Source: Bacteroidales bacterium
Lineage (GTDB): Bacteria; Bacteroidota; Bacteroidia; Bacteroidales; F082
Assembly (NCBI GenBank): GCA_015491905.1
Contig: WGGC01000029.1
Location: 1 to 64,000, forward strand
DNA length: 64,000 nucleotides
Direction: 5' to 3'
How positions within the stretch are numbered: the first letter of the stretch is position 1; each line of letters starts with the position of its first letter. The notes under the pieces are model-generated. The model had not been told where the DNA came from, did not search any database, and saw only the letters and a list, made by a program, of their open reading frames with translations. The position numbers and the translations under genes were made by a program. Of the stretch, positions 1 to 64,000 are shown piece by piece.

Positions 1-139
1 AAAATCCTGGCATAATTTTTAGGTGATTAAAATTAATGTATGTTTAAATTAAATATTTTTTTTGATTTTGGATTAAAATAAACTAATTTTATAGCATTAT
101 ATTTTATAACAAAATAAAACACTTAAGGTTAACACTAGA

Positions 140-290
140 ATATAAGTTGATGAAACGTCTATGATTGAATAATTAATAAACCACATTCACCCTGTGAAAT
201 TTTGCTATTTCACAGGGCAAGGTAAATGATTATTTAATTATGGTAAGTTCCATGTAACCAATTGAAACATAAAATTATAAACACATGAAA
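140..290 (+). repeat. Dispersed structured element, copy 1 (over LruC gene start)
   Basis: The right end of this element contains the start codon of the LruC gene (ATG at 285). It has a perfect 11-bp hairpin (190-200 with 207-217, 6-nt loop) inside a longer imperfect dyad (about 150-175 with 227-256). CATGT at 251-255 can pair with ACATG at 283-287, which covers the AUG. Near-identical elements lie at 7892-8046 and 33978-34092. The left end reads ATG AAA CGT CTA TGA, a possible four-codon leader. Nothing else is recognisable in 1-139. Confidence 0.75.
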
Positions 291-2786
291 ACAAAAACAT
301 TTACACTGATTGTCATAGCAATTGTAATGGGATTGTTTACCTTTTCAAGTTGCAACAGGTTACCTGTTCCTACACCACCTTCTACGGTAAAAAGTGTAAG
401 GGATCTTGTCGTTTCTCCGACATTTACATGGAAAACTACTAAATTGGTTTCAGTAAATGTTGCAGTACCTTCCTGGGTAGGAAATCAAACTCTGAAGATT
501 TATTCAATTGATAATGCTAATTTATATTATATTGGTTTTCCTGGTGCTAACGGTTATGTTCAAACGCAAATTACTGTTCCGGCAGCTACTAATATGTTAA
601 AACTTGAGTATGGTTCAGGTAATGTTTTTAACTCGATATTGGTAGGTGTTGATAATCAATTGACCTACAATTATAACAGTTTCAAAAATGCTACATCAGC
701 AGAATGTGATCTTTCGGGTGAGAAGACTTATAGTCAGGGTGGTTGGAATGCGAATCCTCATGGCAATAATCCGGGAACTTTACTTAATAATCATTTTTCA
801 GATGTGTTTCCCAAAGGGTTAATTATAGGGGATCCTGATCATAACACTATAAAATTGACCTCTGCTAAAGCTGTTCGTGATTTTCTCCCGGGAGGAGGTA
901 AATCTAAAATTTTAAATAGAAATTACACGAACCCTAAATCAAGATATAGAGTTGCAGGGAATTGGGGAGGTCAGATTTGTGCTGCAATAATTAATGTTGA
1001 AATGAATAAGGCCGGTTTTTTGGGTTCTTCTAATCCTAAGCTCGAGGATTTAATTTTTCGTAAGACTGCTTTTGAGGATATGTCTATAAAAGACTTTTTA
1101 GTACTTGCAAATAAAGCTATTGGTGGCGGAGGCCTTGGTGGTTATAAAATAAATGATTTTAAAAATGCTGCTTATTTAATTAATAAAAACTTTGATAAAG
1201 ATGAAGATGACAATGAGAATCTAAATTATTTCACCTGTCCCGCCGCTGCAGGAACCACACCGTGTGGATGCAAAAAAGGGTTGACTTCTATTAAATTAAA
1301 ATATAATGGTACTGTAGCAGCAACCATTAAGGTACGAGGAGAACATTCAGGAGATATTCTTTACAACCATGAAGTACAGCCTAATGGATTATTTACAGTA
1401 CAAGGTACAGGGTCAGATGGTAAACTGGATCATAATATTGATTTCTATGTCAATGGTAGTAAAAATACCACTATTCATACCAGTTGCTCTGTGAAGTTAT
1501 ACATTGGCGATGAGTACGGCAAATTTACCATTGAAGATGGAATCAGCAAAGGAAACATACACCTGTGCACTAAAACCACTTCTGCAACATGCGGGTGTGA
1601 TAAGCAGCTTTATTCTTTGAAGTTACGTTATGATGGGCACTCAGAGGTAGAGGTAAAAGTAAAAGAGAAAAAAAGGTATAAGCGTATATATTGTAATGAT
1701 GTTAAACCCGGGGAGTCATTTACTTTTAATGGGTCAGGTAAAGATGGGAAAATGTATAAAATAATATATATTTATGAAGATAATAAAAAAAATACAACCA
1801 TAAATACTGATTGTAAAAGTAATATAAAAGTAGGGGATAAATTTGGAGATTTCACTGTTATGGCCGGAACCAGCAAGAATAATAAAGAGCTGTGTGGAAC
1901 AACGCCGGGTGGTGGCACAACACCGGGTGGTGGTGGAACAACTACTCCTCCGAACACAGGATCTACAACTTCTACTTTTACAGGTTCTTTGGCATACGAA
2001 GATTTATGGCCTTATATGGGTGATTATGATTTTAATGATGTAGTAGTTGATTATACTTTGGCTGTTACCAAAGATGCTCAGGATAGAGTGCAGAATATTG
2101 ATGCAACTATTATACTTGAGGCTTTCGGTGCATCATATCATAATGGTTTTGGTTTTCAACTGCCTAATGTGGCACCTGATCAGGTTATTAGCGTTACCGG
2201 CTATAACCTTGCAAGCAATTCATATATTCATCTTGCCAGTAATGGATTGGAAGCTGGTCATTCTAAAGCCACAGTTATAGCTTTCGACGATGCATGGCGT
2301 TTAATGCAATGGCCCGGGCTGGGAATTGGCGTTAATACCAATATGGCAGCACCTTTTGTAACACCTGACACCTTGGTTATTCATATGATACTTTATAATA
2401 ATAATGCTTTTGCTCCGGGAGGCCCGGTAACATTTAATCAGTTGGATATTGGTAACTGGAATCCATTTGTTATTCAAAATAAAAACAGAAAAGTGGAAAT
2501 TCATTTACCCAATCATCCACCTACTTCTTTAATGGATAAAAATCTTTTAGGCACAGGTGATGATGCAAGTAATCCTGCAACAGGAACTTACTTTAAAACA
2601 GCAAAAAATTTACCTTGGGCTATTAATATTCCGGTGCCTTTTGCCTGGCCTATAGAAAAACAGGATATAACAGGTGCTTACTTACATTTTGCAGAATGGG
2701 CGCAAAGCGATGGTGTATTATTCCCCGATTGGTACTCAAATAAACCTGGTTATCGTAATGCTTCATTAATTTATACTCCTCATTAA
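285..2786 (+). CDS. LruC domain-containing lipoprotein
   Basis: This is an 833-residue exported lipoprotein: a signal peptide ends in a lipobox (SSC) near residue 23. Residues about 327-432 and 436-545 are two tandem repeats of ~105 residues, each starting Cys-Gly-Cys and containing a YNG/YDG-like strand and a GDxYGxF/GDKFGDF motif. A Gly/Thr/Pro linker follows at about 548-570. The rest is an LruC (DUF4842-type) domain with the signature LWPYMGDYDFNDVVVDY. LruC domains occur in surface lipoproteins of Leptospira and Bacteroidota, and their role is unknown. The start codon lies inside a dispersed structured element. The gene is monocistronic and ends at a strong bidirectional terminator. The surface location is inferred from the lipobox and domain family. 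Confidence 0.85.
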   Translation: MKTKTFTLIVIAIVMGLFTFSSCNRLPVPTPPSTVKSVRDLVVSPTFTWKTTKLVSVNVAVPSWVGNQTLKIYSIDNANLYYIGFPGANGYVQTQITVPAATNMLKLEYGSGNVFNSILVGVDNQLTYNYNSFKNATSAECDLSGEKTYSQGGWNANPHGNNPGTLLNNHFSDVFPKGLIIGDPDHNTIKLTSAKAVRDFLPGGGKSKILNRNYTNPKSRYRVAGNWGGQICAAIINVEMNKAGFLGSSNPKLEDLIFRKTAFEDMSIKDFLVLANKAIGGGGLGGYKINDFKNAAYLINKNFDKDEDDNENLNYFTCPAAAGTTPCGCKKGLTSIKLKYNGTVAATIKVRGEHSGDILYNHEVQPNGLFTVQGTGSDGKLDHNIDFYVNGSKNTTIHTSCSVKLYIGDEYGKFTIEDGISKGNIHLCTKTTSATCGCDKQLYSLKLRYDGHSEVEVKVKEKKRYKRIYCNDVKPGESFTFNGSGKDGKMYKIIYIYEDNKKNTTINTDCKSNIKVGDKFGDFTVMAGTSKNNKELCGTTPGGGTTPGGGGTTTPPNTGSTTSTFTGSLAYEDLWPYMGDYDFNDVVVDYTLAVTKDAQDRVQNIDATIILEAFGASYHNGFGFQLPNVAPDQVISVTGYNLASNSYIHLASNGLEAGHSKATVIAFDDAWRLMQWPGLGIGVNTNMAAPFVTPDTLVIHMILYNNNAFAPGGPVTFNQLDIGNWNPFVIQNKNRKVEIHLPNHPPTSLMDKNLLGTGDDASNPATGTYFKTAKNLPWAINIPVPFAWPIEKQDITGAYLHFAEWAQSDGVLFPDWYSNKPGYRNASLIYTPH

Positions 2787-2799
2787 TTTAGTTGATGAA

Positions 2800-2842
2800 A
2801 AGAAAAAGCCCGGAATTAGTTTTTAACTCCGGGCTTTTTCTT
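2800..2842. terminator. Bidirectional intrinsic terminator
   Basis: A perfect 15-bp stem (2800-2814 with 2828-2842) has a GC core (GCCCGGA/TCCGGGC) and A/T tracts on both sides, so it can work in both directions. It lies between the convergent LruC gene and the histidine kinase gene. Confidence 0.9.
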
Positions 2843-2860
2843 GTATTAAAATTTAAATTA

Positions 2861-4402
2861 CTAGTTCGGAACCTTATCTTTTTTTTCAAAAATGCTAATT
2901 ATAAATTGACTTCCTTTTCCGGGTATTGATTCAACTGAAATATCAAATCCATGATTTTCAATTACTTTTTTAACAATCCCCAGTCCCAGTCCACTACCTT
3001 TTTCACCTTTTGTACCCATTGATGTTGTTTGTTGTTTAAATAACTTTTCTTTTACATCTTCAGGCATACCAACTCCTGTGTCGTAAACTGAAATAGTAAT
3101 TTTGTCTACATTGTCTCTTTGTGCATTAATACCAACTATACCTCCTTCCGGGGTGAACTTTATAGCATTGGCAATTAAATTATTCAGTGCCTGTAAAAAT
3201 AAAGTGATATCAACTGTAATAGTTAGTGTATCGGGAATATTAGTTTGAAATGAAATATTTTTATTTTTTAATGCATGTTCTGCGGTACGGGCAACGGTTT
3301 CAGCCAGTTTTTTAACTGTTACTTTCTCCAGGTTAATATTAAAGTTACCAAGTTCCAGGTTCGACCAGTGATACAGTTTATCATTATAATCCAGAAGTCG
3401 TGCCATTTCACTTTTTATTCCATAAAGCATTTCCAGACTAAAGTCATCAAGCTTACTTTTCAATTCATCATCATTAGTTAACATTTGGGCTACTCCATAA
3501 ACAGAAGCAATTGGAGATCTTAAATCATGTGAAATAATAGAAACAAATTTCTCTTTGTATTCCAATAGTTCTTTTAAGCGATTTTCTGCTTTTGCAAGTT
3601 TCTCATAGGCCAGTTGCTGTTCCCGGGCTTTTTGATAAACCTCTTGTCCTCCGCTTAATTCGTTGTTAAGCATCCTCAGTAATAAATATGATTTCCCTTT
3701 ATGGTTGGTAGCAAAAGCCTTCATTAAATATTCTTTGCCATTTTTATCACTTTCTATCCACTGTCCTGATTTATAAATTCCTGATTCATTTTTTTTCCAA
3801 AAATCAGCAACTTCCATTTCAAATACATCTAAAAACGGAAAGACTTCATTTAATTTATATGGAGCCGGCATTTTTTGTAATTCAGGTTTTAACTGATAAA
3901 TCCACTCCGGTAAAATTCCTTTAGGTTTATAACCTTCCGGAGATGTTTTTCTAAATGTTGCAATTTCAAATAATTCAAGATGACCCAAAGGGTTGTCATT
4001 CTCTGAAGCTAGTGATTTTTCTTCTTTCAGCAGATACTTATTTCGCCTGGAAATAATCTTTTCATATTTTTTGACGCTTCTTGTAACATCAAAAAAAAGT
4101 ATCCACACTTCTTTATTCTCTTCATTTAGAATTAAAACGTTGGTATATTTTTTTTTCCTTATTTGTAGGTTGCTCAACATTAACTCTTTCTCCTTAAATG
4201 GATATAATCCATTCAGGAATGAAAAAAACTCTGTAGCCGGTTCATCTTTTTTTATTGTATCATTACTATATTTATTTATAGGTCCGAAATAATCTTTTAT
4301 TATACCTTTTTGATTTGTTTTGATAAAACAGAAATCAGATAAGGGGCTTTTTGTTTTCAGTAGTCTGTTTAGAATTTTTTTAGGGATAGTATTCATAATC
4401 AT
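2861..4402 (-). CDS. Sensor histidine kinase, soluble, PAS-like input
   Basis: This 513-residue histidine kinase has no signal peptide or membrane segment. The N-terminal ~250 residues look like two PAS-type sensor domains. A short coiled coil leads to the dimerisation/phosphoacceptor helix with H292 in SHDLRSP. The ATPase domain has an N box (NLIANAIKF), a G1 box (DTGVGMP) and a G2 box (GSGLGLGIVKK). It is the last gene of a four-gene minus-strand operon, 6 nt after a Ras-like GTPase gene. No response regulator is nearby. A cytoplasmic kinase co-transcribed with a GTPase and a roadblock-like membrane protein suggests one signalling module. That link is inference from operon structure. Confidence 0.9.
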   Translation of the reverse strand: MIMNTIPKKILNRLLKTKSPLSDFCFIKTNQKGIIKDYFGPINKYSNDTIKKDEPATEFFSFLNGLYPFKEKELMLSNLQIRKKKYTNVLILNEENKEVWILFFDVTRSVKKYEKIISRRNKYLLKEEKSLASENDNPLGHLELFEIATFRKTSPEGYKPKGILPEWIYQLKPELQKMPAPYKLNEVFPFLDVFEMEVADFWKKNESGIYKSGQWIESDKNGKEYLMKAFATNHKGKSYLLLRMLNNELSGGQEVYQKAREQQLAYEKLAKAENRLKELLEYKEKFVSIISHDLRSPIASVYGVAQMLTNDDELKSKLDDFSLEMLYGIKSEMARLLDYNDKLYHWSNLELGNFNINLEKVTVKKLAETVARTAEHALKNKNISFQTNIPDTLTITVDITLFLQALNNLIANAIKFTPEGGIVGINAQRDNVDKITISVYDTGVGMPEDVKEKLFKQQTTSMGTKGEKGSGLGLGIVKKVIENHGFDISVESIPGKGSQFIISIFEKKDKVPN

Positions 4403-4408
4403 TCAGTG

Positions 4409-4903
4409 TTAATTCAATAATTTTTTAGCTAATGTCAAAAAAGCCTTTTCAACTTCAATATTATCTTTTGCACTTGTTAAAATTACGGAGTATCCTTTAT
4501 TAGTGAGATTATTTATATCCGAATCAGTTATTTCCCAGTCGTTTTTTAAATCTGATTTATTTATCAGGATAATAAAAGGAACATTTCCCGCAACTTTTTG
4601 AGCCATTGCCAACAAATCAAGACCTATATTCATGGTGTTTTTTCGTGTTCCGTCCATTACTATAAAAAAGCCGGCAGACCCCATAACATAAGCGGGTTTT
4701 ACTTTTTGAAATTCGTCTTCACCGTGGATATCCCATAATAATAAATTAACGTCCTGATGGTCGATCTGAACAATTTTTTGATCAATTTTTACTCCAATTG
4801 TTGTATGGTATTTTTCAGAAAAAATACTTCTTACAAAACGTTGAACAAGACTGGTTTTGCCTACAGCAAAAGCTCCCAGCATAGTTATTTTTTTCTTTAT
4901 CAT
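4409..4903 (-). CDS. Ras/Rab-like small GTPase (bacterial Rup-type)
   Basis: This single-domain 164-residue GTPase has the Ras-superfamily motifs in order: P-loop GAFAVGKTS (residues 10-18), a switch I threonine in TTIG (35-37), switch II WDIHGED (57-63), NKSD (115-118) and TSAK (143-146). In switch II the position of the usual catalytic Gln (DxxGQ) is Glu62, so intrinsic hydrolysis may be slow and a GAP may be needed. No lipidation signal is present. Its start overlaps the stop of the upstream roadblock-like gene (ATGA overlap, 4900-4903), a typical translational coupling. Bacterial Ras-like GTPases paired with roadblock proteins include MglA/MglB, which set cell polarity. The substrate process here is unknown. 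Confidence 0.85.
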   Translation of the reverse strand: MIKKKITMLGAFAVGKTSLVQRFVRSIFSEKYHTTIGVKIDQKIVQIDHQDVNLLLWDIHGEDEFQKVKPAYVMGSAGFFIVMDGTRKNTMNIGLDLLAMAQKVAGNVPFIILINKSDLKNDWEITDSDINNLTNKGYSVILTSAKDNIEVEKAFLTLAKKLLN

Positions 4904-6639
4904 AGGTTATTGGGTTTTACATATTTAATTTTAAAAGATACTGATCGGGGAGGTAAAGATTTTTTCATTTTTTCTTCAAAAACTACTTTTGGTACCATTA
5001 CTTCAGGCGGTAATCCTGCCTTAATCATTAAATTTATAAATTGATTTGCCCTTTCTTGAGCAATTCTTTTATTAGCATTTGCATTTCCGCTCTTACTGGT
5101 AAATGAATTAACAATTATTACAGGAATAGAATCCTGATTCAAATTAAATTTTAAAATGCTTTTTGTCTCTTTTATCAGTTTGTTGAATTCCTGCTGCTGT
5201 TGTTCTGTCAGGTAAAATCCATTATAAGGAAAAGAAAATACTGTGTTTTCAATCGCTAAAATTTTTTGTTTTAATTTTTGTTGTCTGTTACTTGTTGAAT
5301 GAGTAGTATGAAAAATTACCGTTTCTATACCCGGTATCATCTTTGCCGTCAATTTGGTTTCTTTAATCCAGTTTTTATTAGCTTTTCCTGATATAAACAG
5401 TGTATCAGAATTATATTTTAAAATGATTGTTCCCGGAGGTTTTAATTTTCTACTAGCTCTTTTTAATATAATTATGGGAGAAAGAGAATAGTAAGGTTTC
5501 ATTTTAAACTTTACTTTTTTAGGCTGAAGGTTATAGGATCCAAGTAATCTCCCGGGTTTTTCTGATAATGGATCTCTTAATCCATAAACAAACCATTGAC
5601 CATTCTTTTTATAGGTTTTAGTAACTATAACTCCTTGCGTATTGTTGTATGAAGTAACAAATTGATTAAAATGGTGTTTTTCAATAGCTTTTTCGTAAAT
5701 CCAATACCCAAAACTTCCCAAAACTATTAGAATAAGTATTAATGCCGCTATTGGCTTACTTTTCTTTTGCGGTTTTTTTTCTTTCTGAATACATTTGTTC
5801 AACAACTCTTTATCTTGCTGAAAAACAGTTATATCTCCTTGAAAATTATCAAGTTCATATGAAAAGTCTATATGAATACCTTCAAGGGTTTCTTTTAGTA
5901 ATAAGCGATAGTTTTGAGGTACGTTACCCTCTACAATAGCAGCTAAAATAGCTTTTGGCCCTTGTTCAATCCATATATTAAAGTTTCCTAGTTCAATGGC
6001 ATCTAAATTTTCTTTTCCTGATCGAAATGAATCCTGAACAAAGTCTTTTATGGCAGAAAGCATGGCCGAAATTAAATCGGCATCGGTAGGATTATCGTCT
6101 ATATTTGCCTGGGCAAGTAATAATCCTGTTTCTTTATGTATTAAAAAAACTTGTTTTACCTGATAGATATATGCGTGAGATAAAACAATTTCACCATAAG
6201 TTTTTCCTGAAAATATTGATTGTATTCGCCATGCAAGCCTCTTAGGTGAAAATCCTTTTTCCAAAGTGCTGTTCACAGTGTCCAGCATACGTTTTATATC
6301 CTCTGATACCGCTTTGCGTATTGCAGGCATCATAATTGGAAATAATATATCCGAAAGAGTCCTGGGATTTTTTTTAATGCTGTCTTTTAGTGTTTCTTCT
6401 ACAAGAGGTTGTATAGTATCTAAATTAACCTCACCCGATTCTATTAATTGACTAAATGCCTCCGGAAGTAACTGACTTATTTCCGCGGCAAATGCCTTTT
6501 TGTCCTTTAATAATTTGTTTAATTGGGTTAATTCTTTTCGGTTATAACCGGTCAGAATCCTTCTGATTTCTTCTAAATAGCCTTGAGATTCCATCTTTTT
6601 TGACAGATCATCCATTGGGTTTTGTTCCTGAGATGTCAT
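4900..6639 (-). CDS. Membrane protein with roadblock-like cytoplasmic and OmpA-like periplasmic domains
   Basis: This is a 579-residue protein without a signal peptide. Residues 1-130 are helical. About 140-245 has a roadblock/profilin-like look: a strand pair, then NPTDADLISAMLSAIKDFV and a second strand pair. A single membrane helix lies near 292-315. The periplasmic part ends with an OmpA/MotB-like peptidoglycan-binding region (NKRIAQERANQFINLM, about 525-570). Roadblock proteins act as GAPs or regulators of Ras-like GTPases, and the next gene is exactly such a GTPase with overlapping codons. The protein could link a cell-wall signal to the GTPase. The roadblock call rests on pattern only; a structure search would settle it. 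Confidence 0.65.
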   Translation of the reverse strand: MTSQEQNPMDDLSKKMESQGYLEEIRRILTGYNRKELTQLNKLLKDKKAFAAEISQLLPEAFSQLIESGEVNLDTIQPLVEETLKDSIKKNPRTLSDILFPIMMPAIRKAVSEDIKRMLDTVNSTLEKGFSPKRLAWRIQSIFSGKTYGEIVLSHAYIYQVKQVFLIHKETGLLLAQANIDDNPTDADLISAMLSAIKDFVQDSFRSGKENLDAIELGNFNIWIEQGPKAILAAIVEGNVPQNYRLLLKETLEGIHIDFSYELDNFQGDITVFQQDKELLNKCIQKEKKPQKKSKPIAALILILIVLGSFGYWIYEKAIEKHHFNQFVTSYNNTQGVIVTKTYKKNGQWFVYGLRDPLSEKPGRLLGSYNLQPKKVKFKMKPYYSLSPIIILKRASRKLKPPGTIILKYNSDTLFISGKANKNWIKETKLTAKMIPGIETVIFHTTHSTSNRQQKLKQKILAIENTVFSFPYNGFYLTEQQQQEFNKLIKETKSILKFNLNQDSIPVIIVNSFTSKSGNANANKRIAQERANQFINLMIKAGLPPEVMVPKVVFEEKMKKSLPPRSVSFKIKYVKPNNL

Positions 6640-6645
6640 ATTGTA

Positions 6646-7044
6646 TTATTGAAGTTTTTGTATGATTCCATCTAATAATGTAGCAAGTTCTGATTTACTT
6701 ACAGATTGACTTTTTATTTCTGCCATTTCTTTTGTAAGTACTTCATTCTGATCATTTAATTGTTGTTTCAATATGGCAACTTGTTCATTTAACTCTAGCT
6801 GAAGTTTTTCAATTTTTCCAAGAATTTGCTTTTGCAAATTTTCAATATTCTCAGCTTTTTCTGATTCTTCTTCTTTAATTCTTAATAATTGGTTTTCTAT
6901 AGCTGAATTTAAATCAGATAATTCATTATCTATTTCTTTTTTTAACTCGGAAAACCGTTGATTTACAGTTTGCAAGTCTTTACCAAATAAAATCTCTTTT
7001 ACCCTGTAAAGATTATCAGCTTCTTTATTGTCATTAGAATTCAT
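6646..7044 (-). CDS. Small coiled-coil protein
   Basis: This 132-residue charged protein is almost entirely heptad-patterned helix (about residues 20-130), rich in Glu, Lys, Gln and Leu. It has no signal peptide and no membrane segment. It is the first gene of the minus-strand operon and ends 6 nt before the roadblock-like membrane protein. I do not recognise a family. Its position suggests it is a scaffold or partner of the GTPase module. Confidence 0.7.
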   Translation of the reverse strand: MNSNDNKEADNLYRVKEILFGKDLQTVNQRFSELKKEIDNELSDLNSAIENQLLRIKEEESEKAENIENLQKQILGKIEKLQLELNEQVAILKQQLNDQNEVLTKEMAEIKSQSVSKSELATLLDGIIQKLQ

Positions 7045-7119
7045 GGTTTTATTTTTATAATGTATAAAAATACTTTTTTTTGGATTATAACAAGGTGATA
7101 TTCACAAGAAAAAAATAAT

Positions 7120-7127
7120 TACTTTTG
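7120..7127 (+). promoter_or_regulatory. Putative Bacteroidota promoter -7 box for flavin reductase gene
   Basis: TACTTTTG matches the Bacteroidota sigma-ABfr -7 consensus TAnnTTTG, 66 nt before the start codon at 7193. I do not see a clear -33 TTTG. Confidence 0.5.
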
Positions 7128-7192
7128 CCAACCCAAAAAAATTACCTGCCGGATAGTGATTTTATTAAAAATAAAAAAAATTAAGTTAAATA

Positions 7193-7846
7193 ATGAGTGA
7201 TAATTTTCAAAAAATTTTGAATGTTAGAAACCTTACTAATTCTACATTTGTTCTTGAAATTGAGAAAAACGGGATGATTTTTGAACCCGGACAACATATT
7301 TTATTGGGTAAGGCGGGCGATATCCATCATCGTGAATATTCTATTTATAGTGGTGTTGATGACCCTTCTCTGGAAGTTTTGGTTAAGGAAGTGGAAGAAG
7401 GCGATGTTTCAAAAAAACTAAAAAGATTAAAAAGTAACGACGAAGTGGAAATTCAGGGGCCTTTGGGATTCTTTACCATTGAAGAAGAATTTTTAAATGG
7501 CGACAGCTCTTTTTTATTTATTTCCAGCGGTACAGGAATTTCTCCATTCCATAGTATGGTTAAAAGTATTCCCGGCCTTAATTATAAGCTATTACATGGT
7601 ATACGTACCATTGACGAGGCTTATGAAAAAGATCAATATGATCCGGACAGATATATCGCCTGTACTTCAAGAGATAATAATGGAGATTTTCATGGCAGGG
7701 TTACCGACTACATTAAAAGTCATGATATTGATAAAAATACACATTGCTATCTTTGCGGAAATTTTGAAATGATTAGAGATGCAATGGATTTATTGGAGGA
7801 AAAAGGAATTGCGCAGGATCATTTGCATGCTGAGGTGTATTTTTAA
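7193..7846 (+). CDS. FAD-binding ferredoxin/flavodoxin-NADP+ reductase-like oxidoreductase
   Basis: This 217-residue protein has the ferredoxin-reductase fold. The N-terminal FAD barrel carries REYSIYSG (about 48-55), the RxYS flavin motif. The NAD(P) domain has SSGTGISPF (about 106-114) and the C-terminal CGNFEMIRDAMDLL motif, and it ends in an aromatic residue (VYF). These enzymes move electrons between NAD(P)H and ferredoxin or flavodoxin, or reduce flavins. It is short and has no [2Fe-2S] domain. It is divergent from the GTPase operon and probably monocistronic. The electron partner is unknown. Confidence 0.8.
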   Translation: MSDNFQKILNVRNLTNSTFVLEIEKNGMIFEPGQHILLGKAGDIHHREYSIYSGVDDPSLEVLVKEVEEGDVSKKLKRLKSNDEVEIQGPLGFFTIEEEFLNGDSSFLFISSGTGISPFHSMVKSIPGLNYKLLHGIRTIDEAYEKDQYDPDRYIACTSRDNNGDFHGRVTDYIKSHDIDKNTHCYLCGNFEMIRDAMDLLEEKGIAQDHLHAEVYF

Positions 7847-7891
7847 CACTTGGTAAATGCATTTCGGTAATTTGTCTTGTATCTGAAAATC

Positions 7892-8046
7892 AAAATTATA
7901 AACACATGAAACGCCCATGATTGAATAATTATTAAATCACATTAACCTTGTGAAATTTTTGCTATTTCACAGGGCAAGGAGAATGATTATTTAATCATGG
8001 TAAGTTCCATCTGACCAATGAAATACAAAATTATAAACAGATGAAA
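7892..8046 (+). repeat. Dispersed structured element, copy 2 (over miaB start)
   Basis: This is the longest copy of the element. It is flanked by near-identical 20-bp direct repeats (7892-7911 and 8027-8046, one mismatch), each containing ATGAAA; the right one holds the miaB start codon (8041). The inner hairpin CCTTGTGAAA/TTTCACAGGG keeps pairing through a G-U wobble. CATCTG (8008-8013) pairs perfectly with CAGATG (8038-8043), which includes the AUG. Copy 3 has CATGTG/CACATG at the same place, a compensatory double change. The left ATG opens a four-codon frame, M-K-R-P-stop. Confidence 0.8.
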
Positions 8047-9465
8047 TATCATATAGTTCAGTTGGGTTGCCAAATGAATATCTCCGATGGAGAAAGGGTA
8101 AAGGAGGTTATGGAAAGGCTGGGCTTTGAGTCAACAGATGATGAATCTGAAGCTTCTCTGCTGGGAGTGATTGCATGTTCTGTCAGACAAAAAGCTATTG
8201 ATAAAGTGTATTCTAAAATACAAAAATGGAATAAATGGAAAAACAAAAAAAACCTTATTACATTTGTTACCGGATGTGTGTTGCCTGCTGATAGGTTGAA
8301 GTTTCTCAAAACTTTTGATATGGTATTTCCTATGAGTGAATTACCTCAGTTTCCTGAGATGATTCAGCAGTATGGTATTGTCTCTCCTGCCGGATTAATG
8401 AGTATTGATCGTGGACTTCAGGAAATGGAAAAACCTGTTCTAAACATCAAGAATGAGGCAGCCTTTCAGTTAAAAGGAATTAAATTTCCTGAAAAAAAGA
8501 AAGGTGTGTTTCATCCTGAAAAAGGAATCGAAGATTTTTGGCATATAACCCCTCATTATGGTTCCGGGTTTGAAGCATTTATTCCTATTCAAAATGGCTG
8601 TAATAAATTTTGCTCTTTCTGCGCTGTCCCCTACACTCGTGGCCGGGAAGTATCACGGCCTTCAGGAGAAATTATGAATGAATTAAAATATCTGGTGGAA
8701 AAAGGTTATAAATCTATTACCTTACTTGGGCAGAATGTAAATTCGTATGGCTTGGATAAAAAAGGAAAGGAAGTTTCCTTTGCCTCATTACTGGAAATGA
8801 TTGGAGAATTTGGAAATAGCTCGGGGAAAGATTTTTGGGTTTATTTTACCTCTCCGCACCCACGTGATATGACAGAAGAAGTTATAGAAGTTATTTCACG
8901 TTATAAATGTCTTGCAAAACAAATACACCTGCCAATTCAGTCGGGAGATAATGAAGTTCTTGTACGAATGAACAGAAAGCATACTGTAGACCAATACAGG
9001 AAAATAGTGAATTCAATTCGCAGGTTAATTCCCCAGGCTACTTTGTTTACTGATATTATAGTTGGGTTTACCGGTGAAACTGAAGATCAGTTGGAAAATA
9101 CCAGAAAGGCTATAGAAGAATTTAAATATAATATGGCCTACATTGCTCAATATTCTGTTCGTCCAGGAGCTGCAAGTTCACGATGGGTTGATGATATCCC
9201 TAAAGATGAAAAAAAACGTCGCTACCATTTGCTTACTGATGAATTAATGAAACATTCGCATGAATACAATAAGAACCTTATAGGAAAAACAATGGATGTA
9301 TTGGTGCGTGGAAAAGACCGGAAGCAAGGTTACCTTTCAGCTCTTACCGAAGGGAAAATTATTGTTAGATTTCCATCCGATAATACGGAACTGATTGGCT
9401 CATTTGTAAAAGTGAAAGTAGAAAGTGCCGCTCCATTTAGTACCGAAGGTAAAATGATTATTTAG
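8041..9465 (+). CDS. miaB: tRNA-2-methylthio-N6-dimethylallyladenosine synthase MiaB
   Basis: MiaB adds a methylthio group to i6A37 of tRNAs that read UNN codons, using two [4Fe-4S] clusters and SAM. The 474-residue protein has an N-terminal UPF0004 domain with three cluster cysteines (C10 in LGCQMN, one in IACSVRQ, one in TGCVLPAD). The radical-SAM motif CNKFCSFC follows near residue 192, with PYTRGREVSRP, and a C-terminal TRAM domain. A stretch of ~30 extra residues before the radical-SAM domain makes it slightly long for the family. IAC replaces the usual NTC at the second cysteine. It is followed 46 nt later by mtaB. Translation starts inside a dispersed structured element. Confidence 0.9.
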   Translation: MKYHIVQLGCQMNISDGERVKEVMERLGFESTDDESEASLLGVIACSVRQKAIDKVYSKIQKWNKWKNKKNLITFVTGCVLPADRLKFLKTFDMVFPMSELPQFPEMIQQYGIVSPAGLMSIDRGLQEMEKPVLNIKNEAAFQLKGIKFPEKKKGVFHPEKGIEDFWHITPHYGSGFEAFIPIQNGCNKFCSFCAVPYTRGREVSRPSGEIMNELKYLVEKGYKSITLLGQNVNSYGLDKKGKEVSFASLLEMIGEFGNSSGKDFWVYFTSPHPRDMTEEVIEVISRYKCLAKQIHLPIQSGDNEVLVRMNRKHTVDQYRKIVNSIRRLIPQATLFTDIIVGFTGETEDQLENTRKAIEEFKYNMAYIAQYSVRPGAASSRWVDDIPKDEKKRRYHLLTDELMKHSHEYNKNLIGKTMDVLVRGKDRKQGYLSALTEGKIIVRFPSDNTELIGSFVKVKVESAAPFSTEGKMII

Positions 9466-9478
9466 TTTTGATGAGCTC

Positions 9479-9514
9479 TGTCTGACTAATAAAATAAAAA
9501 TTTTTAAACAGATG
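9479..9514 (+). repeat. Partial structured element at mtaB start
   Basis: The 3' part of the dispersed element is recognisable here: TGTCTGAC, an AT-rich loop and TTTAAACAGATGAAA. TGTCTG (9479-9484) can pair with CAGATG (9509-9514) using two G-U pairs, so the helix over the AUG is kept although the sequence has drifted. The upstream half of the element is absent. Confidence 0.5.
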
Positions 9515-10807
9515 AAAAAAATCGCTTTTAAAACATTGGGGTGCCGGTTAAATTTATTTGAAACAGATGCTTTGGCTTCTGAGTTTGCTAAAATGAACTA
9601 TCAGGTAGTCCCTTTTGAAGAAGAAGCTGATGTATATGTTGTTAATACCTGCACGGTTACTAATCAAAGCGACCATAAGTCTAAGCAGGTCATGAATCAG
9701 GTAAACCGTATTCACAACAACTCATTGAAAATTGTTACCGGATGTATGGCTACCCAATTTAAAGAAAAGCTTGAAAATGATACAAAGGTGGATTTCGTTG
9801 TTGACAATGACCATAAGTCATCTATTCCTGCTATGGTAGATGCATATTATAATAACGAAATTGTTGTCCCCGACCGTTTTGAGAAAAATTTATTTGCTTA
9901 CGACCCTGCCGATGAGACTTTCCATACCCGCAGTCTTATAAAAATTCAGGATGGATGTGATAATTTTTGTACTTATTGCATTATTCCTAAAGTGCGTGGA
10001 CGCGCTACCAGTCGTCCGGCAATTGATATTTATGATAATATTCGGCAGGTGGTTGCTTTTGGCTTTAAAGAAGTGGTTCTCACCGGTGTGAATATTGGCC
10101 GCTACCACGATGGCAAAACAGATTTTGAAACTCTTGTGGAAAACATCCTAAATATCCCCGGCGATTTTAGAGTTCGTATTTCGTCCATCGAACCTGACGG
10201 CTACAATGAAAATTTCTTCCGGTTATTTAAAAATCCAAAACTGGCACCACATATGCATATTTGCCTCCAATCAGGGTCGGAAGATATATTATTGAAAATG
10301 AGGCGTATGTATACAGCTAGTACATTTAAAGAAATGGCTGATAATATTCGTGAAAATTATCCCGGATTTAACCTTACAACTGACATTATTGTTGGCTTTC
10401 CCGGCGAAACCGAACAGGATTTTCAAGATAGTTTGGAAATGGCTTCCCATATTGGTTTTGGTCATATTCATACTTTTAAATACAGCGTAAGAAAAGGAAC
10501 AAGAGCGGAACGCATGCCCGGGCACCTTCCTGAAAAGGAAAAAAACCGTCGTTCAGCATTGGTACGGCAGCTTTCCGATGAAATGAAAAAAAATTATCGT
10601 AGCAGTTTTATCGGTAAAACACAAAAGGTATTAATAGAACAGTTTGATGATCAGGGCTTTGCCATTGGATACGGTGAACATTATGTTCCTGTAATTATCC
10701 CTGAAAAAGGTTTGAAAAAAAATGAATTCTATACTGTAAAAATAGAAAAATTACTTCCCGGCGATGACCCGGTTTTATCAGGAAATCGTATCAATAAAAA
10801 AAAATAG
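9512..10807 (+). CDS. mtaB: tRNA t6A37 methylthiotransferase MtaB
   Basis: MtaB converts t6A37 to ms2t6A37 in tRNAs that read ANN codons. The 431-residue protein has the MtaB signature KTLGCRLNLFETDA at the N-terminus, then NTCTVTNQSDHKS and TGCMATQ for the auxiliary cluster. The radical-SAM motif CDNFCTYC lies near residue 148, followed by PKVRGRATSRP. The C-terminus looks like a TRAM domain. It lies 46 nt after miaB, so the two related enzymes may be co-transcribed. A partial copy of the start-codon element precedes it. Confidence 0.92.
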   Translation: MKKIAFKTLGCRLNLFETDALASEFAKMNYQVVPFEEEADVYVVNTCTVTNQSDHKSKQVMNQVNRIHNNSLKIVTGCMATQFKEKLENDTKVDFVVDNDHKSSIPAMVDAYYNNEIVVPDRFEKNLFAYDPADETFHTRSLIKIQDGCDNFCTYCIIPKVRGRATSRPAIDIYDNIRQVVAFGFKEVVLTGVNIGRYHDGKTDFETLVENILNIPGDFRVRISSIEPDGYNENFFRLFKNPKLAPHMHICLQSGSEDILLKMRRMYTASTFKEMADNIRENYPGFNLTTDIIVGFPGETEQDFQDSLEMASHIGFGHIHTFKYSVRKGTRAERMPGHLPEKEKNRRSALVRQLSDEMKKNYRSSFIGKTQKVLIEQFDDQGFAIGYGEHYVPVIIPEKGLKKNEFYTVKIEKLLPGDDPVLSGNRINKKK

Positions 10808-10839
10808 TAAAAAAACCTTTTTAATAAGAAAAGTTTATT

Positions 10840-10847
10840 TAATTTTG
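10840..10847 (+). promoter_or_regulatory. Putative -7 box for rpsT
   Basis: TAATTTTG fits TAnnTTTG, 41 nt before the rpsT start. It suggests that rpsT has its own promoter although it lies close to mtaB. Confidence 0.55.
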
Positions 10848-10887
10848 CACGCCCAAAAGGAATAGTAAATTCAACAAAAAAAGAATT

Positions 10888-11142
10888 ATGGCTAATCATA
10901 AATCAGCACTCAAAAGAATCAGACAAAATGAAGCGCGTAGAACGCATAACCGGTATTATGCCAAAACAATGCGTAACGCAGTAAAAAAATATCGTCAGTT
11001 AACTGATAGAAAAGAAGCGGAAGCACAAGTTCCTAAACTTTATGAAATGGTTGATAAACTAGCTAAAAGGAATATTATCCATAAAAATAAAGCAGGTAAT
11101 TTAAAGTCGAAAATATCAAAATACCTGAATACTTTAAGTTAG
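10888..11142 (+). CDS. rpsT: 30S ribosomal protein S20
   Basis: This 84-residue basic helical protein begins [21 protein letters not shown], the S20 signature. S20 binds 16S rRNA early in 30S assembly. The length is normal. It is followed 21 nt later by a GC-rich intrinsic terminator. Confidence 0.97.
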
Positions 11143-11163
11143 TATTCTAATTAAGAAGTAATG

Positions 11164-11193
11164 CCCGGATTCTTTATTAGAGTCCGGGTTTTT
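11164..11193 (+). terminator. Intrinsic terminator of rpsT
   Basis: A 10-bp stem (11164-11173 with 11179-11188; one T-G pair) with a GC-rich base (CCCGGA/TCCGGG) and a 5-nt loop is followed by TTTTTG. Confidence 0.9.
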
Positions 11194-11199
11194 GTTTTT

Positions 11200-11355
11200 A
11201 CGGGCGGCTGAACCGGGCTATCCACTTTAGTCACGGCACCAAAAAACGTGTGGCGTAATCTCCTTCGGAGTGCTCCTTTGTCGCATCCTCGTCGAACGCC
11301 ACATCGCTTTTTGTTACCGCGAGCTGCCGTTACTATCCCTGCCGCTAATTCTGCA
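11200..11355. repeat. GC-rich structured interspersed element
   Basis: This ~150-bp island is visibly richer in G and C than its surroundings and holds no open frame. It has the boundary blocks CGGGCTATCC (11214-11223) and CTATCCCTGCCGCTAA near 11333-11348. Between them is a long imperfect hairpin: CAAAAAACG-tGTGGCGT against ACGCCACatCGcTTTTTG, with CCTTCGGAG inside. From memory, elements with these boundary blocks are scattered between genes in many Bacteroidota genomes; I cannot verify that here. The remaining intergenic sequence (11356-11561) is plain AT-rich DNA in which I see nothing. Confidence 0.6.
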
Positions 11356-11561
11356 AAGTATAATACTTTTTAATAAATGAGTAAATTATTCAATTAATAA
11401 GAACTTACATTTATTTATGCAATACTTGTTTGCAATCTTATTGTGTTATATAAATCCTCACTGTTAATATTTAAGTTGCAGGTACACAAAAAAATATAAT
11501 GAGATTGCGAAATTATTATCAGGTTTTAAAGCATTCTTTCCTTTTCAGATATTTATTTTCT

Positions 11562-11569
11562 TAATTTTG
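11562..11569 (+). promoter_or_regulatory. Putative -7 box for dnaX
   Basis: TAATTTTG fits TAnnTTTG, 19 nt before the dnaX start codon, so the leader would be very short. Confidence 0.5.
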
Positions 11570-11587
11570 GCTATCTAAAAATCAAAT

Positions 11588-13519
11588 ATGGATAATTTTA
11601 TTGTTTCGGCACGAAAGTACCGCCCATCAACATTTGCACAGGTGGTAGGCCAGGATTCTATTATTTCTACATTGAAAAATGCTATTCTTTCGGGACATTT
11701 GGCACAGGCATTTCTTTTTACAGGCCCTCGTGGTGTAGGTAAAACTACCTGCGCCCGTATAATGGCAAAGACTATTAATTGTTTAAATCCTACTCCTGAT
11801 GGTGAGCCCTGTAATCAATGTGAATCATGTAAAGCCTTTAACGAAAATGCCTCTTTTAATATCCATGAACTCGATGCTGCATCAAATAACTCTGTAGAAG
11901 ATATAAGAAATCTGGTAGATCAGGTTCGCATTCCACCACAAGCCGGAAAATATAAGGTCTATATTATTGATGAAGTCCATATGCTTTCTACTGCTGCTTT
12001 CAATGCGTTTTTAAAAACTTTGGAAGAACCTCCTGCCTATGCCAAATTTATTTTGGCTACTACTGAAAAACATAAAATTATTCCAACCATATTATCCCGT
12101 TGTCAGATTTTTGATTTTAAAAGGATAAATGTTTCTGATATCGCTAACCATCTTAAATATGTTGCACAAAATGAAAATATTGATGCTGAAGAAGAGGCAT
12201 TGCATGTAATTGCACAAAAAGCTGATGGTGCTTTGCGCGATGCATTGTCAACTTTCGACCAAATTGTTAGTTTTGGAGGTAATAAAATTTCCTATAAAAA
12301 TGTAATTGAAAACCTAAATATACTCGATTACGAATACTACTTTCGGGTTACGGATGCTTTGATAAAAGGTGATGTCGCTGATGCTTTTATCGTATTTGAT
12401 GAGGTGCTGGCAAATGGATTTGACGGACAGGATTTTTTAAGCGGATTAAATGAGCATTTACGTAATTTGCTGGTTATTAAAAATCCTAAAACAATTAAAC
12501 TGTTCCAGTCGGGAAAAACATTAAAAGAGCAATATCGTGTTCAATCGGAACAAACTCCATATTCATTTCTTTTTAAAGCACTGGAAATAACAAATAAATA
12601 CGATTTAGGTTATAAAAGCAGCAACAATAAAAGATTACATGTAGAAATTGCTTTAACAGAACTCGCAGTTTTAATTAATGGTTTACCGGAGGAAACTTTT
12701 TCGTCAGTTCAGGCAAATAAAAAAAATACTGCTTCCGTAAGCTATGACAAAGCTACATCTTCAGCACCTACAAAAGTGAACGAAAAACAACCAAAGGAAA
12801 TTCTAAATGTTCAAGCTGAAAAACAAAATCAAAAATCTAAAATTCCTGATGACGATACAGCAAAAATAAATCCTGAAAAAGTAAAGTATGCCAGTGCTGA
12901 ACCTTCCTCTTCCATTAAAAAAGAAACTGTTCAGGAGGTTACTAAAAAAAAAGAAACTATTCAGGATAAACCCGGAGTAACTGTTAGTGATCAAAAAACA
13001 GGGAAAACAAACTCTGTTTCAGGATCATTACACAAAAAAGTTACCGCCCAAAGCGGCAATAAAAGAGGCTATAGAAACATTTCTATTAAAGATAGTCTTA
13101 GTGCTTTGAAAGCAAAAAAACAACAGTCCGAAAATGAAACTGAAGAGCCTGTAATAGCAACACCTTTTTCTCAGGAAGCACTTGAAAAAGTATGGTTTGA
13201 ATTTGTTGAGAAATATAGGGAAAATTCTCCCAGTTTTGTTCATACTCTTGCAAAATCAAAACCTTTGCTAACCACTGATTTTATTGTTGAATATAAAATT
13301 CCAAATATTCTTTTGGCAAAAGACACCCTTAATGTTTCTATTTTATTGAACTTTCTGAAAAAAAACCTTAACAATAATCAAATTAAATTAAAAGCCCGGT
13401 TGCCTGAAAAAAATGAGGTTCAGGAGGCATATACCGACAGTGAGGTTATGAAGGAACTTTCTGAAAAATATCCCGAACTTAATAAATTAAAAAATACTTT
13501 CGACTTGGAATTAGGTTAA
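11588..13519 (+). CDS. dnaX: DNA polymerase III subunit gamma/tau
   Basis: DnaX is the clamp-loader ATPase. The 643-residue protein starts with the typical RKYRPSTFAQVVGQ. It has Walker A GPRGVGKTT (about 46-54), a four-cysteine zinc module (CLNP...CNQCESC, about 65-83), Walker B DEVHML and the sensor 1 region ATTEKHKI. Clamp-loader domains fill the first ~370 residues. A low-complexity Lys/Ser/Thr-rich linker (about 375-510) leads to a C-terminal tau-like domain. I see no clear frameshift site for a separate gamma form. Confidence 0.95.
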   Translation: MDNFIVSARKYRPSTFAQVVGQDSIISTLKNAILSGHLAQAFLFTGPRGVGKTTCARIMAKTINCLNPTPDGEPCNQCESCKAFNENASFNIHELDAASNNSVEDIRNLVDQVRIPPQAGKYKVYIIDEVHMLSTAAFNAFLKTLEEPPAYAKFILATTEKHKIIPTILSRCQIFDFKRINVSDIANHLKYVAQNENIDAEEEALHVIAQKADGALRDALSTFDQIVSFGGNKISYKNVIENLNILDYEYYFRVTDALIKGDVADAFIVFDEVLANGFDGQDFLSGLNEHLRNLLVIKNPKTIKLFQSGKTLKEQYRVQSEQTPYSFLFKALEITNKYDLGYKSSNNKRLHVEIALTELAVLINGLPEETFSSVQANKKNTASVSYDKATSSAPTKVNEKQPKEILNVQAEKQNQKSKIPDDDTAKINPEKVKYASAEPSSSIKKETVQEVTKKKETIQDKPGVTVSDQKTGKTNSVSGSLHKKVTAQSGNKRGYRNISIKDSLSALKAKKQQSENETEEPVIATPFSQEALEKVWFEFVEKYRENSPSFVHTLAKSKPLLTTDFIVEYKIPNILLAKDTLNVSILLNFLKKNLNNNQIKLKARLPEKNEVQEAYTDSEVMKELSEKYPELNKLKNTFDLELG

Positions 13520-13600
13520 TAAACTGATATTTAACATTATATAAAAAATGTTAAATTTTTTTATTGATTTATATAAAACTTTTTGTTCATTAAAATTTAT

Positions 13601-13608
13601 TACTTTTG
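13601..13608 (+). promoter_or_regulatory. Putative -7 box for the M13 peptidase gene
   Basis: TACTTTTG fits TAnnTTTG, 136 nt before the start at 13745. TTTG at 13582-13585 is too close for ideal -33 spacing. Confidence 0.5.
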
Positions 13609-13744
13609 AACCTCCAAAATGGAAAACAATAAAGTTAGATAATTATTTTTGTCATGTACCCCCTTACGCAGTTGTTTTTCAGATGAATGGATACTTAATT
13701 AATAGGGTGTTAACTTAATCATCAATTCAAAAAAATTAAATCAA

Positions 13745-15793
13745 ATGAAAAAAATTTTTTACAGTTTATTGATTGTAGCTTTACTGGGTACACTTGGAGC
13801 TTGTAATCAACAAAAAACTAAAACAAAAAACAGTATGAATAAAGCAATTAATCCGGCTAACATGGATCCAAATGTTAAACCGGGAGATAATTTTTATGTG
13901 TATGTTAATGGTGGGTGGATGAAAACACATCCTATACCGCCTGAATATAGTTCCTATGGAGCTTTTACCGAATTATATGAAAACAATCAAAAGGAATTAA
14001 AAAATTTGATTGATGAAATTTCAAAAAAAACCGATGCTAAACCTGGTAGCGTAGATCAGAAAATCAGAGACTTTTTTAATAGCGGAATGGATACAGCTCA
14101 GATTGATGAGCTTGGGATAAAAGCTATTGAACCAGAGTTGAAAGCTATAAACAGTATAAAAAGTAAAAAAGGAGTACAAATGGAAATTGCAGAACTGCAT
14201 ACCCAGGGTGTTCATCCTTTGTTTTATTTTTATGCTGGTGCTGATGAGAAAAACAGCAGCATGGAAATTGCTAATCTGTATCAGGGAGGATTGGGATTAC
14301 CTGATGTAGATTATTATCTGAAAAATGATCCTACAAGTAAAAAAATAAGAAAAGCGTATGTAGCTTATATTACCAAAATGTTTGAACTGGCAGGTGATAA
14401 AAAGGCTAAAGCCGAAAAGGAAGCTCAAGAAGTAATGAATCTGGAAACACGTTTGGCAAAAATATCATTTACACGCTTACAACGCCGGACTCCTGAAAAA
14501 AACTATAACAAAATGCCTGTTAGTGAGTTACAAAAACTCTCTCCCTCCATTAACTGGAAAGGATATTTTAGTAATATTGGTTTAAAAAATCCGGGTGAAA
14601 TTAATGTTGCACAGTTACCTTTCTTTGAAAAAGTCAGCCCCTTGATGAAAAATCTTCCATTAAGTCAGTGGAAAGCTTATCTTAAATGGACTTTACTAAA
14701 CGATGCTGCTCCGTTCTTAAGTAAACCTTTTGAATTGGCACATTTCGATTTTTATGGGAAAACATTATCAGGCCAACAAAAAATGCGCCCACGTTGGAAA
14801 AGAGTTTTGGGGGCTACTTCTTCAAGCCTTGGAGAAGCATTGGGAAAATTGTATGTAGAAAAATATTTCCCTCCTGAAGCTAAAAAAAGAATGGTGAAAC
14901 TTGTAGGTAATTTACGAACTGCTTTTGGCGAAAGAATTAAAAAACTCGACTGGATGGGTGAAGCTACAAAAAAGAAAGCTCTTGAAAAACTGGAAGCAAT
15001 TACTGTTAAAGTTGGTTATCCAGATAAATGGCGTGATTATTCAGGGTTAAAGGTAGTTCCTGATAATTACTTCCAAAATATTATGAATGCCAGCAAATTT
15101 TCATTTGAGTATAATCTAAATAAAGTTGGAAAACCGGTTGACAAATCGGAATGGGGAATGACACCGCAAACAGTTAATGCTTATTATAATCCTTCCAATA
15201 ACGAAATTGTTTTCCCCGCAGGAATATTACAACCTCCATTTTTTGATAAAGATGCTGATGATGCAGTTAATTATGGTGCCATTGGTGTTGTTATAGGACA
15301 TGAAATGACACATGGTTTTGATGATCAGGGAAGAAAATATGATAAAAATGGGAATATGAATGATTGGTGGACTCCTGAAGATGTAAAGCGTTTTAAAGAA
15401 AAAACTGCTAAACTGGCAGAGCAATATGATCATTTTACAATTCTTGATTCTTTGCATGTAAACGGCCAGTTAACAATGGGTGAAAATATTGCGGACCTTG
15501 GTGGGCTAAATATTTCGCATGATGCACTAAAAATGGCTTTAAAAGGTAAGCATCCAAAACCTATCGATGGGTTTACAGCAGATCAACGTTATTTTCTCTC
15601 TTATGCGCAAATTTGGAGACAAAATATAAGGCCTAAAGAATTAGAAAAAAGATTGAAGACAGATGTTCATTCACCTGCAGAAGCCAGAGTTGACATACCC
15701 CCATTTAATATAAATGTTTTTTATAAAGATTTTGATGTTAAACCTGGCCAAAAATTGTATATAGCTCCAAAAGACAGAGTTAAAATTTGGTAA
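13745..15793 (+). CDS. M13 family zinc endopeptidase (PepO/neprilysin-like), lipoprotein
   Basis: This 682-residue M13 metallopeptidase cleaves peptides outside the cytoplasm. A lipoprotein signal ends at GACNQQ (Cys about residue 20). The N-terminal M13 domain begins NVKPGDNFYVYVNGGWM. The catalytic site is HEMTH (519-523) with the third zinc ligand E580 in GENIADLGG. The NAYYNP and FPAGILQPPFF motifs and the C-terminal SYAQIWR and RVDIPPFNINVFYKDFDV stretches match the family. The length is normal. It is a single gene with its own promoter and terminator. Confidence 0.95.
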   Translation: MKKIFYSLLIVALLGTLGACNQQKTKTKNSMNKAINPANMDPNVKPGDNFYVYVNGGWMKTHPIPPEYSSYGAFTELYENNQKELKNLIDEISKKTDAKPGSVDQKIRDFFNSGMDTAQIDELGIKAIEPELKAINSIKSKKGVQMEIAELHTQGVHPLFYFYAGADEKNSSMEIANLYQGGLGLPDVDYYLKNDPTSKKIRKAYVAYITKMFELAGDKKAKAEKEAQEVMNLETRLAKISFTRLQRRTPEKNYNKMPVSELQKLSPSINWKGYFSNIGLKNPGEINVAQLPFFEKVSPLMKNLPLSQWKAYLKWTLLNDAAPFLSKPFELAHFDFYGKTLSGQQKMRPRWKRVLGATSSSLGEALGKLYVEKYFPPEAKKRMVKLVGNLRTAFGERIKKLDWMGEATKKKALEKLEAITVKVGYPDKWRDYSGLKVVPDNYFQNIMNASKFSFEYNLNKVGKPVDKSEWGMTPQTVNAYYNPSNNEIVFPAGILQPPFFDKDADDAVNYGAIGVVIGHEMTHGFDDQGRKYDKNGNMNDWWTPEDVKRFKEKTAKLAEQYDHFTILDSLHVNGQLTMGENIADLGGLNISHDALKMALKGKHPKPIDGFTADQRYFLSYAQIWRQNIRPKELEKRLKTDVHSPAEARVDIPPFNINVFYKDFDVKPGQKLYIAPKDRVKIW

Positions 15794-15808
15794 TTTTAAA
15801 AACTGATT

Positions 15809-15842
15809 ATCCTCCGGATATCTTTCCGGGGGATATTTTTTT
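15809..15842 (+). terminator. Intrinsic terminator of the M13 peptidase gene
   Basis: A 10-bp stem (15809-15818 with 15825-15834, one T-G pair) is followed by a run of eight T. Confidence 0.88.
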
Positions 15843-15881
15843 GGAGTAAAAATTCTAAAAAATTCACAATAATTAAATTAT

Positions 15882-15889
15882 TACTTTTG
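15882..15889 (+). promoter_or_regulatory. Putative -7 box for the acyltransferase pair
   Basis: TACTTTTG fits TAnnTTTG, 68 nt before the start at 15957. Confidence 0.5.
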
Positions 15890-15956
15890 TCTGTTGAATT
15901 ACCTGTTTGTTTTTTAAAACCGGGTAAACTCTAAAACTTACAAAATACTTCTTCAA

Positions 15957-16514
15957 ATGAAAAAAATAGCAGGCTTTCTATTGAAATTATTCGGTTGGAA
16001 AGTAAAAGGAACTATTCCTGTTCAAATAAAAAAAATGGTCTTAATTGAAGCGCCCCACACCTCAAATTGGGATTATCTGTGGGGAATGTTATCAGCAATG
16101 TCTATAGGAAGACGGGTAACCGTAATTATTAAAAAGGAATTGTTTTTTTGGCCTTTGGGGGTTTTGCTACGTGCTTTAGGCGGTGTTCCTATAGATAGAA
16201 AAGGATCTTCAAATAAAGTGGATGCAATTGCTAAATTGTTTAAAGAGTCAGATGAACTTATACTTTCTATTACCCCAGAAGGAACCCGGTCGAAAGCTAC
16301 CGAATGGAAAAAGGGCTTTTATTATATTGCAATGAAAGCTAATGTTCCCGTATTACTTGCTTCATTAGATTATAAGAAAAAAGAAGGTGTTTTCGGAGAA
16401 CTTATTTACCTAACAGGAGATTATAATAAAGATTTTGAAAAAATATATGAATTTTATAAGGATGTTACACCTAAGTATCCTGGAAAGTTTAGTATTAAAA
16501 AACCCGGAAAGTAA
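15957..16514 (+). CDS. PlsC-like 1-acylglycerol-3-phosphate acyltransferase, first copy
   Basis: This short (185-residue) membrane-associated acyltransferase has the catalytic HxxxxD motif as HTSNWD (about 35-40) and the acceptor-binding motif PEGTRSKATEWKKGFYYIA (about 105-123). FFWPLGVLLRALGGVPIDR matches block II. Such proteins move acyl chains to lysophosphatidic acid or related lipids. It is followed 17 nt later by a clear paralogue, so the two are one operon from a tandem duplication. The short form is common in Bacteroidota. Confidence 0.85.
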   Translation: MKKIAGFLLKLFGWKVKGTIPVQIKKMVLIEAPHTSNWDYLWGMLSAMSIGRRVTVIIKKELFFWPLGVLLRALGGVPIDRKGSSNKVDAIAKLFKESDELILSITPEGTRSKATEWKKGFYYIAMKANVPVLLASLDYKKKEGVFGELIYLTGDYNKDFEKIYEFYKDVTPKYPGKFSIKKPGK

Positions 16515-16531
16515 ATATTCTTAGTCAAATA

Positions 16532-17083
16532 ATGAAAAGGATTGCATACTTTATATTAGTTAAATTGTTAGGTTGGGAGATTTCGGGTACTGTTCCTGAA
16601 AATGTTACTAAAGCTGTCATAACTGTTGCCCCTCATACTTCTTTATGGGATTTCGTTGTTGGAAGGTTGGCTTTTTGGATTTTAAATATAAATGTCAAAT
16701 TTATTATTAATAAAAAATATTTTTTTTGGCCTTTGGGCGGCTTGCTAAAATTATTGGGTGGCGTTCCTGTAAAACAGGATAAAGCAACTAAAGTATTATT
16801 TCAGATAACACAACTTTTTAAAACCAAAGAGTCGTTTTTTATGGTAATCACCCCTGAAGGTACCCGTTCTATAGCAAAAGAATGGAAAAAAGGATTTTAT
16901 CAAATTGCTAAAATTGCTAAAGTACCTGTAATATTGGCTTTTATTGATTATAAATTTAAAAAGGGTGGCCTTGGGCCGGTAATCAATATTACAGGTGATT
17001 TTAACAGGGATTTTAATGATATTAAAAACTTTTATAAACAATTTCATGCTAAACATCCGGAAAAATATAATCTTTCCGGATAA
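16532..17083 (+). CDS. PlsC-like 1-acylglycerol-3-phosphate acyltransferase, second copy
   Basis: This 183-residue paralogue of the upstream gene keeps the same motifs: HTSLWD, FFWPLGGLLKLLGGVPV and PEGTRSIAKEWKKGFYQIA. Both copies keep their catalytic residues, so both are probably active, perhaps on different lipids. A 9-bp hairpin (17055-17063 with 17073-17081) overlaps the stop codon but lacks a T run directly after it. Confidence 0.85.
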   Translation: MKRIAYFILVKLLGWEISGTVPENVTKAVITVAPHTSLWDFVVGRLAFWILNINVKFIINKKYFFWPLGGLLKLLGGVPVKQDKATKVLFQITQLFKTKESFFMVITPEGTRSIAKEWKKGFYQIAKIAKVPVILAFIDYKFKKGGLGPVINITGDFNRDFNDIKNFYKQFHAKHPEKYNLSG

Positions 17084-17230
17084 TGAGAAATGCTGTATTC
17101 CTAATTTTTTTTAAATAAATTTATCTAATTAGTTATAATGTATAAGTCAATTCACATAATTAAATTCACATTTTACCTGTTGATAACCTCATCTTACCGA
17201 TTTATGCTTATATGAGTTTTTTTAGAATAT

Positions 17231-17238
17231 TATTTTTG
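17231..17238 (+). promoter_or_regulatory. Putative -7 box that places the downstream start at 17263
   Basis: TATTTTTG fits TAnnTTTG. It lies inside the longest open frame (from 17212), which argues that translation starts at the internal ATG 17263. There the signal peptide has normal length and an AGAAAGA sequence precedes the start. Confidence 0.45.
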
Positions 17239-17262
17239 TTAAAAAAATTGAAAATAGAAAGA

Positions 17263-19902
17263 ATGATAGTTAAAAGAAGATGTTATTTATCACTATTGAT
17301 TTTATCTTTTCTTGCACCTTTATTGAGTTACGGTCAAGATACTATAAAAATTAAAGACTATGTAGCTGAAAGGGTAATTGGAAAACCTCCTGTTATAAAT
17401 GGAAAATTAAATGATGAAGCCTGGACTCATCAAAAATGGGGAGGTCATTTTTTTCAATATCAACCATACAATGGAGCCAAACCTTCTCAAAAAACAGTTT
17501 TTAAAGTTTTATACGATAACAATAACATTTATGTAGGCATACGTTGCTGGGATAATCATCCGGATAAAATTGTCAAGCGGCTGTCTCGCCGTGACCAGAT
17601 TGACGGTGATTGGATAGGTGTTGCATTTGACAGCTATAATGATAACCTTACGGCTTTTGCCTTTGCTGTAAGTGCTGCAGGAGTAAAATTCGATGGTAAG
17701 TTTACCAATGATAATAATATGGATGCTACATGGAATCCGGTGTGGTATGTTAAAACCAGTATTGATGAAAAAGGGTGGGTTGCAGAAATGAGCATTCCTC
17801 TTTCGCAATTGCGATTTTCCCGTAAAAAAAATATGTCATGGGGTTTCCAGGTGATTCGTAATATCTTTAGGAAACAGGAAGAAGATACCTGGCAGTTTGT
17901 TCCTAAAGGGGTTTCAGGGTGGGTAAGTCGTTTTGGGATTCTATCAGGACTAAAAGGAATAAAGCCAAAAAAGGAGATTGCACTTATGCCTTATGTGATG
18001 GGTAAACTTAAAACAGAACCCCCTGTTGCCGGAGACCCTTTTGCAACCGGAAAAACATGGGGTGGGTCTGCCGGTTTGAACGGGAAAGTTGCATTGACAA
18101 ACTATCTAACATTAAATTATGCTATTAATCCAGACTTTGGGCAGGTTGAAGCTGACCCCGCGCAGGTTAATCTCTCAGCATTCGAAATTTATTACCAGGA
18201 GCGGCGGCCTTTTTTTGTTGCGGGAAAAAGCTTGTTCACCTTCCCAATTTCAGCAGGGGGTTGGCAAGGCAGGAATAACTTGTTTTATTCCAGGCGAATA
18301 GGGCGTTATCCGCAATATTATCCAAGCTTAGGATCCGGTGAATATGCAAAACTACCCGAAGCTACCCGTATTTTAGGTGCTGTTAAACTCTCAGGGAAAA
18401 CCAGTTCTGGATGGTCTATAGGAATTTTAGAAAGTGTAACGTCCAGAGAGTTTGCTAAAATTGATAGTGCAGGTACCCGATTTAAAGAAGCTGTGGAACC
18501 CTTGTCAAATTATTTTAATACCCGTATACAAAAGGATTTTAATAATGGTAATACAACAATTGGTGGTATGATGACTGCCACTAACAGAGTTATTAAATCA
18601 CCACAATTATTATTTTTGCCTAATGCTGCCTATACGGGAGGATTGGATTTTAATCATTTCTGGAAAAGCCGTTCCTATAAATTCTCTGCAAAAATGATAG
18701 CCAGTTCCATCTCAGGGAGTACGGAGGCTATAACAGATTTACAGAAAGCTCCCCAGCGTTATTACCAACGACCAGACAGTTATAAAAAAGTGGATACGGC
18801 ACTCCACATTTTGCAAGGTACCGGGTTAAGCTTTCAGCTTGCGAGGGTTGGAGGAGGACATTGGACTTATGGTATCAATGTAAACATGGTGAGTCCCGGT
18901 TTGTCTTTGAATGATCAGGGATATTTACGCATGGCGGACATTATCCAGCAATCTTCTTGGGTGAGCTATTCCATTTGGGAGCCATTTAGTATTTTTAACA
19001 GCATGAATTATGCTATCTCTCAATGGTCAGGATATGCTTTTTCAGGCAGGCGAACTTTTTCCGGGGCTAATCTGCATGCTGAATTCCGGTTTAAAAATTT
19101 TATGGGCCTTAGTATAGGAATCATGCGTAGTGGTTATGAACTTGACCGTCATGAGCTACGTGGAGGGCCTTCTTTTTTAAAACCCGGCGGATGGGGTTAT
19201 TCTGCAGGTATTTTTAGTAACCAGAGTAAAAACTTGGTGGTTGGTATCCATTATAATCAACGATGGGGTGACCAGTCTGAAAGAGCAGGAAAATCTGTAG
19301 GTATCCAAATTTCATATCAACCTTTTCCTTTTATTAAGTTGGTATTTAGCCCGGGTTTAAATCAATCTTTTTCCTCTTCGCAATATGTTGGCACCTACTC
19401 GTTCCATAACCAGACAGATTATGTGCTAGCTTCCATTCATCAGACTTCTTTATCAGCAAGCTTACGTATCAATTTGTCTTTTAGTCCGGATATGTCACTA
19501 GAGTACTGGGGAAGGCCTTATTTGTTTGCAGCAAAATATTCGGGTTTTAAGAAGTTGGAACATCCGGATCAACGAAATTTTGCTAGCCAGTTCCATATTT
19601 TTTCTCCTAACCAAATTCACTATTCTGCTGCTTCTAATGAATATGTCGTAGATGATACCGGAGACGGTTCGGCAGATTTTTATATTTCCAATCCCAATTT
19701 TAATGTCATGGATTTTCAGTCTAATATGGTCTTTCGCTGGGAGTTTGTTCCGGGGTCAACCTTATATTTGGTTTGGTCACAAAACCGATCTGGATATACT
19801 AGTGAGGGTTATTTTCAGCCCGGACCTGATTTGACCGGTTTAGCTAATTTGCAATCAACAAATATTTTTCTATTAAAATTATCTTACCGAATTAGTATGT
19901 AA
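17263..19902 (+). CDS. CBM9-like/DUF5916 outer-membrane protein
   Basis: From the start at 17263 this is an ~879-residue exported protein with a Sec signal peptide (LLILSFLAPLLSYGQ). After it comes a carbohydrate-binding family 9-like domain of ~200 residues (GKLNDEAW, VLYDNNNIYVGIRCWD, AEMSIPLSQLRF). The rest is DUF5916 with many alternating strands, probably an outer-membrane beta barrel. NPDFGQVEADPAQVNLSAFE is the usual DUF5916 signature, and it ends in KLSYRISM. The function of the family is unknown. It is single and convergent with the RRM gene. Confidence 0.85.
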   Translation: MIVKRRCYLSLLILSFLAPLLSYGQDTIKIKDYVAERVIGKPPVINGKLNDEAWTHQKWGGHFFQYQPYNGAKPSQKTVFKVLYDNNNIYVGIRCWDNHPDKIVKRLSRRDQIDGDWIGVAFDSYNDNLTAFAFAVSAAGVKFDGKFTNDNNMDATWNPVWYVKTSIDEKGWVAEMSIPLSQLRFSRKKNMSWGFQVIRNIFRKQEEDTWQFVPKGVSGWVSRFGILSGLKGIKPKKEIALMPYVMGKLKTEPPVAGDPFATGKTWGGSAGLNGKVALTNYLTLNYAINPDFGQVEADPAQVNLSAFEIYYQERRPFFVAGKSLFTFPISAGGWQGRNNLFYSRRIGRYPQYYPSLGSGEYAKLPEATRILGAVKLSGKTSSGWSIGILESVTSREFAKIDSAGTRFKEAVEPLSNYFNTRIQKDFNNGNTTIGGMMTATNRVIKSPQLLFLPNAAYTGGLDFNHFWKSRSYKFSAKMIASSISGSTEAITDLQKAPQRYYQRPDSYKKVDTALHILQGTGLSFQLARVGGGHWTYGINVNMVSPGLSLNDQGYLRMADIIQQSSWVSYSIWEPFSIFNSMNYAISQWSGYAFSGRRTFSGANLHAEFRFKNFMGLSIGIMRSGYELDRHELRGGPSFLKPGGWGYSAGIFSNQSKNLVVGIHYNQRWGDQSERAGKSVGIQISYQPFPFIKLVFSPGLNQSFSSSQYVGTYSFHNQTDYVLASIHQTSLSASLRINLSFSPDMSLEYWGRPYLFAAKYSGFKKLEHPDQRNFASQFHIFSPNQIHYSAASNEYVVDDTGDGSADFYISNPNFNVMDFQSNMVFRWEFVPGSTLYLVWSQNRSGYTSEGYFQPGPDLTGLANLQSTNIFLLKLSYRISM

Positions 19903-19954
19903 TAAATGTTTGATACGTATTTTGAAAGTTATAATTTTGTAAAATTCAGTATAA

Positions 19955-19990
19955 AAAAAAGAGACTGTCAAATAAGATAGTCTCTTTTTT
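19955..19990. terminator. Bidirectional terminator
   Basis: A perfect 12-bp stem, AAAAAAGAGACT (19955-19966) with AGTCTCTTTTTT (19979-19990), has A and T tracts on either side. It serves the convergent DUF5916 and RRM genes. Confidence 0.88.
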
Positions 19991-20011
19991 GTAGTTCTTC
20001 AGCCTAATGTG

Positions 20012-20272
20012 CTAACGATCTCTTCTTGGAGGCCTGGCTTCGTTAACAACCAAATCTCTTCCGTTTAGATTGTATCCGTTTAGTGCAGAAATTGCATTTT
20101 CTGCTTCGCTATCATCAGCGAAAGTTACAAAACCAAAACCTTTTGAACGATTGGTGAATTTATCTTTTAAGATAATTAAATCTTCTACTTCACCATGTTG
20201 GGAAAAAAGGTTACGTAAGTCATCTTCACTTGCACTCCACGCAATATTCCCAACGAATAATTTTTTTGACAT
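20012..20272 (-). CDS. RNA recognition motif (RRM) protein
   Basis: This is an 86-residue single RRM. RNP2 is LFVGNI (about 5-10) and RNP1 is KGFGFVTF (about 44-51). It ends with a short Arg-rich tail (RPPRRDR). Small single-RRM proteins are common in Bacteroidota and cyanobacteria and bind single-stranded RNA; several respond to cold. The target here is unknown. Confidence 0.92.
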   Translation of the reverse strand: MSKKLFVGNIAWSASEDDLRNLFSQHGEVEDLIILKDKFTNRSKGFGFVTFADDSEAENAISALNGYNLNGRDLVVNEARPPRRDR

Positions 20273-20896
20273 AACAGTTAATTAATTAAATAAAACAAAA
20301 ACGAAAAAATGTAAATAAAAAGCTATTCAATTACTTAAGGAGATCTTTATTTTCATTAATCCTGTACAAACATACAAATTTTATTCGAGGAGACTTATTT
20401 TTCTATATATTTTTTTTATCCGTGCCAGGAACCTGTATATTTTAATATATGCCTTCTGATTTAATGCTTTTTTATTCAAAATATTATAGTAGAAACAGTA
20501 TTTAATGTCCTTTTATGAATAGTGAGTTAAGTGTTGTTTGCAAAATAAATAAAAATGCCTCTTAAACTATGGTTTATTTAAATGTATAATGTATAATGTA
20601 TGGTCAGAGTTTATACTTTTATCTTGATTTTATGATATTTGATATAATATCTTTAAAAACGATTTGTCAAATTATTATTTAGACAGGTTATATATTAATA
20701 ATTTTTTTTAACTTTAATTAAGAAATTATTACTTTTGATTCAAACAAGGTAAAATTTTAATATATTGATATTGAGGTGTATATAAAAAAGCAACCAGGTA
20801 CCTATTTAATTGATTTAATAAAAGGCAAGTGTTTTTAATAAAAAAGTTTAAGATTTAAACTGTTTACGAATAATTTCTAATTTAAATTTATACAAT
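20273..20896. promoter_or_regulatory. Intergenic region upstream of the nos cluster
   Basis: These 624 bp separate the divergent RRM gene and the first nos gene. A -7 box TACTTTTG lies at 20730-20737, giving a leader of ~155 nt. A three-fold 7-bp tandem repeat (ATGTATA) lies at 20582-20601. GATAT-N8-ATATC lies near 20641. I do not see a convincing FNR/CRP site (TTGAT-N4-ATCAA). The rest is plain AT-rich sequence. Confidence 0.4.
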
Positions 20897-23203
20897 ATGA
20901 TGTTATCTACAAAACGTTTTATTTTGATGAGCATAGTTATTTTTATAACTGGTTTATTTGCTGAGCCGATAACGGCTCAGCAAACGCTCAAAGATGTTAA
21001 ACAACAGCGAGGGTTGTCAAATGCCGATATATTGGCTGCCGTAAAAACCTTTATGCCCCGAGGAGGTAGAGATGAGTATTTTGGCTTTGCCGGCACCGGT
21101 AATTCAGGTACTATGATCGTTTATGGAATTCCCTCTATGCGTATTTATAAATACGTTGGTGTGTTTTCACCGGAACCATGGCAGGGATACGGCTATGATG
21201 ATGAAAGCTCATTGATGCTTAAAAAGGGATCTTTAGATGATAAAATTGATTGGTATGGAGATATGCGATATCCTGCATTATCAGAAACAAATGGCAATTA
21301 TGATGGAAAACATTTGTTTTATTCTGACGGGGCTAATTCTCGTATTGCTTTAATTGATTTAAAGGATTTTGAGACTAAACAGGTTTTAAGTAATCCTCTT
21401 TTTATTTCTTCTTATCCTGAAGCTGCAGTAACCCCAAATACTGAATATGTAATTCAGACAAGCCAATTTCCATCACATTGGGCAGGAGATATTTCTGATC
21501 TAGATAGGGATATAAAATTGGCAAATCCAAAGAAATTTCATGATGCAGGTGGAGAATATTACGAATATGATAAAAAGTTTCGTTCGGGAATTACATTTTG
21601 GAAATTCCAAGAGGGTAGTGGTAAATCAGAATCAGGTCATGAAGGCCGTATTCTTAAAGAATTGTCATTTACTTTGGAATTGCCACCATTTACAATGGGA
21701 TATTTTGATGTGGGTAAATTTGACAGTAAGGGATATGTTTTTGGTTCAGCCAGAAAAAATGGTAAGAATTATGTATATGTTGTAAAATATGATAACCTGC
21801 ACCTATTGAAAAACCGTCCTGTAAATGATGCTACATTAGTCTCATTTCATGATGCACTTGATTCAAATGACATTGTTATGATTCAAGTTCCTTCAGCTGC
21901 TAAAATGGTTAAGGTTTCACCAAAAGGAGAATATGTTATTGCTGTTAGTGATACTATTCGTGTTTTTGATGTAAACAAGATTATTCAAACAATGAAAAAT
22001 AAAGCGTATTCTGTTAATCGTGCAGCTGGAATTCCCGTTGTATTAGCTTCGAAAGTTGAGCATGGAGAACTGGCTTTGGGAAATGGTGTTATGGATGTTG
22101 CTTTTGATTTCCGCCCTGATATTGCTTATGCTTCAGTATTTAATGATAAAAAAATCGTACGCTGGAATTATAAAACAATGAAAAAAGAATCAGAAATAAC
22201 GGTTGATTTCAAACCGGGTCAATTGATGGTTCCACAAGGGTTATCAGCTTCTCCTCATTCCAATTATCTAACAGCTGTCGATAAAGAAGGTATTTATAAG
22301 AATTTTCTGAAAACAGGTCCTGTTCGGCCAAGTTTTCAACATTTAATTGATATTTCTGGTAATAAAATGCACGATATTTATACAATGAGTTTACCTCAAT
22401 GTAACCTTTATGGTTCAGTTGCAGTTTTAAGAACTACCATTAAGCCTATTATAAGATATCCAGTAGGAACTAATTCCAGAACAGGAGAAATTTCAGCGTA
22501 TAAAACACTTGCCGGAAAAGAAAAAATAGAGAAAAAAGGAAACAGAGTTCATGTTTTTGGAACCTTAATTCGTTCACATATTACACCTGAAATTATTGAA
22601 GTGAATCAGGGTGATGTTGTGACCATTCATTTAACTAACCTCGAACTTGCCGAAGATGAAACACATGGGTTTACTGTTGATACTTATGGAAAGCATGCCA
22701 GTTTTGAACCCGGTAAAACTGCATCAGTTACTTTTGTAGCAGATAAATCTGGTGCATTTCCTTATTATTGTACCGAGTTTTGTTCAGCATTGCATCTTGA
22801 AATGGAGGGTATTTTATTAGTAAAGCCTAAAGGATTTAAAGGAAAAGCCGGAAAAGGCAATATACAACTTACTAAAAAAGAAATGTTGAAATATAAATCT
22901 GATTATGAAGCTAAACTTAAAGTTATTAGCCAAACACAAGATGTTATTAATGGCGTTGTAAAATGGTTGAAAGAAAACCATTACGAAAATCATCCTTATG
23001 TAAAAGCACTGGTTCAGGATGCCGTTGCTCAGTTAACTGAAGGTGCTAAAGCCAAAAAGAAATATGAAAGTTTTGCAGCCAAAGGAAGTTGGAAAGACGC
23101 TTTTTTATGGGCTGAACAATATTTTCAATATCAGGTAAAAGCTGCTGATGCAGGGCTTAGAGCTCAGAAGTTACTGAAGGAAAAACTTCAAAGTACACAT
23201 TAG
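20897..23203 (+). CDS. NosZ-like protein with intact CuA and no CuZ ligands
   Basis: This 768-residue NosZ paralogue has a Sec signal (cleavage near AQQ, residue ~29), a propeller domain and a C-terminal cupredoxin domain. The CuA site is complete: H590, then CTEFCSALHLEM with C625, C629, H633 and M636 in the family spacing (H590 to C625 is 35 residues). Glu627 sits where many NosZ have Trp, as in cytochrome oxidase subunit II. All seven CuZ histidines are replaced: R124 and Y125 (usual DTHHP is DMRYP), Y173, K336, D400, Q442 and Y505. It cannot build CuZ, so alone it should not reduce N2O. A ~130-residue helical tail follows CuA. It lies 37 nt before the complementary gene. An electron-transfer subunit is the likely role. 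Confidence 0.9.
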   Translation: MMLSTKRFILMSIVIFITGLFAEPITAQQTLKDVKQQRGLSNADILAAVKTFMPRGGRDEYFGFAGTGNSGTMIVYGIPSMRIYKYVGVFSPEPWQGYGYDDESSLMLKKGSLDDKIDWYGDMRYPALSETNGNYDGKHLFYSDGANSRIALIDLKDFETKQVLSNPLFISSYPEAAVTPNTEYVIQTSQFPSHWAGDISDLDRDIKLANPKKFHDAGGEYYEYDKKFRSGITFWKFQEGSGKSESGHEGRILKELSFTLELPPFTMGYFDVGKFDSKGYVFGSARKNGKNYVYVVKYDNLHLLKNRPVNDATLVSFHDALDSNDIVMIQVPSAAKMVKVSPKGEYVIAVSDTIRVFDVNKIIQTMKNKAYSVNRAAGIPVVLASKVEHGELALGNGVMDVAFDFRPDIAYASVFNDKKIVRWNYKTMKKESEITVDFKPGQLMVPQGLSASPHSNYLTAVDKEGIYKNFLKTGPVRPSFQHLIDISGNKMHDIYTMSLPQCNLYGSVAVLRTTIKPIIRYPVGTNSRTGEISAYKTLAGKEKIEKKGNRVHVFGTLIRSHITPEIIEVNQGDVVTIHLTNLELAEDETHGFTVDTYGKHASFEPGKTASVTFVADKSGAFPYYCTEFCSALHLEMEGILLVKPKGFKGKAGKGNIQLTKKEMLKYKSDYEAKLKVISQTQDVINGVVKWLKENHYENHPYVKALVQDAVAQLTEGAKAKKKYESFAAKGSWKDAFLWAEQYFQYQVKAADAGLRAQKLLKEKLQSTH

Positions 23204-23240
23204 GAGATTATAATATTTAATTTTAAAATAATTAAGAAAT

Positions 23241-25622
23241 ATGAATATGAAAAAATTTAGTACGTATATAAGTCTTTTTATGGCAACATTAATTATTTCT
23301 TCCCTATTGGTTTTTACCGGTTGCGGTGGAAAGAAGAAGTCTGCCGTTGAAGAAATTGGCGCTCCCAGAGGCGACGAGTCTTTTGGGCAAGTAATTAAAA
23401 GACGAGGATTAACTTCAGATGATATTTTAGCTGCTGCCAAAACATATACTCCTGATCATGTGCAGGATGAATATGTAACTGTTAACTCTGGGGGTCAGGA
23501 AGGTAATTTACCAACCTATTTAGTTCCTTCTATGAGATTAGTAAAATATACTCCTACAAACACCAGAAACCCTTATGATGGATATGGCTATTCAACAGAG
23601 ACCTATGGGTTGATGCGTCAAGGATTTATTGATGGACATCAAATTCTTTGGGGCGATACCCATCATCCTGGGATTTCTGAAACCAATGGAGATTATAATG
23701 GAAAATGGTTAGTAATTAATGATAAAGCTAACCCTAGATTATTTGTTGTCGATTTAAAGGATTTCGAGCCTAAGCAGGTAATAAAAAATCCACTTTTTAG
23801 ATCCGACCATGGTGGATGTTTCTTTACACCAAATTCTGAATATATAATGGAAGCTTCTCAGTATCCTGCTCCGTTTGACCATAAGTACTATCCTTTGAAT
23901 GATGTTAACTTTAGAAAATACTGGCGCGGAGGGTTAACTTATTGGAAATTTGATAACGAAAATGGTAGAATTGATAAAAAGAATTCTTTTACTTTTGAAT
24001 TTCCACCATATACTCAGGATCTTTCTGATGCAGGGAAAAATGCTAGTTATGGCTGGGGATTTACCAATTCATTTTGTACTGAAATGTATATTGGTGGAGA
24101 TATGCAGGGACGTCCTCCTTTTGAAGCTGGCTGTTCCTCAAGAGATGTCGATTATCTACATGTTACCAATTGGAAAAAGGCTGCTGAATTAGTGAAGCAG
24201 GGAAAATATAAACTTATAAATGGAATGAAAGTTATTCCTATTAAAGAAGCTATTAAATATGGTATTCTCTTTTTAATTCCTGAACCTAAGTCTCCCCATG
24301 GTGTTGATGTTGATCCAACCGGTGATTATATTCTTGTTGCCGGGAAATTAGATTCGCATGTATGGGTGTATTCATTTAAAAAAATAATGAATGCTATTAA
24401 AAATAAAGATTTTGAAGGATATGATTCATATGGAATTCCAATTATTGCTTTAAAAACTGCTTTGCATGGTAGCGTTGAAGTTGGATTAGGTCCATTGCAT
24501 AATCAATTCGACCCTGTTAAAGGTGTTGTGTATACCTCTGTTTATGTTGATTCATGGACAACAAAATGGGATTACATTAATTTAAAGGTACTTGATCATG
24601 TGTCTTCTAATTACAATATAGGTCACCTTGTTTCTACTCATGGCGATACTAAACATCCTCAAGGTAAGTATTTAATTGAGTTAGATAAATTGTCAATAGA
24701 TAGATTTAATCCGGTAGGACCTTTACATCCCCAGAATCATCAACTTATCGATATCTCTGGTGATAAAATGAAGATTATTTATGACATGCCTCTGCCTATG
24801 GGTGAACCACATTATACAGTTATGTTTAATAAAGATTTATTACACACTATTGATAAATATCCTGTAGGTACTGATATTGTTTCCCTAAAAAAAGCTTCGT
24901 ATGCTGTAACTCCCGGAAATGAACATACAAATCGCTCTAAAAGAACTGTCGAAGTTTTTGGTACCATTCAGAATGGAAAGGTTGTCCCTGAAAATATTAG
25001 AGTTAAACAAGGTCAAAAAGTTATAATTCACCTTACAAATGTTGGCCAAACAGAATTAGATCATTATGTTTATGAAATTGCTTCTTACGATAAACAATAT
25101 AGATGGCGCCCCGGAGAAACCGCAACTTTACAATTTGTTGCTACTAAAGCCGGTATGTATCCTTTAATGTTAGATGACATATCTTCACCTGAAGGAAGAA
25201 AATTACAAGGCTATTTACAAGTCAGTTATCGTCCGGCAGCTGAAAAAGCCAGACTACTTGCTTTTTCTAAACGAATCCAAAAGGATAATGAAATGCAGAA
25301 GTTTCAACCTTCAGCAATTGAGTTGAAAAATTTATTGCCCGGTGAACTTGAATTCCTTAATTACGGATGTACTGCATGCCATAAATTTGGTAAAGATTTT
25401 AATGGTCCTGATTTGTTAATGGTAGATAAAAGACGTTCTGATAAATGGTTGAAGTCATGGATTATGAATCCTGAAAAACATATGAAAGAAGCAGATATCC
25501 AGGCTATGCGTAATAAATATAAACTTGCTATGCCAAATCAAAATGTTTCTTCTTCTGATGCTGATAAAATTATTAAGTATTTGAAAGCTAAATCAACCGA
25601 ATTTTTAAAACAACAACAATAA
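23241..25622 (+). CDS. nosZ: NosZ with intact CuZ, degenerate CuA and fused cytochrome c (lipoprotein)
   Basis: This 793-residue Sec-type nitrous oxide reductase is predicted to reduce N2O to N2 in the periplasm. The signal peptide ends in a lipobox (FTGCGG, Cys ~28), so it should be membrane-anchored. All seven CuZ histidines are present: H141 and H142 (DTHHP), H190 (SDHGG), H353 (SPHG), H420 (GLGPLH), H462 (IGH) and H524 (GEPH). The cupredoxin domain keeps only H608. The CuA loop is replaced: L644 and S648 at the two Cys positions, G652 for His, L655 for Met. A C-terminal cytochrome c domain has CTACH (710-714) and a likely axial M764. Clade II NosZ with a cytochrome tail normally keeps CuA, so this loss is unusual. 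Its partner is probably the upstream paralogue. Confidence 0.92.
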   Translation: MNMKKFSTYISLFMATLIISSLLVFTGCGGKKKSAVEEIGAPRGDESFGQVIKRRGLTSDDILAAAKTYTPDHVQDEYVTVNSGGQEGNLPTYLVPSMRLVKYTPTNTRNPYDGYGYSTETYGLMRQGFIDGHQILWGDTHHPGISETNGDYNGKWLVINDKANPRLFVVDLKDFEPKQVIKNPLFRSDHGGCFFTPNSEYIMEASQYPAPFDHKYYPLNDVNFRKYWRGGLTYWKFDNENGRIDKKNSFTFEFPPYTQDLSDAGKNASYGWGFTNSFCTEMYIGGDMQGRPPFEAGCSSRDVDYLHVTNWKKAAELVKQGKYKLINGMKVIPIKEAIKYGILFLIPEPKSPHGVDVDPTGDYILVAGKLDSHVWVYSFKKIMNAIKNKDFEGYDSYGIPIIALKTALHGSVEVGLGPLHNQFDPVKGVVYTSVYVDSWTTKWDYINLKVLDHVSSNYNIGHLVSTHGDTKHPQGKYLIELDKLSIDRFNPVGPLHPQNHQLIDISGDKMKIIYDMPLPMGEPHYTVMFNKDLLHTIDKYPVGTDIVSLKKASYAVTPGNEHTNRSKRTVEVFGTIQNGKVVPENIRVKQGQKVIIHLTNVGQTELDHYVYEIASYDKQYRWRPGETATLQFVATKAGMYPLMLDDISSPEGRKLQGYLQVSYRPAAEKARLLAFSKRIQKDNEMQKFQPSAIELKNLLPGELEFLNYGCTACHKFGKDFNGPDLLMVDKRRSDKWLKSWIMNPEKHMKEADIQAMRNKYKLAMPNQNVSSSDADKIIKYLKAKSTEFLKQQQ

Positions 25623-25648
25623 AAAAGTAATTAATAAATATTTTTTTT

Positions 25649-25680
25649 AGGAGTTACAAATGTTTACTTTTGTAACTCCT
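25649..25680. promoter_or_regulatory. Perfect inverted repeat overlapping a -7 box
   Basis: AGGAGTTACAAA (25649-25660) and TTTGTAACTCCT (25669-25680) form a 12-bp perfect dyad with an 8-nt loop. The promoter-like TACTTTTG (25665-25672) overlaps the loop and right arm. An ATG at 25660 in the left arm would extend the next frame, but the -7 box makes that start unlikely. It may be an attenuating hairpin after nosZ, or an operator for the cytochrome promoter. Confidence 0.6.
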
Positions 25681-25710
25681 TTATCATTAAATAATAAAAA
25701 TAAGAAAGAG

Positions 25711-26121
25711 ATGAAAAAAATTTTCATATTTATTACAGCTGTTTTCTTTGGACTTGCTGTATTTACAGGTTGTGGAAACCATTCTGATAAAAGTAAAAAA
25801 TCAGACCATGCCAAGATTAAGACTACTACTTCGGTTGCATATACCGCTAATATTGAGCATGGAAAGGCTATTTATAATAAGGTTTGTATAGCTTGTCATA
25901 TGACTGGTGTTGCTGGTGCCCCTGCCTTGAAAAACAAAGCACGCTGGGAAGAAATTGCAAAAAAAGGTATGAAACAGTTACATAAAGATGCTATTGATGG
26001 GTTTACAGGTAAACATGGTGTTATGCCACCAAAAGGTACATGCACAACCTGCTCCGATCAGGATATATATGATGCTGTTGCATATATGTTAAATAAAGCA
26101 GGAGTTACTGCAAAAAAATAG
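25711..26121 (+). CDS. Small lipoprotein cytochrome c of the nos cluster (NosC/cytochrome c5-like)
   Basis: From the ATG at 25711 this is a 136-residue monoheme cytochrome with a lipoprotein signal (FTGCGN, Cys21). The heme motif is CIACH (59-63), and M105 in HGVMPPKG is the probable axial ligand. A Cys pair in CTTCSD gives a c5-like look. It should be held at the outer face of the inner membrane and pass electrons to the NosZ pair. It follows the second nosZ by 88 nt with its own -7 box and ends at a strong terminator. Confidence 0.85.
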   Translation: MKKIFIFITAVFFGLAVFTGCGNHSDKSKKSDHAKIKTTTSVAYTANIEHGKAIYNKVCIACHMTGVAGAPALKNKARWEEIAKKGMKQLHKDAIDGFTGKHGVMPPKGTCTTCSDQDIYDAVAYMLNKAGVTAKK

Positions 26122-26136
26122 AGTTATAAAAAATTT

Positions 26137-26176
26137 AAAAGAGAATTCAATATTTAAATATTGTATTCTCTTTTTT
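26137..26176 (+). terminator. Intrinsic terminator after the nos cytochrome gene
   Basis: A nearly perfect 38-nt palindrome (26137-26174, one T-T mismatch per arm) is followed by more T. It should reduce read-through from nosZ into nosB. Confidence 0.82.
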
Positions 26177-26290
26177 GTAAATAATGACTGAAGTTTTATC
26201 TGTTGTCTTAAAAAATATTAATTTAAACAGTCTAAAACCTGGTTATATATTTTATGAAAATATAGATGTAGGCTTGATAATTACATACTT

Positions 26291-27082
26291 ATGAAAAAAA
26301 ATAATACATATCAAATTTTTGCTGGTATTGCTGCTATTTTAATAATAGTTGTTTACTTTATTCCTATGTGGCATGTTGCACTGCAAAGTATTCAATATCC
26401 TAAATCTATGTATCCCCGAGGAATACGTATTGATTTTGCTTTCAATGGTGTTTATAATGGCTGTAAAGGAGAAAAAGAGCGAAAAGAACTATCCCAAAGT
26501 CAGCAAGGTGCTGATTGTTTGACCGAAATGAATGCTATTAATCATTTTATAGGCATGTATCATATTGTTCCTGGTGTTAACGAAGATAAATCTCGCCAAT
26601 TTCCTATTTATTATGTTTTTGATACAAAAAAAACTAGTAGTGGTAAGGAAATTATAAATCCTAAAACTAATGAGCCCATAAGAGTAAATGTTACTCCGAA
26701 AGCACTATTATTTCTTGATGGAATAATGCATGGTTCTCCTTATATTTTTGGATTTTTTATTTTATTAACATTGATTTTTATATTTGTCAGGAAAAGAGCT
26801 GTTATATGGGCTGCAATTATACCGGCACTGGTTCCATTTTATTTTCTTGGGGTTTTTATTTATTATCTCTATTGGTATGGACATCATTTGAGTATGCATG
26901 GTGGTGGGGCTTTTAGGGGTATAAAACCATTTATGCCAACAGTTTTTGGTGAAGGTAAAGTTGCACAATTTACAACAGAATCATACCCCTATTTTGGATT
27001 TTTTGTAGCACTACTCGTTACTGCCCTCTTGATTATTGCTATTATTTTAAAAGTTAAATCATTAAAAACTCAAAATAAATAA
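26291..27082 (+). CDS. nosB: NosB-like membrane protein
   Basis: This 263-residue integral membrane protein has about four membrane helices (about 7-26, 150-168, 171-195 and 237-258) and a large loop after the first helix. A His-rich stretch, YGHHLSMHGGG, follows helix 3. A membrane protein between nosZ and nosD is a hallmark of clade II nos clusters and is called NosB; its function is not well known. The His/Met-rich segment could touch copper, but that is speculation. Confidence 0.75.
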   Translation: MKKNNTYQIFAGIAAILIIVVYFIPMWHVALQSIQYPKSMYPRGIRIDFAFNGVYNGCKGEKERKELSQSQQGADCLTEMNAINHFIGMYHIVPGVNEDKSRQFPIYYVFDTKKTSSGKEIINPKTNEPIRVNVTPKALLFLDGIMHGSPYIFGFFILLTLIFIFVRKRAVIWAAIIPALVPFYFLGVFIYYLYWYGHHLSMHGGGAFRGIKPFMPTVFGEGKVAQFTTESYPYFGFFVALLVTALLIIAIILKVKSLKTQNK

Positions 27083-27092
27083 TAAACATTAA

Positions 27093-28487
27093 GTGATAAT
27101 TTTTCGATTTTCGCCTTGGTTTAAAATTTTATTCATTTGGAATAATGTTATTAAAGTAGTGGAAAGAAGTTTACAAATAAGTTTTATAAAGATTATTTTC
27201 GGTCTTTTGGTTTTTCTTCCTCTAGCAGGTAATACTCAAACTGTTACCCCCGGACTGTTATCTCCAACAGATACTAACTTTCTTTCTAAAGATACCATTT
27301 TGCTTCAGCCTTTGATTAATAATGCAGCACCAGGAGATACTATATTTCTTAAGGGTGCCATTTACAAAGGGCCTGCTGTTATTTCTACTAATAATGTTGT
27401 TATTGATGGTGGTAACCATGCTATTGTGGATGCTGGAAAAAAAGGTTCTGTTTTTTTAATTCAAGCTGATAGTGTTACCATTCAAAATATGATTATTCAA
27501 AACTCTGGTGGCTCCTTTGATAAATTAAATTCCGGGGTACGTCTGAAGGGGAATTATAATACTATTAAAAACTGTAGAATTAGAGAAACCTTGTTTGGAA
27601 TAGATATATGGCAAAGTAATTTTAATAAAATTATTCACAATGATATTAGTTCTAAAACAAGCAGGTCAACCGCAATTAAAGGCGATGCAATTAGACTATG
27701 GTATTCTAAACATAATCAAATTATAGGAAATTATTGGCATGGTGTACGCGACATGGTTGTTTGGTATTCGGCTGTAAACCTATTTCAGGAAAATAAAGGC
27801 GAAGGAAACAGATATGGTATTCATTTCATGTATTCTCATAATAATAGAATACAAAATAATGTATTACTAAATAACTCTGTCGGAATATTTTTAATGTATA
27901 GTGAGCGTACTATTGTTTCTGGTAATTTAATTAAAGGAAATCATATTGGAAGTGGGATGTGTATTGGAATGAAAGAAACTTCCTCCAATCAAATATTAAA
28001 TAATCGGTTAATATATTCTACTGAAGGTATCCATATTGATGTGTCACCTTACGTACCATCACAGAAGAATACAATAGAAGGTAATGAAATAGCTTTCTGT
28101 GTAACGGGGGTTTATTTTCATACTAATCAGAAGGGAAACCTATTTAAGCATAATTACTTCCATAATAACTTAACACAAGTTTATCCTGAAGTAACAACAG
28201 CTCGTTATAATACATGGCAATATAACTATTGGGATGATTATGAGGGGTTTGATAAAAATCATGACAATGTTGGTGATGTCCCTTATGTGCTTTTATCATA
28301 TGTCGAATATCTATGGGATTTTAATCCTAATGTAAAGTTTTTCTTTGGTGCCCCTGTTATTGCAGTGCTGAATTTTATTGAGAGACTTGCTCCTTTTTCT
28401 AAACCTAAATTTGTTTTAGAAGATAAAACACCCCTTTTCCATTGGGAAGAAAGGGAATATTTTAAACAAAATTCTACTGAAAAATAA
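27093..28487 (+). CDS. nosD: NosD, periplasmic copper-site maturation protein
   Basis: NosD works with the NosFY ABC transporter to assemble the CuZ cluster of NosZ. The protein is a right-handed beta helix with many NNxI/GNxI turns (IKNCRIRETLFGIDIW, NRYGIHFMYSHNNRI) typical of CASH/NosD repeats. A Sec signal lies at about 30-50 (IIFGLLVFLPLAGNTQT). The open frame starts at a GTG (27093), which puts ~25 residues before the signal. A second GTG at 27159 would give a normal signal length, so the start is uncertain. It is 10 nt after nosB. Confidence 0.9.
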   Translation: MIIFRFSPWFKILFIWNNVIKVVERSLQISFIKIIFGLLVFLPLAGNTQTVTPGLLSPTDTNFLSKDTILLQPLINNAAPGDTIFLKGAIYKGPAVISTNNVVIDGGNHAIVDAGKKGSVFLIQADSVTIQNMIIQNSGGSFDKLNSGVRLKGNYNTIKNCRIRETLFGIDIWQSNFNKIIHNDISSKTSRSTAIKGDAIRLWYSKHNQIIGNYWHGVRDMVVWYSAVNLFQENKGEGNRYGIHFMYSHNNRIQNNVLLNNSVGIFLMYSERTIVSGNLIKGNHIGSGMCIGMKETSSNQILNNRLIYSTEGIHIDVSPYVPSQKNTIEGNEIAFCVTGVYFHTNQKGNLFKHNYFHNNLTQVYPEVTTARYNTWQYNYWDDYEGFDKNHDNVGDVPYVLLSYVEYLWDFNPNVKFFFGAPVIAVLNFIERLAPFSKPKFVLEDKTPLFHWEEREYFKQNSTEK

Positions 28488-28530
28488 TTTATCTAAAAAA
28501 ATTAATCTATAATCTGGTATTTTTACAATA

Positions 28531-28938
28531 ATGTATAAAAGGTTTATCGCAATATTATTTTTGTTTTTTTATTTGGCATTTCTGTTTGTGCCTGCACTTC
28601 CTTTTATTCATTATTACTTATTCTCTTCCCATTCAACCTTTCAACAAAATGGTAATATGAAGAGGTTTAATAACAATGAAGATACACATACCGGAGATAC
28701 TGCTTATTTACTTGCCTTAATTAAGAGTGCAAAAAAGCATCAAGCAGGAAAAAAGAATGAGAATCCGCCACCATCTTCTAATAGCGAGATAAATAATCTT
28801 ATTTATTTAAATAATGTAGATGCTGTTTTTTTTGTTGAAACTGATGCTTCACAAATTCATTTTATTCAGATCAATAAGACCTTACTGTGGCGATATCTAA
28901 CCGTAACCAGCCCCCCACCTAATAAAAAAGTGATTTAG
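28531..28938 (+). CDS. Hypothetical single-helix protein between nosD and the copper receptor gene
   Basis: I do not recognise a family. The 135-residue protein has an N-terminal membrane helix or uncleaved signal (about 5-31). A hydrophilic middle rich in Lys and Asn holds NENPPPSSNS, and the C-terminal half has a small strand/helix pattern ending TSPPPNKKVI. It lacks heme and obvious metal motifs, though His is frequent near the helix. Small proteins of this layout often precede TonB-dependent receptor genes in Bacteroidota. A link to copper uptake is inference from position. Confidence 0.6.
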   Translation: MYKRFIAILFLFFYLAFLFVPALPFIHYYLFSSHSTFQQNGNMKRFNNNEDTHTGDTAYLLALIKSAKKHQAGKKNENPPPSSNSEINNLIYLNNVDAVFFVETDASQIHFIQINKTLLWRYLTVTSPPPNKKVI

Positions 28939-29370
28939 ACAAAATCAAAATATTTATTTTCTTTTATTTGTTAAGACAAAATCATATATGTTAATACGTT
29001 ATATGGTTTTTATATGACCGTGAATAAAATTATAGTTATATAATATTTTCGGTAAAAATTTCATAAACTTTTAAAAGAAAAACGAATATAAATTTAAAGT
29101 AACATGAATATTTTTAAAATTAAATAGTTGTTATGCAGATTATATAACAAAATGCTCGTTAAGTCATTTTGCTTGTAACAATGGTAAATGCTGAAATTAC
29201 AGCATAACGAGTTCATTGAGTGGAATGAAGATATGCTGTATTTATTTGAATATTACATGTTACCAGTTAAAAAAATCATTAATAAAAAATAAAGATTTAA
29301 ATATTGAAAAGGTACTTTTTAAAAGTGTAGTTATAAACTTTCAATGTTTTAATTTGACAAAAGGATAAAA
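28939..29370 (+). promoter_or_regulatory. Intergenic region with a structured segment before the copper receptor gene
   Basis: This is a 432-bp gap. From 29155 to 29229 there are nested dyads: CTCGTTA (29155-29161) with TAACGAG (29205-29211); TGCTG (29189-29193) with CAGCA (29200-29204), directly inside the first; and TTCATT (29212-29217) with AATGAA (29224-29229). GGTAA (29183-29187) and TTACC (29260-29264) may also pair. This looks like a folded leader. It lacks the conserved cobalamin riboswitch boxes. The rest is AT-rich. Confidence 0.4.
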
Positions 29371-31449
29371 ATGAAAAATAAATATATTATATTGTTATTT
29401 AGCCTGATTCTAATTTCTTTGGAATCATGGGCTCAGATGGCATTAACATCATCGGATACCTTAAATCTGGATGAAATATTAATTACAGGAAGCAAAAAAA
29501 AATCTATTAATCGTAAAGATATAAATGGAAAAATTCTTGAACTTCAAAATCCTCATGATGGGGGAGAGTTATTTATAAATCAGCCTGGTTTTGGTATTGT
29601 TAAAAAAGGAAACTATGCTATGGAACCTGTTTTAAGGGGCTTTAAATATCGACAGTTAAACATTCAGTTTGATGGTGGTGTACATAGTACTAATGCATGT
29701 CCCAATAGGATGGATCCTGCAATTTCACAGATTTCTGTTGAGGACATCCAGCGTATAGAAGTTGTTTATGGCCCTTATAGCGTTAGGTTTGGCCCTGTTT
29801 TTGGAGGAATAATTAATGTTGTAAGCAAAAGGCCTTTACGGGGATCAAGAGCTTTTGCAAGTTCTGTTACGGCCGGATATCAATCTAATGGCAATAACTT
29901 TTATTCTGATTTTTTCACACAAGTGGTGAAGAAAAGATTTGATTTCTCTGCTAATATTGGGTATAAAAATTATGGAAATTATAAAAGCGGTTCGGGAGAA
30001 ACTATTATGTCTTCCTTTAAACGAACCGGCTATACAACACGCTTAGGCTATAATATTTCTGATAAACAACGATTACAATTTACACTCAGGCAAAGTTTTG
30101 CAAGAGATGTTTTATATGCCGGTTTGCCTATGGATGCTGATGAAGATAACAGTAGTATTTTATCTTTAGATTATGGTGTGTCTGATATATCTAAATCTGT
30201 TTTTTCTTTAAAATTTAAACTGTATGGTTCTTTTATTACACATTTAATGTCAAATAAAAGAAGGCCTAATTATAAATATACTCATGCAAACACGCCACTT
30301 ACTGCACAAGATATTGGTGGGCGTACAGAACTGGGAATAAGTACCGGCGTAAGAAATGTTTTATATACAGGAATAGATTTTAGGCATATCGGCAAAAACG
30401 GGTCGCGAACACGTGAAGTATTTATTAATGCATGTACAGGAATGGTGTTACCACAGCCAAAAACTTTTACTGATAAGGTTTGGCAAAATTCATCAACTAA
30501 TGATTTTGGAATTTTTCTTGAAAATAAATATTCTATTTCTAAATCATTAACATGGCTTACAGGTTTGCGTTTGGATGAAGTAACCTATTCCATTCTTGAT
30601 CCTTCAAATGATTTTAAAGTTTTATATAATGGTGATATAAAACCAAAGGGTCGACTTTTGCCGGAAATTACAACAAGTTTAACCTGGAATCTAAATTCTA
30701 GCACAACTCTTCAAATTTCATCAGCACGTGCTAGCAGAACTCCCGACCTGTCCGAACTATTTATAAACCATTTAAGCATTGGAGCTGATGCTTACGAATA
30801 TATTGGGAACCCAGGTCTTAAAGATGAGATTAATTACCAAACGGATTTAAGGTTAGAAAAAGATTTTAAAAATGTAAGTTTATATTCAGATGTTTTTGTT
30901 TCATTTTTAAAAAATTATATTACCGCAAGAGTCGATTCATCTGTTATTCGGAAGTTTATGCCATGCAAGCAACCAAAGTATACTAAAAAATTTACAAATA
31001 TTGGTAAAGCTTTTAAAGCCGGATTTGAAGTTGGTTTGAATTGGAAAATGAATCGCTATATTTTGTATGATTTGTCAGCTTCTTATACTTATGCTCAAAA
31101 TATTAGCTGGAATGAACCTCTTCCTGAAATAGAGCCATTCACAATTGTTTCGGGAATAGCGTACAATACTACCAAATTTAATTCAAGATTGGATGTGCGC
31201 ATAGCTGCTAACCAAAATAGAGTGTCTGCAAGTTTTAATGAGCCTAAAACTCCAGGATATGCGGTTTTTGACTGGTATTTGAATGCCAATATTACTAAAT
31301 CATTGGAATTAAGAATTTCGGTTACAAATATTTTAAACCGAAATTATGTTCAACATTTGAGCCGGGCTTATCGTAATATGAAAAGTAAAAGCCTTTATTT
31401 TGAACCGGGAAGAAGTTTTAATTTTAGTTTGAAATGGAATATTTTATAA
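29371..31449 (+). CDS. nosA: TonB-dependent copper receptor, NosA/OprC type
   Basis: This 692-residue outer-membrane receptor has a Sec signal ending AQM (about 22), a plug domain (residues ~35-160; GGIINVVSK) and a beta barrel ending in Phe/Leu-rich strands (FNFSLKWNIL). Two motifs match the copper site of OprC: CPNRM (C110, M114) and HLM (H291, M293). OprC binds copper through Cys and Met of CxxxM and His and Met of HxM, and the spacing here is almost the same as in OprC. NosA is known to supply copper for N2O reductase in Pseudomonas. Its place inside the nos cluster agrees. A structured leader precedes it. Confidence 0.88.
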   Translation: MKNKYIILLFSLILISLESWAQMALTSSDTLNLDEILITGSKKKSINRKDINGKILELQNPHDGGELFINQPGFGIVKKGNYAMEPVLRGFKYRQLNIQFDGGVHSTNACPNRMDPAISQISVEDIQRIEVVYGPYSVRFGPVFGGIINVVSKRPLRGSRAFASSVTAGYQSNGNNFYSDFFTQVVKKRFDFSANIGYKNYGNYKSGSGETIMSSFKRTGYTTRLGYNISDKQRLQFTLRQSFARDVLYAGLPMDADEDNSSILSLDYGVSDISKSVFSLKFKLYGSFITHLMSNKRRPNYKYTHANTPLTAQDIGGRTELGISTGVRNVLYTGIDFRHIGKNGSRTREVFINACTGMVLPQPKTFTDKVWQNSSTNDFGIFLENKYSISKSLTWLTGLRLDEVTYSILDPSNDFKVLYNGDIKPKGRLLPEITTSLTWNLNSSTTLQISSARASRTPDLSELFINHLSIGADAYEYIGNPGLKDEINYQTDLRLEKDFKNVSLYSDVFVSFLKNYITARVDSSVIRKFMPCKQPKYTKKFTNIGKAFKAGFEVGLNWKMNRYILYDLSASYTYAQNISWNEPLPEIEPFTIVSGIAYNTTKFNSRLDVRIAANQNRVSASFNEPKTPGYAVFDWYLNANITKSLELRISVTNILNRNYVQHLSRAYRNMKSKSLYFEPGRSFNFSLKWNIL

Positions 31450-31542
31450 TTAGAATAAATAAGTAATTAATAACTTATTTATTGATAATATAAAGAATTG
31501 AAGAATAAAAGTTTGTAAATTTACCATTCTAAATTTCAAAAT

Positions 31543-32352
31543 ATGGGGAAACATTCTATTAACCGTAGGCAATTCTTAAAGTCATCATTAATTGCGGTAG
31601 GATCTCTTACTGCCGTTGGTGTAGGAGTTGGTTATCTTCAGAAAGTAACTACTGAAGAGCGAATAAATCAGAAATTTTTACGACCACCAGGTGCTATTAA
31701 AGAAAAAGATTTTATTTATGCTTGTATAAAATGTGGATTATGTATACAAATTTGTCCGGTACATGCTATTAAATTTGCAGGTATTAAAGAAGGTCTTGCT
31801 TACGGCACTCCTTATATTGATGTACGTGAACAGGCCTGCGATTTTTCATGCGATTCTATACAATGTGTTGAAACCTGTCCAACCTCAGCACTTTACTTTG
31901 TGCCTTTTAAAATGGCAGGAGAAAAAGCAATTGAAAAGTATAATTTAACCCATAAAGCTGATGTAAATTATAATCCTTTTCCTGTACAAATAAAAGCTAT
32001 GAAAAGCATTGTGCGAATGGGCAAAGCAAAAATTAATACCGGAACATGTCTGGCATATAAGGGTAAAGGATTTAAAGGCACACCAAGAGGCGATAAATTT
32101 AAAGGTGTAAACCGTTCTCCTTATTCTCAGGATCAGCGTGCAACACCTGTTAGAGATAAATTTTACGATGAAAAAATTTGTCATATTTGTGTTAAAGAAT
32201 GTCCAATAGGTGAAACGGCTATAATACAGAAAAAGAACGACAAGGGGCTGCTTGTCCCTGAGGTTTTGGATGGCTGCACAGGTTGTGGTGTTTGTGTAAT
32301 GGTATGCCCAACGGAAGAGCCAAGTATTGTTATAGAACCAATTAAATCATGA
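31543..32352 (+). CDS. nosG: NosG-like periplasmic ferredoxin
   Basis: NosG is a NapG-like iron-sulfur protein thought to pass electrons from the quinol pool towards NosZ. The 269-residue protein begins with a twin-arginine signal (NRRQFLKS) and has four cysteine clusters for [4Fe-4S] centres: CIKCGLCIQICP, CDFSCDSIQCVETCP, CHICVKECP and CTGCGVCVMVCP. It overlaps nosH by 4 nt. The folded clusters explain the Tat signal, whereas both NosZ-like proteins have Sec signals. Confidence 0.9.
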   Translation: MGKHSINRRQFLKSSLIAVGSLTAVGVGVGYLQKVTTEERINQKFLRPPGAIKEKDFIYACIKCGLCIQICPVHAIKFAGIKEGLAYGTPYIDVREQACDFSCDSIQCVETCPTSALYFVPFKMAGEKAIEKYNLTHKADVNYNPFPVQIKAMKSIVRMGKAKINTGTCLAYKGKGFKGTPRGDKFKGVNRSPYSQDQRATPVRDKFYDEKICHICVKECPIGETAIIQKKNDKGLLVPEVLDGCTGCGVCVMVCPTEEPSIVIEPIKS

Positions 32353-33293
32353 ATGTTATGAATTGGAGAATGAATAAAAATAAACCTTTACCTGCAAAAA
32401 GAAAAGAGGATATTCCATATATTAAGGAAGGTATAACTTTTAAAGAATGGAAAGCTAAAAACGGTAGTGGCCATAAATGGAGATCCATCCGCTGGACTGT
32501 TTTAATTAGCATTAACGTTTTGTTTATTATATCTTTTTCATTGGATTTAGCAATTTTAGAAGGTTCTTTAAGTGGCTCCCGTTTAATTGGTTTTTATTTA
32601 ATGGATCCGTTTAATTCGTTACAAGAATTAGTTATTTCTGCCTATAGTGGGCATTTTGGCTTGTTGACAATGAACTTTGCCATAGGTGCTCTCACTATTT
32701 TATTTTTTTATTTTTTAATGGGCGGACGAACCTATTGTTCCTGGATATGCCCTTATCATTTTCTTGCTGAATGGGGTGATAAACTACATAATTATCTGGT
32801 AAAAAAGAAAAAAATTAAAGAACATAAATTTAATATTTATTTACGTTTTGTTTTTTGGACCGGATTTTTACTTTTAGCCTTATTAACTCAAAACCTGGTA
32901 TTTGAAGATGTTAACCCGGTAGGTATTTTGTCGAGAGCCATGATATATGGACCAGGATTAATTCTTTTATGGGTTCTTGCTTTGCTTATATTTGAGATTG
33001 TTTATAGTAAACGGTTTTGGTGTAGTTATATTTGTCCTATAGGTGCAACGTGGAGTATGGTAGGAAAACTTTCTCCATTTGGCGTTAAGTTTGAACTTGA
33101 TAAGTGTGCACATTGCCGCGATTGTCAGGATGTCTGTGAAGTTCCACATGTACTGTGGTTTGTTGAAAGAGGAAAGGCTACTAAAGTTAGGCATGATGCC
33201 GGGTCGGATTGTACACGTTGTGGCTTATGTATTGATGCTTGTCCTGGAAATGCTTTAAATTATACAATAAAAGGTTGGGATAAAATATTATGA
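32349..33293 (+). CDS. nosH: NosH-like membrane ferredoxin/quinol dehydrogenase
   Basis: NosH is a NapH-like integral membrane protein that forms a quinol-oxidising unit with NosG. The 314-residue protein has about four to five membrane helices, two CxxxCP-type motifs (CSWICP, CSYICP) and two ferredoxin clusters at the C-terminus (CAHCRDCQDVC and CTRCGLCIDACP). It overlaps nosG and nosF by 4 nt each, so the three are translationally coupled. Confidence 0.9.
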   Translation: MNVMNWRMNKNKPLPAKRKEDIPYIKEGITFKEWKAKNGSGHKWRSIRWTVLISINVLFIISFSLDLAILEGSLSGSRLIGFYLMDPFNSLQELVISAYSGHFGLLTMNFAIGALTILFFYFLMGGRTYCSWICPYHFLAEWGDKLHNYLVKKKKIKEHKFNIYLRFVFWTGFLLLALLTQNLVFEDVNPVGILSRAMIYGPGLILLWVLALLIFEIVYSKRFWCSYICPIGATWSMVGKLSPFGVKFELDKCAHCRDCQDVCEVPHVLWFVERGKATKVRHDAGSDCTRCGLCIDACPGNALNYTIKGWDKIL

Positions 33294-33964
33294 TTGATGT
33301 AGATAAACAACTAGTTCGAGCTGAACACTTGACAAAATCTTTTAATGGTGTTGAAGTACTTAAAAAAATTACATTTAATTTTAATGAAGGAGATCGTATA
33401 GCCCTAATTGGACAAAATGGTGCCGGAAAAACGACATTAATTAGGTGTATATTAGGTCAATATGTATTTAATGGAAGTCTGGAAGTACTGGAAAAAAATC
33501 CAAGGACAGATCGTGTTAATATTTTAAAGGAAGTTGGTTTTGTTCCACAAATACCACCTCCGCTAAAATTAACTGTTCGTGAATTATTGAAATTTTATAG
33601 TACATTAAGTAATACCTCAGCTGATGAATATATTGATATTGCTGAGAGTCTGGGACTGAAGATTAAAGAATCGTTTAAAAAACCTTTTTTGGCGCTTTCT
33701 GGTGGAATGAAACAGAAACTGTTAGTATCATTTGCACTGGGTAAAAAACCAACAATTTTAATTATGGATGAGCCGTCTGCAAATTTAGACCCGGCTGCCA
33801 GAGAGATTTTCTTTGATTATTTAGGTAAGTATAATAAAGAGGCTTTGCTTTTGCTTAGTAGTCATAGAATGGATGAAATTAAAAATCTTGTTAACCGTGT
33901 AATTGAAATGGATTTTGGTAATATTGTTGTTGATAAAAAATTCTCTGATATACCATTTGTCTGA
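33290..33964 (+). CDS. nosF: NosF, ABC transporter ATPase
   Basis: NosF is the ATPase of the NosDFY complex that matures CuZ. The 224-residue protein has Walker A GQNGAGKTT (about 41-49), signature LSGGMKQK, Walker B ILIMDEP and the switch His in SSHRMDE. The length is normal. Its start overlaps the nosH stop. In this cluster nosL lies between nosF and its partner nosY. Confidence 0.93.
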   Translation: MIDVDKQLVRAEHLTKSFNGVEVLKKITFNFNEGDRIALIGQNGAGKTTLIRCILGQYVFNGSLEVLEKNPRTDRVNILKEVGFVPQIPPPLKLTVRELLKFYSTLSNTSADEYIDIAESLGLKIKESFKKPFLALSGGMKQKLLVSFALGKKPTILIMDEPSANLDPAAREIFFDYLGKYNKEALLLLSSHRMDEIKNLVNRVIEMDFGNIVVDKKFSDIPFV

Positions 33965-33977
33965 TAAATTATAAATT

Positions 33978-34092
33978 GTAAACATATGAAACGTCCATGT
34001 TTGAATAATTATTAAATCGCACAGGAAAATGATTATTCAATCATGGTAAGTTCCATGTGACCAATGAAATATAAAATTATAAACACATGAAA
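33978..34092 (+). repeat. Dispersed structured element, copy 3 (over nosL start)
   Basis: This shorter copy lacks the inner CCCTGTGAAA hairpin (only GCACAGG remains), but it keeps the outer dyad (CCATGTTTGAATAATT against GATTATTCAATCATGG). CATGTG (34054-34059) pairs perfectly with CACATG (34084-34089), which includes the nosL AUG. Compared with copy 2 (CATCTG/CAGATG) this is a compensatory change. The left ATG opens a nine-codon frame. Confidence 0.75.
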
Positions 34093-34590
34093 AAATTATT
34101 CTTTTTTTTATCTATTGTCATTTTTTTGAGTGCTTGTTCTCATAATTCTGATTTTCATCCCCGAAAGGTTAATTATGATAGAGATGTTTGCGCTCAATGT
34201 TTAATGGGAATCGCTGATCAGCCTTATGCGGTTCAGGCCATTAACTCGAGTGGTCAGGTTTTGTGGTTTGACGATATAGGTTGTTTGGTTAACTATACAA
34301 AAACTCCGAGCTGGAAAAAGTTTATTAATAATAGGCCTTATAAAATATGGGTAGGAAACAGTAATGGCGCAAGCGGTGATAAATGGCTTGAATTACAAAA
34401 GGCTTATTTTACTTATGGAAAACATACTCCCATGGGATATGGCTATAGTGCGGTAAAGACTCCTTCTGATTCATCTTTTACTTTTATCCAAGTTGAAAAA
34501 CGAATTATTGAGGGAAAAACAATGAGGGAAGAATTCTTGAAAAAAAACCACATGATGGGTAAAGGAATGAAACATAATAAACAACATTAA
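34087..34590 (+). CDS. nosL: NosL, copper chaperone lipoprotein
   Basis: NosL delivers Cu(I) for N2O reductase assembly. The 167-residue lipoprotein has a lipobox (LSAC, Cys17) and the metal motif CAQCLMG (C35, C38, M40). FDDIGCLV, TYGKHTPMGYG and a Met/His-rich tail (HMMGKGMKHNKQH) also fit a copper protein. The tail may add binding sites. It starts inside the structured element copy 3, so its translation may be controlled separately from nosF and nosY. Confidence 0.9.
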   Translation: MKKLFFFLSIVIFLSACSHNSDFHPRKVNYDRDVCAQCLMGIADQPYAVQAINSSGQVLWFDDIGCLVNYTKTPSWKKFINNRPYKIWVGNSNGASGDKWLELQKAYFTYGKHTPMGYGYSAVKTPSDSSFTFIQVEKRIIEGKTMREEFLKKNHMMGKGMKHNKQH

Positions 34591-34716
34591 TTTTCAGAAA
34601 TTCCCCCTTTTTAAAAAATATTTGTATCTGTTTTGAGGTAAAATACCTTTACACTTGCAATCAACAAGTGAAATTAAATTATAAAAACTAGTTTTTTAAT
34701 AACATATATTAATCAA

Positions 34717-35559
34717 GTGATAAAATTAATAACTAAAGAATTTAGGTCTGTTCTAAAGTTGGATTTGAACCAAACACTTAGGACTAAAGGATTTTGGATA
34801 TATAGCATTCTTTTTGGCGGGTTTATAGCATTCTTATTCGTTTCCGGAATTACAGAAACCCAAATTATTGGATTTGTTGGATTAGGTCGACTAATGGTTA
34901 CTTTTATGCAGGTTTGTATGGTAATTATTCCTATTTATGTTCTGATTACAGTTGTTCGTTCAATTGTAGGAGATAAAGAAAATAATGTTATGGAATATAT
35001 GCTTTCATTACCAGTCTCTTTTAGTGATTTCTTTTGGGGTAAATTTGTTGCTAAATTTATTGTGATTTATATTCCTTTATTTGTTTCTTTACTTTTAGCA
35101 GTAATATGGGGTGCTATTTCTAACCTGGATATTCCATGGAATATGTTTTTCTTGTATAGTGCCTTACTTGCCGCTATGGTTTTCTGCTTTCTTGGAATTG
35201 GAATGTTAATTTCGGTTTATGCTCGTTCACAAGATTTTGCAGTAAGTTTTGCGTTTGTTATTTGGTTGATTCTTGTGGCTTTTATAGACTTACTGTTAAT
35301 GGGGATTTTATTGAAATTTAGGGTAGATCCTCAATGGGTTATTGGTATTGGTATGCTAAATCCATTGCAGGTTTTTAGAGTAGGGGTTTTGGTTTTGTTT
35401 GATCCGAAATTAACAGTTATGGGGCCTGCAGCATATTTTATTTTAGATACCGTTAGCAGAAGTGCCTTTATTGTTTTTTCAATATTATATCCAATATCTA
35501 TTGGCCTTTTATTTGCCTGGTGGGGAAACAGAAGGTTTAATAATAAGGATGTTATATAG
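34717..35559 (+). CDS. nosY: NosY, ABC transporter permease
   Basis: NosY is the membrane subunit that pairs with NosF and NosD. The 280-residue protein has about six membrane helices and the typical VGDKENNVMEYMLSLPVSFSDFFWGKF coupling region (about 88-114). The start is a GTG at 34717. Upstream, two small hairpins lie in the 126-nt gap: AGGTA/TACCT at about 34636-34648, and CACTTG/CAAGTG at 34652-34670. Confidence 0.88.
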   Translation: MIKLITKEFRSVLKLDLNQTLRTKGFWIYSILFGGFIAFLFVSGITETQIIGFVGLGRLMVTFMQVCMVIIPIYVLITVVRSIVGDKENNVMEYMLSLPVSFSDFFWGKFVAKFIVIYIPLFVSLLLAVIWGAISNLDIPWNMFFLYSALLAAMVFCFLGIGMLISVYARSQDFAVSFAFVIWLILVAFIDLLLMGILLKFRVDPQWVIGIGMLNPLQVFRVGVLVLFDPKLTVMGPAAYFILDTVSRSAFIVFSILYPISIGLLFAWWGNRRFNNKDVI

Positions 35560-35615
35560 TTATCTTTAAGCTTTTTTATTTTTTGATGTATTTTATAACC
35601 GATAAAAATTTAAAT

Positions 35616-36539
35616 ATGAAACGAAAAGTTATACTTATCGGACTAAGTTTATTTACACTTATTATCTACTTTTCTTCTTGTGAGAATTTTTCTGCAAAGA
35701 ATAATAACAAACCTTCAACATTTAAAAAAAATAGTAATGAATTATTGAAGCTTCCGGCTTTTCTTTCTGATAAAGAAAAAGAAGAAATTATTAATGATAA
35801 TGATAGTTTAAGAGATGAGAAACCTACCCATAAAGGATTAAAGCCTTTACCACAGGATTTCGATGACTTTAGAAAAGCTGATCTTGATAAAGTATATTGG
35901 AAAGGAATGAAGGCTGTAGGAGCTGATTTCAGAGGTGCTTCTTTAAGATCTGCTAATTGTGAAGAAACAAATTTCAACCATAGTGATTTTAGAGTTGCAG
36001 ATGTGCGTTGGGCACTTTTTAATCGTGCATTGTTATATAATTGTAATTTTAGGCAGGCTATGCTTTTCCATGTTCATGTAACCGATGCACAGCTTGATAG
36101 TTCCGATTTTCAGGGAGCTAATATGTTTGGTATGACAGGCCATCGTGCCAGCCTTAAATATTGTAATTTTACCAATGCATTGCTTAAAGATGTTGAATTT
36201 ACCCATGCTAATTTTAGTTATTCTACTGCTATAAAAACCAGGTTTATTAGAGCTGTTTTGACAAATTCTGACTTTAAGGATTGTAATTTTGCCGGATCTG
36301 ATTTCAGTGGTGCAGGTTTGGAGGGCGCTAGTTTTAAAGATGCTAACCTGGATGGTGTTAATTTTGGTGGTGCACATCTTCAGGAAACTGATTTTACCGG
36401 AGCTAACCTGAAAGGATGTAATTTTTATGGCGCTGAAATGCGAAATACTAATTTTACCAATGCTAAAAATATACCTTCTGAATTAAAAAAATATATTCAT
36501 GACAATTTTATTACAGATGTTATATCTAATAGAAAATAG
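35616..36539 (+). CDS. Pentapeptide-repeat lipoprotein
   Basis: From the ATG at 35616 this is a 307-residue protein with a lipoprotein signal (FSSCEN). After a Lys/Glu-rich linker, residues ~100-290 are A(D/N)LxG/F-type pentapeptide repeats (ADFRGASLRSAN, ANLDGVNFGGAH), which fold as a square beta helix. Pentapeptide proteins have many roles, and no catalytic residues are visible. It follows nosY by ~56 nt. Two beta-helix proteins (NosD and this one) in one cluster suggest a second periplasmic maturation or scaffold factor, which is inference. An upstream in-frame ATG at 35583 is less likely because it spoils the signal peptide. Confidence 0.85.
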   Translation: MKRKVILIGLSLFTLIIYFSSCENFSAKNNNKPSTFKKNSNELLKLPAFLSDKEKEEIINDNDSLRDEKPTHKGLKPLPQDFDDFRKADLDKVYWKGMKAVGADFRGASLRSANCEETNFNHSDFRVADVRWALFNRALLYNCNFRQAMLFHVHVTDAQLDSSDFQGANMFGMTGHRASLKYCNFTNALLKDVEFTHANFSYSTAIKTRFIRAVLTNSDFKDCNFAGSDFSGAGLEGASFKDANLDGVNFGGAHLQETDFTGANLKGCNFYGAEMRNTNFTNAKNIPSELKKYIHDNFITDVISNRK

Positions 36540-36587
36540 TTTTAAACATTTAATAGAATTAAATTTCGCCTGTAAATCGTAGAACAG

Positions 36588-37199
36588 ATGATTAAAAAAA
36601 TACTAATATTTTCATGGCTTTCTCTAGTTCTTTATTTTCCTTTGATTGGTGGTAATTTGCCGGATAAACATCTTCAAAAATATAATGTAAATACTAAGTT
36701 GAGCAAGCTATTTTGGAAGTGCGATATCCATAATGGATATGTTTTAATAAAATCAGGCAGTGTTTTTTTTAGGGATAATCAACCTGTCAAAGGACAGGTT
36801 GTTATGTTGATGGATAGCATTATTGATAAAGATATTGATTATAGGCTGATGCGTTTGACTCTTCAAAATGTATTGAAGTCTGATGTCTTTTTTGATGTGG
36901 TTAAGTTTCCTGAAGCTACTTTTAACATAGTTCAATCAAAAAAGTTATCTTCTGATAAATATGAAATTACCGGATTTCTATCAGTTAAAGGAATCCCGAA
37001 TAAAATTCAATTTTTTGTTCATGTAATAAAGCAAAATAATATAATTAAAATTATTTCTGCACCATTTAAAATTAACAGACTGGAATGGGGTTTAAAAAGT
37101 TATTCTTCAAAATCGGCTACTGATGATCAGAACTTTATTGTCAGCGATAATATTCAGTTTAAATTTATTTTATATCTTTTTCCGGTAAAGGATCCTTAA
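36588..37199 (+). CDS. YceI-like exported protein
   Basis: This 203-residue protein has a Sec signal (about 1-22, LSLVLYFPLIGG) and a YceI/lipocalin-like pattern: a hydrophobic strand with a Gly turn, RLMRLTLQNVLKSDVFFDVVKFPEATF (about 85-111; LxSxDFFDxxxFPxxxF is the YceI hallmark), and a GFLSVKGIPNKI turn. YceI proteins bind isoprenoid chains such as quinones. A quinone role next to NosGH would fit but is inference. It is the last plus-strand gene of the nos region and ends 3 nt before the convergent regulator gene. Confidence 0.78.
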   Translation: MIKKILIFSWLSLVLYFPLIGGNLPDKHLQKYNVNTKLSKLFWKCDIHNGYVLIKSGSVFFRDNQPVKGQVVMLMDSIIDKDIDYRLMRLTLQNVLKSDVFFDVVKFPEATFNIVQSKKLSSDKYEITGFLSVKGIPNKIQFFVHVIKQNNIIKIISAPFKINRLEWGLKSYSSKSATDDQNFIVSDNIQFKFILYLFPVKDP

Positions 37200-37202
37200 T
37201 TT

Positions 37203-37661
37203 TTATTTCACTAAACTATCTATGTTTTGGAAGTGCATAAATGCAATTTCTTTTTCTAAATCTTCTTTCATATCATAAATGGTTTTTTCTGAAAGTAATT
37301 TGTAAAAATTACCTTTAATTATTTGATATTGATTATGAATGGGGCAAGGTCTGTCTTCATTACATTCATGTAAACCTAAACCGCAAGAATTAAAAAATTC
37401 CAGGCCTTCTATTGCGTCAATTAAGTTTAGTATAGAAATATTATCACCACCTTCCGGGAGATAAAATCCTCCATGTGGTCCTTTAACAGAATGAATAATG
37501 TGTTTTTTTGCTAGATCTTGTAGTACTTTACCTAAATAATGTTCAGGAAAATTTAATGCTTTAGCAATTTCTTTAATTCCCAAGCGTTTTTCAGAACTTG
37601 AGTAAATTGCTAAATATACCATTGCTCTTATTGCATATTCAGAAGATTTTGAAAAAAACAT
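37203..37661 (-). CDS. Rrf2-family iron-sulfur regulator, NsrR/IscR-like
   Basis: This 152-residue Rrf2 regulator has an N-terminal winged helix (MFFSKSSEYAIRAMVYLA; recognition region HYLGKVLQDL) and three cysteines for an Fe-S cluster: C93, C100 and C106 (C-x6-C-x5-C). NsrR senses NO and IscR senses Fe-S status through such clusters. The co-transcribed heme-copper-like and DUF2249 genes favour NO sensing. It is the last gene of the operon, 53 nt after the SufT-like gene. An NsrR-like dyad before the operon (40187-40224) suggests autoregulation. Confidence 0.85.
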   Translation of the reverse strand: MFFSKSSEYAIRAMVYLAIYSSSEKRLGIKEIAKALNFPEHYLGKVLQDLAKKHIIHSVKGPHGGFYLPEGGDNISILNLIDAIEGLEFFNSCGLGLHECNEDRPCPIHNQYQIIKGNFYKLLSEKTIYDMKEDLEKEIAFMHFQNIDSLVK

Positions 37662-37714
37662 GAAATTTTATATTTATGATTAATTTATTAGGTTATATTA
37701 ATTATCGTATTGTT

Positions 37715-38041
37715 TTATAATTGTTCAATGGCCTTTTTCCCTTCATCAGTTATCATTTCTGGTGACCAAACAGGATCCCAAACTAACTCTACATTTACTT
37801 TATATTCCGGAAAATTAGATTCTAATACTACTTGAGCGTTCTCTAATATTACATCTCCTAAAGGGCATCCCCTGGTTGATAAAGTCATAACAACGTTAAT
37901 TGTTTTGTTATCTTCATCTTTGGTTATTTCATAAACTAAGCCTAAATCGATGATATTTACTGCTATTTCCGGATCGATGACTGTTTTAAGTATTTCTGCT
38001 ACTTGTTGCTCCTGAGAGGTTAAATTTTTAATATCACTCAT
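37715..38041 (-). CDS. SufT/MIP18-like metal-sulfur cluster assembly protein (DUF59)
   Basis: This 108-residue single-domain protein has the DUF59/MIP18 motifs DPEIAVNIIDLGLVYEI and STRGCPLGDVILENA, the latter with the conserved reactive Cys. Relatives help load Fe-S clusters onto target proteins. It overlaps the upstream membrane protein gene by 4 nt and precedes an Rrf2 regulator that needs an Fe-S cluster. A repair role under NO stress is inference. Confidence 0.85.
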   Translation of the reverse strand: MSDIKNLTSQEQQVAEILKTVIDPEIAVNIIDLGLVYEITKDEDNKTINVVMTLSTRGCPLGDVILENAQVVLESNFPEYKVNVELVWDPVWSPEMITDEGKKAIEQL

Positions 38042-39342
38042 GATTCAATTTGTTTTTTGTAAAAAATAATTTTATAAACATTATAATTATATAATACAGC
38101 TGTGAATATAAATATAACTGCTGAAATTTGAATAAGCCATACTAATGCACTTAGTTCCCCAATAATTAATAAAATAAAAGCAATTAAATGACTATTGGTG
38201 TGCCACTGTGCAATTTTATCTGAATACAGCTCCTGTGGTAATGGGGTTTTTTGTTTCCCTACCTTTCCCTGATACCTTTTTAACCATATGATAAATGGAA
38301 ATGTTTTATAGGTTTGTCCCAAAATTAATGAAGTCAGAAAACCGAAAATTATAGTCGTAATAAATGCTATGTCAATCCGGTATTGGAAAGGAGCGGTGAA
38401 ATCTAGTTTTATTATTGCAAAAATTCCTAATATTAATGCAAAAGCTAATAATATAAAGGCACTTTTAGATAATTTCATGCCTGTATCTAAATTTTTGCGA
38501 AACCTATGTTTAAAAGCATAATAATTAAAATATAAAAATAAAGAAATTCCACAAAAAATTATAAATGAGGCAAATAATATTAGCCAAAATTGTGGATAGA
38601 AATAAAAAGCACCTACTAATAAAATCAAGCCGGCATTTAGAAAATAATATGCATATTTTAGAAGATGTTCAGGTAACTTATGAATTACTAAAAACATCGG
38701 CATTAGTTTACTGGCCACACCTATAACCAGAAACAGAAACCATCCTATTAATCCCAGGTTGATATGCATTTTTAATAAATCCAATATATTTACCGGAATA
38801 AATGGATGTGCAAAATTTATAATCATTAAAATTGCCAGAGATACAGTTAATACTAAATAAATAATACCTGTTACAATAAATAAATTACCAATGTCTCTGC
38901 GTTCAGTTTTTGCTGCTGTTAACAAGGTATTTATTGCAAAAAGAATTACTGCAACTAAAATTAAAGAGCCTGAAATTTCAAACCATCTCCAGTTTTGGTT
39001 GGGCCCAAAATTAGCTTCCCAAAAGGATATAACTAAGATAATTAGCCCGCTTCCAAATAGGTAAAAGGTTAAATGTGCCATGAACTCACTTTTCAGTTTT
39101 ACTTCCATTACAACCGGAATGAGTTGATATAATGCACCAAAAATTATCATGGTGATAAATCCCAATACCATTAAATGTGTTATAGTTAACATGTGTGAAT
39201 TTAAATGGAATGGAAGTATTAACTGCGGAGCTGCGATTAAAATTAATATAGTTGCAATTAAAAACATAAATGCTCCAAATAAAAAATGTGGAATAACCAC
39301 CGATGTTGAAGGTGCGTTTTTTGTACTTAGACCTGCTTGCAT
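38038..39342 (-). CDS. Heme-copper-oxidase/NnrS-like 12-helix membrane protein
   Basis: This 434-residue protein has about 12 membrane helices. Histidines sit inside helices as in the heme-copper oxidase subunit I superfamily: NSHMLTITHLMVLGFITM (about 48-65), MHINLGLIGWFLFLVIGVASKLMPMFLV, and a C-terminal WHTNSHL. It is smaller than CcoN or NorB and resembles the NnrS-like proteins tied to NO tolerance. Whether it binds heme or copper, or is an enzyme, cannot be read from the sequence. It is coupled by 1- and 4-nt overlaps to a DUF2249 gene and a SufT-like gene. Confidence 0.72.
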   Translation of the reverse strand: MQAGLSTKNAPSTSVVIPHFLFGAFMFLIATILILIAAPQLILPFHLNSHMLTITHLMVLGFITMIIFGALYQLIPVVMEVKLKSEFMAHLTFYLFGSGLIILVISFWEANFGPNQNWRWFEISGSLILVAVILFAINTLLTAAKTERRDIGNLFIVTGIIYLVLTVSLAILMIINFAHPFIPVNILDLLKMHINLGLIGWFLFLVIGVASKLMPMFLVIHKLPEHLLKYAYYFLNAGLILLVGAFYFYPQFWLILFASFIIFCGISLFLYFNYYAFKHRFRKNLDTGMKLSKSAFILLAFALILGIFAIIKLDFTAPFQYRIDIAFITTIIFGFLTSLILGQTYKTFPFIIWLKRYQGKVGKQKTPLPQELYSDKIAQWHTNSHLIAFILLIIGELSALVWLIQISAVIFIFTAVLYNYNVYKIIFYKKQIES

Positions 39343-40142
39343 TACTTATAAATTATAAGTTCCAGATTATTTTCATCAATTTCTTTTTTGACAAGTTTAA
39401 ATTGTCGATTCTCAAGTTCAGGTAACAAATATTGTGGTAGGCGCTTATGATGTACGTATAAAGCTTCTCCTGTTGAAAGTGTTTCTAATTTTTCTAAAAT
39501 TTTAACCATTGGCATCGGCATTTCCAAATCGCGAACATCTATTTCTTTCATCTTGCCGTTAAAGCGTTTTTCTACATCTTCAAAGCTTTCATTTTTTTTA
39601 CTTTGATTACCGGTATTGCCGGTTGTTTCTGTATAATTTTCGACTTTCTTTAAGTAGCAATGTATTAAACCCGGTTCTGGTCGTTGGGTTTCATATTCAT
39701 ATCCCTTTTTTTTAAGCAAGTTTAATAAAGGAACCGGTTCAAATGTATTTATAATCAATAGTGTTTGATCATCATCCATAGTTTTTAGGGTCTTCATAAT
39801 TTCGTCAAAAGGATCTACACCACCAGCAAGTATAGGCCTGGCATCAAGTGTAACAACTTTATCTTTATTTATCATATTATTAAAGTGTTTTGTGTTAACT
39901 TCTTTATTATTTTCTGTATAATCAACCTCATAACCATGGTCTTCCAGTTTTTTTAAAAACTCATGGGTGCTAATACCACCAATTTTGGCAGCGTCACTTA
40001 CCGAAACCCTGGAAGCTAGCATTTTACATAAAATAGGATTCTTCAACTTCCTAAAATGCTTATTGATTGATGCTATTACATCAATAACATTTTTGTCATA
40101 TTTAATAATGGTTGATATCTTTGTTTTATCTGTAATCTTCAT
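39342..40142 (-). CDS. DUF1858/DUF2249 protein, NO-response operon leader gene
   Basis: This is a 266-residue cytoplasmic protein. Residues ~1-60 match DUF1858, a small helical domain (NVIDVIASINKHFRKLKNP). Two DUF2249 domains follow: one with VVTLDARPILAGGVDPFDEIMKTL (about 93-165), one with EIDVRDLEMPMPMVKILEKLETL (about 198-265). DUF2249 is a TusA-like fold, and both domains are often found with hemerythrin or RIC-type proteins in NO and iron-sulfur repair. It is the first gene of the minus-strand operon, and the dyad at 40187-40224 lies just upstream. Confidence 0.8.
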   Translation of the reverse strand: MKITDKTKISTIIKYDKNVIDVIASINKHFRKLKNPILCKMLASRVSVSDAAKIGGISTHEFLKKLEDHGYEVDYTENNKEVNTKHFNNMINKDKVVTLDARPILAGGVDPFDEIMKTLKTMDDDQTLLIINTFEPVPLLNLLKKKGYEYETQRPEPGLIHCYLKKVENYTETTGNTGNQSKKNESFEDVEKRFNGKMKEIDVRDLEMPMPMVKILEKLETLSTGEALYVHHKRLPQYLLPELENRQFKLVKKEIDENNLELIIYK

Positions 40143-40186
40143 TTTATTTTTGATTTAAAAATCATCGCAAAAATAATAAAAAATTT

Positions 40187-40224
40187 ATAATAAAAGATAT
40201 AAAGACCTTAACATCTTTTATTAT
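40187..40224. promoter_or_regulatory. NsrR-like operator dyad
   Basis: ATAATAAAAGAT (40187-40198) and ATCTTTTATTAT (40213-40224) form a perfect 12-bp inverted repeat with a 14-bp spacer, 45 bp upstream of the DUF2249 gene. The core AAGAT-N14-ATCTT resembles the NsrR consensus AAGATGyATTT-N-AAATrCATCTT of Proteobacteria; the right half gives AAGATGTTAA. The first gene it would control belongs to the same operon as the Rrf2 regulator. The rest of 40143-40553 has one possible -7 box (TATTTTTG, 40336-40343) facing slyD and is otherwise plain. Confidence 0.55.
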
Positions 40225-40553
40225 ATAAAGTAAAAAATTATGATACAGTTGATTTATAGATTTTTAATAAAAGTAATAATCTTCCACCTAAATAATAAAA
40301 ACAAATAAATTTGAAGAAGGTTTAACATTTAAGCATATTTTTGCAGGATATTAAAAGCATACATTTATATTATTGGATTTTTAAATTATCATAAAGGGTT
40401 AGAGCAATTATTACGCTTTATTGTTAGTACAACACTTTGTATATTTTTTTAACATTACAGATGTTGTAAAAGGAAATAAAGCTAAGAAATTGACTATTTA
40501 TTTCTTATTAATATGCCTGGAATGCTTTTTATCGCGACTAAATTTATTAAATA

Positions 40554-41006
40554 ATGAAGATTTCAAAGGGATGTAAAGCCAGGGTTGTATATGTATTATA
40601 TAACGCTGATAATAATGAAGTAATTGAGCAGGTAAGCGAAAATAACCCTGTGGTTTTTAATTTTGGTACAGGAATGTTACTTGAAGGTTTCGAAACTAAT
40701 TTATCCGGTCTTTCTAAAGGTGATACTTTTGATTTTGTTGTAAAGGCTAAGGACGCATATGGTCCAAGAGATAGTTATGCTGTATTTGATTTGCCAAAAG
40801 ATACCTTTGCAGTAAATGGAAAACTGGACACTAAGCTATTAAAAATAGGAAATAGATTTCCAATGCAAGATAATAACGGAAATCAACATGAAGGGATGAT
40901 AATTTCTATACATGAAGATACGGTTACTATGGATTTTAATCATCCTTTAGCAGGAATAGATTTACGTTTTGTAGGAAAGGTGATAGAAGTAATTTTGGAA
41001 GAATAA
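40554..41006 (+). CDS. slyD: FKBP-type peptidyl-prolyl isomerase, SlyD-like
   Basis: This 150-residue protein is a SlyD-type FKBP with an inserted flap. FNFGTGMLLEGFETNLSGLSKGDTFDFVV is the FKBP core, GPRDSYAVFDLPKDTF starts the flap domain, and MDFNHPLAGIDLRFVGKVIEV is the C-terminal FKBP signature (MDFNHPLAG). It acts as a prolyl isomerase and chaperone. It lacks the long His/Cys metal tail of E. coli SlyD. It stands alone before the cbb3 locus. Confidence 0.92.
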   Translation: MKISKGCKARVVYVLYNADNNEVIEQVSENNPVVFNFGTGMLLEGFETNLSGLSKGDTFDFVVKAKDAYGPRDSYAVFDLPKDTFAVNGKLDTKLLKIGNRFPMQDNNGNQHEGMIISIHEDTVTMDFNHPLAGIDLRFVGKVIEVILEE

Positions 41007-41154
41007 TGTTTATATAATAAGTTTCATCATTTTGGTAAATATGTTTATGGATTGATATTTAGGCCTATTTAAACCTATTTAAACATAAAATATTATTTAT
41101 TTAAAGCTTGATTAATAACTATTTAAATTTAATATAGTAAAATAAATCTACCTT

Positions 41155-43536
41155 ATGGGGCGGAAATGTATTCATTGTGGAGCTGATTGTGGAACAAACC
41201 CTGTTATATGGGATGAAATGCCTTTTTGCTGCCATGGTTGTAAAACAGTTTATCAGATATTAAATGAAAAAAAACTGGACAAGTATTACGAAATACAGCC
41301 AATGTCCGGAGTAAAAATTGAAAATGTTAATTTAGGAAATAAGTATGCATATCTTGATAATAATGAAATAGCTGATAAATTAATTGAATTTTCTGATGGA
41401 GGTGTTAGCCGTGTTTCTCTATACATACCTTCGATTCATTGTGCTTCATGTATTTGGCTGCTTGAAAATTTACGCACACTGAATAATGGAATTTTACAAT
41501 CAATGGTAAATTTTCCTAAGAAAAAAGTTTCTATTACTTATAAACCATCTGAAATTTCTCTTCGGCAACTTGTTGAATTATTAGCATCAATCCATTATAT
41601 TCCTGAGATAACCCTCGACCAACTGGAGGATAAAAAAAATAAAAAAACTGACAGAAAATTAATTTCTAAAATTGGTGTGGCCGGTTTTAGTTTGTTAAAC
41701 GTAATGGCATATAATTTCCCGGAATATTTACCGGGAAAGGAACATCTTTCTACAGAATTTGTAAAGTTTTTTGGATGGATGAGTATTTTATTAAGTATTC
41801 CGGTTGTATTTTATAGTGCTTCCGATTATTATCAATCTGCAATAAAAGGTCTAAAGCATAAAATTATTAATATAGATGTACCTATTAGTTTGGGCATTTT
41901 TACTTTGTTTATACAGAGTTTTTATGATATTTTTTTGGGTCAGGGTATTGGATATCTGGATTCATTAGTAGGGTTGGTATTTTTTCTTCTAATTGGAAAA
42001 TGGTATCAGACAAAAACTTATAATGCTTTATCCTTTGACAGAAATTATAAATCATATTTTCCTATTGCCATTACCATAATTAAATCTGATCTGTCAGAGG
42101 AAATTATATCTATGTCTAAATTGAAAGTCGGTAATGAAATAATTATTAGGAATCAAGAGCTTATTCCGGCAGATTCTATTTTGATAAGTGACACCGCTAA
42201 TATTGATTATTCATTTGTAACAGGCGAATCCATACCGGTAGGAAAAAAACGTGGAGAAGTAATTTATGCAGGAGGAAGACAGGTTGGCCCGGCCATTCGC
42301 TTAAAAGTTGAAAAAACTGTCGAGCAAAGTTATTTAACTCAACTATGGAATCAGGATTCGGAAAAAAATATTAATTCCAATCTGGATTCTGTAATAAATA
42401 AAGTCAGTAACTATTTTACCATAGTTATTTTAACTATTGCAAGTATTGCCGGCATTTATTGGTGGTTATCAGATCCTTCAATTGCCCTGTTTGCATTTAC
42501 TTCGGTTTTAATTATTGCCTGCCCATGTGCTTTGGCTTTAACAATACCTTTTACTTTCGGAAATACTATGCGTGTTTTTGGTAAAGCGGGTTTTTATATA
42601 AAAAATACTTCTGTTATTGAAGGGTTACATAAAATAGATACTATTGTTTTCGACAAAACGGGTACTATCACACATTCTAAATCTATGAAAGCTGTTTTTG
42701 TTGGGGATAAACTTAGTAAAAACTCATTACTATTGATAAAATCTTTGGTGTCACAGTCAGCGCATCCGCTTAGTTTAAGTATTGCTGCTTCAATACATGG
42801 TAATTCTCAAGCAATGGTTGAAAATTTCCAGGAAATACCCTCAATGGGAATAACCGGAGTTGTAAATGGTGTCAGGGTAAATATAGGATCACGAAAATTT
42901 GTTACCGGAAAAGAAGATGAAAATCCTAATGAAACAAGAGTTTATGTTTTTATCAAAGATCATATTTTAGGGTATTTTAAGATAGAAAATAAATATAGAT
43001 CAGGCCTTGATAAGGTAGTAAAATCTTTAAAATTAAAATACAACCTTTATTTGATTTCAGGTGATAATGAATCTGAAAAAACAAATCTAAAACAAATTTT
43101 TGGAGACGAAACTAAATTATTTTTTAATCAGAGCCCTACCGATAAAAAAGTATTTATAAGAAAACTTAAAGAAGAAGGTAGAAGGGTAATGATGATAGGG
43201 GACGGCTTGAATGATGCCGGTGCATTACTTGAAAGCGATGTTGGCATCACTATTGCCGATGATGTATATCAGTTTTCTCCGGCTTGCGATGGAATTATTG
43301 AGTCCTCTTCTTTTTATAAATTACATAAGTATTTGAAATTTATTAACTACTCGATGAATATTGTTAGAATTAGTTTTATATTATCTTTTATTTATAATAT
43401 CGTAGGAATTTCTTTTGCTGTTTCAGGGCATATGACCCCTTTACTCGCTGCTGTTTTAATGCCCGTTAGTTCGGTTAGTGTAGTCGCATTTGTTACATTT
43501 TTTATCCGGTTTAAAGGAAAATCTTTGAAGAAGTAA
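41155..43536 (+). CDS. ccoI: CcoI/FixI-type copper-exporting P-type ATPase
   Basis: This is a 793-residue P1B ATPase. The N-terminus has a cysteine-rich module (CIHCGADC, CCHGCK), then a heavy-metal domain with HCASC (about 96-100). Membrane helices carry the ion motif CPC (456-458). The phosphorylation site is DKTGT (D500), with SAHPLS and GDGLND for nucleotide binding and hinge. CcoI-type pumps move copper to the periplasm for cbb3 oxidase assembly. The next gene is ccoS, which fixes the assignment. Copper exported here could also feed the NosZ pair. Confidence 0.9.
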   Translation: MGRKCIHCGADCGTNPVIWDEMPFCCHGCKTVYQILNEKKLDKYYEIQPMSGVKIENVNLGNKYAYLDNNEIADKLIEFSDGGVSRVSLYIPSIHCASCIWLLENLRTLNNGILQSMVNFPKKKVSITYKPSEISLRQLVELLASIHYIPEITLDQLEDKKNKKTDRKLISKIGVAGFSLLNVMAYNFPEYLPGKEHLSTEFVKFFGWMSILLSIPVVFYSASDYYQSAIKGLKHKIINIDVPISLGIFTLFIQSFYDIFLGQGIGYLDSLVGLVFFLLIGKWYQTKTYNALSFDRNYKSYFPIAITIIKSDLSEEIISMSKLKVGNEIIIRNQELIPADSILISDTANIDYSFVTGESIPVGKKRGEVIYAGGRQVGPAIRLKVEKTVEQSYLTQLWNQDSEKNINSNLDSVINKVSNYFTIVILTIASIAGIYWWLSDPSIALFAFTSVLIIACPCALALTIPFTFGNTMRVFGKAGFYIKNTSVIEGLHKIDTIVFDKTGTITHSKSMKAVFVGDKLSKNSLLLIKSLVSQSAHPLSLSIAASIHGNSQAMVENFQEIPSMGITGVVNGVRVNIGSRKFVTGKEDENPNETRVYVFIKDHILGYFKIENKYRSGLDKVVKSLKLKYNLYLISGDNESEKTNLKQIFGDETKLFFNQSPTDKKVFIRKLKEEGRRVMMIGDGLNDAGALLESDVGITIADDVYQFSPACDGIIESSSFYKLHKYLKFINYSMNIVRISFILSFIYNIVGISFAVSGHMTPLLAAVLMPVSSVSVVAFVTFFIRFKGKSLKK

Positions 43537-43658
43537 GCTTATCATATTTTTATTTACGAGTGATAAATTATTAATTTATTTAATATTAGTCTTTTAATAG
43601 TTGCGGAAGAAACAAATAAAAAATTACCTATTTATATATGGTAATTGTTAAAAATTAT

Positions 43659-43666
43659 TAATTTTG
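43659..43666 (+). promoter_or_regulatory. Putative -7 box for the cco operon
   Basis: TAATTTTG fits TAnnTTTG, 41 nt before ccoS. Confidence 0.5.
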
Positions 43667-43706
43667 GCCAATCTCTATTTTAGAGCATAAATACCTAAAT
43701 ACTTAA

Positions 43707-43904
43707 ATGTCTGTAATTATTATTTTAGTGTTAATCGGAGTAGTTGTAGCAGGAGGGTTTCTTGTTGCATTTATATGGGCTGTTAAAAGTGGCCAGTATG
43801 ATGATATCCAATCGCCTGCCGTAAGAATTCTTTATGATAATAAAGAATTCTCTGAAAATGTTACAGAAAGTACTACTGAAGAAGATAAAATCGATAATAA
43901 TTAA
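43707..43904 (+). CDS. ccoS: CcoS, cbb3 oxidase assembly protein
   Basis: This 65-residue protein has one membrane helix (about 3-28, with the VLIGVVVAGGFLVAFIWAVKSGQYDD signature) and a charged tail. CcoS is needed to insert heme and copper into CcoN. It lies 12 nt before ccoNO. Confidence 0.92.
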   Translation: MSVIIILVLIGVVVAGGFLVAFIWAVKSGQYDDIQSPAVRILYDNKEFSENVTESTTEEDKIDNN

Positions 43905-43916
43905 TGGTTTAATAAT

Positions 43917-46064
43917 TTGAATATGAAGTTAGAAAAATTTACGTATGATAACCAACTTTCCAAGTTGTTTATGTTTGCAACGGTTTTTTGGGGAACTATT
44001 GGGATGTTAGTGGGTTTAACTATTGCTTTTGAATTAATATTCCCCGGTCTGAATGGTGGAATTTCCTGGCTCACTTTTAGCCGGATTCGTCCAATTCACA
44101 CTAATGCTGTAATTTTTGCCTTTGTTGGAAACGGTATTTTTACGGCGGTATATTACTCTTCTCCCAGGCTACTGAAAACACCAATGTTTAGTAAGGTTTT
44201 AGGCAAAATTCATTTCTGGGGCTGGCAGCTTATAATTTTGGCAGGAGCTATTACACTACCGTTAGGATTGACCCAATCAAAGGAATATGCAGAACTTATT
44301 TGGCCTATTGATATTGCAGTAGTTGTTATCTGGGTAATTTTTGGCATTAATTTTTTCGGTACTCTGGCAAAAAGGAGAATGAAACATATATATGTTGCAT
44401 TATGGTTTTTTATTGCAACCTGGATTACTGTGGCAGTTTTATATATTGTTAATAATTTGCAATTGCCAACAAGTTTGTTGCATAGTTATCCTATTTATGC
44501 AGGCGTTCAGGATGCTTTGGTACAATGGTGGTACGGTCATAATGCAGTTGCATTTTTTCTTACTACTCCATATTTGGGGTTAATGTATTATTTCGTCCCG
44601 AAAGCTGCAAATCGTCCTATTTACTCATACCGGTTATCAATTATTCACTTTTGGTCTTTAATTTTTATCTATATATGGGCAGGGCCTCATCATTTATTAT
44701 ACTCAGCTTTACCTGACTGGGTTCAGGCATTAAGCGTTGCTTTTTCTATTATGTTATTGGCTCCTTCATGGGGAGGTATGTTAAATGGGTTATTAACATT
44801 AAGGGGTGCTTGGGACCGGGTGAGAAAAGACCCGGTTTTAAAAATGTTTGTTGTTGGTGTTACTGCATACGGAATGGCAACTTTTGAAGGGCCGATGCTA
44901 GCATTGAAGTCTGTTAATTCTATGAGCCATTTTACCGACTGGACTATTGGTCATGTTCATGTTGGTACACTAGGCTGGAATGGTATGATGACCTTTGGTA
45001 TGATTTATTGGTTGGTTCCCCGTTTGTTTCAAACAAAATTATTTTCAACAAAATTGGCTAACATCCATTTTTGGATTTCAACATTAGGTTTATTATTTTT
45101 TGTTATCCCTTTATATTTTGCCGGTTTTACACAAAGTTTAATGTGGAAACAGTTTACTGCCACCGGACAATTGGCCTATCCTAATTTTCTTGAGACAGTA
45201 ACTCAAATTATGCCAATGTATTATTTAAGAGCTTTTGGTGGTTCTTTATATTTTATTGGAATGATAATGTTTGTAGTAAATGTATGGAAAACGGCTGCTA
45301 TAGGTTCTTTTAAACGATATGAAAACGATGAGGCTCCGGCCCTTGAAAAAACCTTTAAAGATGATCCTGTTACCGGATTAAAATGGGGATGGCATCATAG
45401 ACTGGAAGGGAAAGTTGTTAAGTTTTCAGTTTTTGCTTTAATTGCCATATTGATTGGAAGTTTATTTGAGATGATTCCTATGTTTTTGATTAAATCAAAT
45501 GTTCCTACAATTGCTGCAGTAAAGCCTTATACTCCTCTTGAATTGCAAGGGCGTGATATTTATGTCAGCAATGGTTGCTATACTTGTCATTCCCAAATGA
45601 TTCGTCCTTTCCGTTCAGAAACAGAAAGGTATGGGGAGTATACTAAAGCCGGGGAGACAGTTTATGATTTTCCTTTTCAATATGGCTCAAAGCGAACCGG
45701 CCCCGATTTAGCAAGAGAGGGAGTTAAAACCTTACCCAACTATAAACCGGATGCCTGGCATTATAATCATATGATGGATCCTCAAAAAATTAATGCTCAG
45801 TCAATTATGCCTCCTTATCCGTGGATGGCTACAAAAAAAATAGACTTATCTTCTACTCCTTCAAAAATCAGGGCTATGATGACTTTAGGGGTTCCGTATC
45901 CTGAGGGATATGACAAAATTGCCAATAAAGATCTGAAGGTTCAGGCACATAAAATTGCTGAAAACCTGAGATCATCAGGAATTAAAGTTAATGATGATGC
46001 TGAGATTATTGCTTTGATAGCATATTTACAACGCTTAGGTACAGATATTTATAAACATAAATAA
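43917..46064 (+). CDS. ccoN: Fused cbb3 oxidase subunits CcoN-CcoO
   Basis: This 715-residue fusion covers catalytic subunit I (CcoN, about 1-480, ~12 helices) and the monoheme subunit II (CcoO). Heme and copper ligands are visible as HTNAV, WYGHNAV, GPHHLLYSALPDW and WTIGHVHVGTLGWN. The CcoO part has CYTCH (554-558) followed by SQMIRPFRSE, and YPWM carries the likely axial Met. The fusion is common in Bacteroidota, so it is not a sequencing error. It reduces O2 at low concentration and pumps protons. Confidence 0.95.
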   Translation: MNMKLEKFTYDNQLSKLFMFATVFWGTIGMLVGLTIAFELIFPGLNGGISWLTFSRIRPIHTNAVIFAFVGNGIFTAVYYSSPRLLKTPMFSKVLGKIHFWGWQLIILAGAITLPLGLTQSKEYAELIWPIDIAVVVIWVIFGINFFGTLAKRRMKHIYVALWFFIATWITVAVLYIVNNLQLPTSLLHSYPIYAGVQDALVQWWYGHNAVAFFLTTPYLGLMYYFVPKAANRPIYSYRLSIIHFWSLIFIYIWAGPHHLLYSALPDWVQALSVAFSIMLLAPSWGGMLNGLLTLRGAWDRVRKDPVLKMFVVGVTAYGMATFEGPMLALKSVNSMSHFTDWTIGHVHVGTLGWNGMMTFGMIYWLVPRLFQTKLFSTKLANIHFWISTLGLLFFVIPLYFAGFTQSLMWKQFTATGQLAYPNFLETVTQIMPMYYLRAFGGSLYFIGMIMFVVNVWKTAAIGSFKRYENDEAPALEKTFKDDPVTGLKWGWHHRLEGKVVKFSVFALIAILIGSLFEMIPMFLIKSNVPTIAAVKPYTPLELQGRDIYVSNGCYTCHSQMIRPFRSETERYGEYTKAGETVYDFPFQYGSKRTGPDLAREGVKTLPNYKPDAWHYNHMMDPQKINAQSIMPPYPWMATKKIDLSSTPSKIRAMMTLGVPYPEGYDKIANKDLKVQAHKIAENLRSSGIKVNDDAEIIALIAYLQRLGTDIYKHK

Positions 46065-46072
46065 TTCTGATT

Positions 46073-46273
46073 ATGAAGATTGTTATGTATACAATGGAAA
46101 AAATTGCTAATGTGGAAGTTTTTCCTATTATTTCTTTTTTTATCTTTTTTATTTTCTTTATTTTTCTTGGACTTCATGTGCTAAGAACCCCTAAGAAATA
46201 TATTGATGAAATGAGCAATTTACCATTAGATAATAGTCAGAATGAAAATAAATCTGATATTTTAAATTTATAA
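46073..46273 (+). CDS. ccoQ: CcoQ-like small membrane protein
   Basis: This 66-residue protein has one membrane helix (about 17-38) followed by LRTPKKYIDEMSNLPLD. The size and place between ccoNO and ccoP fit CcoQ, which stabilises the oxidase. Confidence 0.8.
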   Translation: MKIVMYTMEKIANVEVFPIISFFIFFIFFIFLGLHVLRTPKKYIDEMSNLPLDNSQNENKSDILNL

Positions 46274-46284
46274 CACCTGTTATT

Positions 46285-46887
46285 ATGAGTCCAGAAGAGA
46301 AAAAGAATACAGAACAAAATAAAATTGAATATGATCCGATAACTAATGAACCGTTAGTTCAAGGAGAAAGTTATGACGGAATTAAAGAATTGGATAACGA
46401 TATGCCAACATGGTATAAATGGTTATTTTACCTAACTATTGTTTTTGCGGTTATCTATTTAGTTAGAATATTTATTTTTAAAGCTCCTGATTTAATTCAA
46501 GCCGATGAATATGCAGCAGAAATGACAAAATTTAAAAATTCGGCAACTGAAAAAAAAGCAGCCTCATTTGTTGTTAAATTACAAACTAGTCCTGCCGCGT
46601 TAGCAAAAGGTAATGAAATATGGCATCAAATATGTGCTGCATGTCATAGGCCTGATGGTGGAGGTTTGGTCGGCCCAAATATGACTGATAAATATTGGAT
46701 TCATGGAAATACTGTTCAAGACTTATATAATGTTGTTACAAATGGTGTAATTCAGAAAGGGATGCTGTCTTATAAAAATCAATTATCAAATCAGGACAGA
46801 CTTGATGTGGTTAGTTATGTTTTGTTAAAATTACAAGGAACCCATCCTAAAAATCCTAAAGCACCCCAAGGTAAATTATATAAATAG
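46285..46887 (+). CDS. ccoP: CcoP, monoheme cbb3 subunit III
   Basis: This 200-residue protein has the CcoP start (YDPITNEPLVQGESYDGIKELDNDMPTWYKWLFYL split across residues 16-50), one membrane helix (about 44-66) and a single cytochrome c domain with CAACH (117-121). Proteobacterial CcoP has two hemes; one is usual in Bacteroidota. GMLSYKNQLS carries the probable axial Met. It passes electrons into CcoO. Confidence 0.92.
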   Translation: MSPEEKKNTEQNKIEYDPITNEPLVQGESYDGIKELDNDMPTWYKWLFYLTIVFAVIYLVRIFIFKAPDLIQADEYAAEMTKFKNSATEKKAASFVVKLQTSPAALAKGNEIWHQICAACHRPDGGGLVGPNMTDKYWIHGNTVQDLYNVVTNGVIQKGMLSYKNQLSNQDRLDVVSYVLLKLQGTHPKNPKAPQGKLYK

Positions 46888-46975
46888 TAAAACTTTGAGG
46901 TAGTTTGGTTTATGTTTTAAAAATTTATAAAATCTAAATATAATTAGCTCATTTCTGATAAATTCGTAATTGAAA

Positions 46976-48373
46976 ATGGCATCCAATCAAACTAAATCAT
47001 ACAGAGATAAAATTGCTACTGTTGACGAAAAAGGAAAACGAATTTGGATATTTCCTAAAAAACCAAAAGGGAAATTTTATACTAAAAGAAATTTTTTAGC
47101 TACCATTTTATTAATAATATTTTATGTTGGCCCATTTTTACAATACAAAGGGCAACCCCTGATGTTATTTAACATTATGGAACGTAAATTTATTATTTTC
47201 GGTACTATTTTTTGGCCACAGGATTTTCATTTAATTGTATTGCTAATTCTTACGGCCATTGTTTTTATAATTTTGTTTACTGTTGTATTTGGCAGGTTAT
47301 TTTGTGGATGGGTTTGCCCTCAAACTATTTTTATGGAATTTGTATTTCGTAAAATTGAATATTTAATTGAGGGTGATGCGGGAAGTCAAAGGAGGTTGGC
47401 AAAGCAGCCGTGGAATTCTGAAAAGATTCGTAAAAAGACATTAAAACATGTTATTTTTTATTTAATTGCCTTTGTTACTGCGAATACTTTCTTAGCATAT
47501 ATTATTGGTGTTCATACTTTAATTACAGATATTAAAGAGGGGCCAGGAGAACATTTTTCTGGTTTTATTGGATTACTTATCTTTTCAGGGGTATTCTACT
47601 TTATATTTGCATTTTTCAGAGAACAGGTTTGTACAACAGTTTGTCCTTATGGAAGATTGCAAGGCGTACTGATTGATCCGAAAACATTAATTGTTGCTTA
47701 TGATTATAAGCGAGGTGATCCAAAAAGTCCTTTAAGAAAGGCTACAGAGGCATCCGGTGATTGTATAGATTGTAAATCATGTGTTGCTGTATGCCCTACA
47801 GGCATTGATATTAGGAACGGAACACAATTGGAATGCATAAACTGTACAGCCTGTATTGATGCTTGCGATGCAACAATGAATAGAATTAAAAAACCTACGG
47901 GTCTCATTAGATATGATTCGGAAGAAGGAATAGAAACGGGTGTTCATCATATATTTAACGCAAGATCAATTGGTTATTCTGTTGTTTTAACAATTCTATT
48001 ATTGTTTGTTGGATTTTTATTTTCAATTCGTGGTAATTTTGAAGCTACAATATTACGCGCACCCGGAACACTTTATCAAAATTATGGATCTGATAGCATT
48101 AGTAATATATATAATTATAATGCAATTAATAAATCACGAACTCCTGTTAAAATGAAGATAAAATTATTATCTCCTAAAGGTAAAATTCATTTTATTGGTA
48201 AAATCCCCGTTATTCCTGTCGGTAAAGCAATTAATGGTAGCTTTATGGTTGTTCTTCCTTCAAAAATTATTAAACATTCTGAAATAAATGTTGATATTGG
48301 TTTATTTAATGATAAGAAAAAAATAGAAGACTATCATCTAACTTTTGTTGCTTCCAATGCATTGGATAAATAG
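46976..48373 (+). CDS. ccoG: CcoG (RdxA/FixG-like) ferredoxin, Cu reductase for cbb3 assembly
   Basis: This ~465-residue protein has five or six membrane helices, CGWVCPQTIFMEFVFRKIE, CTTVCPYGRLQ and a two-cluster ferredoxin domain (CIDCKSCVAVCPTGIDIR, CINCTACIDACD). A C-terminal immunoglobulin-like domain follows. CcoG reduces Cu(II) for oxidase assembly. The ATG at 46976 is preferred over the in-frame TTG at 46970 because MASNQTKSYRDKIATVD is the usual N-terminal form. Confidence 0.93.
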   Translation: MASNQTKSYRDKIATVDEKGKRIWIFPKKPKGKFYTKRNFLATILLIIFYVGPFLQYKGQPLMLFNIMERKFIIFGTIFWPQDFHLIVLLILTAIVFIILFTVVFGRLFCGWVCPQTIFMEFVFRKIEYLIEGDAGSQRRLAKQPWNSEKIRKKTLKHVIFYLIAFVTANTFLAYIIGVHTLITDIKEGPGEHFSGFIGLLIFSGVFYFIFAFFREQVCTTVCPYGRLQGVLIDPKTLIVAYDYKRGDPKSPLRKATEASGDCIDCKSCVAVCPTGIDIRNGTQLECINCTACIDACDATMNRIKKPTGLIRYDSEEGIETGVHHIFNARSIGYSVVLTILLLFVGFLFSIRGNFEATILRAPGTLYQNYGSDSISNIYNYNAINKSRTPVKMKIKLLSPKGKIHFIGKIPVIPVGKAINGSFMVVLPSKIIKHSEINVDIGLFNDKKKIEDYHLTFVASNALDK

Positions 48374-48390
48374 TATTAAAAACTTAAATT

Positions 48391-48837
48391 ATGAAAAAAA
48401 TTAAATGGAACTGGGGTACAAAACTGACTATTTTTATTATTCTTTTCATGATACTGGTACTTTCTTTTGTTTATCGATCCATGCAGCATCCGGTTATGTT
48501 GGTAGAAAAGGATTATTATCCTAAAGGTATCGAATATCAACAACGTATTGATGAAAGGAATAATGCTGAAATTTTTAAATCTCAATTTCAAATTATTGAT
48601 TCAGGGAATTTTGTTTTGGTAAAAATACCAAATGTATTTATTGACTCTGGAAACATTGACTTTTTCAGACCTTCAAATATTAAGCTTGATTATAATTATC
48701 ATATTATTAAAGAAAAGAAAACTGAGATTATATTGCCGGATTCTATATTTAAAGTTGGAAAATATATTGTGAAATTTTACTGGCAATCAAAAGAAAAAAA
48801 ATATTATCTGGAGAAACAATTCTATTTTAAAAAATGA
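48391..48837 (+). CDS. ccoH: CcoH/FixH-like oxidase assembly protein
   Basis: This 148-residue protein has one N-terminal membrane helix (about 9-27) and a periplasmic domain typical of FixH: MQHPVMLVEKDYYPKGIEYQQRIDERNNA. It lies directly after ccoG and overlaps the next gene by 4 nt (ATGA). Confidence 0.88.
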   Translation: MKKIKWNWGTKLTIFIILFMILVLSFVYRSMQHPVMLVEKDYYPKGIEYQQRIDERNNAEIFKSQFQIIDSGNFVLVKIPNVFIDSGNIDFFRPSNIKLDYNYHIIKEKKTEIILPDSIFKVGKYIVKFYWQSKEKKYYLEKQFYFKK

Positions 48838-49592
48838 CAACATTTGCCTTAGTTACGTCTTTAACCATTGGTTTGGTTGGAAGCCTTCATTGTATTGGAA
48901 TGTGCGGACCTATTGCTATTTCTCTTCCTTTGGGAAATAAATCATGGGGACGGCGAACTTTGGGGGGACTAGTTTATAATTTAGGGCGTATTTTGACATA
49001 CGGACTACTGGGGGCTATTTTTGGTTTTTTAGGAAAAGGAATTGAACTTGCTGGCTTGCAACGTTGGGCATCTATATTAATTGGGTTTATAATGGTTTTA
49101 TCTGTTATTGCACCTGCTTTATTTACGAAAAAAATTAAACTGGAACATATTCTTTTTGGGTATGCAGGAAGAATGATTGGTAAATTTAGAAAACTTTTTA
49201 AAATCAATTCTTTACCTTCTTTATTTCTTATAGGGCTATTAAATGGTATATTGCCCTGCGGTTTAGTGTATGTTGCATTAGCTGGAGCTATAAATACAAA
49301 CCAGATTATTGGAGGGGTGATTTATATGGTTGTATTTGGTTTGGGAACTCTGCCTGTAATGTTAGCAATTCCTCTTTTAGGGAATATTATTGGTAAAGGT
49401 TTTAGGAAAAAATATCAATTTGTTTTATCTTCTTTTGTTGTTTTACTTGGGTTATTATTTGTTTTACGTGGCCTTTCTCTCGGTATTCCTTTTGTCAGTC
49501 CACCTCAAAAAATGTTGAAACCACATAAAAAAATGATTAAAATGAATACTTCTAAAAAGAAAAAAAATATGGTTTACTTATTTAATAAATAA
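48834..49592 (+). CDS. SafE/TauE-like membrane protein of the cbb3 locus
   Basis: This 252-residue protein has about six membrane helices and the motif SLHCIGMCGPI (about 18-28), with paired cysteines in the first helix, plus NGILPCGLVYVAL. This family sits next to ccoG and ccoH in many genomes and is thought to help copper delivery or redox balance in cbb3 assembly; that role is not certain. The Lys/Met-rich tail could be cytoplasmic. It overlaps ccoH by 4 nt. Confidence 0.85.
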   Translation: MTTFALVTSLTIGLVGSLHCIGMCGPIAISLPLGNKSWGRRTLGGLVYNLGRILTYGLLGAIFGFLGKGIELAGLQRWASILIGFIMVLSVIAPALFTKKIKLEHILFGYAGRMIGKFRKLFKINSLPSLFLIGLLNGILPCGLVYVALAGAINTNQIIGGVIYMVVFGLGTLPVMLAIPLLGNIIGKGFRKKYQFVLSSFVVLLGLLFVLRGLSLGIPFVSPPQKMLKPHKKMIKMNTSKKKKNMVYLFNK

Positions 49593-49656
49593 TATATTTA
49601 TTAATGTCAATAATAAAAGAAGTTTATTTATTTTCGCTTTAATAAAAATTTTAAAT

Positions 49657-50118
49657 ATGAAAAAGCTAAGTTTAATTGTAATTATGGCCGGATTAATAAT
49701 GTTTGCCGGGAAATCGTATGCTTATTTGGCTCACAAAACAACAAGTAGTAATGAAACTGTGTATGTGGCTTCTGCCGATAACGCGGCTGTTAAATATCCT
49801 AAGGGAGCTAAAATTTTTAAAGAAAAATGTGCGGCATGTCATCAGCTTACGGGAATGGGCGTGCCTGGAGCTTTCCCTCCACTAAAAGGATCTGACTTTT
49901 TAAAATCAGCAACAAAAGCACGTTTAATCGAACAGGTGCTTAATGGTTCTAATGAGGGATTGACAGTTAATGGAGTTAAATACAGTATTCCAATGCCACC
50001 TCAGGTTGATAATTATTCAGATGCAGTAGCTGTTATTAATTATATTTTGAATGCATGGGGTAATAATTACGGAAAGGCTACTTTAGCCGATGCTAAGGGA
50101 ATTAAAATTAAAAGATAA
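49657..50118 (+). CDS. Small soluble cytochrome c
   Basis: This 153-residue monoheme cytochrome has a Sec signal (about 1-22, ending SYA), CAACH (58-62) in KIFKEKCAACHQLTGMG, and SIPMPPQ with a likely axial Met. It resembles cytochrome c domains of terminal oxidases and may be the electron donor for cbb3 oxidase, and perhaps also for the NosZ pair. It is followed by a very strong terminator. Confidence 0.88.
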   Translation: MKKLSLIVIMAGLIMFAGKSYAYLAHKTTSSNETVYVASADNAAVKYPKGAKIFKEKCAACHQLTGMGVPGAFPPLKGSDFLKSATKARLIEQVLNGSNEGLTVNGVKYSIPMPPQVDNYSDAVAVINYILNAWGNNYGKATLADAKGIKIKR

Positions 50119-50142
50119 GTTTCTTTAATATATTTCATTTTG

Positions 50143-50180
50143 GCGTTCGAGTTTTATTTTTAAAACTCGAACGCTTTTTT
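50143..50180 (+). terminator. Strong intrinsic terminator of the cco locus
   Basis: A perfect 14-bp stem (50143-50156 with 50161-50174) with a TTTT loop is followed by six T. Confidence 0.95.
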
Positions 50181-50283
50181 ATGAGTGGAGGATAATTCTT
50201 ATAAAAAAGAATAAATTTATTTAAAGTGTTTTTAAATCCTGATATAAAGCTTAGCTAATGTCCTTTTTATATGTCATTTGTTT

Positions 50284-50291
50284 TACTTTTG
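50284..50291 (+). promoter_or_regulatory. Putative -7 box for the porin-like gene
   Basis: TACTTTTG fits TAnnTTTG, 65 nt before the start at 50357. Confidence 0.5.
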
Positions 50292-50356
50292 TAATAACTG
50301 TTGTAAAATAATTTATTTAATATAATATAGTTTATTCTTTTAATATTCCCAAAAAA

Positions 50357-51178
50357 TTGACCATGATGAGAAAGTTTCTTTTTATTTCCTTTTTTGTTTT
50401 AATCAATATATCTTTTGTATTTGGTGGCAATAATCAGGAAAGTTCTAAAAAAACAAAAATGACAGTTAATACCGGCCTGGATATTATGAGCAGGTATATA
50501 TGGCGTGGAATGGAATTTGGAGGAAGTTCCCCTAGTGTTCAGCCTTCAATGGGTTTTAATTATAATAATCTTGAAGTTAATGTGTGGGGTGCATTTTCAA
50601 CCGGCGGAATAAATCCTTTTCAAGAAGTTGATTTATCTGTTGGGTTAAACATGGTTAATAGACTTTTTACAATAAAATTAACAGATTACTTTTTCCCAAT
50701 TGAGTGGCATAAAGAAAACTATTTTGATTATTCAAAAAAAAGTACCAGACATATTCTGGAAGGAAGTGTTACTTTTAATGGTACAGAAAAGATTCCATTT
50801 TCTTTATTGGTAGCTACTAATTTTTATGGTGCAGATGCCGGAAGAATTAATTCTAATCCGGGATCACCTGATTTTAATAAAAAAGAAGGAATTCAATATT
50901 CTACTTATATAGAAGGCTCCTATGCTTTTGATTATTCAGACTATAATATTAATTTTTTTGTGGGAATAAATGCCACCGCACCCAAAAAAGCAAATAAATA
51001 TACAGGATATATTGGAGAAACGGGGTTTTACGGTAATTCTATTGGTGTTATAAATATTGGACTGTCGGTTAATAAATCAATTAGACTAACAAAACAGTTT
51101 TCTTTACCATTAAGTACTCAATTAATTTTTAACCCCCAAAAAGGAAGGGTTTATTTTGTTGCCGGTATATCATTCTAA
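50357..51178 (+). CDS. Gcw_chp/TorF-like putative outer-membrane protein
   Basis: This 273-residue exported protein (signal about 1-23, ending VFG) starts its mature part with NTGLDIMSRYIWRGMEFGG, the Gcw_chp hallmark (SRYxWRG). Alternating amphipathic strands and a final Phe (AGISF) point to a small beta barrel. The family has no known function. It has its own promoter. Confidence 0.78.
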   Translation: MTMMRKFLFISFFVLINISFVFGGNNQESSKKTKMTVNTGLDIMSRYIWRGMEFGGSSPSVQPSMGFNYNNLEVNVWGAFSTGGINPFQEVDLSVGLNMVNRLFTIKLTDYFFPIEWHKENYFDYSKKSTRHILEGSVTFNGTEKIPFSLLVATNFYGADAGRINSNPGSPDFNKKEGIQYSTYIEGSYAFDYSDYNINFFVGINATAPKKANKYTGYIGETGFYGNSIGVINIGLSVNKSIRLTKQFSLPLSTQLIFNPQKGRVYFVAGISF

Positions 51179-51812
51179 CCCTGTTTTTTTCCGGCATAAT
51201 AAATTACGATTAAAAAATGAATATCTCCTTTTAAATTAGTTAATTCGTTTATTTAGATTTGCGTGTCCACATGGCATGGCTATTACTTTCATTAATGAAT
51301 ATATAGTGATTAAAAAATTGTATGACTAACAGTCAGATTATTTAATTTATAATGCACTTCTTAGATTCTACTTTTGAGTCGCCATTCCAATCAGACAACT
51401 GTTAGTTTGGCATACATACATTCATTTCCTGAAAACATATTGCCTGGAAGGCATTACGATAAATTGCAATACAAGATATCTTTAATATTAATGCTTTTGA
51501 AAAATCTTAATCAGCTCTTAATCATCTGGTAATAATAAGGCCGTGTAATAATATACCAAGGCGAATGCAGCCTTGATACAAAATTGATATTTTGTTGTTT
51601 AAATAACAACAATATCTAATCTATTAATATGATATAACAGTTTTTATATATTTTCAATAGAGATTATAAAATGTTATTTTATTAAAAGCCCGGCTTTTAG
51701 CCAATAATTTGAACTAATTGTTTAATTATATTTGTCTTGTGACGTTTATTAATCTTAATATATTAAGATATAATAATTTGAAATACAGTAAAATATAAAT
51801 TAAATTTGAATT
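51179..51812. other. Intergenic region with several dyads, possible small RNA
   Basis: This 634-bp gap has no convincing open frame. TACTTTTG (51369-51376) is a plus-strand -7 box with no gene downstream. Dyads are ACTAACAGT (51325-51333) with ACTGTTAGT (51398-51406), CAAGGC (51557-51562) with GCCTTG (51570-51575), and a long hairpin at 51586-51616 (GATATT...AATATC with an inner GTTGTT/AACAAC). A transcript from the -7 box to the last hairpin would be ~230 nt. This is weak evidence. Confidence 0.3.
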
Positions 51813-52265
51813 TTAGTTAAGTTTCATGGTTAAACCAACTCCTCCTCCCAAACCATTGCCATAAGATGACTCAACATTGATTCCCCATTTATCATTCCAA
51901 AACCATCGTCCTCCAACTTCAAATCCAAATAGAAAAGTTATTATTTTACCGGCGCCAAAACCAGTTCTAACTCCACCATATAAATCCCATTGTGGATCCA
52001 ATTGTAAAATTTCTCCTAAATGGTAATCTATTTTTCCAATAAAATCAATTGAGTTAAAATATGTATTAGTATTCTGATCATAACTGCCCCAGTCGTAATT
52101 TACAACACCACCAATGGTAATATTTTCTTTGATTCCAAATTCTATTCCGGCATAAAGCGGTCCAAAATTAAGTTGTTTCTCGCCCAATTTAAGTTGTGAA
52201 TTTCCTTGTGCAGCAAGTAATCCTGAAAAAGATAAAAACATAATTGTTAAAAGAAGATTTTTCAT
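51813..52265 (-). CDS. Small outer-membrane beta-barrel-like protein
   Basis: This 150-residue exported protein (signal about 1-19, ending LAAQ) has about eight amphipathic strands with Gly and aromatic residues (YAGIEFGIKENITIGGVVNYDWG, GVRTGFGAGKIITFLFGFEVGGRWFW), ending in LTMKLN. This looks like a small eight-stranded barrel. I cannot name the family. Confidence 0.65.
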   Translation of the reverse strand: MKNLLLTIMFLSFSGLLAAQGNSQLKLGEKQLNFGPLYAGIEFGIKENITIGGVVNYDWGSYDQNTNTYFNSIDFIGKIDYHLGEILQLDPQWDLYGGVRTGFGAGKIITFLFGFEVGGRWFWNDKWGINVESSYGNGLGGGVGLTMKLN

Positions 52266-52482
52266 AAAAGAAGATTTTAAATTTTTAAAAATGCAAATAT
52301 ACTATTAATTAACATTTTTGTTTTTAAAATTATCTCATGTGTTTTTCTTGTTAAAGGCTTTGTCATATTATTAATTATTCATTATTTCTTTTTTATTTTT
52401 ATCTCTAAATTAAGAACTATTTAGAAGAAAATTTCTGTATCAATGGATAAAATTCAATACTTTCGCAATAAAAATTTATTTA

Positions 52483-52776
52483 ATGATTAGCTTCCTGAAA
52501 ATTCTTTTTATTTTGCTTATTATTTGGTATGGAGCAAAATTATTTTTTAAATATGTTATTCCTTGGTTTATTGTTCGATTTATTAATAAACAACAAAAAA
52601 AATATAATAATCAATATAAAAATAATCATTCATCTGAAAATAAAGATGGTATAGAAGTGGAAATAAAAAAACCTCAAAAAGCTAAATCCGACAAGCCTGA
52701 CTTTGGTGAATATGTTGAATACGAGGAGGTGGATGACGAAAAAGATGATAAAAAAGACCCCGGAAATGATGAGTAA
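52483..52776 (+). CDS. DUF4834 small membrane protein
   Basis: This 97-residue protein has an N-terminal membrane helix (about 5-22), a Lys/Asn-rich linker, and the DUF4834 ending KPDFGEYVEYEEVDDEKDD. Its function is unknown. Its stop overlaps the start of the YfhO gene, as in many Bacteroidota. Confidence 0.85.
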   Translation: MISFLKILFILLIIWYGAKLFFKYVIPWFIVRFINKQQKKYNNQYKNNHSSENKDGIEVEIKKPQKAKSDKPDFGEYVEYEEVDDEKDDKKDPGNDE

Positions 52777-55273
52777 AACTTATTTTAGACAAATTGTGCC
52801 CTATCTGGCGGCAATTATTATTTTCTTAGGAATTACATTAATTTATTTTTCTCCATTACTCGAGGGAAAGAAACTAAAACAACATGACATTGCGATGTTT
52901 AAAGGAATGTCAAAAGAAATTGTTGATTTTAGAGCTAAAACCGGAGAAGAGCCGCTTTGGACTAATTCTATGTTTGGAGGTATGCCTGCATGGCAAATAT
53001 CTGTTAAATATTCTGGCAATCTAATGATGGATCTTGACCGTGTGATTAGGCTTGGCTTACCTGGTCCTGCTGATTATGTTTTTTTATATTTTCTTGGGTT
53101 TTTTATTCTTTTGCTTATAATGAAAGTAGATCCGTGGGTAGCTATTGTCGGATCAATAGCATACGCACTTTCTTCCTATTTTTTTATTATTCTCGGGGCA
53201 GGGCATACTTCTAAGGCTCATGCAATAGGCTATATGGCTCCTGTTTTGGCTGGTATTATTTGGACATATAGAGGCCATATTTGGAAAGGTAGTTTATTGA
53301 CAGCTGTTGCTCTTTCTTTGGAAATTTTATCCGGGCATCTTCAAATTACCTATTACCTGCTTATTTTAGTAGCTGTTTATGTTGTTTATGTTTTCTTTAA
53401 AGATATAAAAGAAAAAAAGCTCCCCTATTTTTTAAAAGCCTCCGGACTATTAATTATTGCAGCTTCTTTTGCTGTGTTAACTAATATTACCAGTTTTCTC
53501 GGAACCTATGAATATAGTCAATACACCATGCGTGGAAAGCCGGTTCTTACCAAAGAAAAAAAAATTAAATCTGGTGGGTTGGATAAAGATTATATTACAG
53601 CATGGAGTTATGGTATTGGAGAAACTTGGTCTTTGTTATTTCCGGATGTTAAGGGCGGAGCCTCCGGATATATTGGTAAGGAGTTCTCCAAAGAATTAAA
53701 AGATACACCGGCACAATTTCGACAAATTATTTCTCAGCAAAATGCTTATTGGGGAAATCAACCAGGAACTTCTGGCCCGGTATATGTCGGAGCTATTGTA
53801 GTCTTTTTATTTGTGCTCGGCATGTTTGTTTTAAGAGATAAGTTTAAATGGGCTATGTTGATAGCGACTATCCTGGCCATAATGCTTGCCTGGGGAAAAA
53901 ACTTTATGGGACTCACCGATTTCTTCATAGATTATATACCCGGATATAATAAATTCAGGGCAGTTTCTATGATTCTTGTAATTGTTGAGTTAACTATTCC
54001 TTTAATTGCAATAATGGGATTGGATAGGATTATTAAAAATCCGGCAATTTTGCGAAATAAAATGAACTGGTTTTATGCCTCTCTGGCACTAACCGTTGGA
54101 ATTGGCTTGCTATTTTATATTTTTCCCACACTCTTCTTTCCATTTTTCAGTAAATTTGAAATGCAACAATTTAGCCAATTAAGGCAAAGCAATAATGCAG
54201 CGCAGGTTACAGCTTTTATGGATGCTCTGCAAAATGTAAGGATTGTAATCTTCCGACAGGATATTCTACGAAGTATCTTTTTTATTTTAATAGCTTCGGG
54301 GTTATTATATGCTTTTATTTTGGGTAGATTGAAAAGTGGTTGGATGTTATTCCTGTTAGGAATACTTATCCTGATTGATATGGTTGGTGTTGATAGACGT
54401 TACCTCAATAATTCTAATTTCGAGATTGCCAAAAAAGCTGAAGTCCCATTCCATAAAACTTTGGCTGATAGATATATTGACAAGGATAAATCTCCGGATT
54501 TTAGAGTTGTGGACATTACTAAAAATGTATTTAACGATGCCAGTACTTCTTATTTTCACGAATCTATTGGTGGATATCACGGTGCGAAACTTCAGAGATA
54601 CCAGGATCTTATAGACTTTTATTTATTAAATGATATTAATAATTTAAGAAAGGTGTTTACACAACATCCAACTCTTCAGTCTATTGACTCTGTTTTACGT
54701 AGTGATCAAACCCTTGATATGCTAAACACGAAATACATTATATATAATCCTAATGCAGAACCTATTTTAAATCCTTATGCATTTGGTAATGCATGGATTA
54801 CTCATAAAGTAAAGTGGGTTAAAAATGCTGATAGTGCAATTGTTGCACTTGGTAAAACTAATCTTAGAGATGTTGCTGTTGTTGATAAAGTTTTTTCAAA
54901 TATACTTCAAAGTTCAGATTTCATTGTAGATTCTTCGGCAACAATAAAAATGACTTCTTATGCACCTAATCTGTTACGTTACCAATTTAATTCAAAATCA
55001 CCACAATTGGTTGTTTTCTCAGAGATATATTATCCTCTGGGCTGGGAGGTTACTATAGATGGCAAAAAGGCACAATATTTCAGGGCAGATTATCTTCTTC
55101 GTGCAATGACAGTTCCTGCAGGTAATCACCAAATTGTTTTTAAATTTAAACCTAAAGTATGGTCAGTAGGCGAGGTTGTTTCCTTTATCTCCTCATTGTT
55201 GTTATTGCTTTTAACAGTATGGGTTTTGTTTGTGGAAATAAGAAAATTTTTTCGAAACTTGAAAAATAACTAG
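52769..55273 (+). CDS. YfhO-family polytopic membrane protein
   Basis: This ~834-residue protein has about 12-13 membrane helices and a large C-terminal periplasmic domain, with the YfhO pattern NSMFGGMPAWQ, AGHTSKAHAIGYMAPVLAGI and SEIYYPLGWEVTIDGKKA. YfhO proteins are GT-C-like and linked to surface glycan or teichoic acid glycosylation. The start at 52769 (MSKTYFRQ) overlaps the DUF4834 stop; upstream in-frame ATGs back to 52703 would give a hydrophilic out-of-family N-terminus. Confidence 0.85.
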   Translation: MSKTYFRQIVPYLAAIIIFLGITLIYFSPLLEGKKLKQHDIAMFKGMSKEIVDFRAKTGEEPLWTNSMFGGMPAWQISVKYSGNLMMDLDRVIRLGLPGPADYVFLYFLGFFILLLIMKVDPWVAIVGSIAYALSSYFFIILGAGHTSKAHAIGYMAPVLAGIIWTYRGHIWKGSLLTAVALSLEILSGHLQITYYLLILVAVYVVYVFFKDIKEKKLPYFLKASGLLIIAASFAVLTNITSFLGTYEYSQYTMRGKPVLTKEKKIKSGGLDKDYITAWSYGIGETWSLLFPDVKGGASGYIGKEFSKELKDTPAQFRQIISQQNAYWGNQPGTSGPVYVGAIVVFLFVLGMFVLRDKFKWAMLIATILAIMLAWGKNFMGLTDFFIDYIPGYNKFRAVSMILVIVELTIPLIAIMGLDRIIKNPAILRNKMNWFYASLALTVGIGLLFYIFPTLFFPFFSKFEMQQFSQLRQSNNAAQVTAFMDALQNVRIVIFRQDILRSIFFILIASGLLYAFILGRLKSGWMLFLLGILILIDMVGVDRRYLNNSNFEIAKKAEVPFHKTLADRYIDKDKSPDFRVVDITKNVFNDASTSYFHESIGGYHGAKLQRYQDLIDFYLLNDINNLRKVFTQHPTLQSIDSVLRSDQTLDMLNTKYIIYNPNAEPILNPYAFGNAWITHKVKWVKNADSAIVALGKTNLRDVAVVDKVFSNILQSSDFIVDSSATIKMTSYAPNLLRYQFNSKSPQLVVFSEIYYPLGWEVTIDGKKAQYFRADYLLRAMTVPAGNHQIVFKFKPKVWSVGEVVSFISSLLLLLLTVWVLFVEIRKFFRNLKNN

Positions 55274-55277
55274 GCAT

Positions 55278-56600
55278 TTGAAGAAAGTTTTAATTATTAC
55301 ATATTACTGGCCTCCCAGTGGGGGAGGAGGTGTGCAGCGCTGGTTAAAATTTGTAAAATATTTTCGTCGGTTTGGATGGTACCCGGTTGTTTTCACTCCC
55401 AAAAATCCGGAATATCCGACGGAAGATTACTCTTTGCTTTCTGAAATTCCTAAGGATACCGTTATTATCCGAAATAAAATTTGGGAACCCTATGCCGCTT
55501 ATAAAAGATTTACAGGAAAAGCGGAATCGGATAGAATTCAAACGGCTTTCTTATCTGAAAAAAAATCACGGCTTCCATGGTTAGAAAATCTCGCTATTTG
55601 GATAAGAGGAAATCTGTTTATTCCTGATGCCAGAAAATTTTGGGTTAAACCTTCGGTACGCTATTTACGTAGGTTTTTAAATAAATATCCCGTCGATGTT
55701 ATTGTTACTACAGGGCCACCGCATAGCACCCATTTAATAGGATTAAAACTGCATAAAGAACTTGGGCTGCCATGGCTGGCTGATTTTAGGGATCCCTGGA
55801 CTAATATTGATTTTTATGAGAATCTTAAGTTGGGAAAACGTGCCGATAAACTCCATCACAAATTGGAAAAAGAAGTTCTTGAAATGGCTGATGCTGTTTC
55901 TGTGGTTAGCCCTGGTATGAAACGAGAGTTTTTAGAAATAGTAAATAGAAAATATTATGTAATACCAAATGGCTTTGATAGGGAGGATGTTAACCTTAAG
56001 CAAAAGGTTTCTGTGAAAAGAGATAAGTTTATTATTTCTCATATTGGGTCTCTTACTCCCACAAGAAATTCACCTGCTTTATGGAAGGTCTTGAAAGAAC
56101 TGGTGCATGAAAATAAAGTTTTCGCCGGGATGTTGGAAATAAGAAATGTGGGTAGTATTGATTTCCAGGCTATTGAGAGTATAAAGAAACAAGGTGTTGA
56201 GAAATATCTTACTCGTATAGATTATATTCCACACGAGGATGTAATTGTTGAACAACATCAGGCGGCAGTATTACTATTATTGATAAATAATACACCAAAT
56301 TCTAAACTTATTCTTACAGGAAAATTATTTGAATATCTTGCCTCAGGCCGTCCTATAATATCTATTGGCCCTTTAGATGGTGATGCAGCCCGGATTATTA
56401 CAGAAACAAATTGTGGAAAAGTTTTTGATTTTTCTGATGAAAAGAATTTGAAAAAAGAAATTATCAGACTTTTTGATGCTTTTATTAATGATAAAGAAAA
56501 ACCTGTCTGCAAAAATGTAGAAAAATTTGAACGACAAAAATTAACTGAAAAAATGTCGGAAGTACTTCTTAGTATTACCTCATCAAAACCAAGTAAATAA
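55278..56600 (+). CDS. GT4-family glycosyltransferase
   Basis: This 440-residue GT-B glycosyltransferase begins ITYYWPPSGGGGVQRWLKFVK (about 6-26). It has the TGPPHSTHLIG block, VSPGMKREF and a donor-binding region with LFEYLASGRPIISIGPLDGDAARII. The start is a TTG at 55278, four nt after the YfhO stop, with no better ATG near it. It probably adds a sugar to a surface glycan. Confidence 0.85.
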   Translation: MKKVLIITYYWPPSGGGGVQRWLKFVKYFRRFGWYPVVFTPKNPEYPTEDYSLLSEIPKDTVIIRNKIWEPYAAYKRFTGKAESDRIQTAFLSEKKSRLPWLENLAIWIRGNLFIPDARKFWVKPSVRYLRRFLNKYPVDVIVTTGPPHSTHLIGLKLHKELGLPWLADFRDPWTNIDFYENLKLGKRADKLHHKLEKEVLEMADAVSVVSPGMKREFLEIVNRKYYVIPNGFDREDVNLKQKVSVKRDKFIISHIGSLTPTRNSPALWKVLKELVHENKVFAGMLEIRNVGSIDFQAIESIKKQGVEKYLTRIDYIPHEDVIVEQHQAAVLLLLINNTPNSKLILTGKLFEYLASGRPIISIGPLDGDAARIITETNCGKVFDFSDEKNLKKEIIRLFDAFINDKEKPVCKNVEKFERQKLTEKMSEVLLSITSSKPSK

Positions 56601-57599
56601 ATCTTCTTTTATTTGTGGCGTTTCAAGTAGTCGGGAAACAAACTGACTGATATCATAGTTTTTATCATTGAACACTTTGTACAATTCTTTTAACATAAGT
56701 TCCTTTGTTCTGATATTCCTCTTTTTAGCAATTTTATCTACAAAAATATTAGTCGCTATTCTTCCTTCTAAAACTACTTGTTCACTAATATAATCGGTGA
56801 AAAAACCTTTTCCTATTAATAATCCTAAGGTTCGGTTACGGCTCATATCATTTAATGCTGTTAAACTGAAATCTCCAAAACCACAGTAATTAAAAATGGT
56901 TTTTTCTTTTCCTCCAAATCTGGACAAAAGATATCGAATTTCGTTTATCGAACGTGTTAAAATAAGAGACCTTAAATTGGGAGAATCATAATGAGCATCT
57001 ACAATGCCCATGATAATAGCATAAATGTTCTTTAATATACTGGAAAGTTCAGTTCCTACTACATCTGTATTGAAATCCAGATAAATAGAAGTTTTATCAA
57101 ATAATTTTGTGAATATTTCATTATATTTTGAACTTCGTGCAGAAACAGTCATACCTGTAGGAACCTGATTGATTATTTCTCTGGCAAATGAGGGCCCTTT
57201 AAAACAAACTACAGGGTTAGGAATTATTCTTTCAATACACTCAGGAATAGTACTGTCTTCCTTACCAAAACCTTTAGCCATATTTACTAATATTGCTTTA
57301 GGATTGATGTATTGCATGTTCTTTTCTACATAATTAACAATTACGGTTGATGGAATTCCGAAAAAAATTAAATCAGCATTTTTAAGCGAAGAAAGGTCAT
57401 CTGTTGCCAATATGTCCGGATGCAAAGGAACAGTTGGAAAATATTTCTTATTAATGTGTTCTTGGTTAATTGAATTAATCACCTCTTTTTCTATTGAAAT
57501 AATTTCCACAAGAAATTTCTCTCTTTGACTAAGTATTTGAGCAAAAGAAGTTGAAATGGCTCCGCTGCCTATAAAACTTATCTTTATCGGGTGATTCAT
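56583..57599 (-). CDS. gpsA: NAD(P)-dependent glycerol-3-phosphate dehydrogenase-like (GpsA)
   Basis: This ~338-residue protein has a Rossmann GSGAISTSFAQIL start, FKGPSFAREI, TELSSILKNIYAIIMGI (containing the catalytic Lys region LKN) and GFGDFSLTALNDMSRNRTLG. It reduces DHAP to sn-glycerol-3-phosphate. The motif GFGDFSLTA departs from the common GxGDLxxT, so it could be a divergent paralogue used in glycan synthesis. The ATG at 57599 is preferred over 57626 because the Rossmann strand should be near the start. It converges with the GT4 gene and overlaps it by 18 nt. Confidence 0.82.
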   Translation of the reverse strand: MNHPIKISFIGSGAISTSFAQILSQREKFLVEIISIEKEVINSINQEHINKKYFPTVPLHPDILATDDLSSLKNADLIFFGIPSTVIVNYVEKNMQYINPKAILVNMAKGFGKEDSTIPECIERIIPNPVVCFKGPSFAREIINQVPTGMTVSARSSKYNEIFTKLFDKTSIYLDFNTDVVGTELSSILKNIYAIIMGIVDAHYDSPNLRSLILTRSINEIRYLLSRFGGKEKTIFNYCGFGDFSLTALNDMSRNRTLGLLIGKGFFTDYISEQVVLEGRIATNIFVDKIAKKRNIRTKELMLKELYKVFNDKNYDISQFVSRLLETPQIKEDLFTWF

Positions 57600-57876
57600 C
57601 TCCGTATTTTTATTATAAGTGTGCAAAGTTACAAATTAAAGCTTTTATTCATAATCTCTTTATAGTTTTATATTTTCTTGGAAAGGTGGTACTTATCCTG
57701 ATTGTGCTTCCGTTTGTTATCTACATGTATAAAGTTAAGCGGATAAGTATAATTTAATTGTTACTTAACCATATCTGGTTGTTATGGTTAATAGTAATAA
57801 TCAAGTTGTCGTTTTTTTTATCTTTGTGGCAAATCATAAATGTAATTGTTTCCGAAAAAGTGAATCTTTTAAAGTA

Positions 57877-58902
57877 ATGAGCCTTACAAAAACTGTTATC
57901 ATTCTTCTTAATTGGAATAATGCCAAAGACACTATTGAATGTGTTGATTCGTTATTGATAGCAGTAAAAAATACTGAAAGTTATATTGTTATTTTTGATA
58001 ATAATTCTGTTGACAAATCGGTTAAAAATATTCAACAACATCTTATAAAACAAAGGATAGAATATTCTTTATATGATAAACAGAATGGTTCTTTTGTACC
58101 TAATGTTAAAGCAAAAAATTCAAAAATACTTTTACTTCAAAATGATGAAAACTTTGGTTTTGCTAAAGGTAATAATGAAGCAATCAAAGTTGTAAAAAAA
58201 TTGTTTCCTGACCGTTTTGATCGATTTTTTCTGTTAAATAATGATACTATTGTTCAGGAAAAAACATTGGTTTCCTTATTTTCATGTGCAGATAAAAATA
58301 AAGATATAAAAGTGTGGACTCCAGTAATTGTATATGCCGACAACCCGCAAATTATATGGAATGCCGGTGGTTATTTGGGAAAATGGGGCGGAAAAAAATA
58401 TATTGGTCATAAAAAACTTCGTACCAGCTTTCCTGCTAAAGGATACCGTTTAATTACTTTTATTACCGGATGTGCTTTATTAGTAGACAAAGAACTAACA
58501 AATGATGGTAACTTATTAAATGAAGATTTCTTTTTTGGTGAAGAAGATTACTATTTTTCATTGAAAATGAAAAAGAAAAATGTTAAAATGGGTGTTTGCT
58601 TTGAATCGGAATTGATGCATAAGGTAAGTACCTCAATTAAAAAAGTTTCATCAGCCAATCATTTGCCATTATTTTACATTAATTATCTGAATAGAATTAT
58701 TAATATGAAAAATTGGATGTCGGATGGAGTTTATAAAATTTGGAAGCCCGGCTTTATAATGCATGCTGCATTTAATACTTGGTGGAAGAGGTGGTATTCT
58801 TTTGGTGAAATGACAAGGTTCGTTCATTTATTGTCAAAAAATTCAAAAAATAAGCAGCAAGTAACACGAGAAGATTTTTTTGGAGCAAAAAAGTTATTTT
58901 GA
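57877..58902 (+). CDS. GT2-family glycosyltransferase, rhamnosyltransferase-like
   Basis: This is an ~341-residue GT-A enzyme. TVIILLNWNNAKDTIECVDSLL (about 5-26), NFGFAKGNNEAI, FLLNNDT (DxD-like) and FFGEEDYYFSLKMKKK match GT2 rhamnosyl- and related transferases. The start at 57877 (MSLTKTV) fits the family; the frame extends back to 57784, but the extra ~31 residues have no family match. Confidence 0.82.
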   Translation: MSLTKTVIILLNWNNAKDTIECVDSLLIAVKNTESYIVIFDNNSVDKSVKNIQQHLIKQRIEYSLYDKQNGSFVPNVKAKNSKILLLQNDENFGFAKGNNEAIKVVKKLFPDRFDRFFLLNNDTIVQEKTLVSLFSCADKNKDIKVWTPVIVYADNPQIIWNAGGYLGKWGGKKYIGHKKLRTSFPAKGYRLITFITGCALLVDKELTNDGNLLNEDFFFGEEDYYFSLKMKKKNVKMGVCFESELMHKVSTSIKKVSSANHLPLFYINYLNRIINMKNWMSDGVYKIWKPGFIMHAAFNTWWKRWYSFGEMTRFVHLLSKNSKNKQQVTREDFFGAKKLF

Positions 58903-58962
58903 AATAATAATAAGTAATAATCTACTATATACGTAGTTTTTGATCTCTTTTAAGGGTATGAT

Positions 58963-59661
58963 ATGGATTCAATAGAAAAAATACATGAAAACAAAGCGGC
59001 TGAAGGGTATTTTGCAACCATTAATTCAGATTTGGTTAGTCAGATTCCTTATCAGCCGGGTAAAATACTTGATGTTGGGTGTGCAACCGGAAATCTTGGC
59101 CAGGAGGTTATTGATAAAAAGCATCCTGAAATATATGAAGGAATTGAAGTTGTCCCATCAGTAGCAAAAATAGCAAAGAAATATTTGTCAAAAGTATATG
59201 TTGGGCAGGCTGAGGAGTGGTTAAGTAAATTAAAAACAGGATATTATGATTGGGTTATTCTTGCTGATTCCCTTGAACATACCGTTGACCCATGGTCAAT
59301 ATTGAAAGAAGTTAATCGTATTCTTAAAGAGGATGGACATATTATTGTAAGCTTGCCAAATGTTCGTAATTTGGGTGTTATAACTGAAGTACTTGTAAAA
59401 GGAACATGGAATTATAAGGAAATGGGTATATTGGATAAAGGCCATTTGCGATTCTTTACAAGAAAAAATATTTTGAAAATGTTATCTGATTATGGATTTG
59501 AGACAGAGTTAATCTATTCTAATCCTAGAAATAAATGGAAAAAGATGAAGGGTCGTCTCATTGCTCGTGTCATTTCTTTGCTCATTGGAAAACCTTCAGA
59601 TTATGAAGAGTTTATTACAGTGCAATGGCGTATTGTAGCTAAAAAAATTAAAGATGTATAA
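58963..59661 (+). CDS. Class I SAM-dependent methyltransferase
   Basis: This 232-residue protein has the SAM motif I ILDVGCATGNLGQEV (about 35-49), an acidic strand-2 end (YEGIEVV) and motif ILADSLEHTVDPW. LPNVRN and GHLRFFTRKNI match Methyltransf_11/23 enzymes found in glycan clusters. The substrate is unknown. Confidence 0.85.
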   Translation: MDSIEKIHENKAAEGYFATINSDLVSQIPYQPGKILDVGCATGNLGQEVIDKKHPEIYEGIEVVPSVAKIAKKYLSKVYVGQAEEWLSKLKTGYYDWVILADSLEHTVDPWSILKEVNRILKEDGHIIVSLPNVRNLGVITEVLVKGTWNYKEMGILDKGHLRFFTRKNILKMLSDYGFETELIYSNPRNKWKKMKGRLIARVISLLIGKPSDYEEFITVQWRIVAKKIKDV

Positions 59662-59684
59662 TTAACTTAATTTTTAATAAAATT

Positions 59685-60683
59685 ATGCCCTCTCCTAAAT
59701 TTTCAATACTGTGCCCTACATATAATCATGAATCGTACATTGCTCAGTGTATTGAATCGGTTAAGCAACAAACATTTCAGGATTGGGAATTGCTTATTTT
59801 GGATGACGGTTCATCGGATAAAACCGGAGAAGTTGTAAAGCTCTTTTTAAAAGATAAACGAATCCATTATTTTCACCAGGAAAATAAAGGCGCGGGTAAA
59901 GTCCCGGAGAATTATAACATCTTACTTAATAAAGCCAAAGGTAATTTTATTACGATTTTGGAAGGAGATGATTTTGCTTCGCCGCATTTACTTGAAGAGC
60001 ATTTAAAAGCATTTGATAAAAAACCTAATTCTATTTTATCATTTAATATTGTAAATGTTATGGAACCGGGTTATAACTGGACAGCTCCTAAGCTCCCAAA
60101 AAATGAAAATGAAAAATTAATATTTGAAAATATTCCTGTGGGTAATGCTCTTAATGAACTTTTTTTTAGATGTTTTATTCCTGCACAAGGAGTTACTATT
60201 CGTAGAGATATTCTAATTGAAGCCGGCGGGTTTGAAAAGGTTGAAGGACTGCCAACAGTAGATTATCCTACATGGCTTAAACTTGCTCAAAAAGGAAGTT
60301 TTATTTTCGTACCTAAAGTGCTGGCTAATTGGCGCAGGCACCAAACACAATCTACAAAACAAAGAATTGTAATCTTGACAAAATTAATGCTCCCTGAATT
60401 TTTAAATACATATGATAATTTACCTGACAACTTAAAATCTGCTTTAAAAGTTTCCAGATCGCAAATAAAAAATCATTGGGATGTTCAGCTGACTAAAATT
60501 CTTATACGGGGGGGGAATTACCAATTACAATCGGGACAGTGGAAACAGGCTAGGCAATATTATATGGAGTCATTTAAAAAATGGACATCCGTTATTTTTT
60601 TATGGAGAACTAAAGCTACTATTGGGCTTTTATTTTCTTTTTTTCATATACCATGGTTTCATTGGAAGTCAAAAACTAAATAA
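59685..60683 (+). CDS. GT2-family glycosyltransferase
   Basis: This 332-residue GT-A glycosyltransferase has FSILCPTYNHESYIAQCIESV (about 5-25), ELLILDDGSSDKT, ILEGDDF (DxD equivalent, EGDD) and VDYPTWLKLAQKG. It lies 23 nt after the methyltransferase gene, so the two are likely co-transcribed. The sugar and acceptor are unknown. Confidence 0.88.
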   Translation: MPSPKFSILCPTYNHESYIAQCIESVKQQTFQDWELLILDDGSSDKTGEVVKLFLKDKRIHYFHQENKGAGKVPENYNILLNKAKGNFITILEGDDFASPHLLEEHLKAFDKKPNSILSFNIVNVMEPGYNWTAPKLPKNENEKLIFENIPVGNALNELFFRCFIPAQGVTIRRDILIEAGGFEKVEGLPTVDYPTWLKLAQKGSFIFVPKVLANWRRHQTQSTKQRIVILTKLMLPEFLNTYDNLPDNLKSALKVSRSQIKNHWDVQLTKILIRGGNYQLQSGQWKQARQYYMESFKKWTSVIFLWRTKATIGLLFSFFHIPWFHWKSKTK

Positions 60684-60696
60684 TTAATGATTAAAC

Positions 60697-62175
60697 TTAT
60701 TTCCCTGCTATTGAAAGTAATTTATTTATCCGTGTAGTGTATTCTTCAGAAATATTCCAGAAATAAGCTATAGGCATGTATAAAATTGTAATAATTGCTG
60801 ATCGTAAGAATATATCTATCCAAATATTGTTTTGCTCAGGAATAAATAATAGAATTATATAAACAAGACCGCCCAAAAGTACAATCTTTAAATTTTTTAT
60901 TCCTAAAGGAAGCATTTTCATTTTTAAATAGATGTATGTCATTTGAATAACATTTATGATTACTTGAGATAGGAATGTCGCAAGAGCAGCACCCGTAATT
61001 CCAAGAATGGGAATAAATATATAGTTGGTGATAACTACAATGCCAAAAAATATTATGTTAAATAAAAGTAGTTTTTTATAATATGGTGAAAATTGTAAAA
61101 TAAATCCATTTACTCCAATGGAGCCGCCAAAAAGCTTAGCAAGTGCTATAAAAAGTAAAACGTATTTTCCTGCTGCATAGTTCGCAGGCAACAGTTTGAA
61201 AATATTATCGGCATTAAGCCAAATTCCTAAGAAAATGAGCATGCTTATCAAACTTAAATTTACCGATGCTTTCTGATATATTTCGTTTACCTTTTTGAAA
61301 TCTTTTTTTGAAAATCCATTTGATATAAGAGGGGTTAAGATATTGCTTGTTCCATTAAATGGAAGTAAAATTACTGTTCCAAGATAAAATGCAACTGAAT
61401 AAAATGCAACACTTTTAAGATTAATCATTCCGCCAACCATCAAAACATCTATATAATTGGCCAGATAAGTAGTGCTTCCTCCCAATATTACAAATAAGCC
61501 AAATATTGTAATTTCTTTTAATTGTTTTTTGCTTAAAAATGTGAAATAAAGATTTATTTTAAAACTTTTTATTGCGATGGCATAAATAACGAGAATTATC
61601 AGAATAATTCCATAAGCATTTACAAACCAAAAAATAAATGTTTCGAAATTAATTATATTTTCATGAAACATAATAATAAGTGTCAACCATATTATTCGGA
61701 GTACTACGTTCTTTAAAAATACAGCAACTGTTGTTTTTAATAACGCCCTTAAATAGGCTTCCAATACATTGAAATAGATAAAAAAGAAGGTTATAAAATA
61801 AATATAGTGGAAATTTTCGCCGAATAAAGAGCTCTTGTTGGCATATGAATTTATTATTTGCCCTTGGAAAATATTGACTAAAATAAAATATACTATAAAA
61901 CCCAAAAGAGGGATTAATAACATAAGTGTAAAAAAACCACCTCTTTCTTTTGATGTTTTATTAAAATTGGGAAAAAATTTAATGAGAATTTGTGGGCTGC
62001 CCAGCAATGCAAATTGTGCAAAAACAGTACCTGCTGCCCATAGTACTCTTGTTAATCCAAACTGATCTGCAGTAAAAAAAACCGGGAAAAGTAATATTGT
62101 ATTTACATATCCTATGGCTATTCCTATTGCCAACCATAATGTATTGTAAAACCCCTGCTTGATAACGATTCCCAT
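60697..62175 (-). CDS. Polysaccharide flippase (Wzx/MATE-like)
   Basis: This 492-residue protein has about 14 membrane helices, no signal peptide, and the oligosaccharide-flippase pattern (KQGFYNTLWLAIGIAIGYVNTILLFP, GSTTYLANYIDVLMVG, IPILGITGAALATFLSQV). It would move lipid-linked glycans across the inner membrane. It is convergent with the GT2 gene, 13 nt apart. Confidence 0.88.
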   Translation of the reverse strand: MGIVIKQGFYNTLWLAIGIAIGYVNTILLFPVFFTADQFGLTRVLWAAGTVFAQFALLGSPQILIKFFPNFNKTSKERGGFFTLMLLIPLLGFIVYFILVNIFQGQIINSYANKSSLFGENFHYIYFITFFFIYFNVLEAYLRALLKTTVAVFLKNVVLRIIWLTLIIMFHENIINFETFIFWFVNAYGIILIILVIYAIAIKSFKINLYFTFLSKKQLKEITIFGLFVILGGSTTYLANYIDVLMVGGMINLKSVAFYSVAFYLGTVILLPFNGTSNILTPLISNGFSKKDFKKVNEIYQKASVNLSLISMLIFLGIWLNADNIFKLLPANYAAGKYVLLFIALAKLFGGSIGVNGFILQFSPYYKKLLLFNIIFFGIVVITNYIFIPILGITGAALATFLSQVIINVIQMTYIYLKMKMLPLGIKNLKIVLLGGLVYIILLFIPEQNNIWIDIFLRSAIITILYMPIAYFWNISEEYTTRINKLLSIAGK

Positions 62176-62250
62176 AATCAGCTTTTAGTGTTGCAAATTA
62201 CAAAATTTACAATTGTGTTAATTATTTTTAATATATAATGAGGAATCAGT

Positions 62251-63390
62251 CTAGTCATGTTCTGTAATTAAATTATAAACCTGATTTGTTTGATGTCCTA
62301 TTTCAAAAGGAGAATATGCAGATGAGAAGGCTTTTGCTATTTTCTTGTAATCATAGAAATTATCCTTTGTTAAAAGGATAGCATTTTTCCAATCTTCAGA
62401 GGTATTATTAACCAGTTTTCCATTATAATCAGAAATAATTTCTTTGAATACTTCAATATTGCTTGCTAAAACAGGAGTTCCGGTTTTCAAAGCTTCATAA
62501 ATAACAATGCCAAAGGTCTCAAATTCAGTGGGGTGAATAAAGAAATGACTTTTTTGAAGGTGTTCCGAAACCTGTTTCTTATTTTTGAAGCCACAAAAAC
62601 AGACAGGTAAATTATATTCAGCAGCTTTCTTTTTATAATCATCTATTGCATCTCCATCACCAATAAAATTAATCTGAAAATCAAAAGGAGACTCTTCCAT
62701 AATCTTATGAAATGCTTCTAATATTATGTCTCCCCGCTTAGGACTTCTTTTTTTCCAACCTGCAATCAAGGTGTACCTGATGATGTCTTTTGGAGGTTTT
62801 TTATGAAAATTAAATACATCTCCGTTAATAGGATTTGGAATAATAAATATTGGTTTATTAGTATTTAAATAAGGTGATATTTTATTTTTTAGAAAAGGAG
62901 AAACAAAAATTAAAGCATTTGCATTATTATAAATTTTTTTTCCTTGTTGCCCTAAAGGGTGTTTGCGTAAAAATGATGAAGCTCTACTCCAGTGTTCAGT
63001 TAAAACGAAAGGCTTTTGTAGAACCTTTGCTATCCAAAATCCAAAAAAACCCGCAGGAAAAATTGCATGGCTGTGTACTATGTCAAAATTTTCATTTTTT
63101 ATCTTTTGTGTATATTGTAAAATATGACTTTTGATTAATAAGGGCCATTGATAAATAAATTTCCAAAATATAGATGAAATAACTATTTCTTTCACAGCTA
63201 TTCCTTCTTTTATATACCGGTATTCCTTAAGTTTTAGTTTTTTGTTGCCTTTAATAATGTGAAAATAAAGTACCTGGCATTGAGCCCCTGTAACGGTCAG
63301 GCTTTTAACATGATCCAGAATAAAACTTCCTTGCTGAGGATTTTCTTTATTCGGAAACCAGCAGGTAACTATTAAAATATTCTTATTCAA
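62251..63390 (-). CDS. GT4-family glycosyltransferase
   Basis: This is a 379-residue GT-B enzyme. ILIVTCWFPNKENPQQGSFI (about 5-24), HSHAIFPAGFFG, LTEHWS, IFIIPNPINGDVF and EFETFGIVIYEALKTGTPVLA with the EX7E motif (E-F-E-T-F-G-I-V-I-Y-E) fit GT4. It is transcribed with the flippase gene (75 nt apart), so it probably works on the same glycan. Confidence 0.9.
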   Translation of the reverse strand: MNKNILIVTCWFPNKENPQQGSFILDHVKSLTVTGAQCQVLYFHIIKGNKKLKLKEYRYIKEGIAVKEIVISSIFWKFIYQWPLLIKSHILQYTQKIKNENFDIVHSHAIFPAGFFGFWIAKVLQKPFVLTEHWSRASSFLRKHPLGQQGKKIYNNANALIFVSPFLKNKISPYLNTNKPIFIIPNPINGDVFNFHKKPPKDIIRYTLIAGWKKRSPKRGDIILEAFHKIMEESPFDFQINFIGDGDAIDDYKKKAAEYNLPVCFCGFKNKKQVSEHLQKSHFFIHPTEFETFGIVIYEALKTGTPVLASNIEVFKEIISDYNGKLVNNTSEDWKNAILLTKDNFYDYKKIAKAFSSAYSPFEIGHQTNQVYNLITEHD

Positions 63391-63605
63391 ATTTTTTTTT
63401 TCAAAGATAAGATTCTAATATAATTTTTTTAACATTAAAATTGATTTTGTTAAATATGCATAAATATATAGATATATATTTTATTAATCAAAGCAAATAT
63501 AGTGAAGTATAAAAAAAGAGCAAATCCAGTACAGTTATAGCCACCTTGTAAACTGATTCCTGTTGCAGATAAAAAAATAATTAAAGAACTGATATTAAAG
63601 AGTTA

Positions 63606-63938
63606 ATGCAAATTAATATGATTAAAGATGTTACATCTGACTGGTACATATTTTTAAAGATTATAGGGATGTATAATCATTATTGGTCTCCTGAACTTGA
63701 AATAAGGTTTGATGAGGTTGAGAATGGCAAAACTCAAATACGTGGGTTAGTGGGTCCAAACACAAAAGTGTGGACAATGTTTGTGTTTTTTTATGGTATA
63801 GTAGCAATATTATTTATTGCCGCGATAATTCTCCGGGATTCTCACTTAATGCTTAATATAACAGCATGTTGGTTATGTGCAATACCGTGTTTAGTTTTAT
63901 TAGGTTTGTTAATATGGATAACTGCAAAAGCAGGTTAG
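63606..63938 (+). CDS. Small two-helix membrane protein, possibly interrupted by a stop codon
   Basis: I do not recognise a family. The 110-residue frame has a soluble N-terminal half and two membrane helices (about 58-77 and 83-106). After TAG (63936-63938) the same frame stays open to the window end and reads YRGKEQSSWLQEFLDETIST, a protein-like sequence. The gene may therefore be cut short by one nonsense change, or the tail is chance. A second in-frame ATG lies at 63618. Confidence 0.5.
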   Translation: MQINMIKDVTSDWYIFLKIIGMYNHYWSPELEIRFDEVENGKTQIRGLVGPNTKVWTMFVFFYGIVAILFIAAIILRDSHLMLNITACWLCAIPCLVLLGLLIWITAKAG

Positions 63939-64000
63939 TACAGAGGAAAGGAACAGTCGTCATGGCTACAGGAATTTCTTGATGAGACTATTAGTACTGC

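Follow-up and report, generated by a model that had tools for sequence, protein, structure and literature searches.

The locus and its gene content

The window, that is, the whole stretch of 64,000 nucleotides analysed here (contig WGGC01000029.1 of a Bacteroidales bacterium, family F082), carries two adjacent nosZ-like genes on its forward strand, to which the features described below between positions 20897 and 35559 also belong. The first gene (20897..23203) encodes protein A, a NosZ of 768 aa with CuA and without CuZ, and the second (23241..25622) encodes protein B, a NosZ of 793 aa with CuZ, without CuA and with a cytochrome c domain; both frames are unbroken and a gap of 37 bases separates them.

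Protein A is composed of a propeller domain (21050..22540, approximately residues 52-548), which matches NosZ chains in fold, a cupredoxin domain (22541..22825, approximately residues 549-643) holding the CuA set H590, C625, C629, H633 and M636 together with the gate residue F628, and a C-terminal tail of three long helices (22826..23200). This tail is common to the long canonical clade II NosZ, and the matches to those proteins reach residue 762. Protein B starts with a lipobox-like N-terminus at Cys28 (23322..23324), recognised with a home-made pattern and likely to be a lipid anchor. Its propeller domain (23445..24941, approximately residues 69-567) bears the seven CuZ histidines, K483, E522 and the Ca2+ ligand D304, and contains a Ca2+-loop stretch (24036..24170, residues 266-310) of 45 residues, compared with 24 in A; in its cupredoxin domain (24942..25226, approximately residues 568-662) every CuA ligand is replaced, and the protein ends with a cytochrome c domain (25338..25619; PF00034) whose CxxCH motif lies at residues 710-714. 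The cytochrome domain and the lipobox are features beyond those described in the first-pass annotation.

B scores 682 bits against the clade II NosZ model TIGR04246, above the curated cut-off of 625, and A scores 451 bits, below it; with the clade III lactonase-type model NF052460, a distant homologue, both stay far under the cut-off of 700 (A 95 bits, B 108 bits). A and B share 31% identity, and their identity to Bacteroidota NosZ of the same family is about 29% (A) and 34% (B). AlphaFold2 models were obtained with mean pLDDT of 81.2 (A) and 78.5 (B) and pTM of 0.74 and 0.72, respectively, the CuA loop of A being poorly predicted (pLDDT < 50). Against the solved NosZ entries listed, VIA-align gave Z of 42.8-47.0 and rmsd of 3.7-4.2 for A, and Z of 45.5-47.6 and rmsd of 2.5-3.2 for B, with both domains covered in each case. 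As far as predicted models can tell, the fold of A and of B is that of NosZ, a seven-bladed propeller followed by a cupredoxin domain.

Downstream of the pair lies a separate cytochrome c gene (25660..26121), similar to a domain that is fused to the end of B in some relatives. The rest of the nos cluster (26291..35559) encodes a membrane ORF, NosD, a small ORF, a TonB receptor, a 4Fe-4S protein, a NapH-like protein, an ABC ATPase (in the place of NosF), a NosL-like lipoprotein and a permease (in the place of NosY); NosF and NosY are named by place and context, and NosL is below its Pfam cut-off. A single NosD is present in the genome. The membrane ORF (26291-27082) has no Pfam or NCBIfam match and stays beside NosZ in loci with the pair as well as in the listed loci that have a single long nosZ. 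For the TonB-dependent receptor (29371-31449), which is conserved at the same place in many pair loci, the best NCBIfam model is the copper receptor TIGR01778, at 185 of 472 bits and thus below the cut-off. Further along the window, at 43917-46887, there are frames that by eye resemble subunits of a cytochrome oxidase bearing c-type heme motifs, and after them comes one more cytochrome c.

Division of the copper ligands between A and B

In an alignment with canonical NosZ, protein A has H590, C625, E627, C629, H633 and M636 at the CuA columns, and R124, Y125, Y173, K336, D400, Q442 and Y505, hence no histidine, at the seven CuZ columns. Protein B presents the opposite arrangement: all seven CuZ columns are histidines (141, 142, 190, 353, 420, 462, 524), and the CuA columns read Y, L, D, S, G, L, with Y609, L644, S648, G652 and L655 in place of the ligands H, C, C, H and M. 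The six canonical NosZ rows from the same family of organisms all have both sites. The columns were checked, through the chain rows, against the residue numbers given for Marinobacter nauticus in PMC11573801, and the copper ligands fell on the expected letters.

The first-pass annotation had proposed that A keeps the full CuA set and has lost all seven CuZ histidines, and that B keeps all of the latter; the alignment returns the same residues in both cases. Its account of the losses in B was right for both Cys, His and Met of the CuA loop and incomplete in one respect, as the second histidine (Y609) was left out of the list.

The division holds well beyond the window. A set of 195 full-length NosZ-like rows, from which 28 fragments had been excluded, separates by ligands into 77 A, 69 B and 49 canonical rows with no other or mixed pattern; sorting by identity to the A or B of the window returned the same pairs. 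After removal of identical rows (60 A, 56 B and 49 canonical rows remaining), CuA is complete in all A and all canonical rows, and CuZ in all B and all canonical rows. Five of the CuZ columns lack histidine in 60/60 A rows; one of the remaining columns is His in 10 A rows, another in at least 2 A rows from the family of the window, and a fragment from G043 has His at the first CuZ column. Three residues of A are nearly fixed at the former CuZ positions, namely 124 (R in 58/60), 400 (D in 60/60) and 505 (Y in 60/60), as if the emptied cluster cavity were packed in a fixed manner or had another binding partner.

Occurrence and linkage of the pair

Within the family of the window (173 genomes, its own included) 37 genomes match A. 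The pair is present, with both proteins, in 27 of these; another 7 carry a canonical NosZ, whole or as a fragment, and in the last 3 the match is confined to the cupredoxin. A and B occur together in 27/27 of the family genomes that contain either, and full-length A matches are 60-71% identical; one genome (G149) carries two A-B pairs on two contigs (L049, L050). The same split therefore cannot be ascribed to chance or to an assembly fault, since it is found in 27 of 173 genomes, among them a single-contig assembly (G143), and with this the possibility that the ligand losses would vanish in a corrected assembly is ruled out.

At the level of the order (393 genomes) the pair is present in 9 genomes besides that of the window, in six other families. 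When the genome collection was scanned with 15 aligned A proteins as query and the best 80 of 550 relatives were taken, 47 A-type and 33 canonical loci were obtained; B stands next to A in 46 of the 47, and the remaining locus ends at a contig end. These A-type loci, which overlap with the family and order genomes counted separately, all come from MAGs assigned to Bacteroidales, Bacteroidetes, Flavobacteriaceae, Flavobacteriales, Lutibacter, Saprospiraceae, Lentimicrobiaceae, Melioribacteraceae and Chlorobiota. The search for tandem nosZ pairs scored for both sites, which had been suggested together with the original proposal, thus finds that the split recurs.

Altogether 140 loci were examined, with some contigs present twice from two collections, and 139 contain a NosZ-like frame: 77 have A followed by B on one strand, 2 have A in two frames followed by B (one contig seen twice), 48 have one canonical frame, 1 has two canonical frames, and 11 have A or B alone. 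These last cases give no clear instance of a lone gene: all 11 lie 100 bases or less from a contig end, and for 10 of them the genome carries the partner on a different contig. A and B are adjacent on one strand wherever the contig permits.

The pair is rare in the wider samples, for which only two candidates were scored per genome, so that misses are possible. A search of 395 genomes of the class with B gave 129 matches (its own included) at E <= 1e-20, none of the others coming near B's own (best 2.6e-112, 39%), and no second pair was seen among them; with A as the query, 39 of 395 phylum genomes gave a match at E <= 1e-60, and the match in the window is the sole A among them. Five genomes of a single genus contain apparent closer relatives, with 50-52% identity over part of A; these were discarded as candidates, since three of the five were fetched and all three have both sites.

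A third, canonical nosZ elsewhere in the genome, doing all the work, would have refuted the original proposal. Searches of the genome with PF18764, TIGR04246 and NF052460, in an assembly that is 96% complete, found only A and B scoring as NosZ, the further NF052460 matches being weak (25 bits at most); at this completeness the evidence for absence is strong, not absolute.

Conservation of the domains and selection

The two domains have been retained in a complementary way, cupredoxin conservation being concentrated in A and propeller conservation in B. Across 50 loci in which both proteins are full, the mean pairwise identities of propeller and cupredoxin are 0.656 and 0.906 for A and 0.749 and 0.670 for B; the corresponding values are 0.780 and 0.809 in 34 long canonical rows and 0.705 and 0.789 in 15 short ones. 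Identity to long canonical NosZ follows the same line (propeller/cupredoxin, A 0.394/0.710, B 0.579/0.334). Among positions invariant in the 49 canonical rows, A keeps 29/31 in the cupredoxin and 29/88 in the propeller, and B keeps 11/31 and 76/88, respectively; rows cut by contig ends were set aside in these counts, and scoring them as losses lowers the propeller value of A to 19/88. As a control we took positions invariant in short canonical NosZ, of which long canonical rows keep 99/176 in the propeller and 34/52 in the cupredoxin, A keeps 38/176 and 34/52, and B keeps 91/176 and 13/52.

Median dN/dS is low in both proteins: 0.105 for A as a whole (propeller 0.105, cupredoxin 0.035) and 0.113 for B (propeller 0.092, cupredoxin 0.128), as estimated by plain Nei-Gojobori on 98-104 pairs, many with dS > 1. 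The metal-free propeller of A is therefore under selection, as a scaffold for a dimer would be. The distances of A and B are correlated in a mirror-tree comparison (0.89, 50 loci); this value is uncorrected for shared species history and carries little weight.

These data bear on whether the tandem copies might be remnants in partial decay, in an organism that no longer reduces N2O. One metal site has indeed been lost per copy, and in one assembly (G161) the A frame is split into two. We nevertheless find this explanation scarcely credible, given that frames are intact over many families, dN/dS is low in A and in B, each of the 60 A and 56 B rows has its retained site, and the cluster is conserved.

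Elements of the contact between CuA and CuZ

According to PMC11573801, the CuA domain of one NosZ subunit rests on the CuZ face of the other; the named elements of this contact used here are taken from section 12 of that paper, which includes a Ca2+ loop that clamps the cupredoxin of the partner. These elements are divided in the same manner as the metal sites, with the CuA-side gate in A and the CuZ-side acid and Ca2+ clamp in B. The gate F617 is Phe in 60/60 A and 49/49 canonical rows and in 1/56 B; E488, on the CuZ side, is Glu in 56/56 B and 49/49 canonical rows and Asn in 60/60 A; the Ca2+ ligand D274 is Asp in 56/56 B and 49/49 canonical rows, with a different residue in 58 or more of the 60 A; and the Ca2+-loop stretch measures 45 residues in 56/56 B, 24 in 60/60 A and 38-45 in canonical rows. 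K450, also on the CuZ side, goes against a simple division, because it is Lys in all three groups, including 60/60 A. Two further residues named in the paper, E465 and R184, show no conservation in clade II and are uninformative on the split.

It follows from the division of the gate, E488, D274 and the Ca2+ loop that the contact between CuA of A and CuZ of B keeps its working parts, and that hardly any of these survive in the reciprocal contact. If the proteins formed two homodimers, each retained half would be without a partner; taken together, A and B hold both ligand sets and the contact elements, at the level of sequence and without a model of the contact itself.

The tail of B raises an alternative. 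Its CxxCH motif occurs at one place in 67/68 B rows, the exception being a cut-off row. A second cytochrome c domain, which resembles the separate cytochrome at 25660, is present in 13 of the 68 rows, of which two come from one contig counted twice; among 22 pair loci listed, 16 have the separate cytochrome gene, 3 have two hemes in B instead and 3 have neither. The lipobox-like pattern, as defined here, is found at the N-terminus of 52/56 B, 2/60 A and 3/34 long canonical rows. With such a heme in place, B could form an active homodimer in which the fused heme c replaces CuA as the donor of CuZ, leaving A, outside that dimer, as a separate CuA electron shuttle or copper-handling protein, and the fact that B alone passes TIGR04246 is in keeping with this possibility. 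We hold it to be unlikely. A shuttle would have no need of the whole propeller that A maintains under selection (median dN/dS 0.105); the Ca2+ clamp and E488 persist in B, and their partners, F617 and the CuA loop, are left only in A; and in the sets examined every B is accompanied by an A.

It could also be supposed that A and B do form a heterodimer, with another job or substrate, acting for example as a copper redox sensor or reducing some other small molecule. There are no activity data, and the identities of A and B to each other and to Bacteroidota NosZ of the same family are as low as reported above. Nevertheless, this seems very improbable to us, since the seven CuZ histidines, K450, E488, and the CuA set with its gate are all kept and the cluster holds NosD and other nos-type genes.

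Relatives and origin of the pair

In trees of 57 and 58 rows, A forms one clade and B forms one clade, with SH-aLRT of 100 each. Both cluster with the long canonical NosZ found in Pseudomonadota and Myxococcota, and the short Bacteroidota NosZ lie elsewhere in the trees (clade names follow PMC13122619). The best trees do not join A and B as sisters, although a clade uniting them is not rejected (p-AU 0.396); some of the branches are long.

The long Sec-dependent clade II NosZ of Pseudomonadota and Myxococcota, for example that of Azonexus hydrophilus (L194), resemble A in their two-domain fold and helical tail; those of the 33 canonical loci of the scan are 41-45% identical to A and 49-56% to B. 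The operon order is similar. They differ in that a single gene holds CuA and CuZ, in 33/33 of these loci, and from B in lacking a cytochrome domain, with one exception. This exception, a Thiotrichaceae MAG (L193:145-6316), has two adjacent long canonical NosZ, 94% identical over their shared part and each with both copper sites, the second being fused to a tail with four CxxCH motifs. We considered it as a half-way state and set it aside, as two canonical and nearly identical copies point to a separate recent duplication; it is an independent case of duplication and cytochrome fusion.

The short clade II NosZ of Bacteroidota (e.g. the 664 aa protein of G168), which are present in the family of the window, have the NosZ fold and both sites, and differ from the pair in forming a separate clade, in holding both sites in one gene (6/6 rows) and in having no tail. 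Outside canonical NosZ, PMC10936187 reports in DPANN archaea short CuA-only nosZ-like proteins, accompanied in two MAGs by an upstream protein with five conserved His, and complementation that was not significant. Like A, these proteins have CuA without CuZ; unlike A and B they are short, without the NosZ propeller set and without the full seven His.

Of four single long nosZ loci listed, three have the order of the window (nosZ, membrane ORF, nosD, 4Fe-4S, NapH-like) and one has two genes exchanged. A single long nosZ thus stands at the same place of a similar operon, and the pair therefore looks like a duplication at that place, a history that is inferred.

A probable heterodimeric N2O reductase

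The first-pass annotation had inferred an obligate A-B heterodimer with one electron-entry site and one catalytic site. The comparative evidence supports this reading well: co-occurrence in 27/27 family genomes, adjacency, the fact that no third NosZ was found in the 96% complete assembly, the divided contact residues and the domain-complementary retention all favour it, in the absence of a model of the complex and of biochemistry. We judge it likely that A and B form an obligate heterodimer that reduces N2O at a single active site per dimer. The division of sites, their conservation, the linkage, the folds and the nearest relatives are observed; dimerisation, the electron path, N2O reduction and the history of duplication are inferred. 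The two sites are placed as had been suggested, CuA in A and CuZ in B, with the rider that the heme c of B may be the first acceptor.

The homodimeric NosZ of Marinobacter nauticus (9f8x/1qni) offers the model for the A-B dimer, being, according to PMC11573801, head-to-tail with the CuA of one subunit serving the CuZ of the other; it differs in that its subunits are identical and hence provide two sites per dimer. In the reading favoured here, a long clade II NosZ gene would have been duplicated, after which copy A would have kept CuA and the helical tail and lost CuZ, and copy B, which now has a cytochrome c domain and is probably anchored by a lipid, would have kept CuZ and lost CuA and the tail. 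In a head-to-tail arrangement the CuA domain of A would pack on the CuZ face of B, clamped by the Ca2+ loop of B, to make one working site, and the reciprocal contact would be structural only. Electrons would pass from a cytochrome c (the heme of B itself and/or the neighbouring cytochrome) to CuA of A and from there to CuZ of B, where N2O would be reduced; the dimer is probably fed by heme c.

A fuller version of this scheme goes further: the N2O reductase would be anchored in the membrane and obligately asymmetric, and electrons would make two crossings of the dimer, from heme c of B to CuA of A and back to CuZ of B. Through duplication, a symmetric homodimer with two sites would have become a heterodimer with one, in which one subunit is dedicated to electron input and the other to catalysis. 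We lean only slightly towards it. Several observations weigh against the heterodimer: the heme of B could in principle serve CuZ without A; K450 is kept in A as well, and some A rows (ten at one CuZ column, two of the family at another) have histidine; A and B are not joined in the best trees; and the CuA loop of A is predicted with pLDDT below 50.

The originators of the proposal knew of no description of such a split, and we found none in open-access PMC papers, the nearest being the DPANN study (PMC10936187). NosZ is described, in the abstract of PMC13122619, as the only known enzyme reducing N2O to N2. If the heterodimer is real, the two copper sites of NosZ can sit on different subunits and one half-site per dimer suffices; the CuA side and the CuZ side would be changeable singly, which is impossible in a homodimer, and the pair would offer a clear example of duplicated genes undergoing complementary loss. 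There is also a consequence for gene surveys: B passes the standard NosZ model TIGR04246 without CuA, and A fails it even though the heterodimer needs A, so that counts based on a single model would misread the genomes with the pair. N2O is a greenhouse gas, and the pair that may form an enzyme destroying it is seen in a group of uncultured bacteria.
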